64,000 bases of DNA, from contig NZ_OY782507.1 in the NCBI RefSeq assembly GCF_963677725.1, positions 558,001 to 622,000 on the forward strand, in the 5' to 3' direction. The number at the start of each line of letters is the position of its first letter. The first letter of the stretch is position 1. The translations under genes and the position numbers were made by a program. This document shows positions 1-64,000 of the stretch, piece by piece. The stretch comes from an uncultured Cohaesibacter sp. GTDB lineage: Bacteria > Pseudomonadota > Alphaproteobacteria > Rhizobiales > Cohaesibacteraceae. The notes under the pieces are model-generated. The model had not been told where the DNA came from. It saw only the letters and a list, made by a program, of their open reading frames with translations, and did not search any database.

Positions 1-1308
1 CGCGAGGTTGTCTGGGCCAATGCGCCGCATATTGTCTGGCCTTTGCGCTTTGTGCTGCCGCACCACAAGGATCTTCGCCCGGCATGGTTGATCCGCCTTG
101 GCCTGTTTCTCTATGACCATATTGGTGGCCGCAAGGAGCTGCCGGCGACCTCAGATATCGACATGACCAAGGATGAAGTCGGCAAGCCGTTAAAGCCCCT
201 CTTCACCAAGGGTTTTGAATATTCTGATTGCTGGGTCAATGACGCGCGCTTTGTGGTGCTCGCAGCAATGGATGCCCGGGATCGCGGCGCCGATATTCTG
301 GTGCGCGAGAAGGTCATTTCTGCCACCTATGAAGGCACCAGCTGGAAGGTCGTCACCCAAAACCAGTTGACGGGCGAGCAGACTGTGCATCATTCACGCA
401 TGGTCATCAATGCGGCAGGACCGTGGGTCGATCACATTATTAGCGATGCCCTCGGTAAGCCTGACGACAAAAATGTTCGTCTGGTACAGGGCAGCCACAT
501 GATCGTGAAAAAGATGTTCGATCACAAACGCTGTTATATCTTCCAGAACAAGGATGGTCGGATCATTTTCTCCATTCCTTATGAAGAGGATTTCACCCTG
601 ATCGGCACCACTGACCACGACTTCAAGGGCGATCTTGACACGGACCGGGTGGAGGCGACGGAGGAAGAGCTGCTCTATCTCTGCAATGCTGCCAGCGAGT
701 ATTTTGCCAAGCCCGTCACCCGTGATGACGTTGTGTGGAGCTATTCGGGTGTGCGACCGCTCTATGATGACGGCGCTTCGGCTGCACAGGAAGCCACGCG
801 CGACTATGTGCTGCGTCAGAGCAAGGAAGAATGCAACAATTCGATCATTCACATTTTCGGCGGCAAGATCACCACAGCCCGCATGCTGGCGGAATCTGTG
901 CTGAAAAAGATCGAAATGAAGTTGGGGCCAAAAGGCAAGAAATGGACCAAGGTTGCGCCCCTGCCGGGCGGTGACTTCAATGCCAGCGCCTTTGATGATC
1001 TGTTGGCCCGCCTGAAGACCGAGCATAGCTATCTGTCGGACCGTCTGGCCTACCGCCTGATGCGGCTTTACGGCACCAAGGCATGGGACTTGCTCGAAGG
1101 GGTGACCGGCGTGGAAGGCCTCGGTCAGTGCTTTGGCGCGGATCTGTATGAAGCTGAAGTGCGCTATCTGATTGCCAATGAATGGGCAATCACAGCTGAA
1201 GATATCCTGTTCCGCCGGACCAAATGCGGCTTGCATTTCACCGAGGAACAAAAGGCAGCCTTTGCCGCCTATCTGGACAGCTATTGGGCAGAGGCAAAAT
1301 CGGCCTGA
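1..1308 (+). CDS. glpD: Glycerol-3-phosphate dehydrogenase, C-terminal part (5' truncated by window edge)
   Basis: This is an FAD-dependent, membrane-associated enzyme oxidising sn-glycerol 3-phosphate to dihydroxyacetone phosphate and feeding electrons to quinone. The frame is open from base 1 (residues REVVWANAPHIVWPLRF), so the true start lies upstream; the first in-window start codon is an internal TTG at 43. About 435 residues are visible, including the conserved PLRFVLPHH segment, the IGTTD segment and the YSGVRPLYDDG substrate-region motif, followed by the helical C-terminal cap domain. glpK follows 105 bases downstream on the same strand, the expected partner for glycerol catabolism. 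The N-terminal Rossmann motif is outside the window. Confidence 0.95.
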   Translation, partial: REVVWANAPHIVWPLRFVLPHHKDLRPAWLIRLGLFLYDHIGGRKELPATSDIDMTKDEVGKPLKPLFTKGFEYSDCWVNDARFVVLAAMDARDRGADILVREKVISATYEGTSWKVVTQNQLTGEQTVHHSRMVINAAGPWVDHIISDALGKPDDKNVRLVQGSHMIVKKMFDHKRCYIFQNKDGRIIFSIPYEEDFTLIGTTDHDFKGDLDTDRVEATEEELLYLCNAASEYFAKPVTRDDVVWSYSGVRPLYDDGASAAQEATRDYVLRQSKEECNNSIIHIFGGKITTARMLAESVLKKIEMKLGPKGKKWTKVAPLPGGDFNASAFDDLLARLKTEHSYLSDRLAYRLMRLYGTKAWDLLEGVTGVEGLGQCFGADLYEAEVRYLIANEWAITAEDILFRRTKCGLHFTEEQKAAFAAYLDSYWAEAKSA

Positions 1309-1413
1309 CCTCCAATCAGTATAGCAAACGAACAACCGTGTCCCCCTTGCACCCACAAGGGGGACGCCTAAGATCAAGATACCGTAGCATTCGAGGGAAG
1401 AGGCGAATCGCTC

Positions 1414-2907
1414 ATGAAGCATAATTATGTAATGGCCATCGACCAGGGCACGACCTCGTCGCGGGCAATTCTGTTTGACGCCGACTACCGCATTCGGTCT
1501 GTCGCACAGCAGGAATTCACCCAGCATTTCCCCAAATCGGGTTGGGTGGAGCATGATCCGGAGGAAATCTGGGACACGGTGGTGACCGTCTGCCGCGAGG
1601 CGATGGAAAATGCCGGAGCGCATGCATCGGAAATTGCTGCGATCGGGATCACCAACCAGCGTGAAACCACCCTCGTCTGGGACAAACGAACCGGAGAATG
1701 CGTCTACAATGCCATTGTCTGGCAGGACCGCAGAACGTCGGACTATTGCAATAAATTGCGCGACGAAGGCCTCGAAGAGACAGTCACGGAGAAGACCGGG
1801 CTGTTGCTCGACCCATATTTCTCCTCCACCAAAGTGGCCTGGATCATCGACAATGTGGAAGGTGCGCGCGAGAAAGCAGAAGCGGGCCATCTGGCCTTTG
1901 GCACCATCGACAGCTTCCTTTTGTGGCGCCTGACGGGTGGCACTGTCCATGCGACGGATGCGACCAATGCCAGCCGCACTATGCTCTATGACATCCACAA
2001 TGGTCGCTGGAGCAGCACTCTGCGCCAGATTCTCAATCTGCCGCAAGGTTTGGCACGGCCAGAGGTGAAGAATTGCGCTGATGATTTTGGCATCTGCATG
2101 CCAGAGCTTTTTGGCGGCCCGATCCCGATTACCGGCATTGCTGGCGACCAGCAGGCGGCCGCCATCGGTCAGGCTTGCTTTGAGCCGGGCATGATGAAAT
2201 CCACCTATGGCACGGGCTGTTTTGCCTTGCTTAATACCGGTGAAAAGCCGGTGCGGTCCGAGAACCGGCTGCTGACCACCATCGCCTATCAGTTTGACGG
2301 CAAGCCGACTTTCTCGCTAGAAGGCTCGATCTTCATTGCCGGCGCTGCCGTGCAATGGCTACGCGATGGCCTTGGCATTATTGAGAAAGCCAATCAGACC
2401 GGCCCGTTGGCACGCAAGGCGGATGAAAGCCAGCAGGTTTATCTGGTGCCAGCCTTTGTTGGCCTTGGCGCGCCTTATTGGGATGCGGATTGTCGCGGCG
2501 CGATGTTTGGCCTGACACGGGGCACCGGACCGGAAGAGGTTTGTCGCGCAACTTTGGAATCAGTCTGCTATCAGACACGCGATCTGCTGGCTGCAATGCG
2601 CAAGGACTGGGAAGAAGAAAGCGAAACCAAATTGCGCGTGGACGGCGGCATGGTGGCTTCCAACTGGACGATGCAGTTCCTGTCCGACATTCTCAATGCT
2701 GCTGTGGAACGGCCACGCATTCTTGAAACCACGGCCCTTGGCGCGGCCTATCTTGCTGGCTGGAAAGTTGGCTTTTATCCAGAACCGCAAGAGTTCGCCA
2801 AAAGCTGGTCACTTGAAAGCCGGTTTGACCCGCAAATGGATGAAGAGCTCCGCGAGCGCAAATATGCGGGCTGGCAAGACGCCGTATCCCGGACCCTTAG
2901 CCATTGA
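1414..2907 (+). CDS. glpK: Glycerol kinase
   Basis: The cytosolic FGGY-family kinase phosphorylates glycerol to sn-glycerol 3-phosphate, the substrate of GlpD encoded just upstream. The 497-residue length is normal for the family. It begins with the phosphate-binding segment [15 protein letters not shown] (residues 8-22), and carries [10 protein letters not shown], the ITNQRETT motif near residue 80, [13 protein letters not shown] and [11 protein letters not shown] mid-protein, and DGGMVASNW of the second ATPase lobe. A purine-rich GGGAAGAGGCG precedes the ATG. A strong hairpin terminator ends the transcript 25 bases after the stop. Nothing looks abnormal. Confidence 0.97.
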
Positions 2908-2930
2908 CCTCACATTAGACCACGCAAAGA

Positions 2931-2963
2931 AAAAGCCGCTTCCAAACAGAAGCGGCTTTTTTT
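2931..2963 (+). terminator. Rho-independent terminator, bidirectional, between glpK and rpsI
   Basis: A 9-bp perfect stem AAGCCGCTT (2933-2941) / AAGCGGCTT (2950-2958) with an 8-base loop is followed by a T run. A-rich sequence on the 5' side means it can serve the converging rpsI transcript as well. Confidence 0.85.
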
Positions 2964-2989
2964 GATTGTTTGCAGTTCGAAGCGTGCAA

Positions 2990-3472
2990 TTAACGCTTGG
3001 AGAACTGGAAGGAACGACGTGCTTTTGCGCGACCGAATTTCTTACGTTCGACAACACGGGAGTCACGGGTAAGGAACCCACCCTTTTTCAGCACACCGCG
3101 CAGCTCTGGCTCATAGTAGGTCAGCGCTTTGGAGATGCCGTGACGGATCGCACCGGCCTGACCGGACAGACCACCACCGGAAACGGTGCAGATGATGTCG
3201 AACTGGCCTTCACGGTCAGCTGCAATGATTGGCTGCTTGAGAACCATCTGCAGAACAGGGCGACCGAAATAGACGTTATATTCTTTTTTGTTCACGATGA
3301 TCTTGCCAGAGCCTGGCTTGATCCATACGCGAGCAACAGCGTCTTTACGCTTGCCGGTTGCGTATGCACGACCAAGAGCATCGAGCTTCTGAACGTAAAC
3401 TGGTGCGGACTCTTCAGCTTCTACGCCAATAGCGGAGCCGAGTTCTTCAAGAGACTGTACAGAATCGGACAT
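2990..3472 (-). CDS. rpsI: 30S ribosomal protein S9
   Basis: The small-subunit protein contacts P-site tRNA through its C-terminal tail. At 160 residues it has the N-terminal extension usual in alphaproteobacteria (about 30 acidic/polar residues) before the conserved [18 protein letters not shown] core. It ends in the universally conserved basic tail with terminal SKR (RRSFQFSKR). It starts two bases after the rplM stop, so the two genes are co-transcribed as L13-S9, the standard bacterial pair. Confidence 0.98.
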
Positions 3473-3474
3473 TC

Positions 3475-3936
3475 TTAGGCCCTCGCATTCTTGGCATTCA
3501 GGGATTTGACATCCAGTGCCTCAGGGGCCTGGGCTTCATGCGGGTGCGTGGCACCAGCATAGACACGCAGGTTGGACAGCTGAACGCGGGTCAACGGGCC
3601 ACCTGGCATCATGCGTTGAACGGCTTTCTCCAGAACACGCTCAGGGAACTTGCCCTCGATGATCTGACGAGCAGTGCGCTCTTTGATGCCGCCGGGATGA
3701 CCGGTGTGCCAATAGTATTTTTTGTTCTCGTATTTGCGACCAGTCAGTTTGACTTTGTCGGCATTGATTACGATAACATTGTCACCACAATCCATATGTG
3801 GCGTGAAGGTGGCTTTGTGTTTGCCGCGAAGACGCATGGCGATCAACGCTGCCAAACGACCCAGCACCAGACCTTCGGCATCGATGAGAATCCACTTCTT
3901 CTCGATGTTGGAAGGGTTTGCAGAAAAAGTTTTCAT
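3475..3936 (-). CDS. rplM: 50S ribosomal protein L13
   Basis: The large-subunit protein binds 23S rRNA early in assembly. The start is placed at the ATG giving [15 protein letters not shown] (153 residues), because the family begins there; a longer open frame upstream has no family similarity. Conserved landmarks are [38 protein letters not shown] and the [15 protein letters not shown] segment, then [14 protein letters not shown] near the end. It is the first gene of the rplM-rpsI operon with a promoter candidate at 4013-4040. Confidence 0.98.
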
Positions 3937-4012
3937 TGCTATTCCGTATCTCGGTGTCACATAGACAACAGGAAACGGCGACCCGATAGAGCCGCCGCAA
4001 TGTCTGGCGCTT

Positions 4013-4040
4013 CTTTTAAACGAGCCCACGACTTTGTCAA
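4013..4040 (-). promoter_or_regulatory. Sigma-70-type promoter candidate for rplM-rpsI
   Basis: Read on the minus strand, a perfect -35 TTGACA (4040-4035) is followed by a 16-base spacer and a -10-like TAAAAG (4018-4013, four of six consensus bases). It lies about 80 bases upstream of the rplM start codon, a distance typical of ribosomal protein leaders. Confidence 0.6.
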
Positions 4041-4136
4041 GCAGTTTCGCTTAAAATAAATCAACAAAAACAACACTCTAATTTTGCGGTATATAATTAC
4101 CACAAAAAATCAGCTTTTCTGCCCTCGTTTTTCAGC

Positions 4137-4586
4137 TCATTGCGGGGGAATGGAATAGGTAGCAGTTGCATGGGCAACCAGATCCTCCTGCCCTTCGGTC
4201 CACATATCGACTTCAACCACCACCAAGCGCTTGCCCATTTTTAGTGTCCGGACATGGGCAAGCATGTCTCCGGGTGCGGGTTTTTTCAGGAAATTGATAT
4301 TGAGACTGGTGGTCACGGCCAGAGCCACCGGACCGAGTTCAGCCAGAATGACCACATAGGCGGCGAAATCTGCTAGCCCCATCATGGTGGGACCGGACAC
4401 GGTGCCGCCGGGGCGCAGGTGACGTTCGTCGGCTTTCAGGCGCAAAACCGCCTCTCGGTTCTTGACCCAGTCGATGAAATAGCAGCGCTTGCCTTGATTG
4501 AGCTGCGGGAATATCTCATCCAGCAGGTTCATAATTTCTTCGCCGGTCATTGTCTGAACCGTATCTTGGCCACCTTTTTGCGACAT
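4137..4586 (-). CDS. PaaI/YdiI-type hotdog-fold thioesterase
   Basis: It is predicted to hydrolyse acyl- or aryl-CoA thioesters in the cytosol. The 149 residues match a single hotdog domain: the helix-loop LRPGGTVSGPTMMGLADFAAYVVIL (about residues 57-81) carries the acidic catalytic Asp of this family, and LNINFLKKPAPGDMLAHVR is the characteristic central strand segment. The start is supported by an excellent Shine-Dalgarno (AGGAGGGGAGCA before ATG). It diverges from an enoyl-CoA hydratase gene at 4799, consistent with acyl-CoA metabolism. The substrate is not predictable. Confidence 0.85.
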   Translation of the reverse strand: MSQKGGQDTVQTMTGEEIMNLLDEIFPQLNQGKRCYFIDWVKNREAVLRLKADERHLRPGGTVSGPTMMGLADFAAYVVILAELGPVALAVTTSLNINFLKKPAPGDMLAHVRTLKMGKRLVVVEVDMWTEGQEDLVAHATATYSIPPQ

Positions 4587-4798
4587 TGCTCCCCTCCTCC
4601 TGTTGACGGTTGATCGCTCCGCGAGTAGTTACTTTAACGTTTTCGTCAATTTGTGACCCGGAAAAGTACGGATTGCAAGCCTTTCTCGCCTTGGATGGTG
4701 TCGTATTATTCGCCCGGCTAACTTGACAGAAAGAAATCAAGGCAGGCAATGTGCCGCTCACCAGATCGCTGTTTTGACAATGCCGGAGGAGAGAAAGC

Positions 4799-5629
4799 AT
4801 GTCTGCGCCAACCCAAGTAGAAGAGGCTCCAGTCGCGGAGGACGCGGTCCTCATCGAGCAAGTTGGTTCGATCCGCCGGTTGATCATGAACCGGCCGAAA
4901 ACGCGCAATGCCTTGTCCGAAGAGATGATGAAGGCTTTGTCCGATGAGATCGAACATGCCAACAATGACAAAAAAACCCATGTCATCGTTCTAGCGGCCA
5001 ATGGGCCGGTTTTCTGCGCCGGTCACAATCTCAAAGAACTGACCGCCCGCCGCACCGACCGCGATGGCGGCCGTCATTATTTCTCCCAGATCATGCGCAC
5101 CTGCGCTGCGCTGATGCAGTCAATCATCAATACACCAAAGATCGTCATTGCCGAAGTGCAAGGCATGGCCACGGCTGCGGGCACTCAGCTGGTCGCCACC
5201 TGCGATTTGGCCATTTGCGTCAATGAAGCCAATTTCTGCACGCCCGGTGTCAATATCGGCCTCTTCTGCTCTACTCCGATGGTGGCGCTTACCCGCGCCG
5301 TGCCACGCAAGCAGGCCATGGAAATGCTGGTGACCGGCGAGCAGATCGATGCCCACACCGCCAAGGCCTATGGTCTGGTCAATCGGGTGGTGCCCAAAGA
5401 CTATTTGCGGCTTGTGGTCGACAAATATGCAATGGAGATTGCGGCCAAAAGCCAGACTGCGCTGAAATTCGGCAAGGAGACCTTCTATCGTCAGGCCGAT
5501 ATGAATGTTGCCGACGCCTACGATCTTGCCTCGCTGGTGATGGCGGAGAATATGATGGCTGGTGATGCCGCCGAAGGCATTGGTGCCTTTCTTGAAAAAC
5601 GCAAAGCCGAATGGCCGGATAGTAAATAA
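4799..5629 (+). CDS. Enoyl-CoA hydratase/isomerase (crotonase) family protein
   Basis: A crotonase-fold enzyme of 276 residues, probably acting on an unsaturated acyl-CoA. The N-terminal beta strand segment [19 protein letters not shown] is typical. The first oxyanion-hole motif is [10 protein letters not shown] (residues about 75-84), and the second-site region is [17 protein letters not shown]. The GHNLKEL variant resembles the ECHDC3-like branch, whose substrate is poorly defined. A GGAGGAGAGAAAGC ribosome-binding site precedes the ATG. The next gene begins one base after the stop, so the two are probably co-translated. Confidence 0.85.
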
Positions 5630-5630
5630 T

Positions 5631-6044
5631 ATGCAGGATCCACAAGCAGACGCTATCAAGCGCATTCTCAAAGAGAGCAAAGTCATCGCCCTGGTTGGGG
5701 CCAGCGACAAGCCCGAACGTGCCAGCCATCGCGTCATGGGCTATTTGCTCGACAAGGGCTATCGGGTTATCCCGGTCAATCCGGGCAAGGCGGGTGGCGA
5801 GATCCTCGGCCAGACTGTTGTCGCTTCCCTTGCGGACATATCCGAGCCGGTGGATATGGTCGATATCTTCCGCAATTCTGACGCGGCGGGCCGTGTTGTC
5901 GATGAAGCCATCGCAATCAAGGCAAAGTCGGTCTGGATGCAGCTTGGGGTGATCAACGAGGAAGCGGCAGCCAGAGCCGAAGCCGAAGGCCTCACGGTCA
6001 TCATGGATCGCTGTCCAAAGATCGAATATCCGCACTATTTCTGA
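5631..6044 (+). CDS. CoA-binding protein (YccU family)
   Basis: A small cytosolic Rossmann-like protein, homologous to the CoA-binding domain of succinyl-CoA ligases; no catalytic role is established. From the ATG at 5631 it has 137 residues: [23 protein letters not shown] (18-40) is the nucleotide/CoA-binding loop, followed by [10 protein letters not shown], and it ends [13 protein letters not shown], a characteristic end of the family. An upstream in-frame extension lies inside the preceding gene and is not used. It forms a two-gene unit with the crotonase gene, closed by a terminator at 6071. Confidence 0.88.
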
Positions 6045-6070
6045 TCTCGACTTTTATCACGCAATTTGAA

Positions 6071-6101
6071 AAGCCGCAGCGTCCCATGTCTGCGGTTTTT
6101 T
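6071..6101 (+). terminator. Rho-independent terminator after the CoA-binding protein gene
   Basis: Stem CCGCAG (6074-6079) / CTGCGG (6090-6095), extendable by flanking A-T and G-T pairs, is followed by TTTTTTGTT. It lies 27 bases after the stop codon. Confidence 0.75.
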
Positions 6102-6335
6102 GTTGCCACGCGACAGGCGGGTTGAGGTTTATTCTTTCCGTGAAAAGGCGTAGAAATTGGCGCAAGAGAACAAACGCCCATCTTTGCAATCATTTTCGAA
6201 AAGATATTCCAAAATCAGAAATAGCTTCCCACCGGTTGCTGATATACAGTCTTGCGCAGATTTCCATCAAAAACGCGATCCGCGGCGAGGCCAACATTCG
6301 GCCCGCGCGCAGACATTCTTTAGAAGGGGGCTTTC

Positions 6336-7616
6336 ATGAGCGAGGCGAACAATCAGGGCTTTTCCACTTTAGCCATTCACGCAGGTGCGCAGGCTGATCC
6401 GACAACGGGTGCACGCGCCACGCCGATCTATCAGACCACGGCCTACCAGTTTCAGGATGCAGACCATGCGGCTGCGCTTTTTGGTCTGCAGGCATTCGGC
6501 AACATCTATACCCGCATCATGAACCCGACGCAGGCGGTTCTCGAAGAGCGCATTGCAGCACTGGAAGGTGGCACCGCGGCTCTTGCTGTCGCTTCCGGTC
6601 ACTCGGCACAGCTTTTGACTTTCCATTCCATCATGCGTCCGGGCGAGAATTTCATCGCGGCTGACAAGCTCTATGGCGGCTCCATCAACCAGTTCAACCA
6701 CTCCTTCAAGAGCTTTGACTGGCATGTCAAATGGACCGATGCGCTGGATCCTGAAAAAGCTCGTGCACTGATCGATGAGAAAACCAAAGCCATCTATATC
6801 GAGAGCCTCGCCAATCCGGGCGGCGTGATTACCGACATTGAAGGCTTTGCCAAAGTGGCGGCTGACGCCGGTATTCCGCTGATTGTCGACAATACGATGG
6901 CCACTCCTTATCTCTGCAAGCCGATTGAGTTTGGCGCGGATATCGTGTTGCATTCGATGACCAAATTCATTGGCGGTCATGGCAACTCCATGGGCGGCAT
7001 CATTGTCGATGCAGGCAAGTTTGACTGGTCCGCATCGGGCAACTATCCGATTCTGACCGAGCCGCGCCCTGAATATAACGGCGTCAAACTGCATGAAACT
7101 TTCGGCGGCATCGCGTTTGCGATTGCGTGCCGGGTTCTCGGTTTGCGCGATTTGGGCCCTGCTATCTCTCCGTTCAATGCCTTCCAGATCCTGACTGGTG
7201 TGGAGACCCTGCCTTTGCGCATGGAGCGACATTGCGAAAATGCCATGAAAGTTGCCAAATGGCTTGAAGATCATGAGGCCGTGAGTTGGGTTTCTTATCC
7301 GGGTCTGGAATCAAGCCCGCATTATGAGGCCTACAAGAAATATCTGCCAAAGGGCGCCGGTTCGGTCTTTACCTTTGGCCTGAAAGGTGGCCATGAGGCA
7401 GGCGTCAAGCTGATTGCCAATCTCAAGTTGGTCAGCCATGTTGCCAATATCGGCGACACCCGCTCACTGGCGATCCACCCGGCCTCCACCACCCACAGCC
7501 AGCTGACTGACGAGCAAAAAACTGCTGCTGGCGCAGCGCCTGACACGGTGCGTCTGTCGATTGGCATTGAAGATGTTGCGGACATCATCGCCGATCTGGA
7601 ACAGGCCATCGCCTAA
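6336..7616 (+). CDS. metY: O-acetylhomoserine sulfhydrylase (aminocarboxypropyltransferase)
   Basis: The PLP enzyme converts O-acetyl-L-homoserine and sulfide to homocysteine in methionine synthesis. Its 426 residues match the Cys/Met-metabolism PLP family: N-terminal FSTLAIHAGAQADPTTGARATPIYQTTAY, the phosphate-binding ALAVASGHSAQ segment, and the Schiff-base lysine in HSMTKFIGGHGNSMGG (about residues 207-222). The insertion around residues 225-265 is typical of MetY rather than MetB/MetC. The start has a strong AAGGGGG ribosome-binding site. It is monocistronic with its own terminator. Confidence 0.93.
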   Translation: MSEANNQGFSTLAIHAGAQADPTTGARATPIYQTTAYQFQDADHAAALFGLQAFGNIYTRIMNPTQAVLEERIAALEGGTAALAVASGHSAQLLTFHSIMRPGENFIAADKLYGGSINQFNHSFKSFDWHVKWTDALDPEKARALIDEKTKAIYIESLANPGGVITDIEGFAKVAADAGIPLIVDNTMATPYLCKPIEFGADIVLHSMTKFIGGHGNSMGGIIVDAGKFDWSASGNYPILTEPRPEYNGVKLHETFGGIAFAIACRVLGLRDLGPAISPFNAFQILTGVETLPLRMERHCENAMKVAKWLEDHEAVSWVSYPGLESSPHYEAYKKYLPKGAGSVFTFGLKGGHEAGVKLIANLKLVSHVANIGDTRSLAIHPASTTHSQLTDEQKTAAGAAPDTVRLSIGIEDVADIIADLEQAIA

Positions 7617-7652
7617 TTTGGTCGTCTGATCTCGTCGATTGATCGAGAAAAC

Positions 7653-7686
7653 AAAGCCGGGTTCCCATGAGCCCGGCTTTTTTTAT
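7653..7686 (+). terminator. Rho-independent terminator of metY
   Basis: A 9-bp stem AAAGCCGGG (7653-7661) / CCCGGCTTT (7672-7680) is extended inward by two further pairs and followed by a run of seven T. The convergent ctaA gene ends about 75 bases later. Confidence 0.88.
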
Positions 7687-7760
7687 TTGGGTTGAAACTC
7701 AGCCGGGGCGCATCTTTCAACGCGCCCTCTCCTATTTTATAGCCATCAAAGTGCGCACGC

Positions 7761-8858
7761 TCAGAGGCGCTGGTGATTGTCCTTCAAATCGCGGAAGAGA
7801 ATGGTGCTGGATGCCAGCAGCAGGGCTGCGGTTGCCTGATGCAAAAGCCCAAGCCATAACGGCACCACCAAAAGCAAGGTGGTGATGCCGATCACCACCT
7901 GCACCAGCACCAGCCCCGCCAATACAGACGCTGCAATGGTCATCTTGGCCGCATAGGGGTCACGCCAGATGCGCAGCCAGATCAGCGCTACGACCAACAT
8001 GATCAAATATGCCATCATGCGGTGATTGAACTGGATCGTCATGTGATCTTCAAAGGCAGCGAGCCATGGCGGTGAGTAGGCATAAAGCCCTTCAGGGATC
8101 AGGCTTCCATCCATCAGCGGCCAGGTGTTGTAAGTGTGACCGGCATGGGTGCCAGCAACAAGGCCACCTAGGAAAATCTGGAACAACAGCAAGAAAACCA
8201 CCAACCCAAGCGCCCAACTGTGGCGATCGCCACTGACACATTCTGGCACCTGTTGGCGGCTGCGATAGCCACGCGCCACCCAAATAAGCGCAACAAAGAT
8301 GAAGGAGGCGAGCAAGAGATGGGTGGCGAGGCGGTATTGGCTGACATCGACCCGATCCACAAGACCGGAGGCCACCATCCACCAGCCAATTGCACCCTGT
8401 GAGCCGCCAAGGAACAGCAGGACCACCAGTCGCGGTTTGATTTCATCGGACAGGCGTCCGGTCAGCCAGAAAAACAGCATCGGCACAAAGAAAGCCAGAC
8501 CAATGAAACGGCCCAATTGTCTGTGCCCCCATTCCCACCAGAAGATGAATTTGAACTCCTCAAGGCTCATGCCCTTGTTGACCCGTTGATATTCCGGGGT
8601 CTGCCGGTATTTGTCGAATTCCTCGGTCCATTCGGCAACATTGAGCGGCGGGATCGCGCCGTGAATGGGCTTCCATTCGGTGATCGAGAGGCCAGAATCG
8701 GTCAATCGGGTCGCGCCGCCGACAATCACCATCAGGAAAACGAGGCAAGCAACGAAGTAAAGCCAGACACGCACCGCACCTCTGGAAGGTGCGACCTTGT
8801 CCGGCTTGATATCGACATAGCGGCTGGCACGTTCCGCTTCACTGATATGGCCTTCCAT
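7761..8858 (-). CDS. ctaA: Heme A synthase (COX15/CtaA family)
   Basis: An inner-membrane enzyme oxidising heme O to heme A for aa3-type cytochrome oxidase. The start chosen is the ATG at 8858 (MEGHISEAERASRY, 365 residues) because AGGGAGAGAG lies directly before it; a 17-residue longer frame lacks such a site. Eight membrane segments are apparent. Heme-ligand histidines occur in WEWGHRQLGR, THLLLAS, QFNHRMMAY and GLLHQATAA, the pattern of the alphaproteobacterial class. The conserved GGATRLTDSGLSITEWKP follows the first membrane helix. There are no oxidase genes nearby. Confidence 0.95.
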   Translation of the reverse strand: MEGHISEAERASRYVDIKPDKVAPSRGAVRVWLYFVACLVFLMVIVGGATRLTDSGLSITEWKPIHGAIPPLNVAEWTEEFDKYRQTPEYQRVNKGMSLEEFKFIFWWEWGHRQLGRFIGLAFFVPMLFFWLTGRLSDEIKPRLVVLLFLGGSQGAIGWWMVASGLVDRVDVSQYRLATHLLLASFIFVALIWVARGYRSRQQVPECVSGDRHSWALGLVVFLLLFQIFLGGLVAGTHAGHTYNTWPLMDGSLIPEGLYAYSPPWLAAFEDHMTIQFNHRMMAYLIMLVVALIWLRIWRDPYAAKMTIAASVLAGLVLVQVVIGITTLLLVVPLWLGLLHQATAALLLASSTILFRDLKDNHQRL

Positions 8859-9116
8859 CTCTCTCTCCCTATTGGTCTTTCGGTCTTGACGTCCCGACTG
8901 TTTTATCATTGTCGCTCTAATAGGCGAATGCTACTCAGATTGCCCTTGGCAACGTGAAATTTCCACCTCATCAGAGCATGAGGACCTGTTTTTCCCTTTG
9001 CCAGCGCGCCCGACGGTCTTTTTTCTTTTCTAAGCGGTAAAGCTGGTTTAAGACGCAGGACGTAAGCTTTCGTGTCACGATCCTTTCCACTTTTCAACGC
9101 TTTGGCAAGATAGATT

Positions 9117-9317
9117 ATGAACAAACGCACGCGCAAATTTATTGGCATGATCCTGTTGGTGTCCTGGATCATTCTCTATGCCGCTGTCGGCATGACCGTG
9201 GGCGCGGCCGTTGTTGCCAACGCCAGCGGCTGGGTTCAGATCATCTTTTTCATGATTTCCGGTGCGCTGTGGGTTGTGCCGGCCGGCTTGATCATTCGCT
9301 GGATGGAAAAAGACTGA
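9117..9317 (+). CDS. DUF2842 small membrane protein
   Basis: A 66-residue protein with two membrane helices (roughly residues 9-31 and 40-59) and a charged C-terminal RWMEKD. The N-terminus MNKRTRKFIGMILLV and the hairpin architecture match the DUF2842 family of alphaproteobacteria, whose function is unknown. It stands alone between ctaA and the exopolysaccharide locus; the ribosome-binding site is weak. Confidence 0.8.
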   Translation: MNKRTRKFIGMILLVSWIILYAAVGMTVGAAVVANASGWVQIIFFMISGALWVVPAGLIIRWMEKD

Positions 9318-9326
9318 CCAGCAGCC

Positions 9327-10937
9327 CTATTGCGCAGCGATGGAGGCCATTTGCAGATCAAAGCGATCCAATTCTGGCACTTGAATGGAATCAACCGGCA
9401 GGATCAGGCTGTCCTGATATCCAAAATGCTGCATGACGCTGCGAACCTGTTCGGCTACAGCTTTGCCTGTATCTGGCGCGTGAATACAGGCCAGCGCATC
9501 GCGCGCAATACCAAGACTTTTTAGCGCATAGTCATTGTCGTAATGGGTGCCAAGGTCGATCAAAACCATGTCGCAGGCCTGTTCCAAGGCCAGCAGAAGG
9601 GCATGGAAATCATGGCTGAAGAAGTCTTCCGGCACCAAGGCACGCCTGCCAGCATCAATATGATGAAGGCCTGTCACCTCATCAATCTGCACCAGATCGC
9701 TGTAGCTCGCGGTCTGATCGATCAGATCGGCAATGCCTGCATGATCTGACCCGCTATCAGCCAGCTTGACCAGAAAGACGGACTGATCGAGATCCATCAA
9801 CGCCTGCATCAGGCCATCTGAGAGATCCGTCCAGCATCCATCTTCTGACAGAAGCACGATGCGCTTGCGATGAGCGGCCAGCATTTGCAATGCTACGGCA
9901 TCGAGATCGAGTTCGGCGACATGCTCCAACTCAGGTGCTCGCGCTTTTTCAGGCTCACCTGAGCAACAGACTTCATTCTCATGTTTCTCGCCAACTGACG
10001 CGGGCACTTCAACCATCGGCGCGACCAATGGCAACGCAACGGGGAGTTCAGGCCGTGTTATGGTTCGCTCAATGCTCTGGCGGCGATTGCGCCGGGCGCG
10101 TAGCGATAACAAGCCGACGATGGGCAAAAAGCAGAGCCCGAATGTCAAACCAAACCGATCCAATGCATTGGCCTTGATCGAGAATTCAGGCAAGGAGGCC
10201 CGCTCCAACAGTCGGGCTTCTGGCGGTAGCAGGTCATATTTTTGCTTGGTCAGAGCCTGTTGGTGCAGGGCGCGCATGTTATTGAGAATGCGATCCGTGG
10301 CGGCAATGCTTTTCTGGATGCCCGAAATCCGTTGATTTTCTTTTGCGACCCATGCCTCACGCGCGCTTTCATCGGCAAGCTGTTGCATCGGGTTTGTGGC
10401 CAGTTCTGCGGTCAGGGCAACCTGCTGGTTTTCAATTGCAGCAATGTCGGCGGCCAATTTGCCTGCGGCCTCTAGCAGGTTATCAGCACGACGTGCTTTC
10501 AATTTATTCAGATAGGATACGGCAAGCCCGTTGGCCGCATTCATCGCCCCTGCCCGCTCCTTGTCTGTCACACGCAGGGTCAGGGTACGCAAGGCAGGGT
10601 CAAATGACAGGGCTGTTCTGGCAGCTTGCTTATGGGCTGCGTTTCCATCACCAAACAGCAATTGCGTGGCATCTGCGACGATTTTGTCTGCATCCTGCCA
10701 ATGAGCAAGTGGCGTATCGCCCCCCTGCTCCGGTACATAGCGTTCATTGGGCGCAAGGATCAGAATTCTCGCACTCGCACTGTAGCTCTCGTCTTGCAAG
10801 CCCACCCACAGCGCGCTGGCAGCCGACAAGACCAGCGATAGACCCAGAGCAAAAAGCCACCCTCTTCCAACACGCCTGATAGGCGGCTCTTCGGGCCGTT
10901 GATGGGTGTTTGCGATGGAGCCAATGGATTGAGACAT
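9327..10937 (-). CDS. Wzz/Wzc-like polysaccharide chain-length protein with degenerate kinase domain
   Basis: An inner-membrane polysaccharide co-polymerase of 536 residues. A first membrane helix (about 25-47) is followed by a periplasmic Wzz-type domain with coiled-coil tendency (150-235) and a second helix (263-281). The cytoplasmic half (345-520) has the layout of a BY-kinase/ParA-like domain. However, at the Walker A position (362-373, LLSEDGCWTDLS) there is no GK[ST], while a Walker-B-like MVLIDLGT remains (457-464), and no tyrosine-rich tail is present. I infer it cannot phosphorylate and acts as a scaffold. It diverges from the export lipoprotein gene at 11138. Confidence 0.75.
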   Translation of the reverse strand: MSQSIGSIANTHQRPEEPPIRRVGRGWLFALGLSLVLSAASALWVGLQDESYSASARILILAPNERYVPEQGGDTPLAHWQDADKIVADATQLLFGDGNAAHKQAARTALSFDPALRTLTLRVTDKERAGAMNAANGLAVSYLNKLKARRADNLLEAAGKLAADIAAIENQQVALTAELATNPMQQLADESAREAWVAKENQRISGIQKSIAATDRILNNMRALHQQALTKQKYDLLPPEARLLERASLPEFSIKANALDRFGLTFGLCFLPIVGLLSLRARRNRRQSIERTITRPELPVALPLVAPMVEVPASVGEKHENEVCCSGEPEKARAPELEHVAELDLDAVALQMLAAHRKRIVLLSEDGCWTDLSDGLMQALMDLDQSVFLVKLADSGSDHAGIADLIDQTASYSDLVQIDEVTGLHHIDAGRRALVPEDFFSHDFHALLLALEQACDMVLIDLGTHYDNDYALKSLGIARDALACIHAPDTGKAVAEQVRSVMQHFGYQDSLILPVDSIQVPELDRFDLQMASIAAQ

Positions 10938-11137
10938 GTTTCAGACCGATATACTAGGTGCCTGTAAATCCTGACACGGCATGGTAACCAGCTCCTTAAC
11001 AAAGTCGCCCCGCGGAAAATTTCGTGCCATTTTGCACGCATTACGTACAAATCAGGGTGCGAACGCTTTTGTCTTTACGCAGCATTAACCACAATAATTC
11101 ATATCTGGAAGGGTCATAATCAGATGAGTCGGTTCCG

Positions 11138-11695
11138 ATGTTTGTTCGTATTTTCGTTATTTTGGCAGTGATTTTCGGCCTCGCAGGCTGCTCCAGCTAC
11201 AGACCTGCAGGTGATGCCTTTCATAAGTCTCTGGTCGGGCCCTACCAGCTTGATTCCGGAGATCGGGTACGGCTGACTGTCTTTAATCAAAATGACCTCA
11301 ATAAAGAATATGCAGTAGACCAGTCGGGCTATATCTCAGTCCCACTGATCGGCAATGTGGTTGCCCGCGGGCGCGAGACAAATGATCTGGCGCGGGACAT
11401 TGCTGCACGTCTGGAAAATGGCTTCATCAAAAATCCCGATGTTTCTGTCGAGATTTCCCAATATCGCCCCTTCTTCGTCATGGGCGAAGTGACCACCGCC
11501 GGACAATATGCCTATGTCACAGGCATGACCGTGCAGACGGCGATTGCCATCGCTGGCGGCTTTTCGCCACGCGCTCAACAGCGCTATGTGGATGTCACGC
11601 GTCAGCTAAATGGCAAGATCCTGACAGGACGCGTCAAGTTGACGGCACCGGTGCGGCCGGGTGACACGATTTATGTGCGGGAACGCATTTTCTAG
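11138..11695 (+). CDS. Polysaccharide export lipoprotein (Wza/ExoF-like, short form)
   Basis: A periplasmic/outer-membrane protein of exopolysaccharide export. The signal peptide ends in lipobox LAGC, with lipid-modified Cys18. The 185 residues contain the Poly_export domain (YQLDSGDRVRLTVFNQNDLNKEY, about 41-63; SVPLIGNVVARGRETNDL) and one SLBB-like segment (YAYVTGMTVQTAIAIAGGFSPRA). It lacks the additional SLBB repeats and the C-terminal amphipathic helix of E. coli Wza, which is common for short alphaproteobacterial forms. The sugar transferase gene follows at 11856. Confidence 0.88.
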   Translation: MFVRIFVILAVIFGLAGCSSYRPAGDAFHKSLVGPYQLDSGDRVRLTVFNQNDLNKEYAVDQSGYISVPLIGNVVARGRETNDLARDIAARLENGFIKNPDVSVEISQYRPFFVMGEVTTAGQYAYVTGMTVQTAIAIAGGFSPRAQQRYVDVTRQLNGKILTGRVKLTAPVRPGDTIYVRERIF

Positions 11696-11855
11696 ACTTG
11701 ATCCTGATAGTCGACGCTCACTTTTGAACTTTTTTAACTACAACATCCAAAACCCGCTCAAGCGCGCGTCGAAATGTCCTCGGTTAAAACTTATTCAAAA
11801 ATTGACTGCTAATTGTCTTAGTCACAACCAAATTATAAAAACATGGTGTTGGACT

Positions 11856-13391
11856 ATGCAGGCTCTGGATCCGAAAACAGCTTTCTCCTCAAGCGCTGTT
11901 CTGGCGACGTCACAAGAGGACGACTTCCAGTCACATCCTCAAATATCTGACCTCGCACGCGAGGTCGCAGCTGAATTCTCGAAGACAACCTATTCGCCGA
12001 TGATGGTGCGCGGGCTGGTGCAGGCTTCCGACTTCCTGATCGTCCTGACGATGGGGCTTGTGGCCTATTCCATTGTTGGAGGGGCGCATTTTGCGGGCTA
12101 TGAATTGCCGCTGGTTTTCTCAGCGATTGGCGCGGCATTGTTCATGCTCTTCATGCTGTCCGCAGGTGGCTACAATGTGCATGAAATGAACAGTCTTGCG
12201 CCGCATCTGGGCAAAGTCATCGGCTCGATGACCATGTTGGTGGTGTTGTTCCTGCTGGTCAGTTTTCTCGCCGGCACCAGTCTTGAAAGCAATCGTGCTT
12301 GGCTTGGCACCTGGTTTACTCTGGGATTGGCGGTTCTATGCTCCATGCGGGCGGTGGAGACCCTTTTCATTCGCAGATGGCAGGCGGATGGACGCCTTGA
12401 GCGCCGTGCGGTGATTGTGGGGGGCGGCAAACCGGCTGCGGAAATCATTGAATCGCTTGAAAAGCAGGAAAACAACGACATTCGCATTTGCGGCATCTTT
12501 GATGACCGTGACGATGAGCGTTCACCCGCCATTGTGGCAGGCTATCCAAAGCTCGGCACCGTCAGTGATCTGGTTGAATTTTCCCGCCTTTGCAAAATTG
12601 ACATGCTGATCGTGACCATTCCGGTCACCGCCGAAAACCGCGTTCTGCAAATGCTGCACAAATTGTGGATCTTGCCGCTCGATATTCATCTGAGCGCCCA
12701 CATGAACAAGATGCAGTTCCGCCGTCGCACCTATAGCTATGTCGGCAATCTGCCCACTGTGCCGGTCTTTGCCAAGCCTATTGCCAACTGGGGCTCCCTA
12801 TTCAAGCGCGTGTTCGACATTGTCGTATCCACTGCGGCCATTGTCTTGCTCTCCCCGCTGTTGGTTGGCACGGCCATCGCCATCAAACGAGATAGCGAAG
12901 GGCCGATTATCTTCAAGCAGAAGCGTCTTGGCTTTAACAATGAAGAAGTACTCGTCTATAAATTCCGCTCGCTCTATCACAAGAGTTGCGACCAAAAGGC
13001 GGAAAAGTCCGTTACCAAGAATGACAACCGCGTCACGAAGGTCGGCCGCTTCATTCGCAAGACTTCGATTGATGAATTGCCGCAATTGTTCAACGTTTTG
13101 ATGGGGACTCTCTCCCTCGTCGGACCGCGCCCTCATGTGCCGCGGCAACAAACAAACAACAAGTTGTTCGAAGAGGTTGCCGACGGCTATATGGCGCGCC
13201 ACAAAGTCAAACCGGGAATCACTGGCTGGGCGCAAATCCATGGTTGGCGCGGTGAGATCGATGATCCGGAGAAACTCAAACAGCGCGTTCAGCATGATAT
13301 CTATTATATCGAAAACTGGTCGCTGACGATGGATCTCTATATCCTGGCAGTCACCCCGTTCAAGTTGTTCAATCATGACAATGCCTATTGA
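11856..13391 (+). CDS. Undecaprenyl-phosphate sugar phosphotransferase (exopolysaccharide-initiating, polyprenyl glycosylphosphotransferase family)
   Basis: It transfers a sugar-1-phosphate to undecaprenyl phosphate to start repeat-unit assembly. The start is the ATG at 11856 ([10 protein letters not shown], 511 residues); a longer open frame overlaps the preceding gene and is not conserved-looking. Four N-terminal membrane helices (about 50-165) are followed by a Rossmann-like CoA-binding-type domain ([16 protein letters not shown]). The C-terminal bacterial sugar transferase domain has [58 protein letters not shown] and LVGPRPHV. The DELPQ and GPRP signatures are intact. A 12-bp-stem terminator follows. 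Confidence 0.92.
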
Positions 13392-13425
13392 TTGAAGCGA
13401 CTGATCGAACCAAGACATTTGTATC

Positions 13426-13457
13426 AAGGCCAGCATTCGGAATGCTGGCCTTTTTGC
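13426..13457 (+). terminator. Rho-independent terminator of the exopolysaccharide transferase gene
   Basis: A 12-bp perfect stem AAGGCCAGCATT (13426-13437) / AATGCTGGCCTT (13441-13452) with a CGG loop is followed by T residues. Confidence 0.88.
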
Positions 13458-13539
13458 GTTTTCCAATCGGAAAGCGAACTTTGTATTGCATTTCAAAGAG
13501 TTTGCTTGAGGATAATTCCCTTCCTCCTACCAAGTTTTA

Positions 13540-13568
13540 TTGCAAGCCGATGACAATGTGCCTATAAA
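13540..13568 (+). promoter_or_regulatory. Sigma-70-type promoter for tRNA-Pro
   Basis: -35 TTGCAA (13540-13545), a 17-base spacer and -10 TATAAA (13563-13568) lie 10 bases before the first tRNA base, so transcription would begin just upstream of the mature 5' end. Confidence 0.75.
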
Positions 13569-13578
13569 GCTCACGTGT

Positions 13579-13655
<77 letters not shown>

Positions 13656-14008
13656 TTTTTCTTTTCCCCAATGATCTGATTTCGTTCAATTGTGCCTGCT
13701 GCGCACGATTGGATTGCGCTTGAGTTTTGCCCAATAGTCACAATCGTCAGACTGATTGGACCGGTCCCGCGCAACAATGCGCCTTGGATCAAGTCTTGAG
13801 CGTCTCATGAGGCATGTCACCAGACCTGACATGTGTCTTTGAAATGGTGGTTTGGAAACAACCTTCCTATCTCTTCCTTTTTTACGCCAGCAGCGCTTTT
13901 CAGGAATTTTTTCCAATCAAAAGCTTTTATCCCAACAATCACTGTGACAAAATAACTCAGTAGAATTTTATATTTTGCGCTTCGAAGTCATTTTGTTAGG
14001 CGGCTCAT
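13656..14008 (+). other. Intergenic region between tRNA-Pro and the flavocytochrome gene
   Basis: 353 bases with no credible gene. A T-rich stretch directly follows the tRNA. The last 120 bases are AT-rich and end in AGGCGG about 8 bases before the TTG start at 14009. No integrase remnant or second copy of the tRNA 3' end was seen here. Confidence 0.6.
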
Positions 14009-15268
14009 TTGATTGCATTTGTTGTTGTTTTAGCGCCGGTTGTCATCACAGCCCTGCTCGTTATCCCCGCTGCCAGTTGGTCAAATGGCGAGACATGGGG
14101 GTCACTGACTGCGGCTGGCATTGCCTATAGCCTGATGGCGGTCAACATCGTGCTTTCGGCCCGGTATCGTCCGCTGGAAAAGCTGTTCGGTGGACTGGAT
14201 CGCGTCTATTTTGCCCATAAGTGGCTCGGGATTTCTGCCTTCGGCTTTATGCTGATCCATTACCTGATCGAACCGAATTTCAAGGGCCTTGCCCTGTCGT
14301 CGCAACTCAACGAAGTCGCGGCGGAAGTCGGCGATATTTGCTTTTTAGCGCTTGCCGGGCTGATTCTGATCAGTTTTGTGAAGCGAATACCCAAGGTGCC
14401 CCACGAAATTCCCTATCGGATCTGGCGCTGGAGCCACAATCTGATGGGTCCGCTCTTCATCGCCATATCGTTCCATCAAGCCTTTATCAAGCGCCCCTAT
14501 TCCGGTGCGGACGCGCTGTCCGATTGGCTCAATATTCTGGCCGTAATCGGTATTGTCAGCTACCTCTACGGTCTGATTATGCCTTGGCTGCGCAACAAGA
14601 AATATGAGGTTGTCTCCGTTGACAGACTGCCGATTGGAACCGTCATTCGATTGAAGCCCAAGGGAAAAGGAATCAAGATCAAAGCCGGTCAGTTTGCCTT
14701 CCTGTCGATCCAAAAATCCGGATTGAAAGAAGCCCACCCTTTCACGGTTGCCACAGCAGAAGACGATGGCACGCTGACATTCGCCATCCGCCCCTTGGGT
14801 GACTTCACAAAGCGGCTTCGAGACAGCATTGACGTGGGCGATGTCGCCTCTGTCGCGGGCGGCTATGGGGGCTTCGCACTTAAGGAAAGCCATGGCAATC
14901 AGGTCTGGCTTGCCGGTGGAATCGGGATCACGCCCTTTTTGTCCTTCTCCCACACCCTGCCGCCAAAGCCCAATGGTGGCTCTTATCATCTGATCCATGT
15001 TGTCAGCGACGCCGAGCAGGCAATCAGTAGACAGGCCCTCGAAGCCATTGCCATGGAACGGGACGACTTCCATTACAGCCTTTATTCATCAGCGGACAAT
15101 GGGCGGTTCAACGCACAGAAGCTGACCGAATTGCTGGCCTTTGATGCAGCGGGTTCAGACCTTTGGTTCTGTGGTCCGACACCCATGCGCCTCGCAATCG
15201 AAAAGGGGCTGAAAAGCCTCGGGCAGTCGCCGAAGACAATTCATTTTGAACGTTTTGAGTTTCGTTAA
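14009..15268 (+). CDS. NOX/ferric-reductase-like transmembrane flavocytochrome
   Basis: It is predicted to carry electrons from cytosolic NAD(P)H through FAD and two b hemes across the inner membrane. In the 419-residue protein, about six membrane helices fill residues 1-195. Paired histidines H70/H84 and H143/H156 are spaced 14 and 13 apart, matching the bis-heme pattern of the FRE/NOX superfamily. The cytosolic part has the FAD-binding HPFTVAT (243-249), NAD(P)-binding GGIGITPF (303-310) and the WFCGP motif (386-390). The TTG start is chosen because AGGCGG precedes it and no in-frame ATG fits. The acceptor could be Fe(III), oxygen or the downstream cytochrome. A 39-base gap to the next gene suggests an operon. 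Confidence 0.85.
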   Translation: MIAFVVVLAPVVITALLVIPAASWSNGETWGSLTAAGIAYSLMAVNIVLSARYRPLEKLFGGLDRVYFAHKWLGISAFGFMLIHYLIEPNFKGLALSSQLNEVAAEVGDICFLALAGLILISFVKRIPKVPHEIPYRIWRWSHNLMGPLFIAISFHQAFIKRPYSGADALSDWLNILAVIGIVSYLYGLIMPWLRNKKYEVVSVDRLPIGTVIRLKPKGKGIKIKAGQFAFLSIQKSGLKEAHPFTVATAEDDGTLTFAIRPLGDFTKRLRDSIDVGDVASVAGGYGGFALKESHGNQVWLAGGIGITPFLSFSHTLPPKPNGGSYHLIHVVSDAEQAISRQALEAIAMERDDFHYSLYSSADNGRFNAQKLTELLAFDAAGSDLWFCGPTPMRLAIEKGLKSLGQSPKTIHFERFEFR

Positions 15269-15307
15269 TCGCACTACGACCGACCAAGCAAGATTTCAGG
15301 AAAAACC

Positions 15308-18300
15308 ATGGACACCAACTATTTGCTCTTTCGCCGCAACACAAAGATCTGGCTGCTTTCTGGTCTGATCGGGCTTGCCAGTCCATTTGCCAGCGCGTTT
15401 GTCGGTTCGAATGCCTCTGCTGTCGCGCAACAATTGTTTGAAAAAGGCGCTTTTTCCGATTACAGCCCAAATGTCGAGAATGGCAAATATATGTTCGCGG
15501 CAAGTGGCTGTGCGGTCTGCCATGCCAGCCCAAATGACCCGGATGTTTTGTCCGGCGGGCTGAAGATGGAAACTGCCATCGGCGAATTCTATACCCCCAA
15601 TATTTCCCCCAGTGCACAGGGCATTGGCGGCTGGTCCAAGGCCGAATTCCTCAATGCTGTGATGCGCGGCGTTTCACCCGACGGGGATCACTATTATCCA
15701 ACCTTCCCCTATACATCGTATGCAGGCTTGAAGCCGCAAGACGTACTCGACATTCAAGCCTATATCGCGACCCTGCCAAAATCCGACAACAGTCCTCAGG
15801 CGCACAAAATCGGCTTTCCCTATAATTTCCAGACCACCATTTCGCTCTGGAAAATGTCCAACGAACCGACTGCGGCCTTTGTGCCCGGCGACAACAGCCC
15901 CGAAGCGCGCGGCAAATATCTGGTTGAAGCGGCAGGCCACTGCAATGAATGTCATACCCCGCGTGACCTCACTTTCAATCTGGAGGAAAGTCAGAGATTC
16001 ACAGGTGCCAAGGGATTGACCGGTGCCTTCGCTCCGGCGATTACGGCAGAGGCGCTAAGTTCGGTTTCTGCGACACATTTTACCGAGAATATCCTTGGTG
16101 GTGCGCAGAAGATTTCCGGATCTGCCATCGCCGATCCCATGATGTTTCATCTGGCGAAACAATTGGGCACCCTGTCCAAGGAAGATCGCAATGCGATCTA
16201 TACCTATCTGACCGGCAAAACCCCGCCTGCACCGAAGAAACAGAATTTCGCGCAAGCCGCTTGCGGGGTTGATGAAGAGGTCAGCCTGACAGATGCTGGC
16301 GGCGATGATGCCCTGGCCAGGAAGGTCGACGATTTCATGGGCAAATATTGTCGCAATTGTCATGGCCCCGGTGAACGCGCCCAAGGCTCGTACCCGGCTG
16401 GCGATCTGACATCCATTGCCCGTGATCCGGTTTTTGTGACCCCGGGCAACCCTGAAAAATCGATCCTTTATCAAAGTGTAGCGGCAAGCCGAATGCCTCT
16501 TGGCAAGATGCCCAGCAGTGAGGAGATCAAAATCCTTGCCGACTGGATCACCTCTCTTGGCACCCAAGCGGCCCCTGCTGCGTCTCTCAAGGCAAGCAAG
16601 CCCGCACGCAATCGAGACTTTGTCAAAAGGGAACAGATTGTGCGCGCTGCCTTGGCTGACTTGAGCAAGCTGGACGAGCAAGATCGACGCCACATGCGTT
16701 ACTTCGATTTGCGCTCGCAATATAATGTAGTGCATGGCTGCGAGACCGCAGAACAAGCGCAGAAAAGGCTGAAATTCTACCGCGGCGCTTTTCTCAAACT
16801 GCTCAATTCGCTGTCCTATGGCCCGCGCCTGTTGGCGCCAGACCCTGTCGAAGGCACAGATGGCTTGCTCCTGCGGGTCGATCTGCGCGATTTGAAATGG
16901 TCCGAGGAGGACTATAACGCCCTCGTCAAAGACTATATTTACGGCGTCGCACCGGACAGCGACAACGAGTTATTGTCCCTTGCACTTGGCACGCAAACCA
17001 AGCTGCCCATCATGCGTGCGGACTGGTTCATGTCCAACGCCTCCAAGCCAAAGATGTATGCCAAATTGCTGAAGCTTCCAGACCATATCAAGACGCTGGA
17101 GACAAGGCTCGGCATTGACGCCAAACGCAACATCGAAGATCGTCGCATTCTGCGTGCAGGCTTCTTCCAAGGGGCGTCTGCGGTATCGGATCACAACCGC
17201 CTGCTTGAACGCCACGATATGCCGCTTGGTGGCTATTACTGGAAAAGCTATGACTTTGCTGGCGATGTGCGCCATCAAAATCTGAAGCAATTCCCCCATG
17301 GTCCGAGGAATTTGGGGCAGTTGCCGCTCAATTTCGATCCCTTTGAGCATGATGGCGGTGAAATGATTTTCTCGCTGCCAAACGGCATGCAGGCTTATTA
17401 TCTCTCGGACGGCAAAGGCAATGCCATTCAGGAAGGTCCGACCAGCGTGGTTTCCTTCCGGTCTCGACCAATCGGCAAAGGCATTACAATTGTCAATGGC
17501 CGCTCCTGCTTCTCGTGCCATGCGGATGGCATCATCTCAAAGCGAGATACCATGCGAGCGCATATCGAGACCTCATCGCTCTTCTCGCTTGATCAGCGCG
17601 ATTTTCTGCTCGGCATGTATGTCACGCAGGACGAACTGAACCGCTCCTATGATCAGGATCGTGTGCGCTTTATGCGGGCGCTGACAGATCTTGGGGTTTC
17701 GGAGAAAACTCCGAACGGGGTTGAGCGATCCATGAGTTCTCCGGACGGGACGAGTGAAATCATCACCTGGTATGCGGATCTCTATGAGGCCGACATGGAC
17801 TTTGATGCCATTGCTGGTGAATTCGACATGACGCCGGACGAATTCAAAGATGCCATCATGCGGATTTCCGATGGCGAAACCTTGCGCATCGCCCTTGACT
17901 GGATGCGAAGACTGGATGCAGGCCTCAAGGTGCCTCGTATCGAGCTGGAGAGCCACTATGCCTATATGCTGGGCTTCCTCAAGCAGCTCAAGCCGCTTGA
18001 GGCCTATCAGGTTGCCAATTACAAGGCTGAGCCGACACCGATCCAGCGTGAGGAATATCAACAATCCCTTGGCACCGATTACAAGGTCCAGCGCCCGGAT
18101 ATCAAAGTGCTGTCAGAGGCGGACAACAAGACCGAAGACGGTAAAAATAGCAAGTTGCGGCTCGCTCTGCATGTGCCTTCGACCCGCGTCAAGGTCGATG
18201 ATCTGCTGGCCTTTAAACTGACGGCCAACCGGGCTTGCGAATTGCAGCTCTTCTATGTGCAGGAAGATGGCAAGGTTCTTGAATTCCCAAGTGCCATTGT

Positions 18301-18586
18301 CGGCGATCCGCATATCATTGCCGGCAAGGCCAAGCAGGTTCCGGATCCGAACTCCGAGCATCAGGCGCGTTTCAGTGAGCCTGCCTCGGTTGAAACCTTG
18401 GTGGCCTATTGCCGCGAAGGCGGGCTTGGAAACAGACGCCTGTCTGCTGATGATGCATACAAGCTGGTGCAGAAAAACGGCCCCGGTGCCGGGGCAAAGG
18501 CCCTGACGTTTGAATTGGTGAAACGCACCAAAGAGACCAAGGGCAAAGAAGCCGTTCACATGGTCCAATTCGAAGTCATGCCTTAG
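15308..18586 (+). CDS. Large exported cytochrome c with four CxxCH motifs and C-terminal DUF4384-like domain
   Basis: A 1092-residue periplasmic protein of unassigned function. A signal peptide (residues 1-41, AxA-type end near AVA) is followed by two cytochrome-c-like domains (CAVCH 68-72, CNECH 212-216; the layout of alcohol-dehydrogenase cytochrome subunits). A third domain of the planctomycete/FixP kind follows (CRNCH 348-352, with SRMPLGKMP as probable Met ligand). A long middle region (about 440-900) contains RYFDLRSQYN, KLLNSLSYG and LLRVDLRDLKWSEEDYN, then a fourth site, CFSCH (734-738). The end (949-1045) resembles DUF4384. AGGA precedes the ATG. It lies between the flavocytochrome and an OmpA-domain gene, making electron relay plausible. 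Confidence 0.8.
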   Translation: MDTNYLLFRRNTKIWLLSGLIGLASPFASAFVGSNASAVAQQLFEKGAFSDYSPNVENGKYMFAASGCAVCHASPNDPDVLSGGLKMETAIGEFYTPNISPSAQGIGGWSKAEFLNAVMRGVSPDGDHYYPTFPYTSYAGLKPQDVLDIQAYIATLPKSDNSPQAHKIGFPYNFQTTISLWKMSNEPTAAFVPGDNSPEARGKYLVEAAGHCNECHTPRDLTFNLEESQRFTGAKGLTGAFAPAITAEALSSVSATHFTENILGGAQKISGSAIADPMMFHLAKQLGTLSKEDRNAIYTYLTGKTPPAPKKQNFAQAACGVDEEVSLTDAGGDDALARKVDDFMGKYCRNCHGPGERAQGSYPAGDLTSIARDPVFVTPGNPEKSILYQSVAASRMPLGKMPSSEEIKILADWITSLGTQAAPAASLKASKPARNRDFVKREQIVRAALADLSKLDEQDRRHMRYFDLRSQYNVVHGCETAEQAQKRLKFYRGAFLKLLNSLSYGPRLLAPDPVEGTDGLLLRVDLRDLKWSEEDYNALVKDYIYGVAPDSDNELLSLALGTQTKLPIMRADWFMSNASKPKMYAKLLKLPDHIKTLETRLGIDAKRNIEDRRILRAGFFQGASAVSDHNRLLERHDMPLGGYYWKSYDFAGDVRHQNLKQFPHGPRNLGQLPLNFDPFEHDGGEMIFSLPNGMQAYYLSDGKGNAIQEGPTSVVSFRSRPIGKGITIVNGRSCFSCHADGIISKRDTMRAHIETSSLFSLDQRDFLLGMYVTQDELNRSYDQDRVRFMRALTDLGVSEKTPNGVERSMSSPDGTSEIITWYADLYEADMDFDAIAGEFDMTPDEFKDAIMRISDGETLRIALDWMRRLDAGLKVPRIELESHYAYMLGFLKQLKPLEAYQVANYKAEPTPIQREEYQQSLGTDYKVQRPDIKVLSEADNKTEDGKNSKLRLALHVPSTRVKVDDLLAFKLTANRACELQLFYVQEDGKVLEFPSAIVGDPHIIAGKAKQVPDPNSEHQARFSEPASVETLVAYCREGGLGNRRLSADDAYKLVQKNGPGAGAKALTFELVKRTKETKGKEAVHMVQFEVMP

Positions 18587-18596
18587 GAGATGTGAC

Positions 18597-19508
18597 ATGA
18601 ACAAATTTCAAACACGTCTTCTATTCATCGCCGGGCTGCTGCTGTCCTGTGGCTGGATCTTACCCGTCAATGCTGCCTGCAATAGCGCGGATGCGGCGCT
18701 CAAGGCCCTCAAGGAGAGCGATCTCAAAGCTGGGGAGGCTGTGATCGCCGCCTCCCTCAGCAACCGCGATTGCTCTGCTGAAGAGCGACAACAGACCTTT
18801 AGATATGCCTCGCTTATCAAGTTCAATCAGATCAGCGCCGCCATCCAAGGAGGCGCGCCGCTTGAACAATTCGAGGACGCGCTTGGCGACTGGGAGAAAG
18901 CCGGAGCCTCCTGGCAGATTTTCGACGCCCTTGGTGACATTGCGCGCAAGAAGAAAGACTTTGCCAAGGCCGCGGATTATTATCTGATTGCCTTGGAAGA
19001 AGCGTCAGACGCGACCCATACGCCGGACTGGATGGCTCCGGACGAAGCCTATATTCGGCATCTTGACAAATCTGCGACCGAAATGCGTCTCGCCTCCAAT
19101 GCACCGCCTCGCCTGTCGATTAGAAGCGGCTGCAAGATTTCCTATCGCTCGGTAACGATCCGTAAGAAAACCACCCCTATTCGCTTCAAGTTTGGCAAAG
19201 CCGAATTTGCCGATCACAGCGAAGCCGCCGCGATGGACCTTTTCAAATGTCTTCAGTCTGTTGGCGCCAAGGGAGTGACGTTGGTTGGCCATACGGACCC
19301 GGTCGGCAGCGATGACGTCAATCAAGAGCTCTCCGAGCGACGGGCTGAGAGGCTTGCCAGCTTCTTGTTAAATCAAGGCTTTAAGGGCGACATCGCAACA
19401 GTGGGCAAAGGGGAAAGCGAACCTTTCAAGGTCGATGATCCCACCGCCTATGACACAGAGACCCTTAATCAAATGCATAGGCGTGTCGATGCCAATATCA
19501 TTCGATAG
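18597..19508 (+). CDS. OmpA-domain periplasmic protein with helical repeat N-terminus
   Basis: A 303-residue exported protein. The signal peptide runs to about residue 26 (VNAACNSADA). Residues 30-170 are alpha-helical with a TPR-like repeat (GDIARKKKDFAKAADYYLIALEEA). The C-terminal 110 residues are an OmpA peptidoglycan-binding domain: IRFKFGKAEFADHSEAA, then GHTDPVGSDDVNQELSERRAERL with the conserved Asp and Arg that bind diaminopimelate. There is no beta-barrel, so it probably tethers a complex to the cell wall. It starts 10 bases after the cytochrome stop and overlaps the next gene by 20 bases, giving strong evidence for one operon. Confidence 0.82.
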   Translation: MNKFQTRLLFIAGLLLSCGWILPVNAACNSADAALKALKESDLKAGEAVIAASLSNRDCSAEERQQTFRYASLIKFNQISAAIQGGAPLEQFEDALGDWEKAGASWQIFDALGDIARKKKDFAKAADYYLIALEEASDATHTPDWMAPDEAYIRHLDKSATEMRLASNAPPRLSIRSGCKISYRSVTIRKKTTPIRFKFGKAEFADHSEAAAMDLFKCLQSVGAKGVTLVGHTDPVGSDDVNQELSERRAERLASFLLNQGFKGDIATVGKGESEPFKVDDPTAYDTETLNQMHRRVDANIIR

Positions 19509-21105
19509 TTCGTTCCCGGCGCTTCGCTGCCTTAAGGCCGGGATCGCGGCTTTTGCCTGTGTCTGTGGCCTTATGGGAGGTGTCCAGTCCGCGACAGCTG
19601 CGAGCTATGCGCTTGTGGTGGGCATCAATGAGTATCAGGCGGAGAACAATCTCGATGGAGCGGTTGCCGATGCGCAAGACATCGCATCGGCTTTGCGGTC
19701 CTATGGTGTTGATGAACTGGTTCTGTTGCTCAATCAGGACGCGTCCCGAGATGCGATTAAGACCAATCTGAATCGAATGATCAACGCAGCCAGCCCCGGA
19801 GACAGTTTGATCTTCACTTATGCAGGTCACGGGGCACAGGCACCCGAAGCGATTGCCGGATCTGAGCCGGATGGGAAAGACGAGTTTTTCCTGCTCTCGG
19901 CCTTTGATCGGACCAAGCCCGAAGAGATGAAAAACAACCAAATTCTGGATGACGAAATCCGTGAGTGGTTGCTGGTGGCCGACCGCAAGAAACTCAATAC
20001 CATCTTTGTTGCCGACAGTTGTCATTCCGGCGGCATGTCGCGATCCATCCTGAAGTCCCGTCTGGCACCTGCGGTGAGTGTGCCAGTTGGGGCCAACAAT
20101 GATGCGGCTCTTGCAGCCTCCCGGATCAGGGAAAAGGATTTCCGCAACACGTTGTTTTTGTCCGCATCGCTTGAGTCCGATCCTGCGCCGGAAGTTTGGA
20201 TCGATGGGGCCGCGCGCGGTGCCCTGAGTTATGCCTTTGCAATGGCTCTTAGACCAGAGAATGGTGCCGGTCTTGACAAGAACCAGAATGGCCGCATTGA
20301 GCGGCTTGAGCTGACAGATTATGTTTTGGGGCTGGTTAAGGCGCGCGCTGAAAATATGCAAACGGCAAACTTTTCCCCGCGGTCGGAAAATGTGATGCGT
20401 GCAGTTGCCTTTGAGAAGGCTCCCAAGGCTGGGACGGGTGCTGGCATTGAGCAGCTAGAAAGCTTCTCACTTGCAGATCTTCAAGATCAGCAAGCAGCCG
20501 TTGAGACCGAGATTCCAAAGATCCCGTTTGAAGATCCATCCAGTGCTGGGGCCATTGAGGGTGTTTTCGCCCATGACGACCACGCCTTCCGCTGGGATGC
20601 CTCCGATGGACGCATGATCACGCCCTTTGGTGACGTTGCGGCGAGCGGCCTGAAGGCGTCACAGCTTCAGAAAGTGATTGACAAATTCCGCCTGATTGAA
20701 GCTTTGAAAAACCGCCAGACGCACAACGGAACCGTTTCCATCAATCTTCTTCCCTTCTCGCCGCTCTATAAACGGGGTGAGCGCATTTCGCTTTCGGTGG
20801 AAGGCGTCCACGAAGGCCAGATAAGTCTGTTCAATTTGCCCAATGATGGCACCGTGCAACCGCTTGGGACATATTCCGCCAAGGCGAGGCAATTGATCAG
20901 TCTGGGGGACTTTGAGATCGTGCCGCCTTTTGGGGCTGACCATGTTGTGGCTCTGGCCGCAGACGACGTCACCACAAAAGCCATCGACGATCTCTTTGGT
21001 ACCATTCCCGATATGACCGCAACGGATCTGCTCGCCCGCTTGCCCTCCCTGTCGGCCAAGGCAAAAATCGGCATTCAACCTTTCTATACAAAGGATCGGC
21101 CATGA
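19489..21105 (+). CDS. Exported caspase-like protease (metacaspase-type, DSCHSG) with DUF4384-like domain
   Basis: A clan CD cysteine peptidase predicted in the periplasm. The start is the ATG at 19489 (MPISFDSSFP, 538 residues): it gives a clean signal peptide ending near ATA-AS (about residue 38), whereas a longer frame would run into the preceding gene. The p20 fold starts YALVVGINEYQ. The catalytic dyad is His114 in YAGHG and Cys178 in ADSCHSGG. Residues 255-290 contain DKNQNGRIERLEL, an EF-hand-like segment, suggesting calcium. The C-terminus (about 415-505) resembles DUF4384 (RGERISLSVEGVHEGQISLF). It overlaps the OmpA gene upstream and the next caspase downstream. Confidence 0.85.
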   Translation: MPISFDSSFPALRCLKAGIAAFACVCGLMGGVQSATAASYALVVGINEYQAENNLDGAVADAQDIASALRSYGVDELVLLLNQDASRDAIKTNLNRMINAASPGDSLIFTYAGHGAQAPEAIAGSEPDGKDEFFLLSAFDRTKPEEMKNNQILDDEIREWLLVADRKKLNTIFVADSCHSGGMSRSILKSRLAPAVSVPVGANNDAALAASRIREKDFRNTLFLSASLESDPAPEVWIDGAARGALSYAFAMALRPENGAGLDKNQNGRIERLELTDYVLGLVKARAENMQTANFSPRSENVMRAVAFEKAPKAGTGAGIEQLESFSLADLQDQQAAVETEIPKIPFEDPSSAGAIEGVFAHDDHAFRWDASDGRMITPFGDVAASGLKASQLQKVIDKFRLIEALKNRQTHNGTVSINLLPFSPLYKRGERISLSVEGVHEGQISLFNLPNDGTVQPLGTYSAKARQLISLGDFEIVPPFGADHVVALAADDVTTKAIDDLFGTIPDMTATDLLARLPSLSAKAKIGIQPFYTKDRP

Positions 21106-22661
21106 AGACGCGCGAACCACTTGCACAGCTCATGCTGGCTGCACTCATGCTCCTTGGTGTGCTTGCGACGGGTGCTTCAGCCAAAAATCGGGCCTTGCTG
21201 ATCGGCGTTGGGACTTACGCGAACCTGTCGGCCGATCTGTTTCTTAAAGGGCCGAAAAATGATGTCCAATTGATCAAGCATCTGCTGCAAGCAAAGATGG
21301 GGTATCAACCAGACGACATTAAAATTCTGTCCGACAAAGGTGCCACCAAACAGGCGATTGAGGACACGTTCCGCTCTTGGCTGATTGAGGGGACGAGCGA
21401 AGGCGACAAGGTCTATTTCTATTTTTCAGGTCACGGAATACAGGTTAGGGATCGCGATGGAGATGAAAGCGATCAGACCGATGAAGCCCTCGCCCCTTAT
21501 GATCTGAAAATCGGGAAGGATGACTTCCTCAACGCCATCACAGATGATGAAATCGCCAAGCTTTTGAACGATCTGAAAGGGCGTGCCGTGACGGTGGTTG
21601 TTGATGCCTGCCATTCGGGAACCATCACCCGCAGCCTGACCAGAAGTCAGCCTCCCGTTGGTGCACGCTATCTGGTTCATCAAAACCAGAAGATAAAAAA
21701 CCCGCCTGCTGCAACACGGGCGCTGAGTTTTGAACCCAAAACACTCGACAAGCCACAGGGTATTATCAGTCTATCAGCTGCGGCCCCCCACCAATTGGCC
21801 TTTGATGACTTGCGGAAAAAGGACGATGGCAGGACGGGTGTCTTCACCGGGGCCTATGTTGCGGGCATTTTGGGAGGAGAAGCGGACAAGAACAAGAATG
21901 GCTCCGTGAGCTTTTCAGAGCTTCTCGCCCATTTGCGCAAGGAGTCAGATATCTATTGCAAGCAAGACCCGTCCTGTCAGGGACTGACACCCGTGATGGA
22001 GGTGCCGGAAGACGCGCTCAAATATTCCGTGGCTCCGACCTCTCCCACATTCACCACCGCAAAGCCAAAAAAACCTGCCTCAGAGCTGGAACTCAATCCC
22101 AAGGTCACGCAATTCACCGCCTACACGCTTGAGGATCTTAAAGGAAATCATACCAAGCCTGACAATGGCTACGAGGTCGCAACCGAAGTCTTGACGGATC
22201 CGAGCTACAATACATTGTCTCTGGAGATCAAACCGGGTACTGTTCTGGCCGAAGGTCAGGCCTTCACCGTGCATGTCACCTCGGGCGTCGCGGGCGATCT
22301 TCTCCTTTACGATCTCGACACCAAGGGGAAAGCCTTGCAGCTCTTTCCCAATGAGCTGAGCGGCAAAAGCACGCGCATTTCCAGCGGGCAACCCTTTTTC
22401 ATGCCCGATGACGACTATGGCTTTGATTTTGAAGCAGGCAAGCCGGGCGGTTATATATTGGCAATCGTCATCAACGATCGTCTGGCGCTGGATGCCTTTG
22501 CACCCAAATCCCTTGGCCTCACGGACTATCAGGACACGGCCAAATTATTGGGTGTGATCGGTAAGCAGCTGTCCGACTATGTCGTAGATAGCCAGGGGGA
22601 TGACGTGACGGCTCGTCCGGTCCACTGGGCCTATGGTCTGATCAAGTATGAGGTGCATTGA
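21102..22661 (+). CDS. Exported caspase-like protease (metacaspase-type, DACHSG) with DUF4384-like domain
   Basis: A second clan CD peptidase of 519 residues. The signal peptide ends ASA-KN (residue 27). The core is RALLIGVGTYANL, with catalytic His111 in YFSGHG and Cys170 in VVDACHSG. Acidic stretches RDRDGDESDQTDEAL (117-131) and DKNKNGSVSFSELL (an EF-hand-like loop near 265-278) suggest calcium binding, as in metacaspases. Residues 373-465 match the DUF4384 pattern (LAEGQAFTVHVTSGVAGDLLLYDLDTKGKALQLFPN). Its ATG overlaps the stop of the upstream caspase (ATGA), so the pair is translationally coupled. It is the last gene of the five-gene unit. Confidence 0.87.
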   Translation: MKTREPLAQLMLAALMLLGVLATGASAKNRALLIGVGTYANLSADLFLKGPKNDVQLIKHLLQAKMGYQPDDIKILSDKGATKQAIEDTFRSWLIEGTSEGDKVYFYFSGHGIQVRDRDGDESDQTDEALAPYDLKIGKDDFLNAITDDEIAKLLNDLKGRAVTVVVDACHSGTITRSLTRSQPPVGARYLVHQNQKIKNPPAATRALSFEPKTLDKPQGIISLSAAAPHQLAFDDLRKKDDGRTGVFTGAYVAGILGGEADKNKNGSVSFSELLAHLRKESDIYCKQDPSCQGLTPVMEVPEDALKYSVAPTSPTFTTAKPKKPASELELNPKVTQFTAYTLEDLKGNHTKPDNGYEVATEVLTDPSYNTLSLEIKPGTVLAEGQAFTVHVTSGVAGDLLLYDLDTKGKALQLFPNELSGKSTRISSGQPFFMPDDDYGFDFEAGKPGGYILAIVINDRLALDAFAPKSLGLTDYQDTAKLLGVIGKQLSDYVVDSQGDDVTARPVHWAYGLIKYEVH

Positions 22662-22726
22662 TCAGGCCAAAGACTGTGTTGGGAATTTGTAGCCTTCGAT
22701 CCTCGGTGCCCTTTTCCCGGAGCGAT

Positions 22727-24007
22727 TCACGACATTTTCTCAAAGCAGAATTGATTTCCGGTTTTGGGGCTTTTAACGCAAGTCTGCTTACCGATTTGTC
22801 GTTCCGGGGCCGTTTTCGATCCATTGATGAGGGTTGTGCCATCTCTGATCTCGATGCGGGTCTTGGAGCCTGATGGCCAAGCGAAGCTCTTGACCAAGTT
22901 GCCATTTTCCGAATGGCGATATTCCGTGCAATTCTCTTTATCCAATATGCGGCTGCCTTTGGTGACAATACACTGCCCCCATTGTTGCCCCAGTTTCACA
23001 CTTCTGGACGTTTGAACCGGCAATGTTTGCAGGGTTTGAGCCGCGTTGAAATAGACAAGCGGCGTAACAGGATAGGCAATGCCGTTGGTTCCCTTGGCAA
23101 GGGTGTAGCCATTTCGGGTGTCAAATTCACAACCATCGCCGGACATTTCGTCCATGGCAAAAGCGCCAACTGGCTCTGCTGTGGTTGAGCCATTCATATC
23201 TCTCCAGCTCCAGTCTTCTGGAACGGTGGATGTCTGTTGTCGGGCGCTTTCATCATCGAGCCAGTAATAGATGTTGCTGCAAATCACTGCCAATTGGCGC
23301 TTGGTCGGGTTTTTGACTTCTGGCAAGTCTGACAGCTGAATGTTCCAACGCCCCGCCTGATCGACAGTCTCAACATAGAGCATGCTGTCGCTGGGGGTTT
23401 CCAACATTTTCGCCAGCAAAGATGCTTTAAGGCTGCTACCACCGACAAAGTCTGGACGGTGAATGAGATCACTGACCAGTTTCGAGATGGATTTCGTTGC
23501 CAGCTCATAGGCGTCTTTTACGGTCTTCTCATTGTAAGAGCCATTGGGCACGATCAAGGCAGGCGCGTGGAAGCCAAGCTTGCCCTTGGGGTGCAGAACG
23601 CGCCAAATGTAAGGCTCTCCTTCATGCGGCCAATAAGAGCCACCCATGAAAACCAGCGCACAGGCTGACAAGCAGCTGGCATTGGCCTCGATCCGGGTCG
23701 GTATCGGGCGTTCCTTCATAAAACTCGTGACTTTAAGCGCCTCGACAAAGGAGCCACCGGGGCTATCCAGACATAGCACGGGGGGCTTGACGTCGATGAT
23801 TTTCTGGGCATCGCCTTTCTCGAAAGTGCCAGAAAACAAGTGCGAACAGCCATGCTGCGTGTCAACTTCATAGGTTTCGGGATCGATCCGCAGGCCGTCC
23901 AGTTTCGTCAATGTGCCAGCGGTTGTCACATTGGTGGACAGGACGGTCAAAAAACACAAAAGAGAAAAGACAATATAAAATGGCACAAGGCTGCTCCTTG
24001 ATGGCAT
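22727..24007 (-). CDS. Exported ClpP/crotonase-fold protein (COG3904-like), paralog A
   Basis: A 426-residue predicted periplasmic protein with a serine-peptidase-like core. After the signal peptide (1-30), a domain shows LCLDSPGGSFVEAL (79-90), SCLSACALVFMGGS (111-124) and GKLGFHAP (142-149). This resembles the ClpP/SppA arrangement with candidate nucleophile Ser114 and His147. Activity is unproven. A cysteine-rich C-terminal region follows (CIVTKGSRILDKENC, CVKSPKTGNQFCFEKMS). A GTG at 23986 has a better ribosome-binding site (AAGGAG) than the ATG used here, so the start is uncertain. It converges with the caspase operon and diverges from its paralog. Confidence 0.75.
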   Translation of the reverse strand: MPSRSSLVPFYIVFSLLCFLTVLSTNVTTAGTLTKLDGLRIDPETYEVDTQHGCSHLFSGTFEKGDAQKIIDVKPPVLCLDSPGGSFVEALKVTSFMKERPIPTRIEANASCLSACALVFMGGSYWPHEGEPYIWRVLHPKGKLGFHAPALIVPNGSYNEKTVKDAYELATKSISKLVSDLIHRPDFVGGSSLKASLLAKMLETPSDSMLYVETVDQAGRWNIQLSDLPEVKNPTKRQLAVICSNIYYWLDDESARQQTSTVPEDWSWRDMNGSTTAEPVGAFAMDEMSGDGCEFDTRNGYTLAKGTNGIAYPVTPLVYFNAAQTLQTLPVQTSRSVKLGQQWGQCIVTKGSRILDKENCTEYRHSENGNLVKSFAWPSGSKTRIEIRDGTTLINGSKTAPERQIGKQTCVKSPKTGNQFCFEKMS

Positions 24008-24310
24008 ATGAAAATGGAATACGTGATCTAATTGGCTTATTTTGCAATTTTCCCTGCAAATAGCCCCAATTATTTGGACAAAGTATGCATCGATTACAGA
24101 TTTCTGAAAAGGCAGATTTTCAAACCGGAAAATTATACGAAACCCTTCTCATTTATTCTTTTCAAAGAGAAGAAAAATTCCTGTATTGACGGGACTTTAT
24201 TTCGCAAACCCAGTTGTTTGGCTGCGTTCCCATACGTTAAGATCGCACCATAAAGCAGCGTCGCTGATCATGTATATTTGCATCGACCATTTTAAAATAA
24301 GGATGGGGTC
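24008..24310. other. AT-rich divergent intergenic region between the two ClpP-like genes
   Basis: 303 bases, visibly more AT-rich than the surroundings, holding the regulatory sequences for both divergent genes. I see no confident consensus promoter and no gene. A good AGGATGGGG ribosome-binding site lies at the right end before 24311. Confidence 0.5.
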
Positions 24311-25804
24311 ATGAGGTTTTTCGTGCGCAATGCCATATTGTGTCTGGCTTTTCTAAGCGGTCTTCTCGCATTTGTACTTCCTGGCAGTGCGGCGGAGATC
24401 GTCAAGTATCGCAATGACCATTATGGATGCACATTGAAGATCGATGGCGTCATTCAGAAGGGGGATGCAGACAAGTTTGCCGCTCTGATCACCGATTTGA
24501 GCCGCACAGATGATTTTTATCTGAGCCTTGATCGCTCTGGCAGCCGCAACCTCCCATGGACCGACAAAACGGCAAAAGCACGCGAACGGCATCACCGGAT
24601 TTGCCTTAATTCCAAAGGCGGTAGCTATGTCGAAGCTCTGAAGATGGTCGATATTATAACAGACCAATTTGGTACGGTTATTGAGCGAGGCAATCGCTGC
24701 GAGTCTGCCTGTGCGATACTATTCATGGCTGGCTCTTTTGCTTCGGAGTCAGATGTTGGCACCATTCCTGATCGCTATTTGCATGCGCTTGGAAAGCTGG
24801 GATTTCATGCGCCCGACCTTCTGGTGCCGGAAGGGGATTATGCCAGAGACACGGTTTCAAAAGCCTATCGGTTGGCAATCTCATCCATCAGTTCCCTGCA
24901 TGCAAAATCGTCCCAGTTGCGCTTTGGTCGCGACCTCTTTCAAGCTTTCTTGAAAACGTCGCCTGAAGACATGTTTTACATTCAGACCACCGGGCAAGCG
25001 GCAATTTGGAAGATAGACATTGTCGGCACTGTCTATCCCGCTAATCTGTCGGCGATTGAGGCAAGCAGGGCTTGTCAAAACCTGTCCATGTATATGGACC
25101 AGTTTGGCGACGTGATCGGCTCAGGGGTTACCAAAGAACCGTATTATCTAAACCCGAACCTTGCTTCCTGGCCGAAGAAACGCCCCTATTTTCCGACAGT
25201 GAAGTCAGAAAAGCAGCAGAATGGTGACGTCTCCTACGAGCTTGAAGGATATCGTCAGGAGGGCGCTTCGACATGCTCTTTCAATTTTAAAACCAAGTCT
25301 ATCGATCTCTTGCCGCGCGCGCTGGGCCTGAATGGTTCGGCCTCAATGGACGGAGGCGGATATGGCTCATGGCTTGGACTTCTGCCCTATCATCTCTTTC
25401 CCTTTGACACCGCACTTGTATCGATTGCGGCAACGCGGGATGGGATCGTCGAAATTCGGGAAATGCCCCAGATTGCGGTTACTGAGAATAGCAAGACGAA
25501 AGGCACCTGCCGGGTGGTCTCGCGTGGAAGATTGACGGATGAAGAACCGTGTGAGCGGCACCGCTACAGTTTTGTGGACCAGACGCTGCAAGAGGAAGCA
25601 ACCTCCAGCTATGAATGGCCATCTGGCAACAAGACGGTGGTGAGTCAAAAGCCGAATAATGCCGGGATCCAGATCAATGGCTCCCCGGCAGGTTGGCCCG
25701 AAGACAATCTCAAGCCGAGTATCCTGAAAAGCTGGTATGAGTGGGGAGATTGCACCCTCAACAAACGAAGCGGGAACGTATTCTGCTTTCAAGAAGTGCT
25801 TTGA
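24311..25804 (+). CDS. Exported ClpP/crotonase-fold protein (COG3904-like), paralog B
   Basis: A 497-residue homolog of the divergent neighbour. The signal peptide ends GSA-AE (about 28). Core motifs are CLNSKGGSYVEALKM (98-112), RCESACAILFMAGS (129-142; candidate Ser132) and GKLGFHAP (161-168; His166), followed by LAISSIS as in paralog A. The shared C-terminal module includes YEWPSGNKTVV and a final CTLNKRSGNVFCFQEV, like SFAWPSGSKTRI and GNQFCFEKMS of the paralog. It has an extra segment around residues 70-95 before the GGS loop. Function is unknown; a periplasmic protease role is inferred only from the fold motifs. Confidence 0.75.
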   Translation: MRFFVRNAILCLAFLSGLLAFVLPGSAAEIVKYRNDHYGCTLKIDGVIQKGDADKFAALITDLSRTDDFYLSLDRSGSRNLPWTDKTAKARERHHRICLNSKGGSYVEALKMVDIITDQFGTVIERGNRCESACAILFMAGSFASESDVGTIPDRYLHALGKLGFHAPDLLVPEGDYARDTVSKAYRLAISSISSLHAKSSQLRFGRDLFQAFLKTSPEDMFYIQTTGQAAIWKIDIVGTVYPANLSAIEASRACQNLSMYMDQFGDVIGSGVTKEPYYLNPNLASWPKKRPYFPTVKSEKQQNGDVSYELEGYRQEGASTCSFNFKTKSIDLLPRALGLNGSASMDGGGYGSWLGLLPYHLFPFDTALVSIAATRDGIVEIREMPQIAVTENSKTKGTCRVVSRGRLTDEEPCERHRYSFVDQTLQEEATSSYEWPSGNKTVVSQKPNNAGIQINGSPAGWPEDNLKPSILKSWYEWGDCTLNKRSGNVFCFQEVL

Positions 25805-25839
25805 CCCTTTAAAAGACCACGCGGCTTTTGTGACGGGAT

Positions 25840-27075
25840 CTATTTGATCAAAATGTCAGAAAAGCTGTAGGCAATGGCGTCCTTGTTCACGTCGTTGATC
25901 ACGCCTTCGGTATCCCCTGCTTCCAGCCGGTCGTGCAGAGTGCGCAACAGGGTCAATCGGGCATTTTTTTGGCTAAAGACATCCTGTTGCGCGCACAGCA
26001 ATCCCAGCCAGTTATGGCCACGCTCATCCTGTTCCTGAATGATCAGCCCGTAACGGGAACCGGGTGACATTTCATATCTGGTCAATTGATGCCCGGTTTG
26101 TTCCTTCTTGAAAAAGTGGGTCGGTATCGGAGTGACTTTGCGCGACGGAGAAATCGCCAGAAAGATTGGCTCGCAAGTCTTTGGCAAGACGGCAAAAAAG
26201 GAAATCTCTTCGTTGGTCGTGACCTGCGGCGGGTAGACCGAGAGGATGAGATCAGTCCGCTCCTGCTTCTTGTTCGCATTGCCTGATGGCATCGATCCTT
26301 TTGATGCAACCGATCCGCTTTTGGCCAAATAGAGCTCTGCCTGCATTTGAGAGAGCTGTTGCGGGCGTTGCACGTTGGCGGTTTCGGCCATCACTTCACG
26401 CGTGACGCGCTTCATCAAAACCGAAATTTCAACATCGGGTGTAACCAGATTTTTCGCCAGTGCCTTGGCAAAGGGCGAATTGCGTCCCTTGCCATCGGAC
26501 GCAACGGTGTTTGGCAAGGTGGCGAATGTGACCAGCATGTCGCCAGTCGTTCGCACGACGGCAAGACCTCGTGTGACGGAGCGCGATTTCGCGCCTGTAG
26601 AACTGGCCAAGGCATCGGCCAAGGGATTGTTTCTGCATGCATCGAGAAAGACCAGGCTGATGGGGGCGTCTTTCATCACATCCAGAAAGGATTGCAGACG
26701 CAGTGTCTCGCGCTCAATCGCGCTGTTGCTACGCAGCCTTGCATCGATGGGCACGAGATAATTTTCGCCGTCCTTTTGCAGCCCATGCCCGGCATAATAG
26801 AGAGCCACGACATCTGAGGATTTGACGTGCCTTTCCAATGCGTCCAATGCCTCGCCCATTGCTTCTTCATCGGCATCGAGCACCAGTTTGACTTTGAAGC
26901 CCAGTGCGTTGAGCGTGCTTTCGAGCAGCTTTGCATCATTCAGCGCATTGGGAAGCGTGCCTGCATTTTCATAATTGCCGTTGCCGATGATCAGGGCATA
27001 GCGGTCATCAGCCAGCGTCGGCGAGGCTATAAGCAAACCACAAAACAGGAGAACAATTCTAAAGCAGGCAATCAT
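25840..27075 (-). CDS. Exported caspase-like protease (DACRNNP type) with DUF4384-like C-terminus
   Basis: A 411-residue clan CD peptidase. The signal peptide ends TLA-DD (residue 22). The p20 domain starts RYALIIGNGNYEN, with catalytic His97 in YYAGHGLQ and Cys147 in LDACRNNP. The VTRGLAVV and GDMLVTFATLPNTVASDG segments are typical of the common bacterial caspase family often fused to repeats. Residues 273-375 (TDLILSVYPPQVTTNEEISFFAVL, CEPIFLAISP) look like a degenerate DUF4384 module. A GGGGGAAAC lies before the start. The subtype differs from the DxCHSG pair at 19-22 kb. Confidence 0.85.
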   Translation of the reverse strand: MIACFRIVLLFCGLLIASPTLADDRYALIIGNGNYENAGTLPNALNDAKLLESTLNALGFKVKLVLDADEEAMGEALDALERHVKSSDVVALYYAGHGLQKDGENYLVPIDARLRSNSAIERETLRLQSFLDVMKDAPISLVFLDACRNNPLADALASSTGAKSRSVTRGLAVVRTTGDMLVTFATLPNTVASDGKGRNSPFAKALAKNLVTPDVEISVLMKRVTREVMAETANVQRPQQLSQMQAELYLAKSGSVASKGSMPSGNANKKQERTDLILSVYPPQVTTNEEISFFAVLPKTCEPIFLAISPSRKVTPIPTHFFKKEQTGHQLTRYEMSPGSRYGLIIQEQDERGHNWLGLLCAQQDVFSQKNARLTLLRTLHDRLEAGDTEGVINDVNKDAIAYSFSDILIK

Positions 27076-27236
27076 GGACCACGTTTCCCCCGGTCGGAAT
27101 TGTAATAAGAGTCTCAGTCTGGACTAAGGTGTTTTGATTATTTAACATGGTGGCAGATCTCAGAAAAGTATCTCTTGCCAATCATATTTGACGCTTATTG
27201 GCTACAGGTTAGCAGATTTAATAGAAGGAACGCCCC

Positions 27237-27926
27237 ATGGCAGTTGACCGCGCACGCTACTCGCTTCATTCCATCTGGTTTTTTGGATTTCTTCTGACAT
27301 CTCCCGCGCATGCTCAATCGACGATAACCCTTGATTCCCTTGGAGATGACTGGTCGTCTGAAAGCCGCTCGGTTGCGCCAAAGCCAACAAATTCCGCTAC
27401 CGACAAGTTGGAAGGCTGCCTGCTGGACGGGGCACAATGCGAAGACGGCACCTCTCGTGCATCAAGCAAGATCAGCCTGGAAGACGTGGTCAATATTGGC
27501 GTCATCGACCATGAGGAAGCAGCGGCGATCAAATCCAAATCCAGCAAAGACACTGGTCAAGCAGCAACAGCCGCCCTGCCCTCAATCGATATGGAAATCC
27601 TGTTCGACTATAACGCGTCGACCATCAGAGCCGACCAATATGTGAAGCTGGCTCAGTTGGCCAACACCTTGAGTGGCGAGCGGTTCAAAGCGTTCCGTTT
27701 CATGTTTTTGGGTCACACAGATGCCAAGGGCAGTCGCGAATATAATATGGCGCTCTCTTCTAAAAGAGCACAGGCGGTCGCAGATTTCGTGCGTCAATCC
27801 GGCGGGTTCCAATCAAACAAGATGCTGGTAACGGGTGCAGGTTTTTCGCGTCTGAAAGACGAGAGTGATCCATATGGCGCGCAAAATCGGCGGGTTCAAC
27901 TGGTTCTCATCCCCAACAAGGACTGA
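27237..27926 (+). CDS. Small OmpA-domain exported protein
   Basis: A 229-residue protein: signal peptide to AHA-QS (about residue 27), then an unstructured, Ser-rich linker with a CLLDGAQC pair. The OmpA peptidoglycan-binding domain is about residues 118-226 (MEILFDYNASTIRADQY, GHTDAKGSREYNMALSSKRAQAV, QNRRVQLVLIP). AGAAGGAACGCCCC precedes the ATG. It sits between and divergent from caspase genes, mirroring the OmpA-caspase neighbourhood at 18.6-22.6 kb. Confidence 0.85.
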   Translation: MAVDRARYSLHSIWFFGFLLTSPAHAQSTITLDSLGDDWSSESRSVAPKPTNSATDKLEGCLLDGAQCEDGTSRASSKISLEDVVNIGVIDHEEAAAIKSKSSKDTGQAATAALPSIDMEILFDYNASTIRADQYVKLAQLANTLSGERFKAFRFMFLGHTDAKGSREYNMALSSKRAQAVADFVRQSGGFQSNKMLVTGAGFSRLKDESDPYGAQNRRVQLVLIPNKD

Positions 27927-28052
27927 GTGCCAAATCCTTTGACCCCCATTCGCCGTCGGCTTTCACAATAGCGCCTTGGGTGTCCATTATTGCGGACGTT
28001 CCAAAGCGCATCCTATTGCAGCGATCCGAAACAAACATTCTGTTTCAAAAGA

Positions 28053-29447
28053 TCAGCTGCATTTAAAGCCTGCCGGGACAATCTCGTCCAGATCAAGAAA
28101 ATGGATGGTTTCCAGTGTCAGACCATTGTCATCAAGGTCATTGTCCAGTTGAAGTTTTTCAAGACCGGATTCGATCTGTTTTCTCGACTTGATCAGCTTC
28201 AACGCTTTGAGCTTCTTGTATAATTTGGTCCTTGCCCGATCCGAAATGTAGGGCAGCACATTATGCGTGGTCAGGGTTGCGTCCGATTCCGGATGGCCGA
28301 GCTCGCGGGCCTTATGAATAAGGGTCAGTCCCTTTTTGACATCCGGTTTGGGCATGCCACAGCCTGCCAGATAAGCAACGCCCAAAGCATTGATCGCAGC
28401 CCGGTGGCCCTGCTCCGCCGCTGCCTGATAGTATTTAAGCGCCTTTTTGAACTGGCGTGATTTCTCGTAGGCGCGGGCCAGACTGTTTTTCAGTCGCGCG
28501 CTGCCGGGATAAAGCTTGATCGCCTCCTCGCAAGCCGGAATGGCCTTTTGGGCGTCAATGTCCCCGAAGGACACCGATTCAACACCAATGAAATTGCCAG
28601 TATCTGCTGCGAGTTTGTCGCACTCGGTGATGAAGGATTTCGTCAGGAAAAGGGATTTGCTGGTTTGCACCATATATTCGGGCTTCTGGTTGCCCTTGGT
28701 TTTCATAACGACGTCACCAGCCACCTGTCGCAGCATCGCTCCGACCTCCAAACCCGGCTGGGGAAGATATTTCAAAAGGCTCTGGGTGAAAGGACTATGA
28801 CGCCCGCTGCCATCTTCGGCGACCGTGTTTGCTGCGGTTGAGAAGGCAACGATCTTGTAATAGCCATCGGACTCGACCTTGCCATTCGCAGTTGGTTCTT
28901 CAACGCTAATCCTTGCCAAGCCTCGTTTGGTCGGGCTGCCGACATGGGCCTCGATGATGTCGGAGAAGGGATTGTTGCGGCAGGCATCCAAAATATACAA
29001 TTTTGCAGAGGCTGGTGACGCCTTATCGATGTCAGCGATAATCTGATTGATATTAACCAGCTTGGCATGGTTCTCTTCGCTGGTTTTCAAATCGAAGTTG
29101 GTTGGAATGATATAATTCTGACCGCCGAACTGAACCCCGTGACCGGCATAATAAACCAACACAATATCCGCGTGCTGTGAGGCCTCCTCAAAGGCCTCAA
29201 CCGCCTTGCGAATACCACTATCAGACCCGTCTTGGACGTGGGAAACCTCAAATCCGATCTGCTCAAGCGTATCCTTGATGGCATCCCCATCATTATGGGG
29301 ATTGGCAAGCGTCGAAACGGACCGATAGGACGCGTTGCTGATAACGAGCGCAACTTTCTTTTCATCGCCATGCACCGACGATATCGGGTTTGCGGCAATC
29401 GCAGAAGGGATGATCCAAGCAACCAAAAAGGCGATAATAAATTGCAT
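28053..29447 (-). CDS. Exported caspase-like protease (DACRNNP type) with TPR/Sel1 repeats
   Basis: A 464-residue clan CD peptidase. The signal peptide ends AIA-AN (residue 19). The caspase domain starts KKVALVISNASYRSV, with catalytic His103 in YYAGHGVQ and Cys156 in LDACRNNPF. GYYKIVAFSTAANTVAEDGSGRHSPFT is typical of the family. From about residue 290 there are TPR/Sel1-like helices (ACEEAIKLYPGSARLKNSLARAYEKSRQFKKALKYYQAAAEQGHRAAINALGVAYLAGCG), probably for partner binding. There is no DUF4384 module, unlike the other three caspases. The last 60 residues are basic then acidic and unrecognised. Confidence 0.86.
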   Translation of the reverse strand: MQFIIAFLVAWIIPSAIAANPISSVHGDEKKVALVISNASYRSVSTLANPHNDGDAIKDTLEQIGFEVSHVQDGSDSGIRKAVEAFEEASQHADIVLVYYAGHGVQFGGQNYIIPTNFDLKTSEENHAKLVNINQIIADIDKASPASAKLYILDACRNNPFSDIIEAHVGSPTKRGLARISVEEPTANGKVESDGYYKIVAFSTAANTVAEDGSGRHSPFTQSLLKYLPQPGLEVGAMLRQVAGDVVMKTKGNQKPEYMVQTSKSLFLTKSFITECDKLAADTGNFIGVESVSFGDIDAQKAIPACEEAIKLYPGSARLKNSLARAYEKSRQFKKALKYYQAAAEQGHRAAINALGVAYLAGCGMPKPDVKKGLTLIHKARELGHPESDATLTTHNVLPYISDRARTKLYKKLKALKLIKSRKQIESGLEKLQLDNDLDDNGLTLETIHFLDLDEIVPAGFKCS

Positions 29448-29707
29448 TTTATACCTGTTTCCAAATCTCTTTCAGATGCATTCAGGCCTGCATCCATTCG
29501 CCATCTGACGAATCTGGACTCTAGAAGACGTGTCAAAAACCCAAACAGCAGGCCTTCCTTTTTGCTGGAAGATGCATTGGGAAGGGCGGTGGTTCGCCCC
29601 TCCTCTCGTTCGTGTCCTTTATCTGTGAACAATCAGATTGCAGGCCCAAGCCGCAGTTTGTCCGCCCTGTCTTTGGCGCACTTTCAAAACACCAAATCGA
29701 CTTGCCG

Positions 29708-30538
29708 TCACCATTTGCTTATGACCGAGGCCGAGAATGGACCGCGAAGATCGCCGACCATGCGCGATCCTTTTGGTCCCCCGCATGCGTCAGCATAGTC
29801 AACGGGCGCACAATATCCCGGTCCGTAAGACGTTCTTCTCTTGGTCTGTTTTTTGGAACTTCTCGCTACCTTGTTTTTTTTCTTGGCGGCGAAGGCAAGC
29901 TTGGACTTGGACTTACTGCCTTCGGGTTCGAAGGAAACCAACCCGGCACATTCATTCCAGCTTCCCAAGCCCGCCTGGTAGCAACCAAAATGTCCACCAA
30001 GAACGCTAAGTTTAAATTCCTTTTGACGGCAATATTGTCTTTGCCTCTGTGTCAAGCGGCAGGCGCTTCTCTTCGATGTGTTGATGTAAAGCTTGCCTTT
30101 TCGCTTTGCCACCTTGAAGCCCACATGTGCTCCATATTTCAGCTTACATTTGGTCTCGTCATCCGCTGCGCATTGCGGAATGCCCTTTGCATATCCGACA
30201 GGGTCCAATGGCAGCAATCTTCCCGTCTCGGTATTGACCTGAATTGGCAGTTGAAGCCAATTGAAATAGGCCTTTCCGGTGACCATAAAATTGATTTGCA
30301 TGGCGCTGTAGATCTTGGCCTGCTTTTGCGAAAAACCACGCTTGAGCAAAACCTGCCGCACCTTACGGCTCCAGCCATTTTCAAGGGAGCCTGCATGACC
30401 TTTTTTGTAAATGATCGCCCAGGCTTTGCCAAAATGCCAGCCTTTGGTGGGGTTTGCTCTTTTCTCGACGCCGTAATTGGCAGCAATTGCCGAAGAAGCG
30501 ATGAATAATGCGGCCAAAAAAATAGCTATGCGTTTCAT
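29708..30538 (-). CDS. Secreted basic protein of unknown function
   Basis: A 276-residue protein from the ATG at 30538, chosen because TGGAGATTTC precedes it and a clean signal peptide follows (MKRIAIFLAALFIASSAIA-AN). I do not recognise the family. The mature part has a FGKAWAIIYKKGH segment, a helical WSRKVRQVLLKRGFSQKQAKIYSAMQ stretch and several cysteines (CAADDETKC, SACRLTQRQRQYC, FGCYQ, NEC). A Lys/Ser/Arg-rich linker (KSKSKLAFAAKKKNKVARSSKKQTKRR) precedes a Cys/Gly-rich tail. High positive charge suggests binding to peptidoglycan, nucleic acid or polyphosphate; this is speculative. An overlapping frame on the other strand lacks these properties. Confidence 0.6.
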   Translation of the reverse strand: MKRIAIFLAALFIASSAIAANYGVEKRANPTKGWHFGKAWAIIYKKGHAGSLENGWSRKVRQVLLKRGFSQKQAKIYSAMQINFMVTGKAYFNWLQLPIQVNTETGRLLPLDPVGYAKGIPQCAADDETKCKLKYGAHVGFKVAKRKGKLYINTSKRSACRLTQRQRQYCRQKEFKLSVLGGHFGCYQAGLGSWNECAGLVSFEPEGSKSKSKLAFAAKKKNKVARSSKKQTKRRTSYGPGYCAPVDYADACGGPKGSRMVGDLRGPFSASVISKW

Positions 30539-30734
30539 GAAATCTCCAGAAGATCGTGTTTGGTTCAAAAGCGCAATTGTCGCAAAACTTGAAGGTGCTA
30601 TTTGCAGAACATTTAACGAACGCAATCAGTATGTCAAAATACCTACTGCAAATTCAAGCACTTTCCTGCTGTCGATCTTTGAAAATTTTCCTATCTGAAC
30701 AACGCAAGGCTTTCTGGCAAAGCAAAATCAGGCA

Positions 30735-30762
30735 ATAAAAAAGGCGCGGATTGCGCCGCGCC
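30735..30762 (-). terminator. Rho-independent terminator of ppk2
   Basis: Read on the minus strand, the stem GGCGCGG (30762-30756) / CCGCGCC (30749-30743) with a 6-base loop is followed by TTTTTTATTG, 13 bases beyond the ppk2 stop. Confidence 0.85.
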
Positions 30763-30774
30763 CTTGGGTCCGCA

Positions 30775-31611
30775 CTAGAGGTCCTTGTGAACCTCGGGCA
30801 CGAAAGTCTGTTCTTCAAGCGGTGGCCGGACATACCCCGTTTGCACCGGACGAGGCTCAAGTTCCAGCGGCTCTGGCGTCAAGTCTTCATAAGGCACCAA
30901 TGAGAGAAGATGGCTGATGCAATTGAGCCGAGCGTGCTTTTTGATGTCGGATTCGACCACATACCAAGGGGCTTGCTTGATGTCGGTATGAGCGAACATC
31001 TCATCCTTGGCCTTGGAATAATCCATCCATCTTTTGCGGCTTTCCAAATCCATCGGACTCAGTTTCCAACGTTTGGTCGGGTCTTTCAGGCGATTCTGGA
31101 AACGGCGCTCTTGTTCCTCGTCAGAAACGGAGAACCAGTATTTGATCAACTGGATGCCGGAGCGCACCAGCATGCGTTCAAATTCTGGGCAGCTGCGCAA
31201 GAATTCACGATATTCCTCTTCGGTACAAAAGCCCATGACCCGTTCGACGCCAGCGCGGTTGTACCACGACCGGTCAAAGATGATCATTTCGCCGCGGGCG
31301 GGCAAATGAGGCACATAGCGCTGGAAATACCACTGCCCCTTTTCGCGTTCCGTTGGTGCTGGCAGAGCCACAACCTGAGTGATGCGCGGATTGAGCGGCT
31401 CGGTAATCCGTTTGATCGTGCCACCCTTGCCGGCAGCGTCGCGGCCTTCAAAAATGACAACCACCCGATGTCCGGTCTGCTTGATCCATTCCTGCATTTT
31501 GACAAGTTCGATCTGCAGGCGCAGCAATTCCGCCTCATATTTGGCCGTAGAGATTTTGCTGCATTTGGCGCTGTTCTTCTTTTCGTCTTCGGAAAGTTCT
31601 TTCTTAGACAT
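30775..31611 (-). CDS. ppk2: Polyphosphate kinase 2
   Basis: A cytosolic P-loop enzyme transferring phosphate between polyphosphate and nucleotides. The 278 residues form a single PPK2 domain: Walker A in VVIFEGRDAAGKGGTIKRI (about 49-67), then LNPRITQVVALPAPTEREKGQWYFQRYV, the Walker-B-region motif FDRSWYNRAGVERVMGF, and the lid segment RFQNRLKDPTKRWKLSPMD. Class I versus II (NDP versus NMP substrate) cannot be fixed by eye, though length and the FDRSWYNR motif suit class I. It is monocistronic with its own terminator. Confidence 0.93.
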   Translation of the reverse strand: MSKKELSEDEKKNSAKCSKISTAKYEAELLRLQIELVKMQEWIKQTGHRVVVIFEGRDAAGKGGTIKRITEPLNPRITQVVALPAPTEREKGQWYFQRYVPHLPARGEMIIFDRSWYNRAGVERVMGFCTEEEYREFLRSCPEFERMLVRSGIQLIKYWFSVSDEEQERRFQNRLKDPTKRWKLSPMDLESRKRWMDYSKAKDEMFAHTDIKQAPWYVVESDIKKHARLNCISHLLSLVPYEDLTPEPLELEPRPVQTGYVRPPLEEQTFVPEVHKDL

Positions 31612-32096
31612 TTGCTTGCCTCCGCCTGCCCTACTGTCATTTTCTCATAGAGCCTAACATAGGCCCGCGCGAAGTTTGGATAGGTAAATGTTCAATGCCC
31701 AAAGGAATTGATTTTTCTGGTGCGCCCGTTTGCATCCATGCAGGCGAGATTCAGGAAAGCTGCCCTGACATAGGTGCGCGCCTTGTCATATATATGCAAT
31801 CGCCGCCCCATAGTCTCCAACCAATCGCTGGACAGCTTATCAGCAAATGAGTCGTAACGAGAGAAAGCCATATCCATTCCCTCGATGCAATGACCTCAAG
31901 CCGTCCGGACGCTTTGACACCAGTGCGTCATGGTTTTCTGACCGATGATGCTTTTAATGGCCCTGTTGGATAGCGGGGCCATTTTTTTTGTTTGCCGCGA
32001 CAGGATCGATATTGTTAATCGAGTGTTTCACGGATAGGCCAAAAATTCGCACTCTGTACGAAATTTTCCTTAAGATCTGACTGCTAAGCTAGCACC
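31612..32096. other. Mostly non-coding stretch between ppk2 and the flagellar-rod-like gene
   Basis: 485 bases containing the ppk2 promoter region and one doubtful 61-codon reading frame on the minus strand. An imperfect hairpin with a T run (GGCCCTGTTGGATAGCGGGGCCATTTTTTTTG, broken here as GGCCC..GGGGCC) around 31957-31990 looks like a plus-strand terminator without an obvious gene before it. Confidence 0.45.
31692..31877 (-). CDS. Small hypothetical protein (doubtful)
   Basis: A 61-residue frame with a plausible ribosome-binding site (GAGGGA eight bases before ATG). It has no signal peptide or membrane segment: an aromatic, mildly basic composition (SDWLETMGRRLHIYDKART, RAAFLNLACMDANGRTR). 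I recognise no family. It is supported only by the ribosome-binding site and its isolated position. Confidence 0.3.
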   Translation of the reverse strand: MDMAFSRYDSFADKLSSDWLETMGRRLHIYDKARTYVRAAFLNLACMDANGRTRKINSFGH

Positions 32097-32390
32097 ATGA
32101 TACCTGCATTGACCATAGCTGCCTCGGGCATGATAAATGCTGCAGATCGCTTTGAAGACATCGCGATCGGCATCGCTAATCCTGTGCCGGAAAATGCACC
32201 GGAAACCACGGTGAAGGCAAAAGCAGAGGTCAAACCCACAGACCCGATTGCACCTGTTTCGGCATCTCCCAGCCTTGATCCCTCAAAATTGGTGGAATTG
32301 ATTGAATCAGAGGTGGCTTTCAAGGCCAGTGCATTCGCGACCAAATCGGTCATTGCTGCGTCTCAGGATCTGATGGAAGCCTTGCGCTAG
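32097..32390 (+). CDS. Short orphan protein resembling the ends of flagellar rod proteins
   Basis: A 97-residue protein. The N-terminus IAASGMINAADRFEDIAIGIANP resembles the rod/hook N-terminal consensus AASGMxAQxxRxxxIAxNIAN. The C-terminus LDPSKLVELIESEVAFKASAFATKSVIAASQDLMEAL resembles the FlgC/FlgG C-terminal LIEAQRAFEANAKVI pattern. The intervening domain is missing and replaced by a Pro/Ala/Thr-rich linker. There are no other flagellar genes in the window. It may be a degenerate rod protein or a small exported family of unknown role. The ribosome-binding site is weak. Confidence 0.55.
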   Translation: MIPALTIAASGMINAADRFEDIAIGIANPVPENAPETTVKAKAEVKPTDPIAPVSASPSLDPSKLVELIESEVAFKASAFATKSVIAASQDLMEALR

Positions 32391-32406
32391 CGGCCCATCC
32401 ACTGTT

Positions 32407-33564
32407 TCAATCGTCCGAGCGGGCCTGATCCAGAATGCGTTTGCATTCGAGCAATTCAAACAAGGTGGATTGCAAGCGACGGATATCGTCCCGGGCCATG
32501 CCCGCTTTGGTCTTTTCCACCTTGGAAGGCTCTTCCATTCGGCTACGCAGGCGATTGAACAGACTGCCACCACCCGCTTGCTCCCCCAGAACACGTTGCG
32601 CTTCGGAGACTGAAATCGAGGCCGCTTCGCCTGAGACAAATTTGGGGTCGCCTGTTGCCAGATCTCTGGGTAGAGCGCCGGCTTGATGATTGCCCTCCAG
32701 CATATGAGGCACCTGCCCCCCTTGTCCCTTTTGTGCGATCTGGGCTTGAGGATGTTGAGGCATTTGCGGTGCGGCCTGAGCAGGTGCTTGGGCTTGACCA
32801 GAAGCGACAGGCGCAGTCGAGGCGACAGGTTGAACCGGGGTTTGCAGCGGTTGATCCGCAAAGTGCGGGGCAAATGCGGCCGGTGTCGGCGCCCTGTCCT
32901 GAATGTGTGGCGGCTCTGGTTGAACAGGGATCGGGTTTGCTGCGGCCTGCTGGAGCGCTTGGACTGCTGTTGTGGCCTGCGGCATCTGAGCGGCAACCGA
33001 TGGGGGTGTCACTGGCGCGGCGGCTGGCGGCGCAGTATAGGTGGCGGCTGGCGCGCTTTGCATTGGCTGGGCGACAGGATGAGCTGGCGAGGGCTGAGCG
33101 TGCATAGGCGCCGCAGCCTGACTATTGTTGCCGTTTTGAGCTGGATGCTGCAATGCCGGGTTACGCGGCGCAACCAGAGGCGGTCTTGTCACCTCCAACT
33201 GGTTTGGCTCGTGATAGTCTTGCGGCCGGGACGCTTGCGGCTCTGCGAAAGTGTGCGCTGTGGCGGCATCGTTTCCATCATCGGATTCTGCAATGGAGTC
33301 AATGACATGTCTGACCCCCTGCTCTTTGAGGATACGCTGGACACCCTTGATCGTGTATCCCTCGTCATAGAGCAGATGGCGAATACCTTTTAGAAGATCA
33401 ATGTCATCTGGACGGTAATAGCGGCGACCGCCGCCCCGTTTCATCGGTTTGATTTGCGAAAAACGGGTTTCCCAAAAGCGCAGCACATGTTGCGGCAGGT
33501 CAAGATCCTGCGCAACTTCGCTGATTGTCCGAAATGCATCTGGGCTTTTGCGCAAGATTCCCAC
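32407..33564 (-). CDS. MerR-family transcriptional regulator with long disordered Pro/Ala/Gln-rich region
   Basis: The 385-residue protein starts with a winged-helix MerR domain ([73 protein letters not shown], residues 11-82). Then come about 200 residues of low-complexity Pro/Gln/Ala/His, and a conserved-looking end ([22 protein letters not shown]) that may be a short coiled coil. It lacks metal-binding cysteines. It lies downstream of ihfA in the order fabH-ihfA-merR, which is conserved in alphaproteobacteria. The targets are unknown. Confidence 0.88.
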
Positions 33565-33717
33565 CTAGCTCGCGTATCTGAATTCGCCGCCGATAAAAAA
33601 ACTCAAATAATAATTCTTGCCGGACCATCCAGTCCCGGCACAAAGACAATTTATCCATCAAATCGGGCGTCAATGGGACAATTGCCTCAGCCCGATCAAA
33701 AAGCTGATTTGATGAAA

Positions 33718-34029
33718 TCAGGATTTGCCCGGCGCAAGCGAGTCGTTGATCTTTTTCTTCAAAACGTTCGAAGGCTTGAAGACCATGACACGACGCGGTG
33801 AGATTGGCACTTCTTGACCCGTCTTGGGGTTTCGACCAATGCGTTCACTCTTCTCGCGCACAAAGAAAGTACCGAACGAAGACAGTTTGACCTGTTGCCC
33901 TTCTACGAGGCTATTGCTTACTTCTTCCAGGACCATCTCAACCAGTTCAGCAGACTCTGTTCGTGAAAGGCCAACCTTCTGATAGACCGCTTCACACAAG
34001 TCCGCTCGCGTAACCGTCTTGCCCCCCAT
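33718..34029 (-). CDS. ihfA: Integration host factor subunit alpha
   Basis: A DNA-bending HU/IHF-family protein. The start is the ATG at 34029 ([15 protein letters not shown], 103 residues) with GAGGG eight bases upstream; a longer open frame has no family similarity. The signature [23 protein letters not shown] (about residues 64-86) contains the DNA-intercalating proline. [16 protein letters not shown] is the arm base. It is probably transcribed separately from fabH because a terminator lies between them. Confidence 0.96.
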
Positions 34030-34363
34030 GCTACAACCCTCATCTAGAAGCATAAACACTGACTCATTTGAGCTGGAAGGGTATTGCCGGAATCGGATTG
34101 CGTCAACTGCAAGAGTGCGTAATTGTCTGAATGGCACGTCATTATTTTGGCTATTCTGCATTTAAGGGCTAATCGGGCAGGCTCACGGCGGAAACAATCA
34201 ACCAAAATGGCCTGATCGAGTGCCTATGGTTCAAGTTCTGATTGAAAAGCAGTTGGCAAGTCTCTGTATTGTCGCAGGAAATGATTTCATATAGAAAAAC
34301 CCGCATGCCTTGCATTGGCGCAAGACTGGCGGGTCAATCATTTCATTTATTCGCAGCGAGCGA
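34030..34363 (-). other. Intergenic region between ihfA and fabH
   Basis: 334 bases holding the ihfA promoter region and the fabH terminator (34295-34334). No credible gene was found on either strand. Confidence 0.5.
34295..34334 (-). terminator. Probable Rho-independent terminator of the plsX-fabH transcript
   Basis: On the minus strand, ACCCGC (34334-34329) pairs with GCGGGT (34304-34299), with an inner stem CTTGC/GCAAG, followed by TTTTCTAT. It starts 30 bases beyond the fabH stop. Confidence 0.65.
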
Positions 34364-35341
34364 TCACCAGCGCAGCAGCACAGAGCCCCAGGTAAACCCG
34401 CCGCCCATGGCTTCGAGCATCACGACATCGCCCTTTTTGACGCGGCCATCACGCACAGCGGTATTGATCGCCAGAGGAATGGACGCCGCCGAGGTGTTAC
34501 CATGCATATGGACCGTGGTGACGACCTTGTCTTTGGCGATGTTCATTTTCTTGGCGCTCGCATCGATAATGCGGCGATTGGCCTGATGGGGAATGAACCA
34601 TGTCAGATCGTCCGCCGACATGCCTGTTGCGGCGAAGGCATCGGTGATCACGTCGGTGATCATGCCCACGGCATGCTTGAAGACTTCCTTGCCTTCCATG
34701 CGCAAATGACCTGTGGTCTGGGTCGTGGACGGACCACCATCGACCAGCAGCTTTCCCTTGTGACGGCCATCAGAACGGATGTGACTTGTCAGGATGCCGC
34801 GATCGTCATTGGTGCCCTCACCTTCCTGCGCCTGCAGGATCAAGGCACCGGCGCCATCGCCAAAAAGCACGCAGGTGGTGCGATCTTCGAAATCAAGGAT
34901 TCGGGAGAACGTTTCGGCTCCGATCACCAGCACATTCTTTGCGCGCCCGCAGCGGATATACATATCGGCGGTCGACATGGCAAAGACGAAACCGGAGCAA
35001 ACGGCCTGCACGTCAAACGCGGCACCATGGTGGATGCCAAGACGGTTCTGGATGGCAACGGATGTGGCAGGGAATGTGTTGTCCGGGGTAGCGGTCGCAC
35101 AGATGATCATATCGATCTCTTGTGCATCCATCCCGGCATTGTTCAGCGCGTCGACGGCGGCATTGTAACCCAGATCAGAAGTATATTCCCCTTCTGCTGC
35201 GAAATAGCGCTGCTCGATACCGGTTCGCTGACGGATCCATTCATCCGACGTATCGACGATTTTCGTCATGTCGTCATTGGTGACAACTTTTTGCGGCAAG
35301 TAGGCACCAGAACCTACGACGACTGATCGTAACACACTCAC
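34364..35341 (-). CDS. fabH: 3-oxoacyl-ACP synthase III
   Basis: It condenses acetyl-CoA with malonyl-ACP to initiate type II fatty acid synthesis. The 325 residues include the nucleophile in [14 protein letters not shown] (Cys about 114), His in [11 protein letters not shown] (about residue 250) and Asn in [14 protein letters not shown] (about 280), completing the Cys-His-Asn triad. The GTG start follows GAGGAGAACGCATAA at ideal spacing and lies one base after the plsX stop, so the two are translationally coupled. Confidence 0.97.
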
Positions 35342-36412
35342 TTATGCGTTCTCCTCATCGGTCGCGAGTTCTTCTTCGATCGCGTACCGGTTCTTGTTGA
35401 AAACAGACAGATCCTGTTCAATGTTTTGTGTCAGGCCATTTTTGACCATGTCATAACCAAGACCGATGGCAGAGGCGAATCCTTCTCCGTCGGCACCGCC
35501 GTGACTTTTGATCACGATGCCATTGAGGCCGAGAAAGACACCCCCATTAACCTTGCTCGGGTCCATCTTTTCACGCAGACGGTCAAAGGCCGAACGCGCA
35601 AAGATATAGCCAAGCCGTGACATCCAGGTCCGCTTCATCGACTCCCGCAGATAAGTCGCCAATTGCTTGGCGGTCCCTTCTGCGGTCTTCAGTGCGATGT
35701 TGCCGGAAAAGCCCTCCGTCACAACGACATCGACGACGCCCTTGCCCAAATCGTCGCCTTCCACAAATCCCTTATATTCGATCTGTGGCAGTTTGAAATC
35801 GCGAAGAAGGCGCCCGGCTTCCTTGACTGCATCAAGGCCCTTTACGTCTTCCTCGCCGATATTGAGCAAGCCAACCGTCGGGCGTTCTATACCAAACAGG
35901 GATCTGGACATGGCACCACCCATCATCGCGAAGTCGATGAGTTGTGATGCATCGGCACCGATGGTTGCCCCAACGTCAAGCACAATAGACTCGCCGCGTA
36001 AAGTTGGCCAAATGGCAGCAATGGCCGGACGTTCGATATCTGCCATGGTTCTGAGGCAAAATTTCGACATGGCCATCAATGCGCCTGTGTTGCCAGCGGA
36101 GATGCAAACATCGGCAGCGCCATTCTTTGTCGCCTCGATGGCCTGCCACATGGAAGATTTGAACCGACCACGTCGCAGAGCCTGACTTGGCCGTTCATCC
36201 ATCTGAACGCTGACATCGCAATGAATCAGGGTGCTGGCAGCCTTGACCTTCGGGAATTGCTCAAGGATCGGCTCGATGATGGGACTTTCGCCATAGAGCA
36301 CATAACGAATATCCGGATACCGTTCCAGTGCGATATCTGCCCCCGACAGGACAACTGCGGGACCCTTGTCACCGCCCATCACATCGAGGGAAATGTTCAC
36401 AATATCTGCCAT
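35342..36412 (-). CDS. plsX: Phosphate acyltransferase
   Basis: It converts acyl-ACP to acyl phosphate for phospholipid synthesis by PlsY. The 356 residues start [19 protein letters not shown] (7-25) and include [47 protein letters not shown] and the C-terminal [20 protein letters not shown], all diagnostic of PlsX. It is followed immediately by fabH and preceded by DUF177, the usual order. Confidence 0.97.
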
Positions 36413-36591
36413 ACCTGACTACTCTGCGCCGCTTTCTGTTCGTTCAGACATCCGCTCCAAAGGGCATGCACCCGCAATCGAACATCTTCCTTTGCGTTTC
36501 ACTGAAATCGCACCGTCACAAGATTGTGATGGACAATATCGATTTCTAATCAAGAAACAACCGCCTTATGGGTTAGTTGATCGAAAGACCC

Positions 36592-37194
36592 CTATTTCTC
36601 GCCATCTGTTGACAATTGATCCTTCAGGGCTGCCAGAGCTGCGAATGGGTTTTCGTCGCTGTCCGGGCCGCCCTTGCTTTCAATATGATCATGGAAGTCG
36701 GCGTCGTTGGCGCGCGGATAATCATCAAGAGCCAGCGCGAAAAATTCCTCTGCATAGACACCAACGTCAATGGTGTCTCCTTCGAATTCTTCGGGAGGAT
36801 CTTCCCCTTCCGGGTCGATGATCATTTCACCGCCTGCAATCTCGTCATTGGATTTACGCGCGAAGGGAGAACCTTGCGGCACGAGGGTCAGCGAAAAAGA
36901 CTCATCAATCTCCTGCAAGACCGGCTTCAAAGTGTAGACACAGGCCTGCTCCACTTCGCCCATCACGCGGCCTTCAATCCGCGCACCGGTCTTTTTGAAC
37001 GGCGTTACACGGGCATCAATGGCGAAAGCGTTTACGGACAGAATATTCAGCCGTCGGGCCAGTTCGGCACATTGGTCTGCATCGGCCTTGGCCTTAACGA
37101 CCTCACCAAGGCTCTTGATGCGGGCGACAATGACCGGCAGGGAAAGAAGAGGATCACGTTTTTCGATAACCGGATCTTTGTGTTTTTGCGTCAC
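36592..37194 (-). CDS. YceD/DUF177-family protein (23S rRNA accumulation-type)
   Basis: The 200-residue cytosolic protein matches the DUF177 pattern: an N-terminal basic strand region (PLLSLPVIVARIKSLGEV), ARVTPFKKTGARIEGRVMGEVEQACVYTLKPVLQEIDESFSL (with one cysteine of the usual CxxC region), and the acidic end DTIDVGVYAEEFFALALDDYPRAN, then NPFAALAALK. In E. coli YceD is linked to 23S rRNA and lies by rpmF-plsX; here rpmF is absent from this position. The GTG start is preceded by GAGGC. Confidence 0.85.
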   Translation of the reverse strand: MTQKHKDPVIEKRDPLLSLPVIVARIKSLGEVVKAKADADQCAELARRLNILSVNAFAIDARVTPFKKTGARIEGRVMGEVEQACVYTLKPVLQEIDESFSLTLVPQGSPFARKSNDEIAGGEMIIDPEGEDPPEEFEGDTIDVGVYAEEFFALALDDYPRANDADFHDHIESKGGPDSDENPFAALAALKDQLSTDGEK

Positions 37195-37356
37195 GGGCGT
37201 TGCCTCGGATCGCGCATCTTGGTGCGCTGTTTTATGTGGCCAGCTGCATTTGGCCAGATTTCTTTGGGTTCTGTAGATTTAGGGGCTTTTGGGGCGGTTC
37301 CTAGACCTGATGCCAAATTCCTGTAGGCAAGGCACCAATCATACACAGTTTTGTTG

Positions 37357-37926
37357 TCAAACGTGCCCAGTTTTGACGTCTGCCTTGTCAATGGCAACAA
37401 TGGTCGGAAACCGAATTTGGCCGTTGGCAAAGTCTTCGACGCTCTGTTCTGCAAGTGTGATCGTAGCAGCGCTTACATAATCGACCAAGGCCGGGGCCTT
37501 GTCATGAATGCCTTCACAATCGGGATAGATGTTGCGCGTCAGGGCGGCTGCGAAGCTTTCGTCACTTTCAGCACGGCTGGTGTCATAAGCGCCAACATGC
37601 CCATAGAATGCCTGCGCCATTTTCTTGATTTTCTTGGGTACGGACAAGTCACCGATGCCGATTTCTCGCAAGGAGTGGTCCATATCCTTGAAGAAGCGAT
37701 CAAAGACCGCCTGCCCCAGATCGCGCGCCTGCTGATCTTCGTCGCGCAACCGGTGGAACAGCATGTATGCATGCAAAACAATCATTTCGAACCGTCCGGT
37801 AACGCTGTCTTCCACCTGATAGTCGAGATAGAATTCAGGTTTGCGCGCTTGGGCAACAATCGACTGATACAAGCTGTCGGCGGCTTTTTCCTGATTGGTT
37901 TCTTTGTGAAATAGGCTGAAGATCAT
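37357..37926 (-). CDS. Ubiquinol-cytochrome c chaperone (CBP3-like)
   Basis: Predicted assembly factor for the cytochrome bc1 complex. The start is the ATG at 37926 (MIFSLFHKETNQEKAADSLYQSIVAQARKPEFY, 189 residues); an upstream extension has no similarity. Conserved landmarks are FEMIVLHAYMLFHRLRDEDQQARDLGQAVFDRFFKDMDHSLREIGIGDLSVPKKIKKMAQAFYGHVGAYD, typical of the CBP3 domain. It diverges from the OmlA-like lipoprotein gene, an arrangement repeated in other alphaproteobacteria. Confidence 0.92.
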   Translation of the reverse strand: MIFSLFHKETNQEKAADSLYQSIVAQARKPEFYLDYQVEDSVTGRFEMIVLHAYMLFHRLRDEDQQARDLGQAVFDRFFKDMDHSLREIGIGDLSVPKKIKKMAQAFYGHVGAYDTSRAESDESFAAALTRNIYPDCEGIHDKAPALVDYVSAATITLAEQSVEDFANGQIRFPTIVAIDKADVKTGHV

Positions 37927-38190
37927 GCTTACATCCGTCTGTGCGATCTGAACTGTGCGAAAGCGGGGCTTTGCTTTGTTGTTAGTATCACAATTGCCAG
38001 AAATCATCGCCCGATTTGCGACAAAGATTGCATTTAAACAACAAAAAGGATACCGACTAGAAAAAACGACAGACATAGGAATGCCTGTCTTTGGGCGTTT
38101 GCATCTGCCGCGCCTCAGTTTAGCCATTGCGTTGCATGTTGCTCGTCAACAGGCATGTGGATCAGTCACCAGCAGGAGTAACACACTCAC

Positions 38191-38694
38191 ATGTTCAGCC
38201 TCAGTCACCGCGCGGACAGTCGCGACGCCCGTCAAAACCACAAGATCCTGTCGTCTGTCAAGGCCGTCAGTGCTGCTGTATGTCTCGGCACCTTTCTGCT
38301 GGCAGGGTGTTTTACCGAAGAGACATCGATCCATGGTTTTGTGCCAAGCGATTATACCCTTGATCAGATCGCTGTAGGATCGAGCCGCGAGCAGGTGATA
38401 TTGACCCTTGGCACGCCTTCAACGACCGCGAACTTTGGCAACGAGGTCTTCTATTATATTTCTCAGACCCGCAAGAGACCGGTCGCTTTCATGAATTCCA
38501 GACCCGTCGACCAGACGGTGGTTGCTGTTTATATGGATGAAGAACAACGCGTTGCGCGCACGGCACGCTATGGTCTGAAAGACGGCAAATTGTTCGACTT
38601 TACCAATCAGGTCACCCCGACCGGTGGTGCAGAGGCTTCGTTCATTGGTCGTCTGATTGAAGGCCTTGGCCCGAAAAACCCGTTCGGCACATAA
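38191..38694 (+). CDS. BamE/SmpA/OmlA-family outer membrane lipoprotein
   Basis: A 167-residue lipoprotein, signal lipobox LAGC with Cys40. The SmpA/OmlA fold is visible in DYTLDQIAVGSSREQVILTLGTPSTTANFGNEVFYYISQTRKRPVAFMNSRPVDQTVVAVYMDEEQRVARTARYGL. By homology it is an accessory subunit of the beta-barrel assembly machinery. AGGAG lies upstream of the ATG. A strong bidirectional terminator separates it from thiL. Confidence 0.9.
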   Translation: MFSLSHRADSRDARQNHKILSSVKAVSAAVCLGTFLLAGCFTEETSIHGFVPSDYTLDQIAVGSSREQVILTLGTPSTTANFGNEVFYYISQTRKRPVAFMNSRPVDQTVVAVYMDEEQRVARTARYGLKDGKLFDFTNQVTPTGGAEASFIGRLIEGLGPKNPFGT

Positions 38695-38730
38695 AGGCAA
38701 CGCCTGCAATTGATCTTATAAATGCAAAAA

Positions 38731-38763
38731 AACACCGTCGGTCTCTGGTCGACGGTGTTTTTG
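38731..38763 (+). terminator. Bidirectional terminator between the BamE-like gene and thiL
   Basis: A 10-bp stem AACACCGTCG (38731-38740) / CGACGGTGTT (38750-38759) is flanked by seven A on the left and five T on the right. Confidence 0.85.
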
Positions 38764-38806
38764 TATGGCGTCTAATCTTGGAAGCTATTTCTGCTGGGTT
38801 GCCTGA

Positions 38807-39802
38807 TCAGAAATGCTCATAGGCGATGATTGTGCCAAAGAATTCCGTCTCTCCGGTCAATCGTCGCAGATGCACGCCCTCACCTTCCTCAACCCTACCG
38901 ATGCATGTGATTGGCACATCTGTGTGTGCGGCCAGTTTTTCGGCCTCGGTTTTGTGGTGCGCGGGCAGCGTGAAGAGCAGTTCGTAATCGTCTCCACCGC
39001 TCATCACGGCCTGCCACATATCCGGCTTTTGAGTGACGACAGAGCGAGCGGCATTCGAGATAGGAATACAATCCTGATCAATCGCAATGGCGACCTTGGC
39101 CGCTCTGGCCATTTTGCCAGCGTCGCCCAAAAGCCCGTCCGACACATCCATCGAGGCGCTCGCCAAACGTCCAATCAAGTGGCGCAAAGACACGCGTGGC
39201 TGGGGCAACAAAAATCGGTCGGTCAGAAAGGCATGCTGTTGTTCACTCAATAGGTCCGTCAGATGCCCTTTCCTGGTTTCAAGACCCAGAGCGCTGTCAC
39301 CGATGGTCCCTGTGACATAAACCAGATCACCCGGCATTGCATGTTTACGCAAGACCTGTCTTTGATGATCAGCCAAACCGAAAGCGGTGACCGAGAGAAC
39401 CAGACGTTCGGGGCTTTTGACGGTGTCGCCGCCAAGCAGGGGAAAGTCAAACTGCTGCTGATCGCGCTTGAGGCCTTCGCAAAAATGCGCAAGCCAGTCT
39501 TCGCTCCAGTCAGTTGGTAGCCCAAGGCCGAGCATATAGCCAAAGGGCTTTGCGCCCTTGGCCGCCAGATCGGAGAGATTGACCCGCAAGGCCTTGGCAG
39601 CGATCAGGTCCGGACGATCATTGGCAAAGAAATGAACATCGGCAACCAGCATATCCTTGGTAAGAACCAATTGCCGGCCATCGGGCACGCTCAAGAAGGC
39701 GGCGTCATCGCTCAGGCCAAAAGCGGCGTCCTCTTTGCACAAAGGGGCAAAATAGCGCGCAATCAACGCACTTTCACCAATCCGCCGCTTCTTTTCTGAC
39801 AT
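38807..39802 (-). CDS. thiL: Thiamine-monophosphate kinase
   Basis: The ATP-dependent enzyme makes thiamine diphosphate from thiamine monophosphate. The 331 residues contain GLSDDAAFLSVPDGRQLVLTKDMLVADVHF (metal/ATP-binding acidic residues), AAKALRVNLSDLAAKGAKPFGYML, LLGGDTVKSPERLVLSVTAFG, SMDVSDGLLGDAGKMARAA and VMSGGDDYELLFTLP, all ThiL hallmarks. It is the last gene of the riboflavin-nusB-thiL operon, 10 bases after nusB. Confidence 0.96.
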   Translation of the reverse strand: MSEKKRRIGESALIARYFAPLCKEDAAFGLSDDAAFLSVPDGRQLVLTKDMLVADVHFFANDRPDLIAAKALRVNLSDLAAKGAKPFGYMLGLGLPTDWSEDWLAHFCEGLKRDQQQFDFPLLGGDTVKSPERLVLSVTAFGLADHQRQVLRKHAMPGDLVYVTGTIGDSALGLETRKGHLTDLLSEQQHAFLTDRFLLPQPRVSLRHLIGRLASASMDVSDGLLGDAGKMARAAKVAIAIDQDCIPISNAARSVVTQKPDMWQAVMSGGDDYELLFTLPAHHKTEAEKLAAHTDVPITCIGRVEEGEGVHLRRLTGETEFFGTIIAYEHF

Positions 39803-39812
39803 GGTCGGCCCG

Positions 39813-40304
39813 TTAATTGCTGTTTTTCTTCTTCATTTCGTCGGCGCGCATACCGCGAGCCAGATTGTCGAGCACCGCATTGACCAAACGAGGCTCGTCC
39901 TCTTCGAAGAAGGCTTTGGCGACATCAACATATTCAGTCAGAATCACCGGTACCGGCACTTCCTTATGGGACATCAATTCATAAAGACCACACCGCAGGA
40001 TGGCGCGCATGGTCTGATCGATGCGCGCCAAAGGCCAGCCTTTTTCCAACGCGTTATGGATCATTGGATCAAGGACACGCTGTTCGCGCACGACACCGCT
40101 GACCAATCCCTTGAAATAGGAAAAGTCTGCGGGCAGGTAGAGCTCTTCGTCGACTTCCTTGCCGAGACGATAAAGCTCAAATTCCTGAAGCACGTCTACC
40201 AGCGGTGTGCCGCCGACGTCCATTTGATACAGGGCCTGCACGGCACCAAGGCGGGCAGAGCCACGCTTGTTTGCCGTGCGTACCGGTTTCTCACTCTCGG
40301 TCAT
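39813..40304 (-). CDS. nusB: Transcription antitermination factor NusB
   Basis: It binds boxA RNA with S10 for rRNA antitermination. The start is the ATG at 40304 ([32 protein letters not shown], 163 residues), overlapping the ribH stop (TAATG), so translation is coupled. Conserved [17 protein letters not shown] and the C-terminal helices ([51 protein letters not shown]) are diagnostic. Confidence 0.96.
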
Positions 40305-40759
40305 TATTCGATTCCGAATTTTTCTCTTAGGTCGACCATGGCCAGAGCCGCTTTGGCGGCAGCGCCACCTTTGTCCTTGTCGGTGACATTTGCGCGGGCC
40401 CAAGCCTGATTTGAATTTTCAACGGTCTGAATGCCATTGCCAACAGCCACACAGCCCTCGACGGCAAGATCCATGATGGCACGGGCGGATTCGTTCGCCA
40501 CGATGTCATAGTGGGAGGTTTCACCACGGATCACCACGCCAAGGGTGACGTAACCATCATAATCAGCCTCTCCTTCTTCCACGGCAGCCATGGCCATGGA
40601 GAGAGCAGCAGGGATTTCCAAAACGCCTGGAACGGACACGCGCTCATAGGAGACACCGGCTTCATCAAAGGCAGCCATTGCACCTTTCGCCAACTCGTCG
40701 GCGAGGTCTTCATAGAAGCGGGCTTCAATGATCAGAAAGTTGGGGTCTTTTGCACTCAT
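40304..40759 (-). CDS. ribH: 6,7-dimethyl-8-ribityllumazine synthase
   Basis: It condenses 5-amino-6-ribitylaminouracil with dihydroxybutanone phosphate. The start is at 40759 ([27 protein letters not shown], 151 residues); a longer frame is not family-like. Motifs are [11 protein letters not shown] (43-53 region), [18 protein letters not shown] with the catalytic His, and [19 protein letters not shown]. It lies between ribE and nusB. Confidence 0.96.
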
Positions 40760-40920
40760 TGCTTTGTCCAATCGTCTTGTTCCAGCTGTGTCGCTGTGAG
40801 GGCGTGTCAAACCACGAAAGGTGGAATTTGTCCAGCCCAAAAAGGCAATCAGGCGCGACGAACCTTAATCCGCCGCACCTGTCGATCCGTTATAGCATGA
40901 AGCCAGCAGGCCGTCCCTTG

Positions 40921-41532
40921 TCAGGATGGCTTATACTCACTAAGACGCGCAACATAGCGCGCCATCATGTCGACCTCGAGATTGATCTTGTCACCGACCT
41001 TCTTGTCTGCCCAGGTGGTATTATCCAGCGTGTGCGGAATAAGGAAGATTGTGAAGTCATCCCTATCGACATCATTGACCGTCAGCGACGTGCCATCCAG
41101 CGCGACCGACCCCTTGGTCGGAATAAAGCGGGCCAGTTGATCGGGGGCACGCAACTTGAAGAAAACGCTGTCCGGATGATCTTCGCGCTCGACGATTTCA
41201 GCAACGCCATCAATATGGCCAAGCACCAGATGGCCACCCAGTTCGTCCCCCATCTGCAGGGACCGTTCCAGATTGAGTTTGCGACCGACACGCCATTCCG
41301 ACGCATTGGTCAGATCAAGGGTTTCCTTGGCGGATTCGACCACGAAATAGTTTTGGCCCGCTTTGAGGGCACCACATGCAATAACCGTATGGCAAACACC
41401 GGAACAGGCAATGGATGCACCGATCTCGATGGTTTTTGGATCAAAGTGGGTGGCAATCTTGACCCGTTGGCCAGCTGGTATGTCTTGGTGTTCGATCACT
41501 TCGCCGACGTCGGTGACAATTCCGGTGAACAT
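40921..41532 (-). CDS. ribE: Riboflavin synthase, alpha subunit
   Basis: It dismutates two lumazine molecules to riboflavin. The 203-residue protein has the duplicated lumazine-binding fold: MFTGIVTDVGEV at the N-terminus, IACSGVCHTVIACG in repeat one and VALDGTSLTVNDV in repeat two, with LGHIDGVAEI between. In many alphaproteobacteria the ACSG variant replaces AVNG, as here. It follows ribD by 27 bases. Confidence 0.95.
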   Translation of the reverse strand: MFTGIVTDVGEVIEHQDIPAGQRVKIATHFDPKTIEIGASIACSGVCHTVIACGALKAGQNYFVVESAKETLDLTNASEWRVGRKLNLERSLQMGDELGGHLVLGHIDGVAEIVEREDHPDSVFFKLRAPDQLARFIPTKGSVALDGTSLTVNDVDRDDFTIFLIPHTLDNTTWADKKVGDKINLEVDMMARYVARLSEYKPS

Positions 41533-41559
41533 CTTCGCTTCCCCTTATTCGATTGGGTG

Positions 41560-42720
41560 TCATTCTGAAAGGTTGCCATACAGCTCTGACAGGCTTTGAG
41601 ACCGTATATAAACCTCCATCCGGTCGTTGCCCAGACTTTCCTGTCGATCAAGTGCCAATCCTGCCTTTTGCATTATGTCATTCACTGGCTGCAAGAACCC
41701 CTGCACTCCCTGTGAACCAACATTTTCCCCGCCGCGATAAAGGAAGAATTCGTCAATCAGTGTCTCGGACAATAGGGCTTGGGCCAACCCTGCCCCGCAT
41801 TCTGCAAACAGCGTGTTAATGCCCTGCTCCCCCAGGCATTGAAGCGCAGCTTTCAGTGGCACGTGACCGGCCCCCGTTTGGTCAAACAGGAACAAGCGGC
41901 AGCCTGCTTCTTCGAGTTTCAAGGCCTTGTCAGCGGCTATGTGCCCGGTCGCCAGTACCCAGACAGGCACATTGCGGGCACTTTTGACCAACTGGCTATC
42001 CGGTGACAGAGAGCCCGCACCGTCAAGAATGACCCGTATGGGAGAGAGGGTTTCAAGGCCGGGGCTGCGCACGGTCAGAATCGGGTCATCGATGCGCGCG
42101 GTTCGTGAGCCAATCAGGATTGCATCGGCCCTGGCACGCAGGGCATAGGTTTTGTTTTTCGCCAATTTGCCGGTGATTGGATGGTTCGGCACATTGGTCA
42201 GGCCGATCTTGCCATCTTTCGACAAGGCCAATTTAGCCTGCACCCATGGGCGCGCGCGCACGGTGCGTGATAGAAAACCAGCCAGATCTCGGTGCGCAGC
42301 GCGTTCCAACAGACCCGTTTCGGTTTGAATGCCCACGGCCTCAAGCATGGCAAAACCGCGCCCGGCAACGCGGGGATCCGGGTCTGGATGCGCAGCAAGG
42401 ACGCGGGCAATACCGGCTTTGATCAGGGCTTCGGCACAGGGGGTCGACTTTCCATGGTGCGAACATGGCTCCAGCGTCACATAGGCCGTGGCACCTTTTG
42501 CGGCGGCTCCCGCTTCTGCCAACGCGACGCGTTCGGCATGGGGACGGCCTCCGGGCTGTGTCCAGCCACGACCAAGAATGGTGGTGCCATTGTCATCCTG
42601 TCGGGCAATAACGCACCCAACGGCGGGATTTTCCGCTGTATTGCCCTGCCCCCGGCGGCCAAGCCGCAGAGCCAGAGCCATAAGCTCCTCGTCGCTCAGT
42701 TGGCGTGTGAAGCGTTGCAT
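41560..42720 (-). CDS. ribD: Bifunctional diaminohydroxyphosphoribosylaminopyrimidine deaminase/reductase
   Basis: It performs the second and third steps of riboflavin synthesis. The start is taken at the ATG 42720 (MQRFTRQLSDEEL, 386 residues) because GGGAGG lies about 10 bases upstream; an ATG nine bases earlier is too close to that site. The deaminase domain has the zinc-binding HAERVAL and PCSHHGKSTPC motifs. The reductase domain starts about residue 160 (RPWVQAKLALSKDGKI) and includes TLFAECGAGLAQALL. Confidence 0.95.
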   Translation of the reverse strand: MQRFTRQLSDEELMALALRLGRRGQGNTAENPAVGCVIARQDDNGTTILGRGWTQPGGRPHAERVALAEAGAAAKGATAYVTLEPCSHHGKSTPCAEALIKAGIARVLAAHPDPDPRVAGRGFAMLEAVGIQTETGLLERAAHRDLAGFLSRTVRARPWVQAKLALSKDGKIGLTNVPNHPITGKLAKNKTYALRARADAILIGSRTARIDDPILTVRSPGLETLSPIRVILDGAGSLSPDSQLVKSARNVPVWVLATGHIAADKALKLEEAGCRLFLFDQTGAGHVPLKAALQCLGEQGINTLFAECGAGLAQALLSETLIDEFFLYRGGENVGSQGVQGFLQPVNDIMQKAGLALDRQESLGNDRMEVYIRSQSLSELYGNLSE

Positions 42721-42781
42721 GTGATCCATGCCTCCCACTTTGCCTCGCCATTCGAGCAACCCGGATTGATGTCAAGCCGCT

Positions 42782-43264
42782 CTAGTTGGCACTTTCCTCG
42801 CCGTCTTTTGCCTGATCTTCGGACAGCTCATCAAGCATATCTGAAAAATCCTTGGCTTCGCGGAAATTCTTGTAGACGGATGCAAATCGGATATAGGCGA
42901 TCTCATCAAGGCTCTTGAGGCCTTCCATCACCAGGGTTCCGATATGTTCGGCCTGCACTTCGGCGTCGCCTGCACTCTCCAACTGGCGGACGATGCCGGA
43001 GACCATGCGTTCGACCTTTTCGTCTTCTACGGGGCGTTTGCGCAGGGAGACCTGTACGGAGCGCATCAATTTATCCCGATCGAACGGGACGCGGCGACCT
43101 GTGCGTTTGATCACCGACAATTCACGGAGCTGGACGCGCTCAAACGTGGTGAAACGACCGCCACAGCCTGCGCAAACGCGGCGGCGGCGGATCGCGGTAT
43201 TGTCTTCTGTGGGCCGGGAATCCTTGACTTGGGTATCATCAAATCCGCAATAGGGACATTTCAT
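42782..43264 (-). CDS. nrdR: Transcriptional repressor NrdR
   Basis: An ATP/dATP-sensing repressor of ribonucleotide reductase genes. The 160-residue protein has an N-terminal zinc ribbon ([17 protein letters not shown] and [12 protein letters not shown], Cys3/6/31/34-like) and an ATP-cone ([29 protein letters not shown]). It is located between glyA and ribD, the standard order. Confidence 0.97.
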
Positions 43265-43331
43265 CGCTCGGCCTCACTCAATCTCTGGGATGAAAGGGCG
43301 GGCCCAAGGATGAGCCCTGCCCGCATCTGAC

Positions 43332-44642
43332 TTAGAGATCCGCGTAAATCGGGAAGCGATTGGTCAGAGCAATGACCTTTTCCTTCACCGCTGATTCCAC
43401 GGCTCCATTGCCTTCTTCACCATTTGCAACCAGACCGTCAAGCACTTCAATGATCAATTGACCGATCAGCTTGAACTCTTCTGTGCCAAACCCGCGCGAC
43501 GTGCCCGCAGGTGTACCCAGACGAATGCCGGACGTGATCATTGGTTTTTCCGGATCGAACGGCACGCCATTCTTGTTGCAGGTGATGAAGGCGCGCCCCA
43601 GAGCCGCTTCTGCGGCTTTGCCGGTCAGGCCCTTTGGACGCAGGTCAACCAGCAACAGGTGGTTATCGGTGCCGCCAGATGCCAGCTCCACGCCGCCAGC
43701 ATAAAGGGTGTCGGCCAAGGCTTGCGCATTGTCCTTCACTGCCTTTGCATAAACCTTGAATTCGTCAGTCAAGGCTTCACCGAAGGCAACGGCCTTGGCA
43801 GCGATCACATGCATCAGCGGGCCACCCTGCAAGCCAGGGAAAACCGCAGAATTGACCTTTTTGGCGATGTCCGCATCATTGGTCAGCACCAGACCACCAC
43901 GGGGACCACGCAAGGTCTTATGAGTCGTGGAGGTGGCAATGTGGGCATGGGGGAATGGGCTTTGATGCAGGCCTGCGGCAACCAGACCAGCAAAATGCGC
44001 CATGTCGACCATCAGGTAAGCGCCAACGGAATCGGCGATTTCGCGGAATCGTTCGAAATCGAATTCGCGGCTATAGGCAGAGCCACCGGCGATGATCATG
44101 GCGGGTTTGTGCTCTTTGGCGAGTTCTTCGACCTGATCGAAATCGATACGGCCATCCTGCTTGCGCACGCCATACTGGATCGCGTTGAACCATTTACCGG
44201 ACTGGTTTGGCTTGGCACCATGGGTCAAGTGACCACCGGCATCAAGGCTCATGCCCAGAATGGTGTCGCCCGGCTTGATCAGGGCCATGAAGGCAGCCTG
44301 GTTGGCTTGAGAACCGGAATTGGGCTGAACGTTGGCAAATTCACAGCCAAACAGTTTGGTGACACGCTCGATTGCGAGATTTTCAGCCACGTCCACGAAC
44401 TGACACCCACCATAATAGCGACGGCCCGGATACCCTTCCGCATATTTGTTGGTCATGATCGAGCCCTGCGCTTCGAGCACCGCTTTGGAGACGATGTTTT
44501 CTGAAGCGATCAGCTCGATTTCGTGCTGCTGGCGACCCAGCTCATCGCTGATTGCCTTGGCGATCTCCGGGTCACCGGAAGCAAGATCACGAGAGAAAAA
44601 GTCCGGGAAGATAACTCCCGCATTGTTATCATTGGCTGACAT
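43332..44642 (-). CDS. glyA: Serine hydroxymethyltransferase
   Basis: The PLP enzyme interconverts serine and glycine with tetrahydrofolate. The start is the ATG at 44642 ([31 protein letters not shown], 436 residues) after GAAGGGG; a longer frame extends into non-conserved sequence. Motifs are [43 protein letters not shown] and the Schiff-base lysine in [14 protein letters not shown]. It heads the glyA-nrdR-rib operon. Confidence 0.98.
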
Positions 44643-45001
44643 GAAACTTACCCCTTCAATTGGCTGAAGCAAGGATGGCGGACGACGCCAGCCATACCTG
44701 CTCGCGAGTTTGAGTGCCTTGACGCGCCCCGGTGCCATGAGAGCACGCCTGAACGCAGCATTCCGTTTGATGCGCAAAACAAAATCCGAGGCTATTAGCT
44801 ACCACATACGGCCTTGGAATGTCTGTCACAAATATCTCAAAGAAACAGGATTACATGTTCGCATAAAGGCATCACTATGAGCTCTTTTTGCGATTTCACA
44901 CATATCATGATTTGGGATTAGCATAATCGCCTGACAAACCCAATATGGATTTTCGGACAGCAGTGGATGCGAGGGAATGAATATTCCCCAAAAAGATGGT
45001 T
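44643..45001 (-). other. Upstream region of glyA
   Basis: 359 bases with no credible gene and no recognised glycine or folate riboswitch. It contains the promoter candidate at 44803-44831 and, nearer the right end, a GGGAAT/ATTCCC hairpin (around 44970-44985) that lacks a T run and may end the DUF6898 transcript. Confidence 0.45.
44803..44831 (-). promoter_or_regulatory. Promoter candidate for glyA
   Basis: On the minus strand TTGTGA (44831-44826), a 17-base spacer and TATGTG (44808-44803) lie about 160 bases upstream of the glyA ATG. Spacing is ideal but the -10 matches only three of six consensus bases. Confidence 0.35.
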
Positions 45002-45196
45002 TCAGGAATGCCCAAGTTGACGAAGGCGCATTTGCAGCTTCCTGACGGCCAGATTTTGCAGATCACGCTGGGAGACACTAGCGGGGCCAAAAACCGTCAC
45101 TTCAACGCCTGTGCTGGCGTCTACTGCGACGGCTTTTACCTGTTGTCCGATCTGGAAAAATTCGATGTAGATTTCACCAGCCTTGGGCGCTGACAT
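45002..45196 (-). CDS. DUF6898-family small protein
   Basis: A 64-residue protein whose pattern (GEIYIEFFQIGQQVKAVAVDASTGVEVTVFGPASVSQRDLQNLAVRKLQMRL) matches a small Hyphomicrobiales family annotated DUF6898, of unknown role. GGAGACAAAAG precedes the ATG. A same-length frame on the opposite strand is antisense to it and looks like a shadow. It lies 19 bases downstream of the L,D-transpeptidase gene and is probably co-transcribed with it. Confidence 0.75.
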   Translation of the reverse strand: MSAPKAGEIYIEFFQIGQQVKAVAVDASTGVEVTVFGPASVSQRDLQNLAVRKLQMRLRQLGHS

Positions 45197-45215
45197 CTTT
45201 TGTCTCCGGATCAGG

Positions 45216-46553
45216 TTATAGCGGCTGGGTTGCCTGCGGAGCCGGGCTCATCGCAGACAGACCATCGCGATTATAGATATCATCGCGGAAATGGATCATG
45301 CCACCATTGGTTGACCATGCTGTAATGTAGGTCATGTAGATCGGCACGCGGCCACGAACTGCAACATCGACGCGCTCACCTGCGCGGATGACTTCATCGA
45401 TGGCAATACGATCCCAGCCCGGCGTATCCTTCAACACCCAAGTCACGAATTCGCGCACATTCTGCACACGCACGCAGCCTGATGAATGAAAGCGGTAGCT
45501 TGAGCCAAACAGGGTTTTGGACGGGGTGTCATGCAGATAGACTGAATGCTTGTTGTGGAAGTTGATCTTGATCGACCCCATGGAATTCTTTGCCCCTGGC
45601 TCCTGACGGAACTGATAATTCAGGGCATCATCGGTTGTCCAATCCACCTGCGAGGCGTCAAGTTCAACATTGTGTTTCAGGTCGCGGATCTTGATCTTGT
45701 TGTCGGAAAGATAATTAGGGTCCTTCTGCATCTTCGGAATGAGATCCTTGATGATGATGCTTTTGGGAACATGCCAGTAAGGATTGAAATTGATTTCATG
45801 GATCTTGGAGGCCAGTACAGGTGTCTGACGATCAATCTTGCCCACCACGCCGGTATGACGGGAATGGACAAAGCCATTCTCCACTGTCTCGATCTCGGCC
45901 GCAGGAATGTTGACCATCACATAGCGGTCACCAAGATAGCCCGACATGGAGCGCACTCGCACCAGATTGGTTTCAAGCTGGCGCATGCGAATTTCCGCCG
46001 GCACATTGAGCGCCGCAAAAGTATCCTTGCCAACAATGCCATCAGGGGAGAAACCATGACGGGACTGGAAACGGCGCACGGCAGCATCGACGTAGGAATC
46101 GAAGACATCACTCATGCCGACACTTTGGTGCAGATCGCCGGACATCAGCAGGCGCTGGCGGAGAATGCTGACCGTTTGGGATCGCGCACCAATGCGCAAG
46201 GTCTGATCATCGGGCACCAGTGGCCAGCCACCCTGCTGGACGATGCCGTAATAGGACTGAATGGCCGTCTGAATATTGTCGGCGGTGGTTTTCGACAAGG
46301 TGGGTTCTGCTGTGCGCACGGCTGCCACGGTCTGTCCGGGCGTGTCAAATCGGTCACCCCATTCGGCAGGACGCTGGTTCAGAACTTCGTCAATCGGGTT
46401 CACGCTTTGCGCCCAAACAGGGGCGGCGCTGAAACTGGCGAGACCGGCAAGCATGGATCCGCTTGTCGTCAAGAAGCTGCGACGGGACGTGATAATGCCC
46501 GATGCGTTCGTGCAATCTGAGGTATTCTTCGTCTTCTTCATCGCCTTCTTCAC
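45216..46553 (-). CDS. Tat-exported L,D-transpeptidase (YkuD family)
   Basis: A periplasmic peptidoglycan cross-linking enzyme of about 445 residues. A twin-arginine signal (TSRRSFLTTSGSMLAGLASFSAAPVWA) lies near residues 23-49. A peptidoglycan-binding-type helical domain follows (SYVDAAVRRFQSRHGFSPDGIVGKDTFAALN). The YkuD catalytic domain has NKHSVYLHDTPSKTLFGSSYRFHSSGCVRVQNVREF, with the catalytic Cys in SSGCVR and the conserved His upstream. The GTG at 46553 is preferred (GGAGTGAG upstream); an ATG 12 bases downstream is possible. The regulator ldtR is encoded 0.5 kb away. Confidence 0.9.
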   Translation of the reverse strand: MKKAMKKTKNTSDCTNASGIITSRRSFLTTSGSMLAGLASFSAAPVWAQSVNPIDEVLNQRPAEWGDRFDTPGQTVAAVRTAEPTLSKTTADNIQTAIQSYYGIVQQGGWPLVPDDQTLRIGARSQTVSILRQRLLMSGDLHQSVGMSDVFDSYVDAAVRRFQSRHGFSPDGIVGKDTFAALNVPAEIRMRQLETNLVRVRSMSGYLGDRYVMVNIPAAEIETVENGFVHSRHTGVVGKIDRQTPVLASKIHEINFNPYWHVPKSIIIKDLIPKMQKDPNYLSDNKIKIRDLKHNVELDASQVDWTTDDALNYQFRQEPGAKNSMGSIKINFHNKHSVYLHDTPSKTLFGSSYRFHSSGCVRVQNVREFVTWVLKDTPGWDRIAIDEVIRAGERVDVAVRGRVPIYMTYITAWSTNGGMIHFRDDIYNRDGLSAMSPAPQATQPL

Positions 46554-47040
46554 CAATTCTCACTCCGTTGATGGTCTATTTGCCACACTGAACGGCTTTT
46601 GCAAAGTCATCTCGGGATTTCAATTTGAAATACCAAGCCCCCTTGCAGTTGCAAAGGCAGGATATTCAGCCCTCACAATGGGGTTTTTGTCGTGCGGGTC
46701 AAGCTATCATTGATTCTGCCATATTGGACAACAGCCTCAGCGAGGCGTGCCAGCATAATGTGGCAAATTCAGGATGAACCAAAGATGAACTGCCTGTCAG
46801 ATCATCACTTCCCTTCACGTCGTTGTGAAAAGACACGGCTCAATGGCGGTGTTTGGATGCCCATTATTGCACTGAGGCGTCCACAAATGCAAAACCCTCG
46901 CAAGTTGCCTTGCGAGGGTCAGTGCATGTGGTCAGAACATGAACGTCGATTCAGCAGGGTCAAGCGTCGCGACTTGAACCTTGATAGTCTTGGGAGTGCC
47001 CTATCGACGTTCTGGATATCTGCAGGACATGCCGCAGAAT
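46554..47040 (-). other. Intergenic region between the L,D-transpeptidase gene and ldtR
   Basis: 487 bases with no convincing gene on either strand. It carries the transpeptidase promoter region and the ldtR terminator (46891-46919). LdtR would be expected to bind here if it controls the transpeptidase; I could not identify its site. Confidence 0.5.
46891..46919 (-). terminator. Probable terminator of ldtR
   Basis: A 10-bp perfect stem ACCCTCGCAA (46894-46903) / TTGCGAGGGT (46910-46919) with a 6-base loop. Read on the minus strand it is followed by TTTTGCATTT. The T run is short. Confidence 0.6.
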
Positions 47041-47553
47041 TTAAAGCCGATAGAGAATCTGATCGGTCCAGAAGCGCTCCAGACGTTGAAGCGATTTGTT
47101 CAGGACCTGGAAATCTTCAGCTGAGACTCCGCCCAATTGCTCAATCGTGTTGATGTGGCGATCATATAGCTCACCGACGATTTCTCTTACCTCAACACCT
47201 TTTTCAGACAGGGAAATCCGCACAGAACGACGATCCACCTTGGAGCGCTCGTGATTGACATATCCCATATCGACCAGTTTCTTGAGGTTGTAAGAAACGT
47301 TGGAGCCTTGATAGTAGCCACGGGACCGCAATTCACCCGCTGTTACTTCCGCATCACCAATATTGAACAGCAACAGTGCCTGCACGCTGTTCACGTCGGT
47401 ACGGCCACGACGTTCAAATTCATCTTTGATAACGTCAAGAAGCCTACGATGGAGGCGTTCAACCAGTCGAAGAGCATCCATATAAAGCGGTTTAACTTCC
47501 ACTTCGCCTTCGGCTTGCTCGGCTGCATCCATTGCTTTTTGTGCTGTAATCAT
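47041..47553 (-). CDS. ldtR: MarR-family regulator LdtR
   Basis: The 170-residue winged-helix regulator matches the LdtR family of Rhizobiales, known from Candidatus Liberibacter asiaticus and Sinorhizobium to control the L,D-transpeptidase ldtP. Visible are PLYMDALRLVERLHRRLLDVIKDEFERRGRTDVNSVQALLLFNIGDAEVTAGELRSRGYYQGSNVSYNLKKLVDMGYVNHERSKVDRRSVRISLSEKG: recognition helix and beta wing. Its position upstream of an L,D-transpeptidase gene in the same orientation fits the known regulatory pairing. Confidence 0.9.
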   Translation of the reverse strand: MITAQKAMDAAEQAEGEVEVKPLYMDALRLVERLHRRLLDVIKDEFERRGRTDVNSVQALLLFNIGDAEVTAGELRSRGYYQGSNVSYNLKKLVDMGYVNHERSKVDRRSVRISLSEKGVEVREIVGELYDRHINTIEQLGGVSAEDFQVLNKSLQRLERFWTDQILYRL

Positions 47554-47674
47554 CCGTTTGAGCCTCGTTTTTTTAGACTTTATAGCTGGCGGTTTTACCG
47601 CTTCTTACCCAAACGTAGCTCGCTCCAAATAAAATCTGCTTAAACAACGCACTTAATAAAGACTTAAAAGGCGG

Positions 47675-47702
47675 AAAGTCGGCCTTTTCAGGGGCCGACT
47701 TT
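47675..47702 (-). terminator. Hairpin downstream of mmsB, possible terminator
   Basis: A 10-bp stem AAAGTCGGCC (47675-47684) / GGCCGACTTT (47693-47702) with an 8-base loop, about 80 bases past the mmsB stop. The T run on the minus side is displaced (CCGCCTTTTAAG), so termination is uncertain. Confidence 0.45.
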
Positions 47703-47780
47703 CAAGTGTGGTAAATAAGTGGTTAGAAAATAACGATAAATACGCAGTTCTATGGACCCAAGCCTTTACCAAGCCAAAGG

Positions 47781-48665
47781 TCAGCCACGCAGCATCTTTA
47801 TGATGCCAGAAAAGTCAACACTATCATACCCTTCCTCGCAGAACGCCTTGTAAAGCTCGCTGGCATGAGCCCCCAAAGGCGTGTTTGCGGCAACAGCAAC
47901 GGAGGCGTCTTGGGCCAGATTGAGATCCTTGAGCATCATGCCCGCAGCAAAGCCGGGCTGATAGTCCCGATTGGCTGGCGACGTCTCAACAGGCCCGGGC
48001 ACTGGGCAATAAGAGGTCAGAGACCAGCACTGACCGGAGGCTGTTGAAGAAATATCGTAAAGCTTTTGATGATCAAGTCCGAGCTTCTCGGCCAAGGCAA
48101 AGGCTTCGCAAACCGAGATCATCTGAATCCCGAGCATCATATTGTTGCAGATCTTGGCCGCCTGCCCATTGCCCGCACCGCCTGCATGGATAATGGTCTT
48201 GCCCATGATCTCAAGAAACGGCTTGGCGGCGGCAAACGCTTCATCGGGGCCGCCGACCATGAAGGTCAGGGTGCCAGCGGCAGCGCCGCCTACGCCACCT
48301 GAGACCGGTGCATCCACCATCTTCATGCCCGCCTTGGCTGCTGCCTCTGCAACGACACGGGCGGAATCAACATCAATGGTCGAGCTATCAATAAGGGTCG
48401 TGCCGGGTTTGACAGTGGACAGAATGCCATGTTCGCCAGAATAGACGGTGCGCACATGTTTGCCTGCAGGCAACATGGTGACGACCACATCGGCCTCTTT
48501 CACCGCCTCGGCGACAGAAACCGCTACGGTGCCGCCTTGATCCTTGAGCCTTGCCAACGCGTCTTCACTCAGATCATAGCCGCACAATTGATGACCGGCC
48601 GCCAACAGATTGGCCGCCATCGGCCCGCCCATATTCCCCAGACCGATGAATGCAACATTTGCCAT
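47781..48665 (-). CDS. mmsB: 3-hydroxyisobutyrate dehydrogenase
   Basis: It oxidises 3-hydroxyisobutyrate to methylmalonate semialdehyde in valine degradation, using NAD. The start is the ATG at 48665 (294 residues), preceded by GGGGGAGGAAACC. Rossmann motif VAFIGLGNMGGPMAANL (3-19), substrate-binding DAPVSGGVGGAAAGTLTFMVGG (about 118-139) and catalytic-Lys region AGNGQAAKICNNMM (Lys about 171) are intact. It is the last gene of the operon starting with the acyl-CoA dehydrogenase. Confidence 0.94.
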   Translation of the reverse strand: MANVAFIGLGNMGGPMAANLLAAGHQLCGYDLSEDALARLKDQGGTVAVSVAEAVKEADVVVTMLPAGKHVRTVYSGEHGILSTVKPGTTLIDSSTIDVDSARVVAEAAAKAGMKMVDAPVSGGVGGAAAGTLTFMVGGPDEAFAAAKPFLEIMGKTIIHAGGAGNGQAAKICNNMMLGIQMISVCEAFALAEKLGLDHQKLYDISSTASGQCWSLTSYCPVPGPVETSPANRDYQPGFAAGMMLKDLNLAQDASVAVAANTPLGAHASELYKAFCEEGYDSVDFSGIIKMLRG

Positions 48666-48732
48666 GGTTTCCTCCCCCAGCAATATTTTATGTATAGGTG
48701 CGGACCGAGTGTCTTGCTCGGTCCGCCTTGTT

Positions 48733-49158
48733 TCAGTCCTCTTCATTTGGCCTTATGGCCTTGAAGTAGATCCAGCCGCAGGCTACCGCCAACAAAATCA
48801 AAGCGATGAAATGAATGATCGAGATGAATGCCTGATGGGGCATGAAGTCATCCATCAACAAAATCGAAGCCGTCTGCGCGGTGGCGCTAAGCACCCACAT
48901 GACCACGCCCCAGAAGGTCAGTTGCCAAACACCGACCGAGGCAATCAGGAACGAACAGGCGAGCAGCACCCGTACCCCGGCCTCCTGCCAGGGACCACGC
49001 ACCAAGCCGCTTTCTCCCATGATCCCCAATATGTCGACCCAATAGAGAATTCCGGTCGCCATCAAAAACAGGCTGGCGATCCGTGTGGCCACGGTCAACC
49101 AGAAGGGAAGATTTTCACCCAAAATCCTGGGCGCAGGATCTGTCAGTTTCAGTGTCAT
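48733..49158 (-). CDS. DUF6163-family membrane protein
   Basis: A 141-residue protein with four predicted membrane helices (about 18-42, 60-80, 84-105, 112-133). It resembles DUF6163, a Hyphomicrobiales membrane family of unknown role. It overlaps the hydrolase gene upstream by four bases (ATGA) and lies before mmsB, so it is embedded in the valine operon. A link to branched-chain acid uptake or enzyme membrane anchoring is guesswork. Confidence 0.75.
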   Translation of the reverse strand: MTLKLTDPAPRILGENLPFWLTVATRIASLFLMATGILYWVDILGIMGESGLVRGPWQEAGVRVLLACSFLIASVGVWQLTFWGVVMWVLSATAQTASILLMDDFMPHQAFISIIHFIALILLAVACGWIYFKAIRPNEED

Positions 49159-50183
49159 TTTGTCTCGAATTCAAGGTCCGGCCCGTCGAGTGGTTCGAAA
49201 TGGGCCGTTATTTGGGATGGGTCGACCGATTCAAGGTCTGCCGGATTCCACTTAGGAGCACCATCTTTGTCAACAATTGTCGCGCGGACACCCTCATAAA
49301 AATCTTCATTTTCAAGTATGCGATGAACGATGCGATATTCCAACTGCATACAGCCTTCAAAATCGAGCTTTGCACCGCGCATCACTTGCTCGAAGGCAAC
49401 ATGGACGGAGGTGGGCGATTTTGAGCGGATCACCTGCAAGGTGGATTGGGCAAAATCGGACGGGTCAGCCTCAAGGGCGGAGACAATTTCGGCTACGCTA
49501 TCGCCTGCAAAGGCTGTGTTGATGGTCGCGATTTCGGCATCGGACAATTCTGACGGCACGGTTTCGGCCAAATCAGACAGCACCGCTTCGATGGCCTCGC
49601 CTGCGGCCACGCGTTCGATGATGGAGGCGTGTTTTTCCGCAGTCACGGCATGAGTGACCAGACCGAAATCCAGGCAGGCACCCAGTTTCAGACGGCCCCC
49701 GGACATTGCGCAATAGGTCCCGGATTTGCCCTTCATGCGGGGCAACAGATAGCTGCCGCCGACATCGGGGAAGAAGCCAATGCCAACTTCGGGCATGGCA
49801 AACCGAATGCCTTCGCCCGCAACCCGATATTTGCCATGCATTGAAAGGCCGACCCCACCGCCCATGACAATGCCATCAATCAGCGACAGATAAGGCTTTG
49901 GATAGCGATGAATTTTCTGATTGAGACGATATTCCGAATAGAAAAAGTCATAAGGCGGATTGCCCTTTCTTTCCCACATATGGCGAATGTCGCCACCTGC
50001 GCAGAAGGCCTTTTCGCTGGCAGAGGTCAGAATGACCGCCTGGATGCTGTCATCCTCACGCCAAGCGTCAAGCTGGTCCGACAGTTGCAGAACCATGTCA
50101 TGGGAAAGTGCGTTGAGCGCCTTGACGCGATTGAGGGTAACCAGTCCGACAACGCCGCGTTGCTCAAACAGAATATCGTTCAT
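49155..50183 (-). CDS. 3-hydroxyisobutyryl-CoA hydrolase (crotonase superfamily)
   Basis: It releases free 3-hydroxyisobutyrate from its CoA thioester in valine degradation. The 342-residue length, FCAGGDIRHMWERKG (61-75), IVMGGGVGLSMHGKYRVAGEGIRFAMPEVGIGFFPDVGGSYLLPRM (105-150) and the C-terminal EYRIVHRILENEDFYEGVRATIVDKDGAPKWNPADLESV are the HIBCH/ECH_2 pattern rather than simple hydratase. It lies between the acyl-CoA dehydrogenase and DUF6163/mmsB genes. Confidence 0.9.
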   Translation of the reverse strand: MNDILFEQRGVVGLVTLNRVKALNALSHDMVLQLSDQLDAWREDDSIQAVILTSASEKAFCAGGDIRHMWERKGNPPYDFFYSEYRLNQKIHRYPKPYLSLIDGIVMGGGVGLSMHGKYRVAGEGIRFAMPEVGIGFFPDVGGSYLLPRMKGKSGTYCAMSGGRLKLGACLDFGLVTHAVTAEKHASIIERVAAGEAIEAVLSDLAETVPSELSDAEIATINTAFAGDSVAEIVSALEADPSDFAQSTLQVIRSKSPTSVHVAFEQVMRGAKLDFEGCMQLEYRIVHRILENEDFYEGVRATIVDKDGAPKWNPADLESVDPSQITAHFEPLDGPDLEFETK

Positions 50184-50267
50184 TGGCCGATGGCCTCCAG
50201 ATCATGAAGAGAAGAGAGGGGAGAAAAGAGCGTGTTAGACAACACGCCCCCTTGGCCTATCAACTTG

Positions 50268-51407
50268 TCAGTCTCTGAGCAAGTCGCGGGAAATAATTAC
50301 GCGCATAACTTCGTTGGTGCCTTCCAGAATTTGATGGACTCGGACGTCTCGGAAGAAGCGCTCGATCGGATAGTCACGCAAATAGCCGTAGCCGCCATGC
50401 AATTGCAGCGCCTGATTGACCACGTTGAAACCAATGTCGGTCGCCAGTCGCTTGGCCATGGCGGCCTGCCTTGTGGCCTCCGGCGTTTTGGCATCAACTG
50501 AAACGGCTGCGCGATGGAGCATGAGGCGGGCGCTTTCCAGTTCGGTTGCCATATCGGCAATACGGAATTGCAGCGCCTGAAAATCGGCAATCGGGCGGCC
50601 AAACTGCTTGCGCTCTTTCATATGGGTGATGGCGCGATCAAGGCAGAATTGCGCCCCGCCCAGCGAACAGGCACCAATATTGAGTCGCCCACCGTCAAGG
50701 CCGGACATGGCAATGGAAAAGCCCTGCCCTTCTGCGCCAATAAGATTGTCGACGGGCACGCGGCAATTTTCAAAAATGACCTCTGCCGTCGGTTGGCTTT
50801 TCCAGCCAAGTTTTTGCTCCTGTGCACCAAAGGACAGGCCGGGAGTGTCCTTCTCCACGGCAATGCAGCTGATGCCTTTTGGCCCCTCCTCACCGGTGCG
50901 GACCATCACCAGATAGATGTCTGCCGCGCCACCACCGGAAATGAAGGCCTTGGAACCATTGAGCACATAATGGTCGCCGTCTTTTTTCGCCTTGGTGCGC
51001 AGGGAAGCCGCATCTGACCCTGAATTGGGTTCGGTCAGGCAATAGGCGCCGAACATGTCCATGCAGCACATGGATGGCAGCCAGCGCTGGCGCTGCTCTT
51101 CGCTGCCATAGGTGTCAATCATCCATGCCGTCATATTATGAATGGAGATATAGGCTGCGGTGGAAGTGCAGCCTTTCGACAATTCTTCGAAAATGATCGC
51201 CGCATCCAGGCGACTGAGACCCGAACCGCCGACATCATCACGCACATAGATGCCACCAAACCCCAGAGCGGCGGCCTCACGCAGCTTATCGACGGGGAAG
51301 ATCGACTTCTCATCCCACTCGGCCGCATGGGGTTCGAGTTCATTTTGCGCGAAGTCCATCGCCATTTGCTGAAATGCGAGTTGCTCTTCTGACAGTGCAA
51401 AGTCCAT
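50268..51407 (-). CDS. Acyl-CoA dehydrogenase, probably isobutyryl-CoA dehydrogenase
   Basis: An FAD enzyme of 379 residues. It shows [18 protein letters not shown] (FAD-binding signature 1), [13 protein letters not shown], the [19 protein letters not shown] segment and the catalytic Glu in [12 protein letters not shown] near the C-terminus (about residue 364). Isobutyryl-CoA specificity is inferred from the HIBCH and mmsB genes downstream; the methacrylyl-CoA hydratase and mmsA are not in this operon. It is the first gene of the operon, with an inverted-repeat operator candidate 49 bases upstream. Confidence 0.9.
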
Positions 51408-52762
<1,355 letters not shown>

Positions 52763-52797
52763 CCCCATTCAGCCCCTTGTCCAAAGCCTTAACGGAT

Positions 52798-53328
52798 CTA
52801 AGACAGGATTTTGTACATGTAGGTGGTCGAATCCAGCCGATCGGAATCGGTTGCCCGTGCAAAGTTCGGAATCCGGCCCGCAATCTTGTAATTGAGCATG
52901 ATATAGAGCGGTTCGGCCTGATCCCCTGATCTGGTATCAAGGGTGATCAGGCTTTTTCGCAATGTGCGGGCTTCGCTTTCAAGCATTTCCATCAGCATGG
53001 TGGCGATACCACGTTTGCGATAATCGGGATGGACCAGCAATTTGGCCACTTCACAGCGATGGGCCTGATTGGGGGGCATGGCGGTCTGCAGCTGAACCGT
53101 TCCGACGATTTTCTCACCGATCCGGGCGACCATCAGAAGGGTGCCTCCATCCCGTACAGACGAAAAGACCTTGTCTTGCCAGAAGGCACGCGCATCATCG
53201 GCTTCGAACGGTTCGATGAAGCTGACACTGGCTCCGTTCCTGACACAGGCAAGAAGGATCTCGGTCAAGTCCGGCAGGGCCGCATCCAGATCGGTGCTGG
53301 CCAGTGTCTCAAAGCGCATGTCCGTCAT
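52798..53328 (-). CDS. GNAT-family N-acetyltransferase
   Basis: A cytosolic acyltransferase of 176 residues. The acetyl-CoA-binding motif A is VAKLLVHPDYRKRGIATMLMEMLESEARTL (about 93-122), preceded by strand GEKIVGTVQLQ. The C-terminal TRSGDQAEPLYIMLNYKIAGRIPNFA is typical of small-molecule GNATs. The substrate is unknown, and it converges with hemB. Confidence 0.88.
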   Translation of the reverse strand: MTDMRFETLASTDLDAALPDLTEILLACVRNGASVSFIEPFEADDARAFWQDKVFSSVRDGGTLLMVARIGEKIVGTVQLQTAMPPNQAHRCEVAKLLVHPDYRKRGIATMLMEMLESEARTLRKSLITLDTRSGDQAEPLYIMLNYKIAGRIPNFARATDSDRLDSTTYMYKILS

Positions 53329-53575
53329 CTATTCTCTCCCCCAAACAGGGCTCGTTTCATTTTGGCTAGCCTTTGCTGATACAGCTTTGATGATTTCACC
53401 TCAAGTCCAAAGCTCTGGCTGGCAAGATCTTTTTGCAACTGATGCGAGCAACCTCCCTCACCAAACTGCTTCAAATGGCCAGTCTTTGCCGCCATATGTC
53501 TTCAGAGCATTTGAATGTGGTGGAGCAATAGGGCATTGTCGAGGGATCACTCCAACTTAGATTGAAAAGAAATCC

Positions 53576-54814
53576 ATGTCTCAGTCCCTGTCTGATTTGC
53601 GCCCTAGCCTGTCCGATATCGAAGACGCTGCTGAAAAAATCGCCGGTTCCGTGCTCCGGACCCCTATCCTGCCAGCGCATATTCTATCGCAGGTTTTCGG
53701 GGCCGAGATTTTCGTTAAATATGACAATATGCAGATCACCAATGCCTTCAAGGAGCGCGGAGCACTGAACAAGCTGTTGTCGCTGACTGACGAGCAGAAA
53801 AATGCCGGTGTGATCGCCATGTCTGCGGGCAACCACGCGCAAGCGGTGGCGCTGCATGCGACACGCCTTGGCATCCCGTCAACCATCGTGATGCCGGAAT
53901 TCACCCCCTTCGTCAAAGTGGCTGCCACCAAGGCCTACGGGGCGACGGTCATTCTGGAGGGCGAAACCGTAGCCGAAGCGGGTGTTGCGGCCATGCGGAT
54001 GGCCGAGGAAAACGGCGCGACCTTTGTTCATCCCTATGACGACCCATATGTGATTGCCGGTCAGGGCACCGTGGCGATTGAAATGCTCGCCGATGTGCCA
54101 GATCTTGATTGCCTTGTTGTGCCGATTGGTGGCGGTGGACTGATTTCTGGAATGGCGACAGCCGCCAAAGCGATCAAATCCGACATCGAAATCATTGGCG
54201 TTGAAACCGAGCTTTACCCGACCATGTATAATGAGCTCAACAATACAGAGCTGACTTGTGGCGGACAATCTTTGGCCGAAGGCATCGCCGTGAAGAAGGC
54301 TGGCCGACTTCCTGCCCTGATTGCTTCGGATCTGGTGTCTGACATCATTCTGGTGTCCGAAGGCCAGATCGAGCAGGCGATCAATGCCTATGCGACTCAT
54401 TTGAAAACCATGGCCGAGGGGGCTGGTGCGGCAGGTCTGGCCGCAGTCATTGCCAAACCGGAACGGTTCAAAGGCAAGCGGGTCGGGTTGGTCCTTTGTG
54501 GTGGCAATATCGATCCACGGCTGCTGTCGTCGATAATTGTGCGGCAGCTGGGACGCAAGCAGCAGATTGTCGGCCTTCGGATTACCATCCCCGACCGACC
54601 GGGCGTCTTGGGGGAAATTTCGACCGTCATCGGCGATCTGGGCGGCAATGTGCTGGAGGTGGACCACCACCGCACCTTCCTCAATGTACCGGTCAAGGGC
54701 GCATCAATCGATATCACAATCGAGACCCGCGATGCATCGCATGCGCAGGAAATCATTCGGGGAATCGAAGCCAAAGGCCATATGGTCGAGCATTTGAATG
54801 CGCCTCAGGCATAA
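53576..54814 (+). CDS. Threonine ammonia-lyase (catabolic-type) with ACT-like domain
   Basis: The PLP enzyme deaminates threonine/serine to 2-oxoacids. The 412-residue protein has the Schiff-base lysine in ITNAFKERGALNKLL (Lys about 60), SAGNHAQAVALHA, the PLP-phosphate loop VPIGGGGLISGMATAAK and a C-terminal ACT-like domain from about residue 330 (LRITIPDRPGVLGEISTVIGDLGGNVLEVDHHR). A single short ACT domain distinguishes it from biosynthetic IlvA, which carries two. It is monocistronic. Confidence 0.92.
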   Translation: MSQSLSDLRPSLSDIEDAAEKIAGSVLRTPILPAHILSQVFGAEIFVKYDNMQITNAFKERGALNKLLSLTDEQKNAGVIAMSAGNHAQAVALHATRLGIPSTIVMPEFTPFVKVAATKAYGATVILEGETVAEAGVAAMRMAEENGATFVHPYDDPYVIAGQGTVAIEMLADVPDLDCLVVPIGGGGLISGMATAAKAIKSDIEIIGVETELYPTMYNELNNTELTCGGQSLAEGIAVKKAGRLPALIASDLVSDIILVSEGQIEQAINAYATHLKTMAEGAGAAGLAAVIAKPERFKGKRVGLVLCGGNIDPRLLSSIIVRQLGRKQQIVGLRITIPDRPGVLGEISTVIGDLGGNVLEVDHHRTFLNVPVKGASIDITIETRDASHAQEIIRGIEAKGHMVEHLNAPQA

Positions 54815-54951
54815 CGCCCCTCTTCCAGCTTTGTGCGAGGCATTTTTCCACAGTTGCTTGGTTTTTCAACAATCAGTCGCAATGTTATAGGTAATTAACT
54901 ACTTATTTCCATTTTTGTGCGAATCTCTTATTGTGACAAGATCTCCCTGAA

Positions 54952-55091
54952 GATGATGTCATCGTTCCGCGAAGACGAAGAGTTCAGATCTGGTTTCTCC
55001 TCCCAACCATGTCTGATGGCTGAAAGCCAAAACTAGAAAACCAGCTTTGCAAAACCTGGCGCTTCGAAGTTTTCGGAGCGCCATTTTTTTT
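54952..55091 (+). ncRNA. Candidate small RNA with exposed anti-Shine-Dalgarno loop (cuckoo-like)
   Basis: Consecutive hairpins are visible without any reading frame. GATGA/TCATC lies at 54952-54963. Stem CAGA..TGGTT (54985-54995) / AACCA..TCTG (55005-55015) presents the 9-base loop TCTCCTCCC, complementary to Shine-Dalgarno sequences. TGGCT-GAA-AGCCA lies around 55016-55028. A 12-bp terminator hairpin at 55057-55083 with eight T closes it. Alphaproteobacterial cuckoo RNAs (alpha-r14/CcsR types) carry CUCCUCCC loops in this layout. The 5' end and promoter are unresolved; the element could also be the 3' UTR of the threonine ammonia-lyase mRNA. Confidence 0.5.
55057..55091 (+). terminator. Strong Rho-independent terminator of the candidate small RNA
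   Basis: Stem TGGCGCTTCGAA (55057-55068) / TTCGGAGCGCCA (55072-55083), 12 pairs with one G-T, 3-base loop, followed by eight T. It lies about 240 bases beyond the nearest upstream stop codon. Confidence 0.85.
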
Positions 55092-55251
55092 AGTTTTGCG
55101 CGTTTCAGGCGATCAAACGCCGAAATATGGGTAAATTTGCCCATCTTTCCTTGAAAATCCGACCTTGCATACAAATCTCTAGAAAGTGAACCATGACACC
55201 ATCGTGTTCGTGGTGTTCATATTGACCCGTATTGGAAGGATTGTTTTTCAG

Positions 55252-55770
55252 ATGAACCAAGCCGAAATGGCTCATGGCGACACGTCCGGAAAGACTCACG
55301 CCTTTGACCCGCAAATACATCCCGCTTTGTTTGACGGGGTCTTGTCGCGCCGCTTTCTTGCCTTTCTTTTTGACGCCGTGATGATTGTTGCGTTAATGGC
55401 CGTGATGTCAGTTGTGATCTTTGTGTTAGGCATATTGACGTTAAGCTTGGGCTGGGCGCTCTACGCAATCCTGTTTCCATTGACGGCTCTTTCCTATACC
55501 GCTCTGACGCTTGGTGGGCCCAAAGCTGCCACGCCGGGCATGCGTATGATGGGGCTCGAAATGCGCTTGTGGTACGGAGCCAAACCCTATGGCCTGTTGG
55601 CCATGACCCACGCCATTCTCTTCTGGGTTGGCAATACGATCCTCACCCCCTTCATTATTCTGGTGGGGCTCTTTTCCCGCCGCAGCCAATTGCTGCATGA
55701 TATGGTACTGGGTACGATGGTCATGGATAGAGATGCGCTTCATGCGCTGGAGCGTACAAACAAATACTAA
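55252..55770 (+). CDS. RDD-family membrane protein
   Basis: A 172-residue inner-membrane protein from the ATG at 55252 (MNQAEMAHGDTSGKTHAF), with GGAAGGA 11 bases upstream. The RDD pattern is visible in SRRFLAFLFDAVMIVALMAVM (Arg and Asp in helix one), GGPKAATPGMRMMGLEMRL and SRRSQLLHDMVLGTMVMDRD. Three to four membrane helices are predicted. The role of RDD proteins (possible ion or small-solute transport) is unclear. Confidence 0.85.
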   Translation: MNQAEMAHGDTSGKTHAFDPQIHPALFDGVLSRRFLAFLFDAVMIVALMAVMSVVIFVLGILTLSLGWALYAILFPLTALSYTALTLGGPKAATPGMRMMGLEMRLWYGAKPYGLLAMTHAILFWVGNTILTPFIILVGLFSRRSQLLHDMVLGTMVMDRDALHALERTNKY

Positions 55771-56056
55771 GCTTTTCTGCAGCTAAGCGCCGAACAAAGT
55801 GCCCGCATTCGTGCGGGCATTTGTGTATTTTGGCTGATATGCGCATTTCCTGCCCATACGCGTGCCACACCGCTTCATCACGACGACTTTAGATATTTGC
55901 CTATTCAGCCGATCCTGTGTATTTGCTGACCAGCGACTGATCATATTTTTGCCTTGGCGGGATCAATTGGCTGGACTATGTTTAACTGCCTTTCCAATAT
56001 TGAACTGCCTTTTCAATGACCCAAGGACTTGCCGCTTGTTTCAACTGACTGTCGAA
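55771..56056 (+). other. Intergenic region with hairpin after the RDD gene
   Basis: A hairpin GCCCGCA (55801-55807) -TTCG- TGCGGGC (55812-55818), extendable by A-T pairs, lies 30 bases after the RDD stop and is followed by a weak T-rich tract; it may be a terminator. The rest holds the promoter region of the transporter gene. An in-frame open extension of that gene upstream of 56057 looks non-coding. Confidence 0.5.
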
Positions 56057-57865
56057 ATGCAGATGTGGCTGACCTTTGCGGTCATCGCCGTCACGATCGT
56101 CTCTTATAGTCTGGAAAGTGTCGCCATCGAGATCACTGCGCTTGGCTCGCTTTTGGCCTTGATGCTGATCTTTGTCGGTCTGCCAACCACGGAACCTGCC
56201 GCAGGGCTGGTGTCTGTGGATGAGCTGCTGGCCGGTTTTGCCAATCCGGCCCTGATGACGGTACTGGCCTTGTTGATCATCGGTCAGGCCCTGTTCCAGA
56301 CCGATGCTCTTGATGGGCCTGCCCAGATGATCACCAGAATGGCGAAAAAATATCGCTATATGGCCTTCATTGGTGTCTATGTGGCGGTGTCCTTCATTTC
56401 AGCTTTCATCAACAATACCCCTGTGGTGGTGATGTTTCTGCCGATCATGACGGTCGTCGCGTCCAATTTGCGCTTTTCCGCCTCCAAGGTCTTGATGCCT
56501 TTGTCCTTTGTGTCGATTCTTGGCGGCATGACGACGATCATCGGCTCCTCGACCAACCTTCTGGTCGCGGAAGCAGCACGCAAAAGCGGGTCGCTCGACC
56601 TGCAATTTTTCGACTTCACCATCATTGGTCTTCTGATCACAAGTCCGGGTGCTTTCTATGCGATGATGATCTTGCCGCGCATCCTGAAAAAGCGCGAGAC
56701 AATGACCGATCAGCTTAGCCAGACCACCGGCAAACAATTCATCGCCCAGATCCCGATTTCCCATGGTGACCGACTGGTCGGTCACAAAGCGGTGGCAGGG
56801 ATGTTCCCGGCGTTGAAGGACATGACGGTGCGGTTGGTTCAGCGCGGTGAAACGCCCTATTTGCCGCCCTTCGACAATGTGACTCTGCAAGTTGGCGACA
56901 CGGTCGTGGTTGCCGCGACCCGTCAGGCGCTGACGCGGGCGCTGAAGGGTGGCCACAATGTTGCGACGGAAGGCACCGAAGAGGATAACGGCCCTCAACC
57001 CTATAAATCCGACTTCACGCTGGCCGAGGTAATTGTCCCCCCGGCCTCACGCATGACAGGACAGACCCTTGAGCAGTCCGGCATGCGCTCCAAGACGAAT
57101 TGTATTGCCATGGGCGTTCAGCGTCGCTCGCGGATGCCAAGGATGGCGATGAGTGACATTCGCCTTGAAGCCGGCGACGTGTTGCTGGTTGGCGGGCCGC
57201 GCGATGATGTGGAAGCCTTGCGGCTCAACAAGGACTTGCTGCTGATCGAACTATCGACCACCGAAGTCCCCCAGCGGCGCTATGCCGCGCGTGCCCTGTT
57301 CATTTTCGTCCTGACCGCATTGGCCGCGTCCAGCGGCCTGATGCCGATTGCGACCGCAGCGCTTGGTGGTGCTTTCCTGATGATCATCGGCAAGTGCCTC
57401 AACTTGCGGCAAGCAGTCCGTGCACTGGACAGCCGGATCTTCATGCTGGTTGGGGCGTCATTGGGCAGCGCCATAGCTTTGCAGGAAACCGGGGGCGCGC
57501 AATATGTCGCCAATGCGGTGGTGGATGCCATGCAGGGTCAACCGACACCGGTGCTTTTGTCCGGACTGTTTTTGCTGATTGCGCTGCTCACCAATATTCT
57601 GTCGAACAATGCAACTGCTGTGCTATTCGCGCCCATTGCCATTGCCATTGCCAACCAGACGGGACTGCCGGTCGAGCCTTTTGTCATCTGCGTCATCTTT
57701 GCGGCCAACTGCTCCTTTGCCACGCCGATTGGTTATCAAACCAATCTGCTTGTGATGGGTCCGGGCCATTATCGGTTTGTGGACTTCCTGATTGGCGGGG
57801 TGCCGTTGATGCTGATTATCTGGCTCAGTTTCAGCGTCATAGCTCCTTGGTATTACGGACTATAA
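56057..57865 (+). CDS. SLC13/DASS-type permease with two central TrkA-C (RCK-C) domains
   Basis: An inner-membrane sodium-coupled anion (dicarboxylate, sulfate or similar) transporter, substrate unknown. The ATG at 56057 gives MQMWLTFAVIAVTIVSYSLESVAIEITALG (602 residues), the usual N-terminus; the longer frame is not membrane-like. The first half has about five helices with the substrate-site hairpin FINNTPVVVMFLP. Two cytosolic RCK-C modules follow (VRLVQRGETPYLPPFDNVTLQVGDTVVVAA; EAGDVLLVGGPRDDVEAL). The second half repeats the fold with ILSNNATAVLFAPIAIAIA and FATPIGYQTNLLVMGPG. The start is uncertain because the ribosome-binding site is weak. Confidence 0.88.
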   Translation: MQMWLTFAVIAVTIVSYSLESVAIEITALGSLLALMLIFVGLPTTEPAAGLVSVDELLAGFANPALMTVLALLIIGQALFQTDALDGPAQMITRMAKKYRYMAFIGVYVAVSFISAFINNTPVVVMFLPIMTVVASNLRFSASKVLMPLSFVSILGGMTTIIGSSTNLLVAEAARKSGSLDLQFFDFTIIGLLITSPGAFYAMMILPRILKKRETMTDQLSQTTGKQFIAQIPISHGDRLVGHKAVAGMFPALKDMTVRLVQRGETPYLPPFDNVTLQVGDTVVVAATRQALTRALKGGHNVATEGTEEDNGPQPYKSDFTLAEVIVPPASRMTGQTLEQSGMRSKTNCIAMGVQRRSRMPRMAMSDIRLEAGDVLLVGGPRDDVEALRLNKDLLLIELSTTEVPQRRYAARALFIFVLTALAASSGLMPIATAALGGAFLMIIGKCLNLRQAVRALDSRIFMLVGASLGSAIALQETGGAQYVANAVVDAMQGQPTPVLLSGLFLLIALLTNILSNNATAVLFAPIAIAIANQTGLPVEPFVICVIFAANCSFATPIGYQTNLLVMGPGHYRFVDFLIGGVPLMLIIWLSFSVIAPWYYGL

Positions 57866-57951
57866 CAACCGACATTCTTTGGCCTGCAAGGACTTTTCAA
57901 TCTTCGACAAACGTGATTTGATGGTGGTTGATGACGTTCTGAAAGGCTTCC

Positions 57952-58698
57952 ATGACAAGGCATCTGATCGACCAACCACAATTTTATTTAACGGCCCCGC
58001 AGGCCTGCCCTTATCTTGAGGGCGAGCATGAACGGAAGATCTTTACCTATCTGGTGGGAGACGATGCTCCGCATTTGAATGATCTATTGAGTGTCGGAGG
58101 GTTTCGCCGCAGTCAGACAATTGCCTATCGTCCTGCCTGTGAAGGCTGTCAGGCCTGCCTATCGGTGCGGGTGGTTGTGCCACAATTCCGCTTTTCCCGT
58201 AACCAGACACGCATCCTCAAACGCAATGCAGATCTGATCGGCTCCATAAAGCCAGCTGAAGCGACGTCAGAGCAATATGCCCTGTTCCAGCGCTATCTGC
58301 AGTCGCGCCATGGCGATGGCGGCATGGTGGACATGGCGATGCAGGATTATGCGGCAATGGTGGAAGAAACCCATATCGACACCTTCCTCATTGAATATCG
58401 CATAAGGGATGCAGACAGCGGCATTACGGGCACCTCAAAAGGCGACTTGATCGGCGTTGCCCTGACCGATCGGCTGAATGATGCCACCTCGATGGTCTAT
58501 AGCTTCTTCCGGCCAGATCTCGATCAGCGCAGTCTGGGCACCTTCTTCATTCTCGATCATATCCGTCGGGCTCAGGCCGAGGGGTTGAGCCATGTTTACC
58601 TTGGTTATTGGGTGAAGAATTCGCAGAAGATGGCCTACAAGACCCGGTTCAAGCCAATGGAGTTTTTAGGCAATGATGGTTGGGAAGCTCTGGATTAG
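57952..58698 (+). CDS. bpt: Aspartate/glutamate leucyltransferase (N-end rule aminoacyl-tRNA-protein transferase)
   Basis: It transfers leucine from tRNA to proteins with N-terminal Asp or Glu, marking them for ClpAP degradation. The 248-residue length and motifs fit Bpt: [22 protein letters not shown] (N-terminal), [18 protein letters not shown] (CxxC), [15 protein letters not shown] and [42 protein letters not shown]. It is not in an obvious operon. Confidence 0.93.
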
Positions 58699-58787
58699 TG
58701 GCTTAAGCGCTTTGGGTCTCACTTCCGCCATGATAAGCCTTTCATTAGTTTTCAAAGCCTCACACGGGGCCAATCCGATCTGCGCGC

Positions 58788-59870
58788 ATGTGTATGAGTC
58801 GCTCCGCGCATGACCAAAGACAAGGCCCCTTTGCAACGATGATGTCCCGCCTTCGCGTCCTGCTTGACTGTCTGATTTTTGCAGGACTGTGTGCTGCTGC
58901 CCTCTTAACCTTGTCAGGCCTTCTGGGCGCTTTCGTGCCCGCACTGGATCTGATCAATCATTTTCAATTGCCGCTCTTTTTGAGTGGGGTTTTGGCATTT
59001 GCCATGACCTTTTTCTGGCCTTATCGCTTCCCGGGTATGAAGCGTCCCGCGCAAGCGCTGCTTCTGGCTGCTCTGGTTGCATCTGGTGGGTTGATTGGCA
59101 CGGAAGCCGTCAAACGGCTGACCGTGAGCGCCCAAAGTGACGATGCGCTGGCTGCGGCCAACATGCGCTCACTTAAATATCTCAGTTTCAACATCTATCT
59201 GGGGACTTGGGACGGGGTGGGCCTTGCCGAAACCGTCCGACGCTATGATCCGGACATTGCCACTTTGCAGGAATATGCCCCTAAGCGCTTTCGGCGACAA
59301 CCGAACCTGAAACGCGATTATCCCTATCAGGCGCGTTGTGGCAATTGGCGCCGCTGCACGCTGGCAATCCTCTCCAAGCATCCGATGGACGAGATTCAAC
59401 GCTTTGACCTAGGCCCGCCGGTGACGCGCAATCCGATGCATGGAAAAATGCTTGCCGCGACAGTGCGCGTCAAAGGCTCCGCGCCCATTCGCATCTACAA
59501 TGTTCATCTTGCCTGGCCCCTTCCCGTTGCCCAGCAACAGCGGCAGATGCAGGAGATTGCAGAGATCATCAACCGCGAGCGCACGCGTTATCCGCAACAG
59601 GTGCTAAGTGGGGATTTCAATTCCACCGGTTGGGCCTTCAGCATTGATCAGTTGGCGAAGGATGCAGGCATGAGTCGGCAAAGCCATTTCGTGCCAACCT
59701 TCCCCTCGCCCAATTCGCGCCTCAAGGGCTTTTTGCAGCTCCCCGCCTTTCTCAGCCTTGACCATATCATGGTTAGCCCACCGCTTTCGACCGGTCCGGT
59801 TGTGCGGGTGGCGACAAGAATTGGCGATCACTGGCCTATTCTGACAGATCTCTATGTCCCGAAACAATAA
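58788..59870 (+). CDS. Membrane-anchored endonuclease/exonuclease/phosphatase-family protein
   Basis: A 360-residue protein with three N-terminal membrane helices (about 20-45, 55-78, 85-105) and a periplasmic EEP domain. Catalytic-type motifs are LKYLSFNIYLGT, IATLQEYAP (metal-binding Glu), VHLAWPLP, LSGDFNSTGW (Asp/Asn), FLSLDHIMV and GDHWPILTDL (His). A CGNWRRC pair may form a disulfide. It probably acts on a phosphodiester or phospholipid outside the cytosol; the substrate is unknown. The first ATG has no clear ribosome-binding site, so a start 51 bases later is possible. Confidence 0.82.
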   Translation: MCMSRSAHDQRQGPFATMMSRLRVLLDCLIFAGLCAAALLTLSGLLGAFVPALDLINHFQLPLFLSGVLAFAMTFFWPYRFPGMKRPAQALLLAALVASGGLIGTEAVKRLTVSAQSDDALAAANMRSLKYLSFNIYLGTWDGVGLAETVRRYDPDIATLQEYAPKRFRRQPNLKRDYPYQARCGNWRRCTLAILSKHPMDEIQRFDLGPPVTRNPMHGKMLAATVRVKGSAPIRIYNVHLAWPLPVAQQQRQMQEIAEIINRERTRYPQQVLSGDFNSTGWAFSIDQLAKDAGMSRQSHFVPTFPSPNSRLKGFLQLPAFLSLDHIMVSPPLSTGPVVRVATRIGDHWPILTDLYVPKQ

Positions 59871-59908
59871 AGCCGCCCTGAAGCCACTATGGTTTGAAGG
59901 CGGCTTGG
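59869..59908 (-). terminator. Hairpin between the EEP-family gene and parC, probable terminator
   Basis: Stem AAGCCGCC (59870-59877) / GGCGGCTT (59899-59906), with an inner AAGCC/GGTTT stem. On the minus strand it is followed by TTATTGTTT. It lies about 25 bases beyond the parC stop and directly after the EEP stop. Confidence 0.6.
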
Positions 59909-59931
59909 TATTCTGAGCGGCAACTGGAGGC

Positions 59932-62172
59932 CTAGTTGCTGAACTTGTTGCTGCGCGGGAAGCCATTGGGCGGCATTCTGCCGGCCTGCGCTCTATCGCC
60001 GCGCCATTCGGTGAGATCATCGAGCGAGCGCTGGAAGGTGCGGCCCGAACTGTCATGCCAGCTCAGCCCTTCTTCGCCGACAAAGACCTTGACGTCGGAG
60101 ATGCCACCATCCTTGTAGCGCTGGAGCATGACGCCGCGCCCGCGGTTCATTTCTGGCAGTTGCTCAAGCGGGAAGACCAGCATCTTGCGATTCTGGCCGA
60201 TAACGGCGACATGATCGCCGTTGGCCTCAACGCAAATCTTGGCTTCACCCGGCGCGGAGACATTGAGCACCTGCTTGCCTTTTCGCGTGTTGGCAATCAG
60301 GGCGTCCTCGCTGGTCACAAATCCACGGCCATCGGTCGCCGCAAGCAAGAGCTTGCGTGCCGGTTTGTGCACGAAGAGATGCACCACATCGATGCCAGGT
60401 TCCATATCGACCATCACGCGAATGGGTTCGCCGTGACCACGGCCACCGGGCAGCTTGTCCGCCTGCAAGGTATAGAAGCGCCCATCGGTCGCCATGATCA
60501 AGACCTTGTCGGTGGTCTCCGCATGGACGGTAAATTTCAGCTTGTCGCCATCCTTGAAATTGAGGCTTGTATTGTCGGCAATGTGACCACGCAGGGCGCG
60601 GATCCAGCCTTTTTCCGACAGCACCACGGTGACTGGCTCACGCTCGACCATGGCGAGGTTGATATCCTCGATGTCGCGCTCTGCGGCTGAGCCAAAGCTG
60701 GTGCGGCGGCGACCAAGTTCTGTGTCGGGGCCGAAGATCTTGTAGATCTCGCGAATTTGCTGGGCGATCCGATTCCACTGCAATTCGTCAGACCCAAGCA
60801 TTTCGATCAGCGCGGCCCGCTCCTTGCTCAGGGTGTCATGCTCGGTGCGGATCTCCATTTCCTCAAGCTTGCGCAAGGAGCGAAGGCGCATATTGAGGAT
60901 CGCATCGGCCTGCACCTCTGTGAGGTTGAAGGCCTTCATCAACTCCGCCCTTGGCTCATCCTCAAAGCGGATGATGCGGATGACTTCATCGAGATTGAGA
61001 TAGGCGATCAGATAGCCGTCGAGCACTTCGAGGCGATGCTCGATCTTGCCCAACCGATAGCGCGAGCGGCGCTGTAAGACGACCCGGCGGTGATTCAGCC
61101 ACTGGCGCAGCACATCACGCAGGCTCAACACGCGCGGCACCCCTAGATCATTGAGCACATTCATGTTGAGCTGAATGCGGCTCTCCAGATCGGTGAGCTT
61201 GAACAAGGCTTCCATCAAGAGGTCCGGATCGACGGTGCGGTTCTTTGGTTCCAGCACGACGCGGATGTCTTCGGCGGATTCGTCGCGCACATCGACCAGA
61301 AGCGGCAACTTACGGTTCTGAATCAAGTCGGCTATCCGCTCGATCAGGCGGGATTTTTGCACCTGATAGGGAATTTCGGTGACGACGATCTGATAGGCGC
61401 CACGGGCCAGCTCTTCCTTCTCCCACTTGGCACGGACACGGAAGCCACCGCGACCGGTTTGGTAAGCTTCAAGGATCTGCTCTTTGGTTTCCACCAATAC
61501 GCCACCGGTGGGGAAATCTGGTCCTGGCACCAGTTCGAGCAGCTTGTCGTCTGTGCAATTGGGATATTTGATCAAGTGAAGCGCGGCTTCACACAATTCC
61601 GATGCATTGTGTGGCGGGATGGCCGTTGCCATACCGACCGCGATGCCATTGGAGCCATTGGCCAACAGATTGGGGAAGTTGGCAGGAAGGACAATCGGTT
61701 CCTTGTCCTCGCCATCATAGGTCTCGCGGAAGTCGACTGCGTCCTCATCGATGCCTTCGAGCATCAGGCGCGCGACTTCAGTCATCCGGGTTTCGGTGTA
61801 ACGCATCGCGGCGGCGCTATCGCCATCGATGTTTCCGAAGTTGCCCTGTCCATCGACCATCGGAAAACGCGAGGCGAAATCCTGCGCCAAGCGAACGAGC
61901 GCGTCATAGACCGCCTGATCGCCGTGGGGGTGGTATTTACCGATCACATCACCAACCACGCGGGCCGATTTCTTGAAGCCCGCGGTGGGATCCATTTTCA
62001 GCTGGCGCATGGCATAGAGAATGCGTCGGTGGACAGGTTTCAACCCGTCCCGCACATCTGGCAAGGCACGTTGCGTGATCGTTGACAAGGCATAGGCCAG
62101 ATACCGCTCTTCAAGCGCTTCGCGCAGGTTGATGGTTTCCAGCTCGCCAGACTGTATAATTTCATTTCCCAT
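59932..62172 (-). CDS. parC: DNA topoisomerase IV subunit A
   Basis: The decatenating type IIA topoisomerase subunit. The 746 residues start with [73 protein letters not shown] is the QRDR-type region, and the catalytic Tyr lies in [28 protein letters not shown] follows, and the C-terminal beta-pinwheel carries repeats. Length and the absence of a GyrA box favour ParC over GyrA. Confidence 0.95.
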
Positions 62173-62229
62173 GAGGAGATACCTATAGAATCAGGGCGAT
62201 TCGTGCAATCTTTGTGCCGAACGAAGCTG

Positions 62230-62970
62230 TTAGTCTTCCAAGGTGAGATCACGGCGGACCGCATCGATGAAATTCTGCCGCAGACCGGGGGCATTTTTGT
62301 CAGCCGGACCATAGATGTGCTTTTCGAGAAAAAAGCCGCTTAACCGGAAACCTTGGGCAATTTCGTCAAAGGCGAGACGGTTGGATGCCGCTTGCCCACG
62401 CAGGAAAGCCGGCAGGGGTAGCATGCGGTCATGATAGGGCGCGCCCGCCTCCCGGCAGACCGCCCTGCCCGATTTGGGCGAGACATAGATGAGATCATCC
62501 GTCACCCCGCTTGCGGCGCATTTGTCCAGCGACAGGCCGTAACCAAGCTCGGACAACAAAGCCAGCTCGTAGCGGACCATCAACTCGCCCGCCACGTCGC
62601 CTTCCCTGAATTCATCGACGATCACTTCGAGTGCCTGAAAGAGATAGGGGTGCGGATCGCGTTCGGGCAACAGGCGGGTGAGATCTGCAATGAACTGGAT
62701 GCCGTAGGTGCCCATCGGTTTGGCCATCAGGGCGGCGGCTCGTGAGGTGGTCAGCTCAATTGCGAATTGGCCCACATGATTTTCCAACCGCGCGCGCCAA
62801 GTGACTGAGAGCCCATTGCCCGGCTGAAGCACCGGCTGAAGCCGCTTGGAACGGCCGCCGCGCACCAGCCCCAGATGCCGACCATGGGTGCGCGTCATCA
62901 CTTCCAGCAAAACCGAGGTTTCGCCATGCTTGCGCGTTCCCAAAATGATTGCCTCGTCGGTCCATTCCAT
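62230..62970 (-). CDS. recO: DNA repair protein RecO
   Basis: It binds single-stranded DNA and loads RecA with RecR. The start is the ATG at 62970 (MEWTDEAIILGTRKHGETSVLLEVMTRTHGRHLGLVRGG, 246 residues); a longer frame runs into a repeat-containing region. An OB-fold N-terminus is followed by a helical domain and FRLSGFFLEKHIYGPADKNAPGLRQNFIDAV at the end. One cysteine of the zinc-finger set is retained (DKCAASG), so the usual four-Cys zinc site is incomplete, as in many alphaproteobacteria. It lies downstream of era across the repeat region. Confidence 0.92.
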   Translation of the reverse strand: MEWTDEAIILGTRKHGETSVLLEVMTRTHGRHLGLVRGGRSKRLQPVLQPGNGLSVTWRARLENHVGQFAIELTTSRAAALMAKPMGTYGIQFIADLTRLLPERDPHPYLFQALEVIVDEFREGDVAGELMVRYELALLSELGYGLSLDKCAASGVTDDLIYVSPKSGRAVCREAGAPYHDRMLPLPAFLRGQAASNRLAFDEIAQGFRLSGFFLEKHIYGPADKNAPGLRQNFIDAVRRDLTLED

Positions 62971-63057
62971 GGGGCGACTTTGGGCTGATTTGAGACAAAA
63001 GGAAAGAGAGGGCAAGCGTTTTCAAAGCGGCATATTTGGCAGGTGCCGCACGCTGTA

Positions 63058-63235
63058 GGTGTTTTCTTTGAAAACACCTGCCGCTGAGAGGACGGCAGGT
63101 GTGGCAACATCGCTATGCGTTTGGCTTTGCCAAACGCTTGGCTCTCGGTGTTTCTTCGAAACACCTGCCGCTGAAGGACCCGTGTGTGCGGCACCTTCGC
63201 TGTGCGTTTGGCTTTGCCAAACGCTTGGGCCAAAC
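63058..63235. repeat. Tandem imperfect repeat of paired palindromes between era and recO
   Basis: Two adjacent units of about 89 bases (63058-63146 and 63147-63235). Each begins with a GGTGTTTTC/GAAAACACC-type hairpin (63058-63078; 63147-63165), continues CCTGCCGCTGA, and ends with an identical 21-base palindrome, stem GCGTTTGGC, loop TTT (63117-63137; 63204-63224). A third half palindrome (CCAAACGC) touches the era stop codon. Protein frames across it are repeat artefacts. Confidence 0.8.
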
Positions 63236-63236
63236 G

Positions 63237-64000
63237 CTAGACGGGGAAATCGATGCCCATTTCGCGGTAGCGTTCCGGATCGTCGACCCAGCGTTCGCGG
63301 ACCTTAACGAAGAGAAACAGGTGAACCTTGGTCTCCAAGAGTTCCTGCAATTCTTCGCGGGCGGCCATGGAGATCGCCTTGATCGACTTGCCCCCCTTGC
63401 CCAACACAATCATTTTCTGATTGCCGCGTTCGACATAGATGACCTGCTCGATGCGCACCGAACCATCATCTTTCTGCTCCCATTTCTCCGTCTCGACGGT
63501 GGAGGAATAAGGCAGCTCCTGATGGAGGCGCAGGAAAACCTTTTCGCGCGTGATTTCAGAAGCCAGCTGGCGCATGGGCAAATCCGAAATCATGTCTTCA
63601 GGATAGAGCCATGGGCCTTTTGGCATTTGATCGGCGAAATAGTCGAGCAAATCTTCTGTATGGTCGCCATTGAGCGCCGAGACCATGAAGGTTTGATCGA
63701 AGGGCACCGCATCATTGATCTTTTGGGCCAGCGCCAACAAGCTGTCGCGCTTGACCAGATCAATCTTGTTGAGGATCAGCACTCTAGGCAGCTTGATATC
63801 TTCAAGGCGCTCGAGGATTTTCTCGATCTGCTCGGTGACACCTTTACGGGCATCGACAATCAGGCCGATGCAGTCCGCATCCTTGGCGCCCCCCCAAGCG
63901 GTGTTGACCATGGCGGTCTCAAGGCGACGTTTGGGCGCAAAGATACCCGGCGTGTCAACAAAGATGACCTGCTTGTCGTCTTTCAACGCAATGCCACGGA
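63237..64000 (-). CDS. era: GTPase Era, C-terminal part (5' truncated by window edge)
   Basis: An Era-type GTPase for 30S ribosome maturation. The frame is open to the window end (RGIALKDDKQVIFVDTPGIF), so the first residues and the G1 P-loop are missing. Visible are G3 DTPG, G4 in LILNKIDL, G5-region VSALNGD, and the KH domain EQVIYVERGNQKMIVLGKGGKSIKAISMAAREELQELL. RERWVDDPERYREMGI follows at the end. The stop lies in the end of the palindromic repeat. Confidence 0.95.
   Translation of the reverse strand, partial: RGIALKDDKQVIFVDTPGIFAPKRRLETAMVNTAWGGAKDADCIGLIVDARKGVTEQIEKILERLEDIKLPRVLILNKIDLVKRDSLLALAQKINDAVPFDQTFMVSALNGDHTEDLLDYFADQMPKGPWLYPEDMISDLPMRQLASEITREKVFLRLHQELPYSSTVETEKWEQKDDGSVRIEQVIYVERGNQKMIVLGKGGKSIKAISMAAREELQELLETKVHLFLFVKVRERWVDDPERYREMGIDFPV

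Follow-up and report, generated by a model that had tools for sequence, protein, structure and literature searches.

A conserved gene row joining a NOX-type flavocytochrome, a tetraheme c-type cytochrome and metacaspase-type peptidases in Cohaesibacter: a possible envelope protease system with its own electron supply

In the main text of a 2012 survey, 14 operons joining a C14 peptidase with an OmpA-domain protein were described, and operons with more than one metacaspase were already reported for Alphaproteobacteria (PMC3501461). Cytochrome, ferric, redox and DUF4384 are nowhere mentioned in that main text, and single cases may stand in the supplementary tables. In the texts on the bacterial NOX homolog SpNOX, direct reduction of cytochrome c was reported, at a higher rate than that of O2; the authors had to allow that the physiological acceptor, which they left open, may be something other than O2, and MsrQ-MsrP is cited in both papers as a precedent for a protein acceptor (PMC11564096, PMC5676040). 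The published criteria for a bacterial NOX include 3 to 7 transmembrane helices and O2 as electron acceptor (PMC5676040).

The window, that is, the whole stretch of 64,000 nucleotides of an uncultured Cohaesibacter sp. that was analyzed, contains an operon of five plus-strand open reading frames (14009-22661) in the order FRE-CYT-OMP1-CAS1-CAS2 (Table 1). The earlier note had described five same-strand genes, and both their positions and their spacing were confirmed exactly, with gaps of 39 nt (15268/15308) and 10 nt (18586/18597) and overlaps of 20 nt (19489-19508) and 4 nt (21102-21105). The Pfam assignments of all five products were above the curated cut-off. A scan for promoters and terminators at the operon gave scores no better than those of shuffled sequences.

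Like the operons of the 2012 survey, this operon combines an OmpA-domain protein with more than one C14 peptidase (PMC3501461). Among the titles listed in the open-access literature, none concerned an operon of this kind. The earlier note had known of no described system that combines all of these parts; the presence of OmpA in metacaspase operons has been known since 2012 (PMC3501461).

Table 1. Positions in the window of the operon genes, of the insertion that carries them and of its other genes.
Feature	Position	Strand	Basis
tRNA-Pro (GGG), left edge of insertion	13579..13655	+	ARAGORN
17.1-kb insertion	13660..30778		same-genus relative G084, empty site
FRE, NOX-type flavocytochrome b, 419 aa, TTG start	14009..15268	+	PF01794, PF08022, PF00175
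CYT, exported (predicted) tetraheme c-type cytochrome, 1092 aa	15308..18586	+	PF00034, PF13442, PF14326
OMP1, exported (predicted) OmpA-domain protein, 303 aa	18597..19508	+	PF00691
CAS1, exported (predicted) C14 metacaspase-type peptidase, EF-hand-like loop, 538 aa	19489..21105	+	PF00656 E 1.9e-15
CAS2, exported (predicted) C14 peptidase with DUF4384, 519 aa	21102..22661	+	PF00656 E 3.1e-24, PF14326
CLP1, exported (predicted) ClpP-like protein, SAC and GFHAP motifs, possible accessory part	22727..24007	-	motifs
CLP2, second exported (predicted) ClpP-like protein, SAC and GFHAP motifs	24311..25804	+	motifs
CAS3, exported (predicted) C14 peptidase, DACR type	25840..27075	-	PF00656 E 6.9e-40
OMP2, second OmpA-domain protein	27237..27926	+	PF00691 E 4e-14
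CAS4, exported (predicted) C14 peptidase, TPR/Sel1-like repeats	28053..29447	-	PF00656 E 4.3e-38
Exported (predicted) hypothetical, last gene of insertion	29708..30625	-	no Pfam family over cut-off

The closest solved structure to FRE was SpNOX (8qt6, E 6.3e-35, residues 13-419). Four putative heme-ligating histidines in the membrane domain, the number expected of a bacterial NOX, were present as His70/84 and His143/156 with HX13H and HX12H spacing in 55/55 relatives. The published FAD motif H(PSA)F[TS][LIMV] (PMC5676040) was represented by HPFTV at 243-247, with HPFT in 55/55, and GIGITP was located at 304-309, the motif occurring in 55/55 with I or V, either of which is permitted, in fourth place. 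By crude hydropathy, hydrophobic stretches were seen at 1-29, 30-53, 69-91, 100-131 and 165-196, as well as at 299-317 in the NAD domain. The structure match and the sequence motifs bear out the label "NOX-like" given to FRE in the earlier note. In Pfam, the membrane part is assigned to a ferric-reductase-like component.

SpNOX and FRE are colinear and have in common the heme-ligand spacing, the FAD/NADPH motifs and a near-terminal Phe (PDB 8QT6; PMC5676040, PMC11564096); FRE differs in the c-type cytochrome gene that adjoins it. MsrPQ offers a further parallel, in which a membrane protein with heme b, from the same superfamily, feeds electrons to a periplasmic protein partner; the partner here would be a tetraheme cytochrome, however, and FRE brings FAD and NAD domains of its own. 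No molybdopterin partner of the MsrP kind was found in the scanned proteins of the operon and island, eight of which were covered by a second scan as well.

The four CxxCH heme-attachment sites of CYT (residues 68, 212, 348 and 734), by which it is classed as a putative c-type cytochrome, were all kept in 55/55 relatives. The protein is laid out as an N-terminal dehydrogenase-cytochrome-like part, a third heme domain, a domain of about 300 aa leading to the fourth CxxCH and a C-terminal DUF4384. The N-terminal part resembles the cytochrome subunits of fructose, aldehyde and alcohol dehydrogenases, with residues 41-364 aligning to that of fructose dehydrogenase (7w2j, E 2.3e-36) and residues 47-352 to that of aldehyde dehydrogenase (8gy3, E 9.5e-30). 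Unlike these membrane-bound dehydrogenase subunits, CYT is about 700 residues longer, with the uncharacterised domain, the fourth CxxCH and DUF4384, and no dehydrogenase gene was found beside it. The conserved domain of about 300 residues matched no Pfam or PDB family, and in a PDB profile search for the fold a confident match was confined to the third-heme region.

OMP1 carries the OmpA-like domain with Asp234 and Arg249 in 55/55 relatives, which we take to be the conserved Asp and Arg of OmpA-like peptidoglycan binding; a sub-threshold TPR match was also present. OMP1 is thus a predicted peptidoglycan anchor.

All four C14 peptidases of the insertion scored above the PF00656 gathering score. 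The closest solved structures were metacaspase-1 4f6o for CAS1 (E 1.3e-13) and metacaspase-1 7qp0 for CAS2 (E 4.1e-17). CAS1 and CAS2 had been called active-site-complete, and their His/Cys dyads were indeed present and conserved: His114/Cys178 of CAS1 in 55/55 relatives, and His111 and Cys170 of CAS2 in 42/44 and 43/44, respectively. An EF-hand-like acidic pair was likewise conserved (D263/E274 of CAS1 in 55/55, D262/E273 of CAS2 in 44/44), and both peptidases are possibly calcium-dependent. Eukaryotic metacaspases (Metacaspase-1, MCA2), to which the closest solved structures belong, share the H/C dyad and, with CAS2, the acidic loop; CAS1 and CAS2 differ from them in predicted export, C-terminal extensions and their bacterial operon context. 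DUF4384 is common to CYT and CAS2. Its presence in all three exported enzymes was considered and rejected, as it was only weakly suggested in CAS1 (E 0.01-0.02; 1/29 members).

Signal-peptide-like N-termini were read by eye in CYT, OMP1, CAS1 and CAS2, and a crude script was positive in 51/55, 52/55, 51/55 and 37/44 relatives, respectively. Since the same script was also triggered by the first membrane helix of FRE (52/55), it is not specific. Export, like catalysis and peptidoglycan anchoring, is predicted from the protein families.

The operon lies on an insertion directly after a tRNA-Pro gene. In a same-genus relative (G084), matches to window positions 13659 and 30779 were only 165 bp apart, the site was empty in two further relatives (G659 and G661) as well, and blastn matches of the relatives' empty sites stopped at window 13657-13671. 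No integrase was found among the 11 main ORFs scanned, the ends showed no direct repeat of at least 16 nt, and there was no clear GC shift. The cargo comprises the operon and four C14 genes in all, together with OmpA proteins and exported ClpP-like proteins, two of each, and a single exported hypothetical protein. The C14 genes found in this genome numbered four, all inside the insertion.

The genes downstream of the operon, CAS3, CAS4, CLP1, CLP2 and OMP2, had been missed in the earlier note. GHG and DACR were present in both CAS3 and CAS4. A ClpP-related NCBIfam match of CLP1 (E 0.0061) was far below the cut-off of that model, and CLP2 matched no Pfam family over the cut-off; homologs of CLP1 occurred near CYT in two other loci (L110 and L131). 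Proteins of the OMP2 type adjoin FRE-CYT in other lineages, e.g., L112-L119, L121 and L122. All four caspases matched the first part of the PADLOC caspase model PDLC02987, a candidate for anti-phage defence (best E 2.3e-27), but covered only about 28 to 37% of the model. The full set of a described anti-phage defence system was not found among the ten proteins scanned, which otherwise gave weak ZorB (OmpA) matches only.

Conservation of the linkage was evaluated in the loci of the best 80 named of 413 CYT relatives. In 78 of these 80 loci, FRE and CYT shared a strand and were no more than 12 kb apart, with FRE just upstream; in the two others, only 8 and 325 bases separated the start of the CYT match from the locus end. 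The gap between FRE and CYT could be measured in 76 cases and was at most 150 nt in every one. An OmpA gene was present in the surrounding stretch in 80/80 and a caspase in 72/80; the genomes of the eight loci without a caspase in that stretch carry C14 genes elsewhere.

The order FRE-CYT-OMP1-CAS1 was kept in eight lineages (70% CYT identity, window included). Distantly related bacteria share this order, and the linkage is not peculiar to one genome. The full five-gene order was kept in 47/47 loci having all five genes, in two lineages besides the window (best 80 of 413), with median gaps of 22.5, 12, 0 and -4 nt, and the pairwise distances of the five proteins were correlated (rho 0.72-0.93). 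CAS2 was present in three of the eight lineages, namely the window, a large Rhizobium/Ensifer/Shinella-type cluster and Cucumibacter; in the other five, a caspase of the CAS3/CAS4 type was nearby in its place. One cluster accounted for 43 of the 55 complete sets, many of them at a shared chromosomal site, and these 43 are for that reason not independent.

In other families of Hyphomicrobiales, the genes were differently arranged: CYTn-CAS1-CAS2-CYTc-OMP1 in L055, L057 and L058, CYTc-OMP1-CAS1-CAS2 in L052 and L054, and OMP1-CAS1-CAS2-CYTc in L049. Such varied orders argue for repeated linkage rather than one inherited accident. The claim of the earlier note that the genes form a functional unit was supported by the upstream position of FRE, the fixed order, the small gaps, the correlated divergence and the conserved active-site residues, and the genes probably act as one unit.

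Spread by plasmids was rejected: of 72,556 plasmid records, a single one, from Neorhizobium petrolearium and with the row caspase-OmpA-FRE-CYT, matched with an E value of 1e-60 or below. A phage-borne module was rejected as well; only three relatives were found in viral contigs, each with the CYT core alone, and the search of their flanks gave none of the remaining window proteins. A search across the phylum yielded 4/398 and, since at most three candidates per genome were scored among the matches listed, it says little on spread beyond the class.

In an order-wide sample, FRE orthologs of at least 378 bits were found solely beside CYT (5/5 genomes, window included; next match 248 bits). The two halves of the operon are nevertheless separable. 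CAS1 matches were found in 39 genomes, with CYT within about 13 kb in 11. Of the 28 genomes other than these 11, 27 had their CAS1 stretch searched by tblastn (that of G099 being left out), and no CYT core was found in any; in three more of the 39, CYT and CAS1 were on different contigs near contig ends, where linkage is not judgeable. Seven genomes counted in one group (f34) carried CYT without an adjoining FRE or caspase, and sets of FRE, CYT and OmpA free of a caspase in the surrounding stretch also exist.

The link between FRE-CYT and the caspases is thus modular. Because CAS1 mostly occurs without CYT, OMP1-CAS1-CAS2 is a separate module, and some lineages have the redox module joined to it. 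For the question raised in the earlier note, whether cytochrome and caspases occur mostly apart, the outcome was split: close relatives of CYT were mostly linked to a caspase, while order-wide this was the case for half of the CYT-type loci and CAS1 was mostly found without CYT.

The reading that we prefer, with a probability of roughly one in three, is that of a protease system in the envelope with an electron supply of its own. Judging by protein families, FRE would pass electrons of cytosolic NAD(P)H to the periplasmic face of the membrane by way of FAD and a pair of b hemes. CYT, as a dedicated four-heme c-type cytochrome, would accept them there, and is quite likely the electron acceptor of FRE. 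OMP1 would tie the assembly, whose physical existence is presumed, to peptidoglycan, and CAS1 and CAS2, as exported and possibly calcium-dependent cysteine peptidases, would work beside it. Tentatively, the redox state of CYT, with electron flow on or interrupted, might set the activity of CAS1 and CAS2, in which case envelope proteolysis would track the cell's respiratory or oxidative state. Caspases are cysteine proteases, and a redox link to them is for that reason chemically sensible; however, we are aware of no way in which a c-type heme would reduce a cysteine thiol, which counts against gating. The preferred reading is weakened by the separability of the halves, by the presence of CAS2 in only three of eight lineages and by the origin of most complete sets in one cluster.

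About equally good as redox gating is a reading in which the row serves quality control after oxidative damage, although taken by itself it is somewhat unlikely. FRE-CYT would be a branch for reductive repair or for the scavenging of peroxide, much as MsrP is fed by MsrQ in other bacteria, and the caspases and ClpP-like proteins would degrade envelope proteins beyond repair, with OmpA keeping both near the wall; the modules would share purpose and regulation, and the cytochrome would not switch the caspases. Each half also occurs alone, as expected of cooperating independent modules, exported ClpP-like proteins are found in the insertion and near CYT elsewhere, four caspases are stacked in one island, and the MsrQ-MsrP precedent is named in the SpNOX papers (PMC11564096, PMC5676040). 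On the other hand, no MsrP-type or peroxidase family was detected in the proteins of the operon and island that were scanned, and peroxidase activity of CYT is a guess, because the fourth-heme domain is without a known relative. An oxidative burst or death module, with FRE making superoxide outside the cytosol, CYT sensing or scavenging it and the caspases lysing the cell or attacking neighbours, is improbable. The NOX motifs of FRE, the location of the genome's caspases on an accessory insertion and the discussion of bacterial caspase homologs as death proteases (PMC3501461) would fit it, but the cytochrome gene directly after FRE in 78/80 loci makes O2 unlikely as the main acceptor, and long-kept chromosomal copies with conserved catalytic residues equally suit stress or housekeeping use.

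A plain ferric reductase or metal-respiration chain was kept as a minor rival only. In it, electrons would run from FRE through CYT to an outside acceptor as a peripheral, OmpA-anchored chain, with the caspases maturing or clearing the cytochrome or being incidental. The ferric-reductase-like Pfam call, the dehydrogenase-type N-terminal part of CYT and the caspase-free FRE-CYT-OmpA sets are in line with this, yet neither an outer-membrane porin nor a dehydrogenase family was detected in the scanned operon and island proteins, nor any barrel family as in a conduit of the MtrCAB kind, which would join an outer-membrane barrel to a decaheme cytochrome. The MtrC/MtrF-like match reached 18.6 bits against a cut-off of 30, and a caspase was present in the stretch around CYT in 72/80 loci; such a chain is improbable. 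Chance neighbourhood or hitch-hiking with no functional link might be suspected from the protease-rich insertion and from the abundance of caspases, of which each of the 33 CYT genomes that were searched had 1 to 24. Against this, a caspase was present in the surrounding stretch of 15/30 CYT-type loci in the order-wide sample versus 0.99 expected (P ~2e-15) and, counted by family, in 8/12 versus 0.94 expected (P ~8e-8). Together with the four-gene order in eight lineages, these linkage counts strongly disfavour chance, which is very improbable.

The results suggest a joint action of some bacterial caspases with an electron-transfer chain in the envelope. Whether a NOX-type flavocytochrome charges CYT and the redox state of CYT then switches wall-anchored periplasmic metacaspases, so that bacterial caspases are wired to a c-type cytochrome, is rather doubtful. 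Were it true, a bacterial NOX homolog would have its natural acceptor in a protein, and a control circuit leading from a c-type cytochrome to caspases would exist in Alphaproteobacteria, the presumed source of mitochondria. In animals, caspases are triggered by cytochrome c, and cytochrome-controlled bacterial caspases would form a parallel bearing on the bacterial roots of apoptosis; nothing in this analysis shows common descent of the two circuits. What bacterial NOX homologs reduce in life is directly testable here, where the cytochrome gene follows the NOX gene so regularly, and for the role of bacterial caspases a conserved gene row with defined partners opens the way to concrete biochemistry. 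The conserved domain of about 300 residues in CYT is also of interest.

All five open reading frames of the operon described in the earlier note were recovered at their positions and as described (see table), and the exported cytochrome CYT indeed carries four CxxCH sites, at residues 68, 212, 348 and 734.

Positions of the five operon genes within the window
Gene	Coordinates	Product
FRE	14009-15268	NOX-type flavocytochrome b
CYT	15308-18586	tetraheme c-type cytochrome
OMP1	18597-19508	OmpA-domain protein
CAS1	19489-21105	C14 peptidase
CAS2	21102-22661	C14 peptidase

Membrane-dehydrogenase cytochrome subunits aligned with the N-terminal third of CYT (7w2j, E 2.3e-36, residues 41-364). From the third heme domain to the fourth CxxCH runs a region of some 300 residues that matched no Pfam family in the 23 members scanned and gave no confident match in the PDB search; the best PDB match, FoxE (E 3.5e-7), covered only profile positions 40-118, corresponding to the third-heme region. 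In the C-terminal half, both CxxCH sites were kept in all 29 relatives compared.

The closest solved structure to FRE was SpNOX (8QT6), which aligned colinearly with residues 13-419 at E 6.3e-35. FRE also carries the FAD and NADPH motifs and the four histidines published for bacterial NOX, and together these findings bear out its description as NOX-like. Residues H70/H84 and H143/H156 of FRE are spaced identically to the SpNOX heme ligands H69/H83 and H129/H142, as given in the accessible part of PMC5676040. The penultimate residue was phenylalanine in all 55 FRE proteins compared. According to the accessible part of PMC11564096, SpNOX reduces cytochrome c directly, at 124.7 per minute versus 48 for O2 at similar concentrations, and the idea of a protein as SpNOX acceptor is raised in the available portions of both papers. 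The adjoining CYT is a natural candidate for the electron acceptor of FRE. The window's genome has another FRE-like gene at a separate location (G000:C1:2722248-2723447), only distantly related at 25% identity.

A scan of genome contigs with query A1 returned 413 CYT relatives, of which the best 80 were used, so that the sample is biased to close relatives; genes were called by tblastn with the window proteins (E 1e-4). Among these best 80 of 413, a same-strand FRE lay no more than 12 kb from CYT in 78 loci; by the same criterion, OMP1 was counted in 58, CAS1 in 59 and CAS2 in 47. An OmpA homolog of any type occurred somewhere in the fetched locus in all 80. In the two loci without FRE (L123 and L135), 8 and 325 bases separate the start of the CYT match from the end of the locus. 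The complete five-gene set was present in 47 of the best 80 of 413, always in the window's order; 46 of these were of Rhizobium/Ensifer/Shinella type and one was from Cucumibacter (L090). Median spacings were 22.5 nt for FRE-CYT (76 pairs), 12 for CYT-OMP1 (57), 0 for OMP1-CAS1 (56) and -4 for CAS1-CAS2 (45), the extremes being unreliable as ORF starts were set mechanically. FRE, CYT and OmpA without a caspase in the fetched stretch were seen in eight loci, including two from Roseibium and three from Hoeflea; genomes with caspase-free loci of this type carry one or two C14 genes outside the stretch. Many Rhizobiaceae loci occupied one common site, with upstream neighbours common to 37 and downstream neighbours to 29, which we take to be sulfite reduction and amino-acid transport genes.

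For comparison of sequences, 55 sets were retained, comprising the window and 54 of the 80 loci; the other 26 were dropped, as FRE, CYT, OMP1 and CAS1 were not all full ORFs. Of the residues checked, those for heme, FAD, NAD and peptidoglycan and those of the CAS1 dyad all showed little or no variation; in the CAS2 dyad, His was retained in 42 and Cys in 43 of 44 proteins. Clustering at 70% CYT identity yielded eight clusters (43, 3, 3, 2, 1, 1, 1 and 1 members), with the order FRE-CYT-OMP1-CAS1 in every one. Among them, CAS2 was restricted to the window, the 43-member cluster and Cucumibacter; Rhodobacteraceae and the remaining clusters had caspases of the type of CAS3 and CAS4, the window's two further C14 peptidases, nearby in its place. 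Pairwise distances of the five proteins were correlated (rho 0.72-0.93), which fits co-inheritance, whether through linkage or through species relatedness.

CYT was also sought in 297 genomes of the order, presumably the Hyphomicrobiales. Some match was found in 220, most of them, among the matches listed, to the common two-heme N-terminal part. Up to 20 kb was fetched for 31 genomes with a match, of which 30 were counted once L046 (no C-terminal half) had been excluded; the count also omits the window's genome and G144 (3.6-kb contig). A caspase was present in 15 of 30 stretches versus 0.99 expected from C14 counts (P ~2e-15). As genomes within one family are not independent, a second count was made by family, giving 8 of 12 with a caspase (P ~8e-8). 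The 15 caspase-free loci include all seven genomes counted from family f34, none of which was among the FRE matches, and L056, which stops at a contig end. Two loci were counted in both samples: L037 is L128 (Chelatococcus sambhunathii) and L044 is L145 (Chthonobacter rhizosphaerae).

The earlier note had named homologs occurring mostly apart as evidence against its reading. Seen from close CYT relatives, the association stood, with a caspase on either strand in 72 of the best 80 of 413 loci; seen from CAS1, found in 39 of the 297 genomes, it did not, the CYT core lying within about 13 kb by coordinates in only 11. In three further genomes (G036, G144, G150), CAS1 and CYT were on different contigs near contig ends, and 25 of the 39 had no CYT nearby as far as seen. 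Thirty CAS1 stretches were analyzed, 27 from 28 genomes outside the 11 (G099 omitted) and three second stretches. All 30 lacked the CYT core, 19 carried OMP1, and 13 carried complete OMP1-CAS1-CAS2; OMP1-CAS1-CAS2 therefore recurs as a self-standing module, to which cytochromes attach as fused CYT, as separate N-terminal two-heme (CYTn) and C-terminal (CYTc) parts, or as CYTn alone. L154, L165, L168, L173 and L179 had a CYTn-like cytochrome no more than about 3 kb from CAS1; in L159 the distance was 10.6 kb.

Four cytochrome-free CAS1 stretches (L158, L160, L167, L178) carry a candidate protease-inhibitor gene, whose product presumably resembles a serpin. One small protein, which we assume to be cytochrome c'-like, occurred in ten CYT-type stretches (L047-L050, L052, L054, L055, L057, L058, L060) and four CAS1-type stretches (L165, L171, L173, L179).

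Relative to same-genus genomes, positions 13,660-30,778 of the window are a 17.1-kb insertion directly after tRNA-Pro(GGG), at its 3' end, since those genomes have empty sites. In G084, DNA matching window positions 13659 and 30779 lies only 165 bp apart; in G659 and G661, the left flank is followed after 263 and 415 bp by the next match, which starts past the PPK2 gene. For G119, the fetched stretch matched the window in the left flank alone. Loss of the block from the relatives is less likely. No integrase (11 main ORFs scanned), flanking direct repeat (at least 16 nt) or clear GC shift marked the block. Among the 11 same-genus genomes of the order sample, no CYT match outside the window's genome was better than 1.8e-44, and hence no full-length ortholog was found there. 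Beyond the operon, the block carries two ClpP-like exported proteins on opposite strands (22727-24007 and 24311-25804, with SAC and GFHAP motifs), two further caspases, a second OmpA protein and an exported hypothetical protein; all four C14 matches of the window's genome lie inside it. ClpP-like homologs near CYT and caspases were also observed in L110 and L131. In L160, from the window's genus, OMP1-CAS1-CAS2 was present and no cytochrome was found, so the caspase module occurs in the genus independently of this insertion.

Metacaspase operons with OmpA were reported in 2012 (PMC3501461, accessible part), so this pairing was already known; its main text contains none of the terms cytochrome, ferric, redox and DUF4384, and in the open-access literature none of the papers among the matches listed described NOX or a cytochrome in a caspase operon. 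The operon was accordingly filed as this metacaspase-OmpA type plus an added redox module, the new element; a redox-controlled caspase system of a categorically new kind would be the bolder reading.

What the sequences establish directly is the linkage, the gene order, the motifs and the conserved residues. By family, FRE would move electrons outward, CYT would sit in the periplasm, OMP1 would attach to peptidoglycan, and CAS1 and CAS2 would cut envelope proteins; more speculatively, the redox state of CYT might control the caspases. The modular pattern suits such gating and a role in repair or degradation after oxidative damage, with caspases not switched by CYT, about equally. Gating was placed slightly ahead because the linkage arose in several different orders and DUF4384 is common to CYT and CAS2. 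A burst-and-death module is possible, but the cytochrome gene adjoining FRE makes it less likely that the electrons go mainly to O2.

Three contigs catalogued as viral (L185, L186, L187) also code for proteins related to the CYT core domain (27-33% identity); the other window proteins were not found in the flanks. On the Neorhizobium petrolearium plasmid NZ_CP123001.1 (L184), a caspase-OmpA-FRE-CYT row is followed by three same-strand hypothetical genes.
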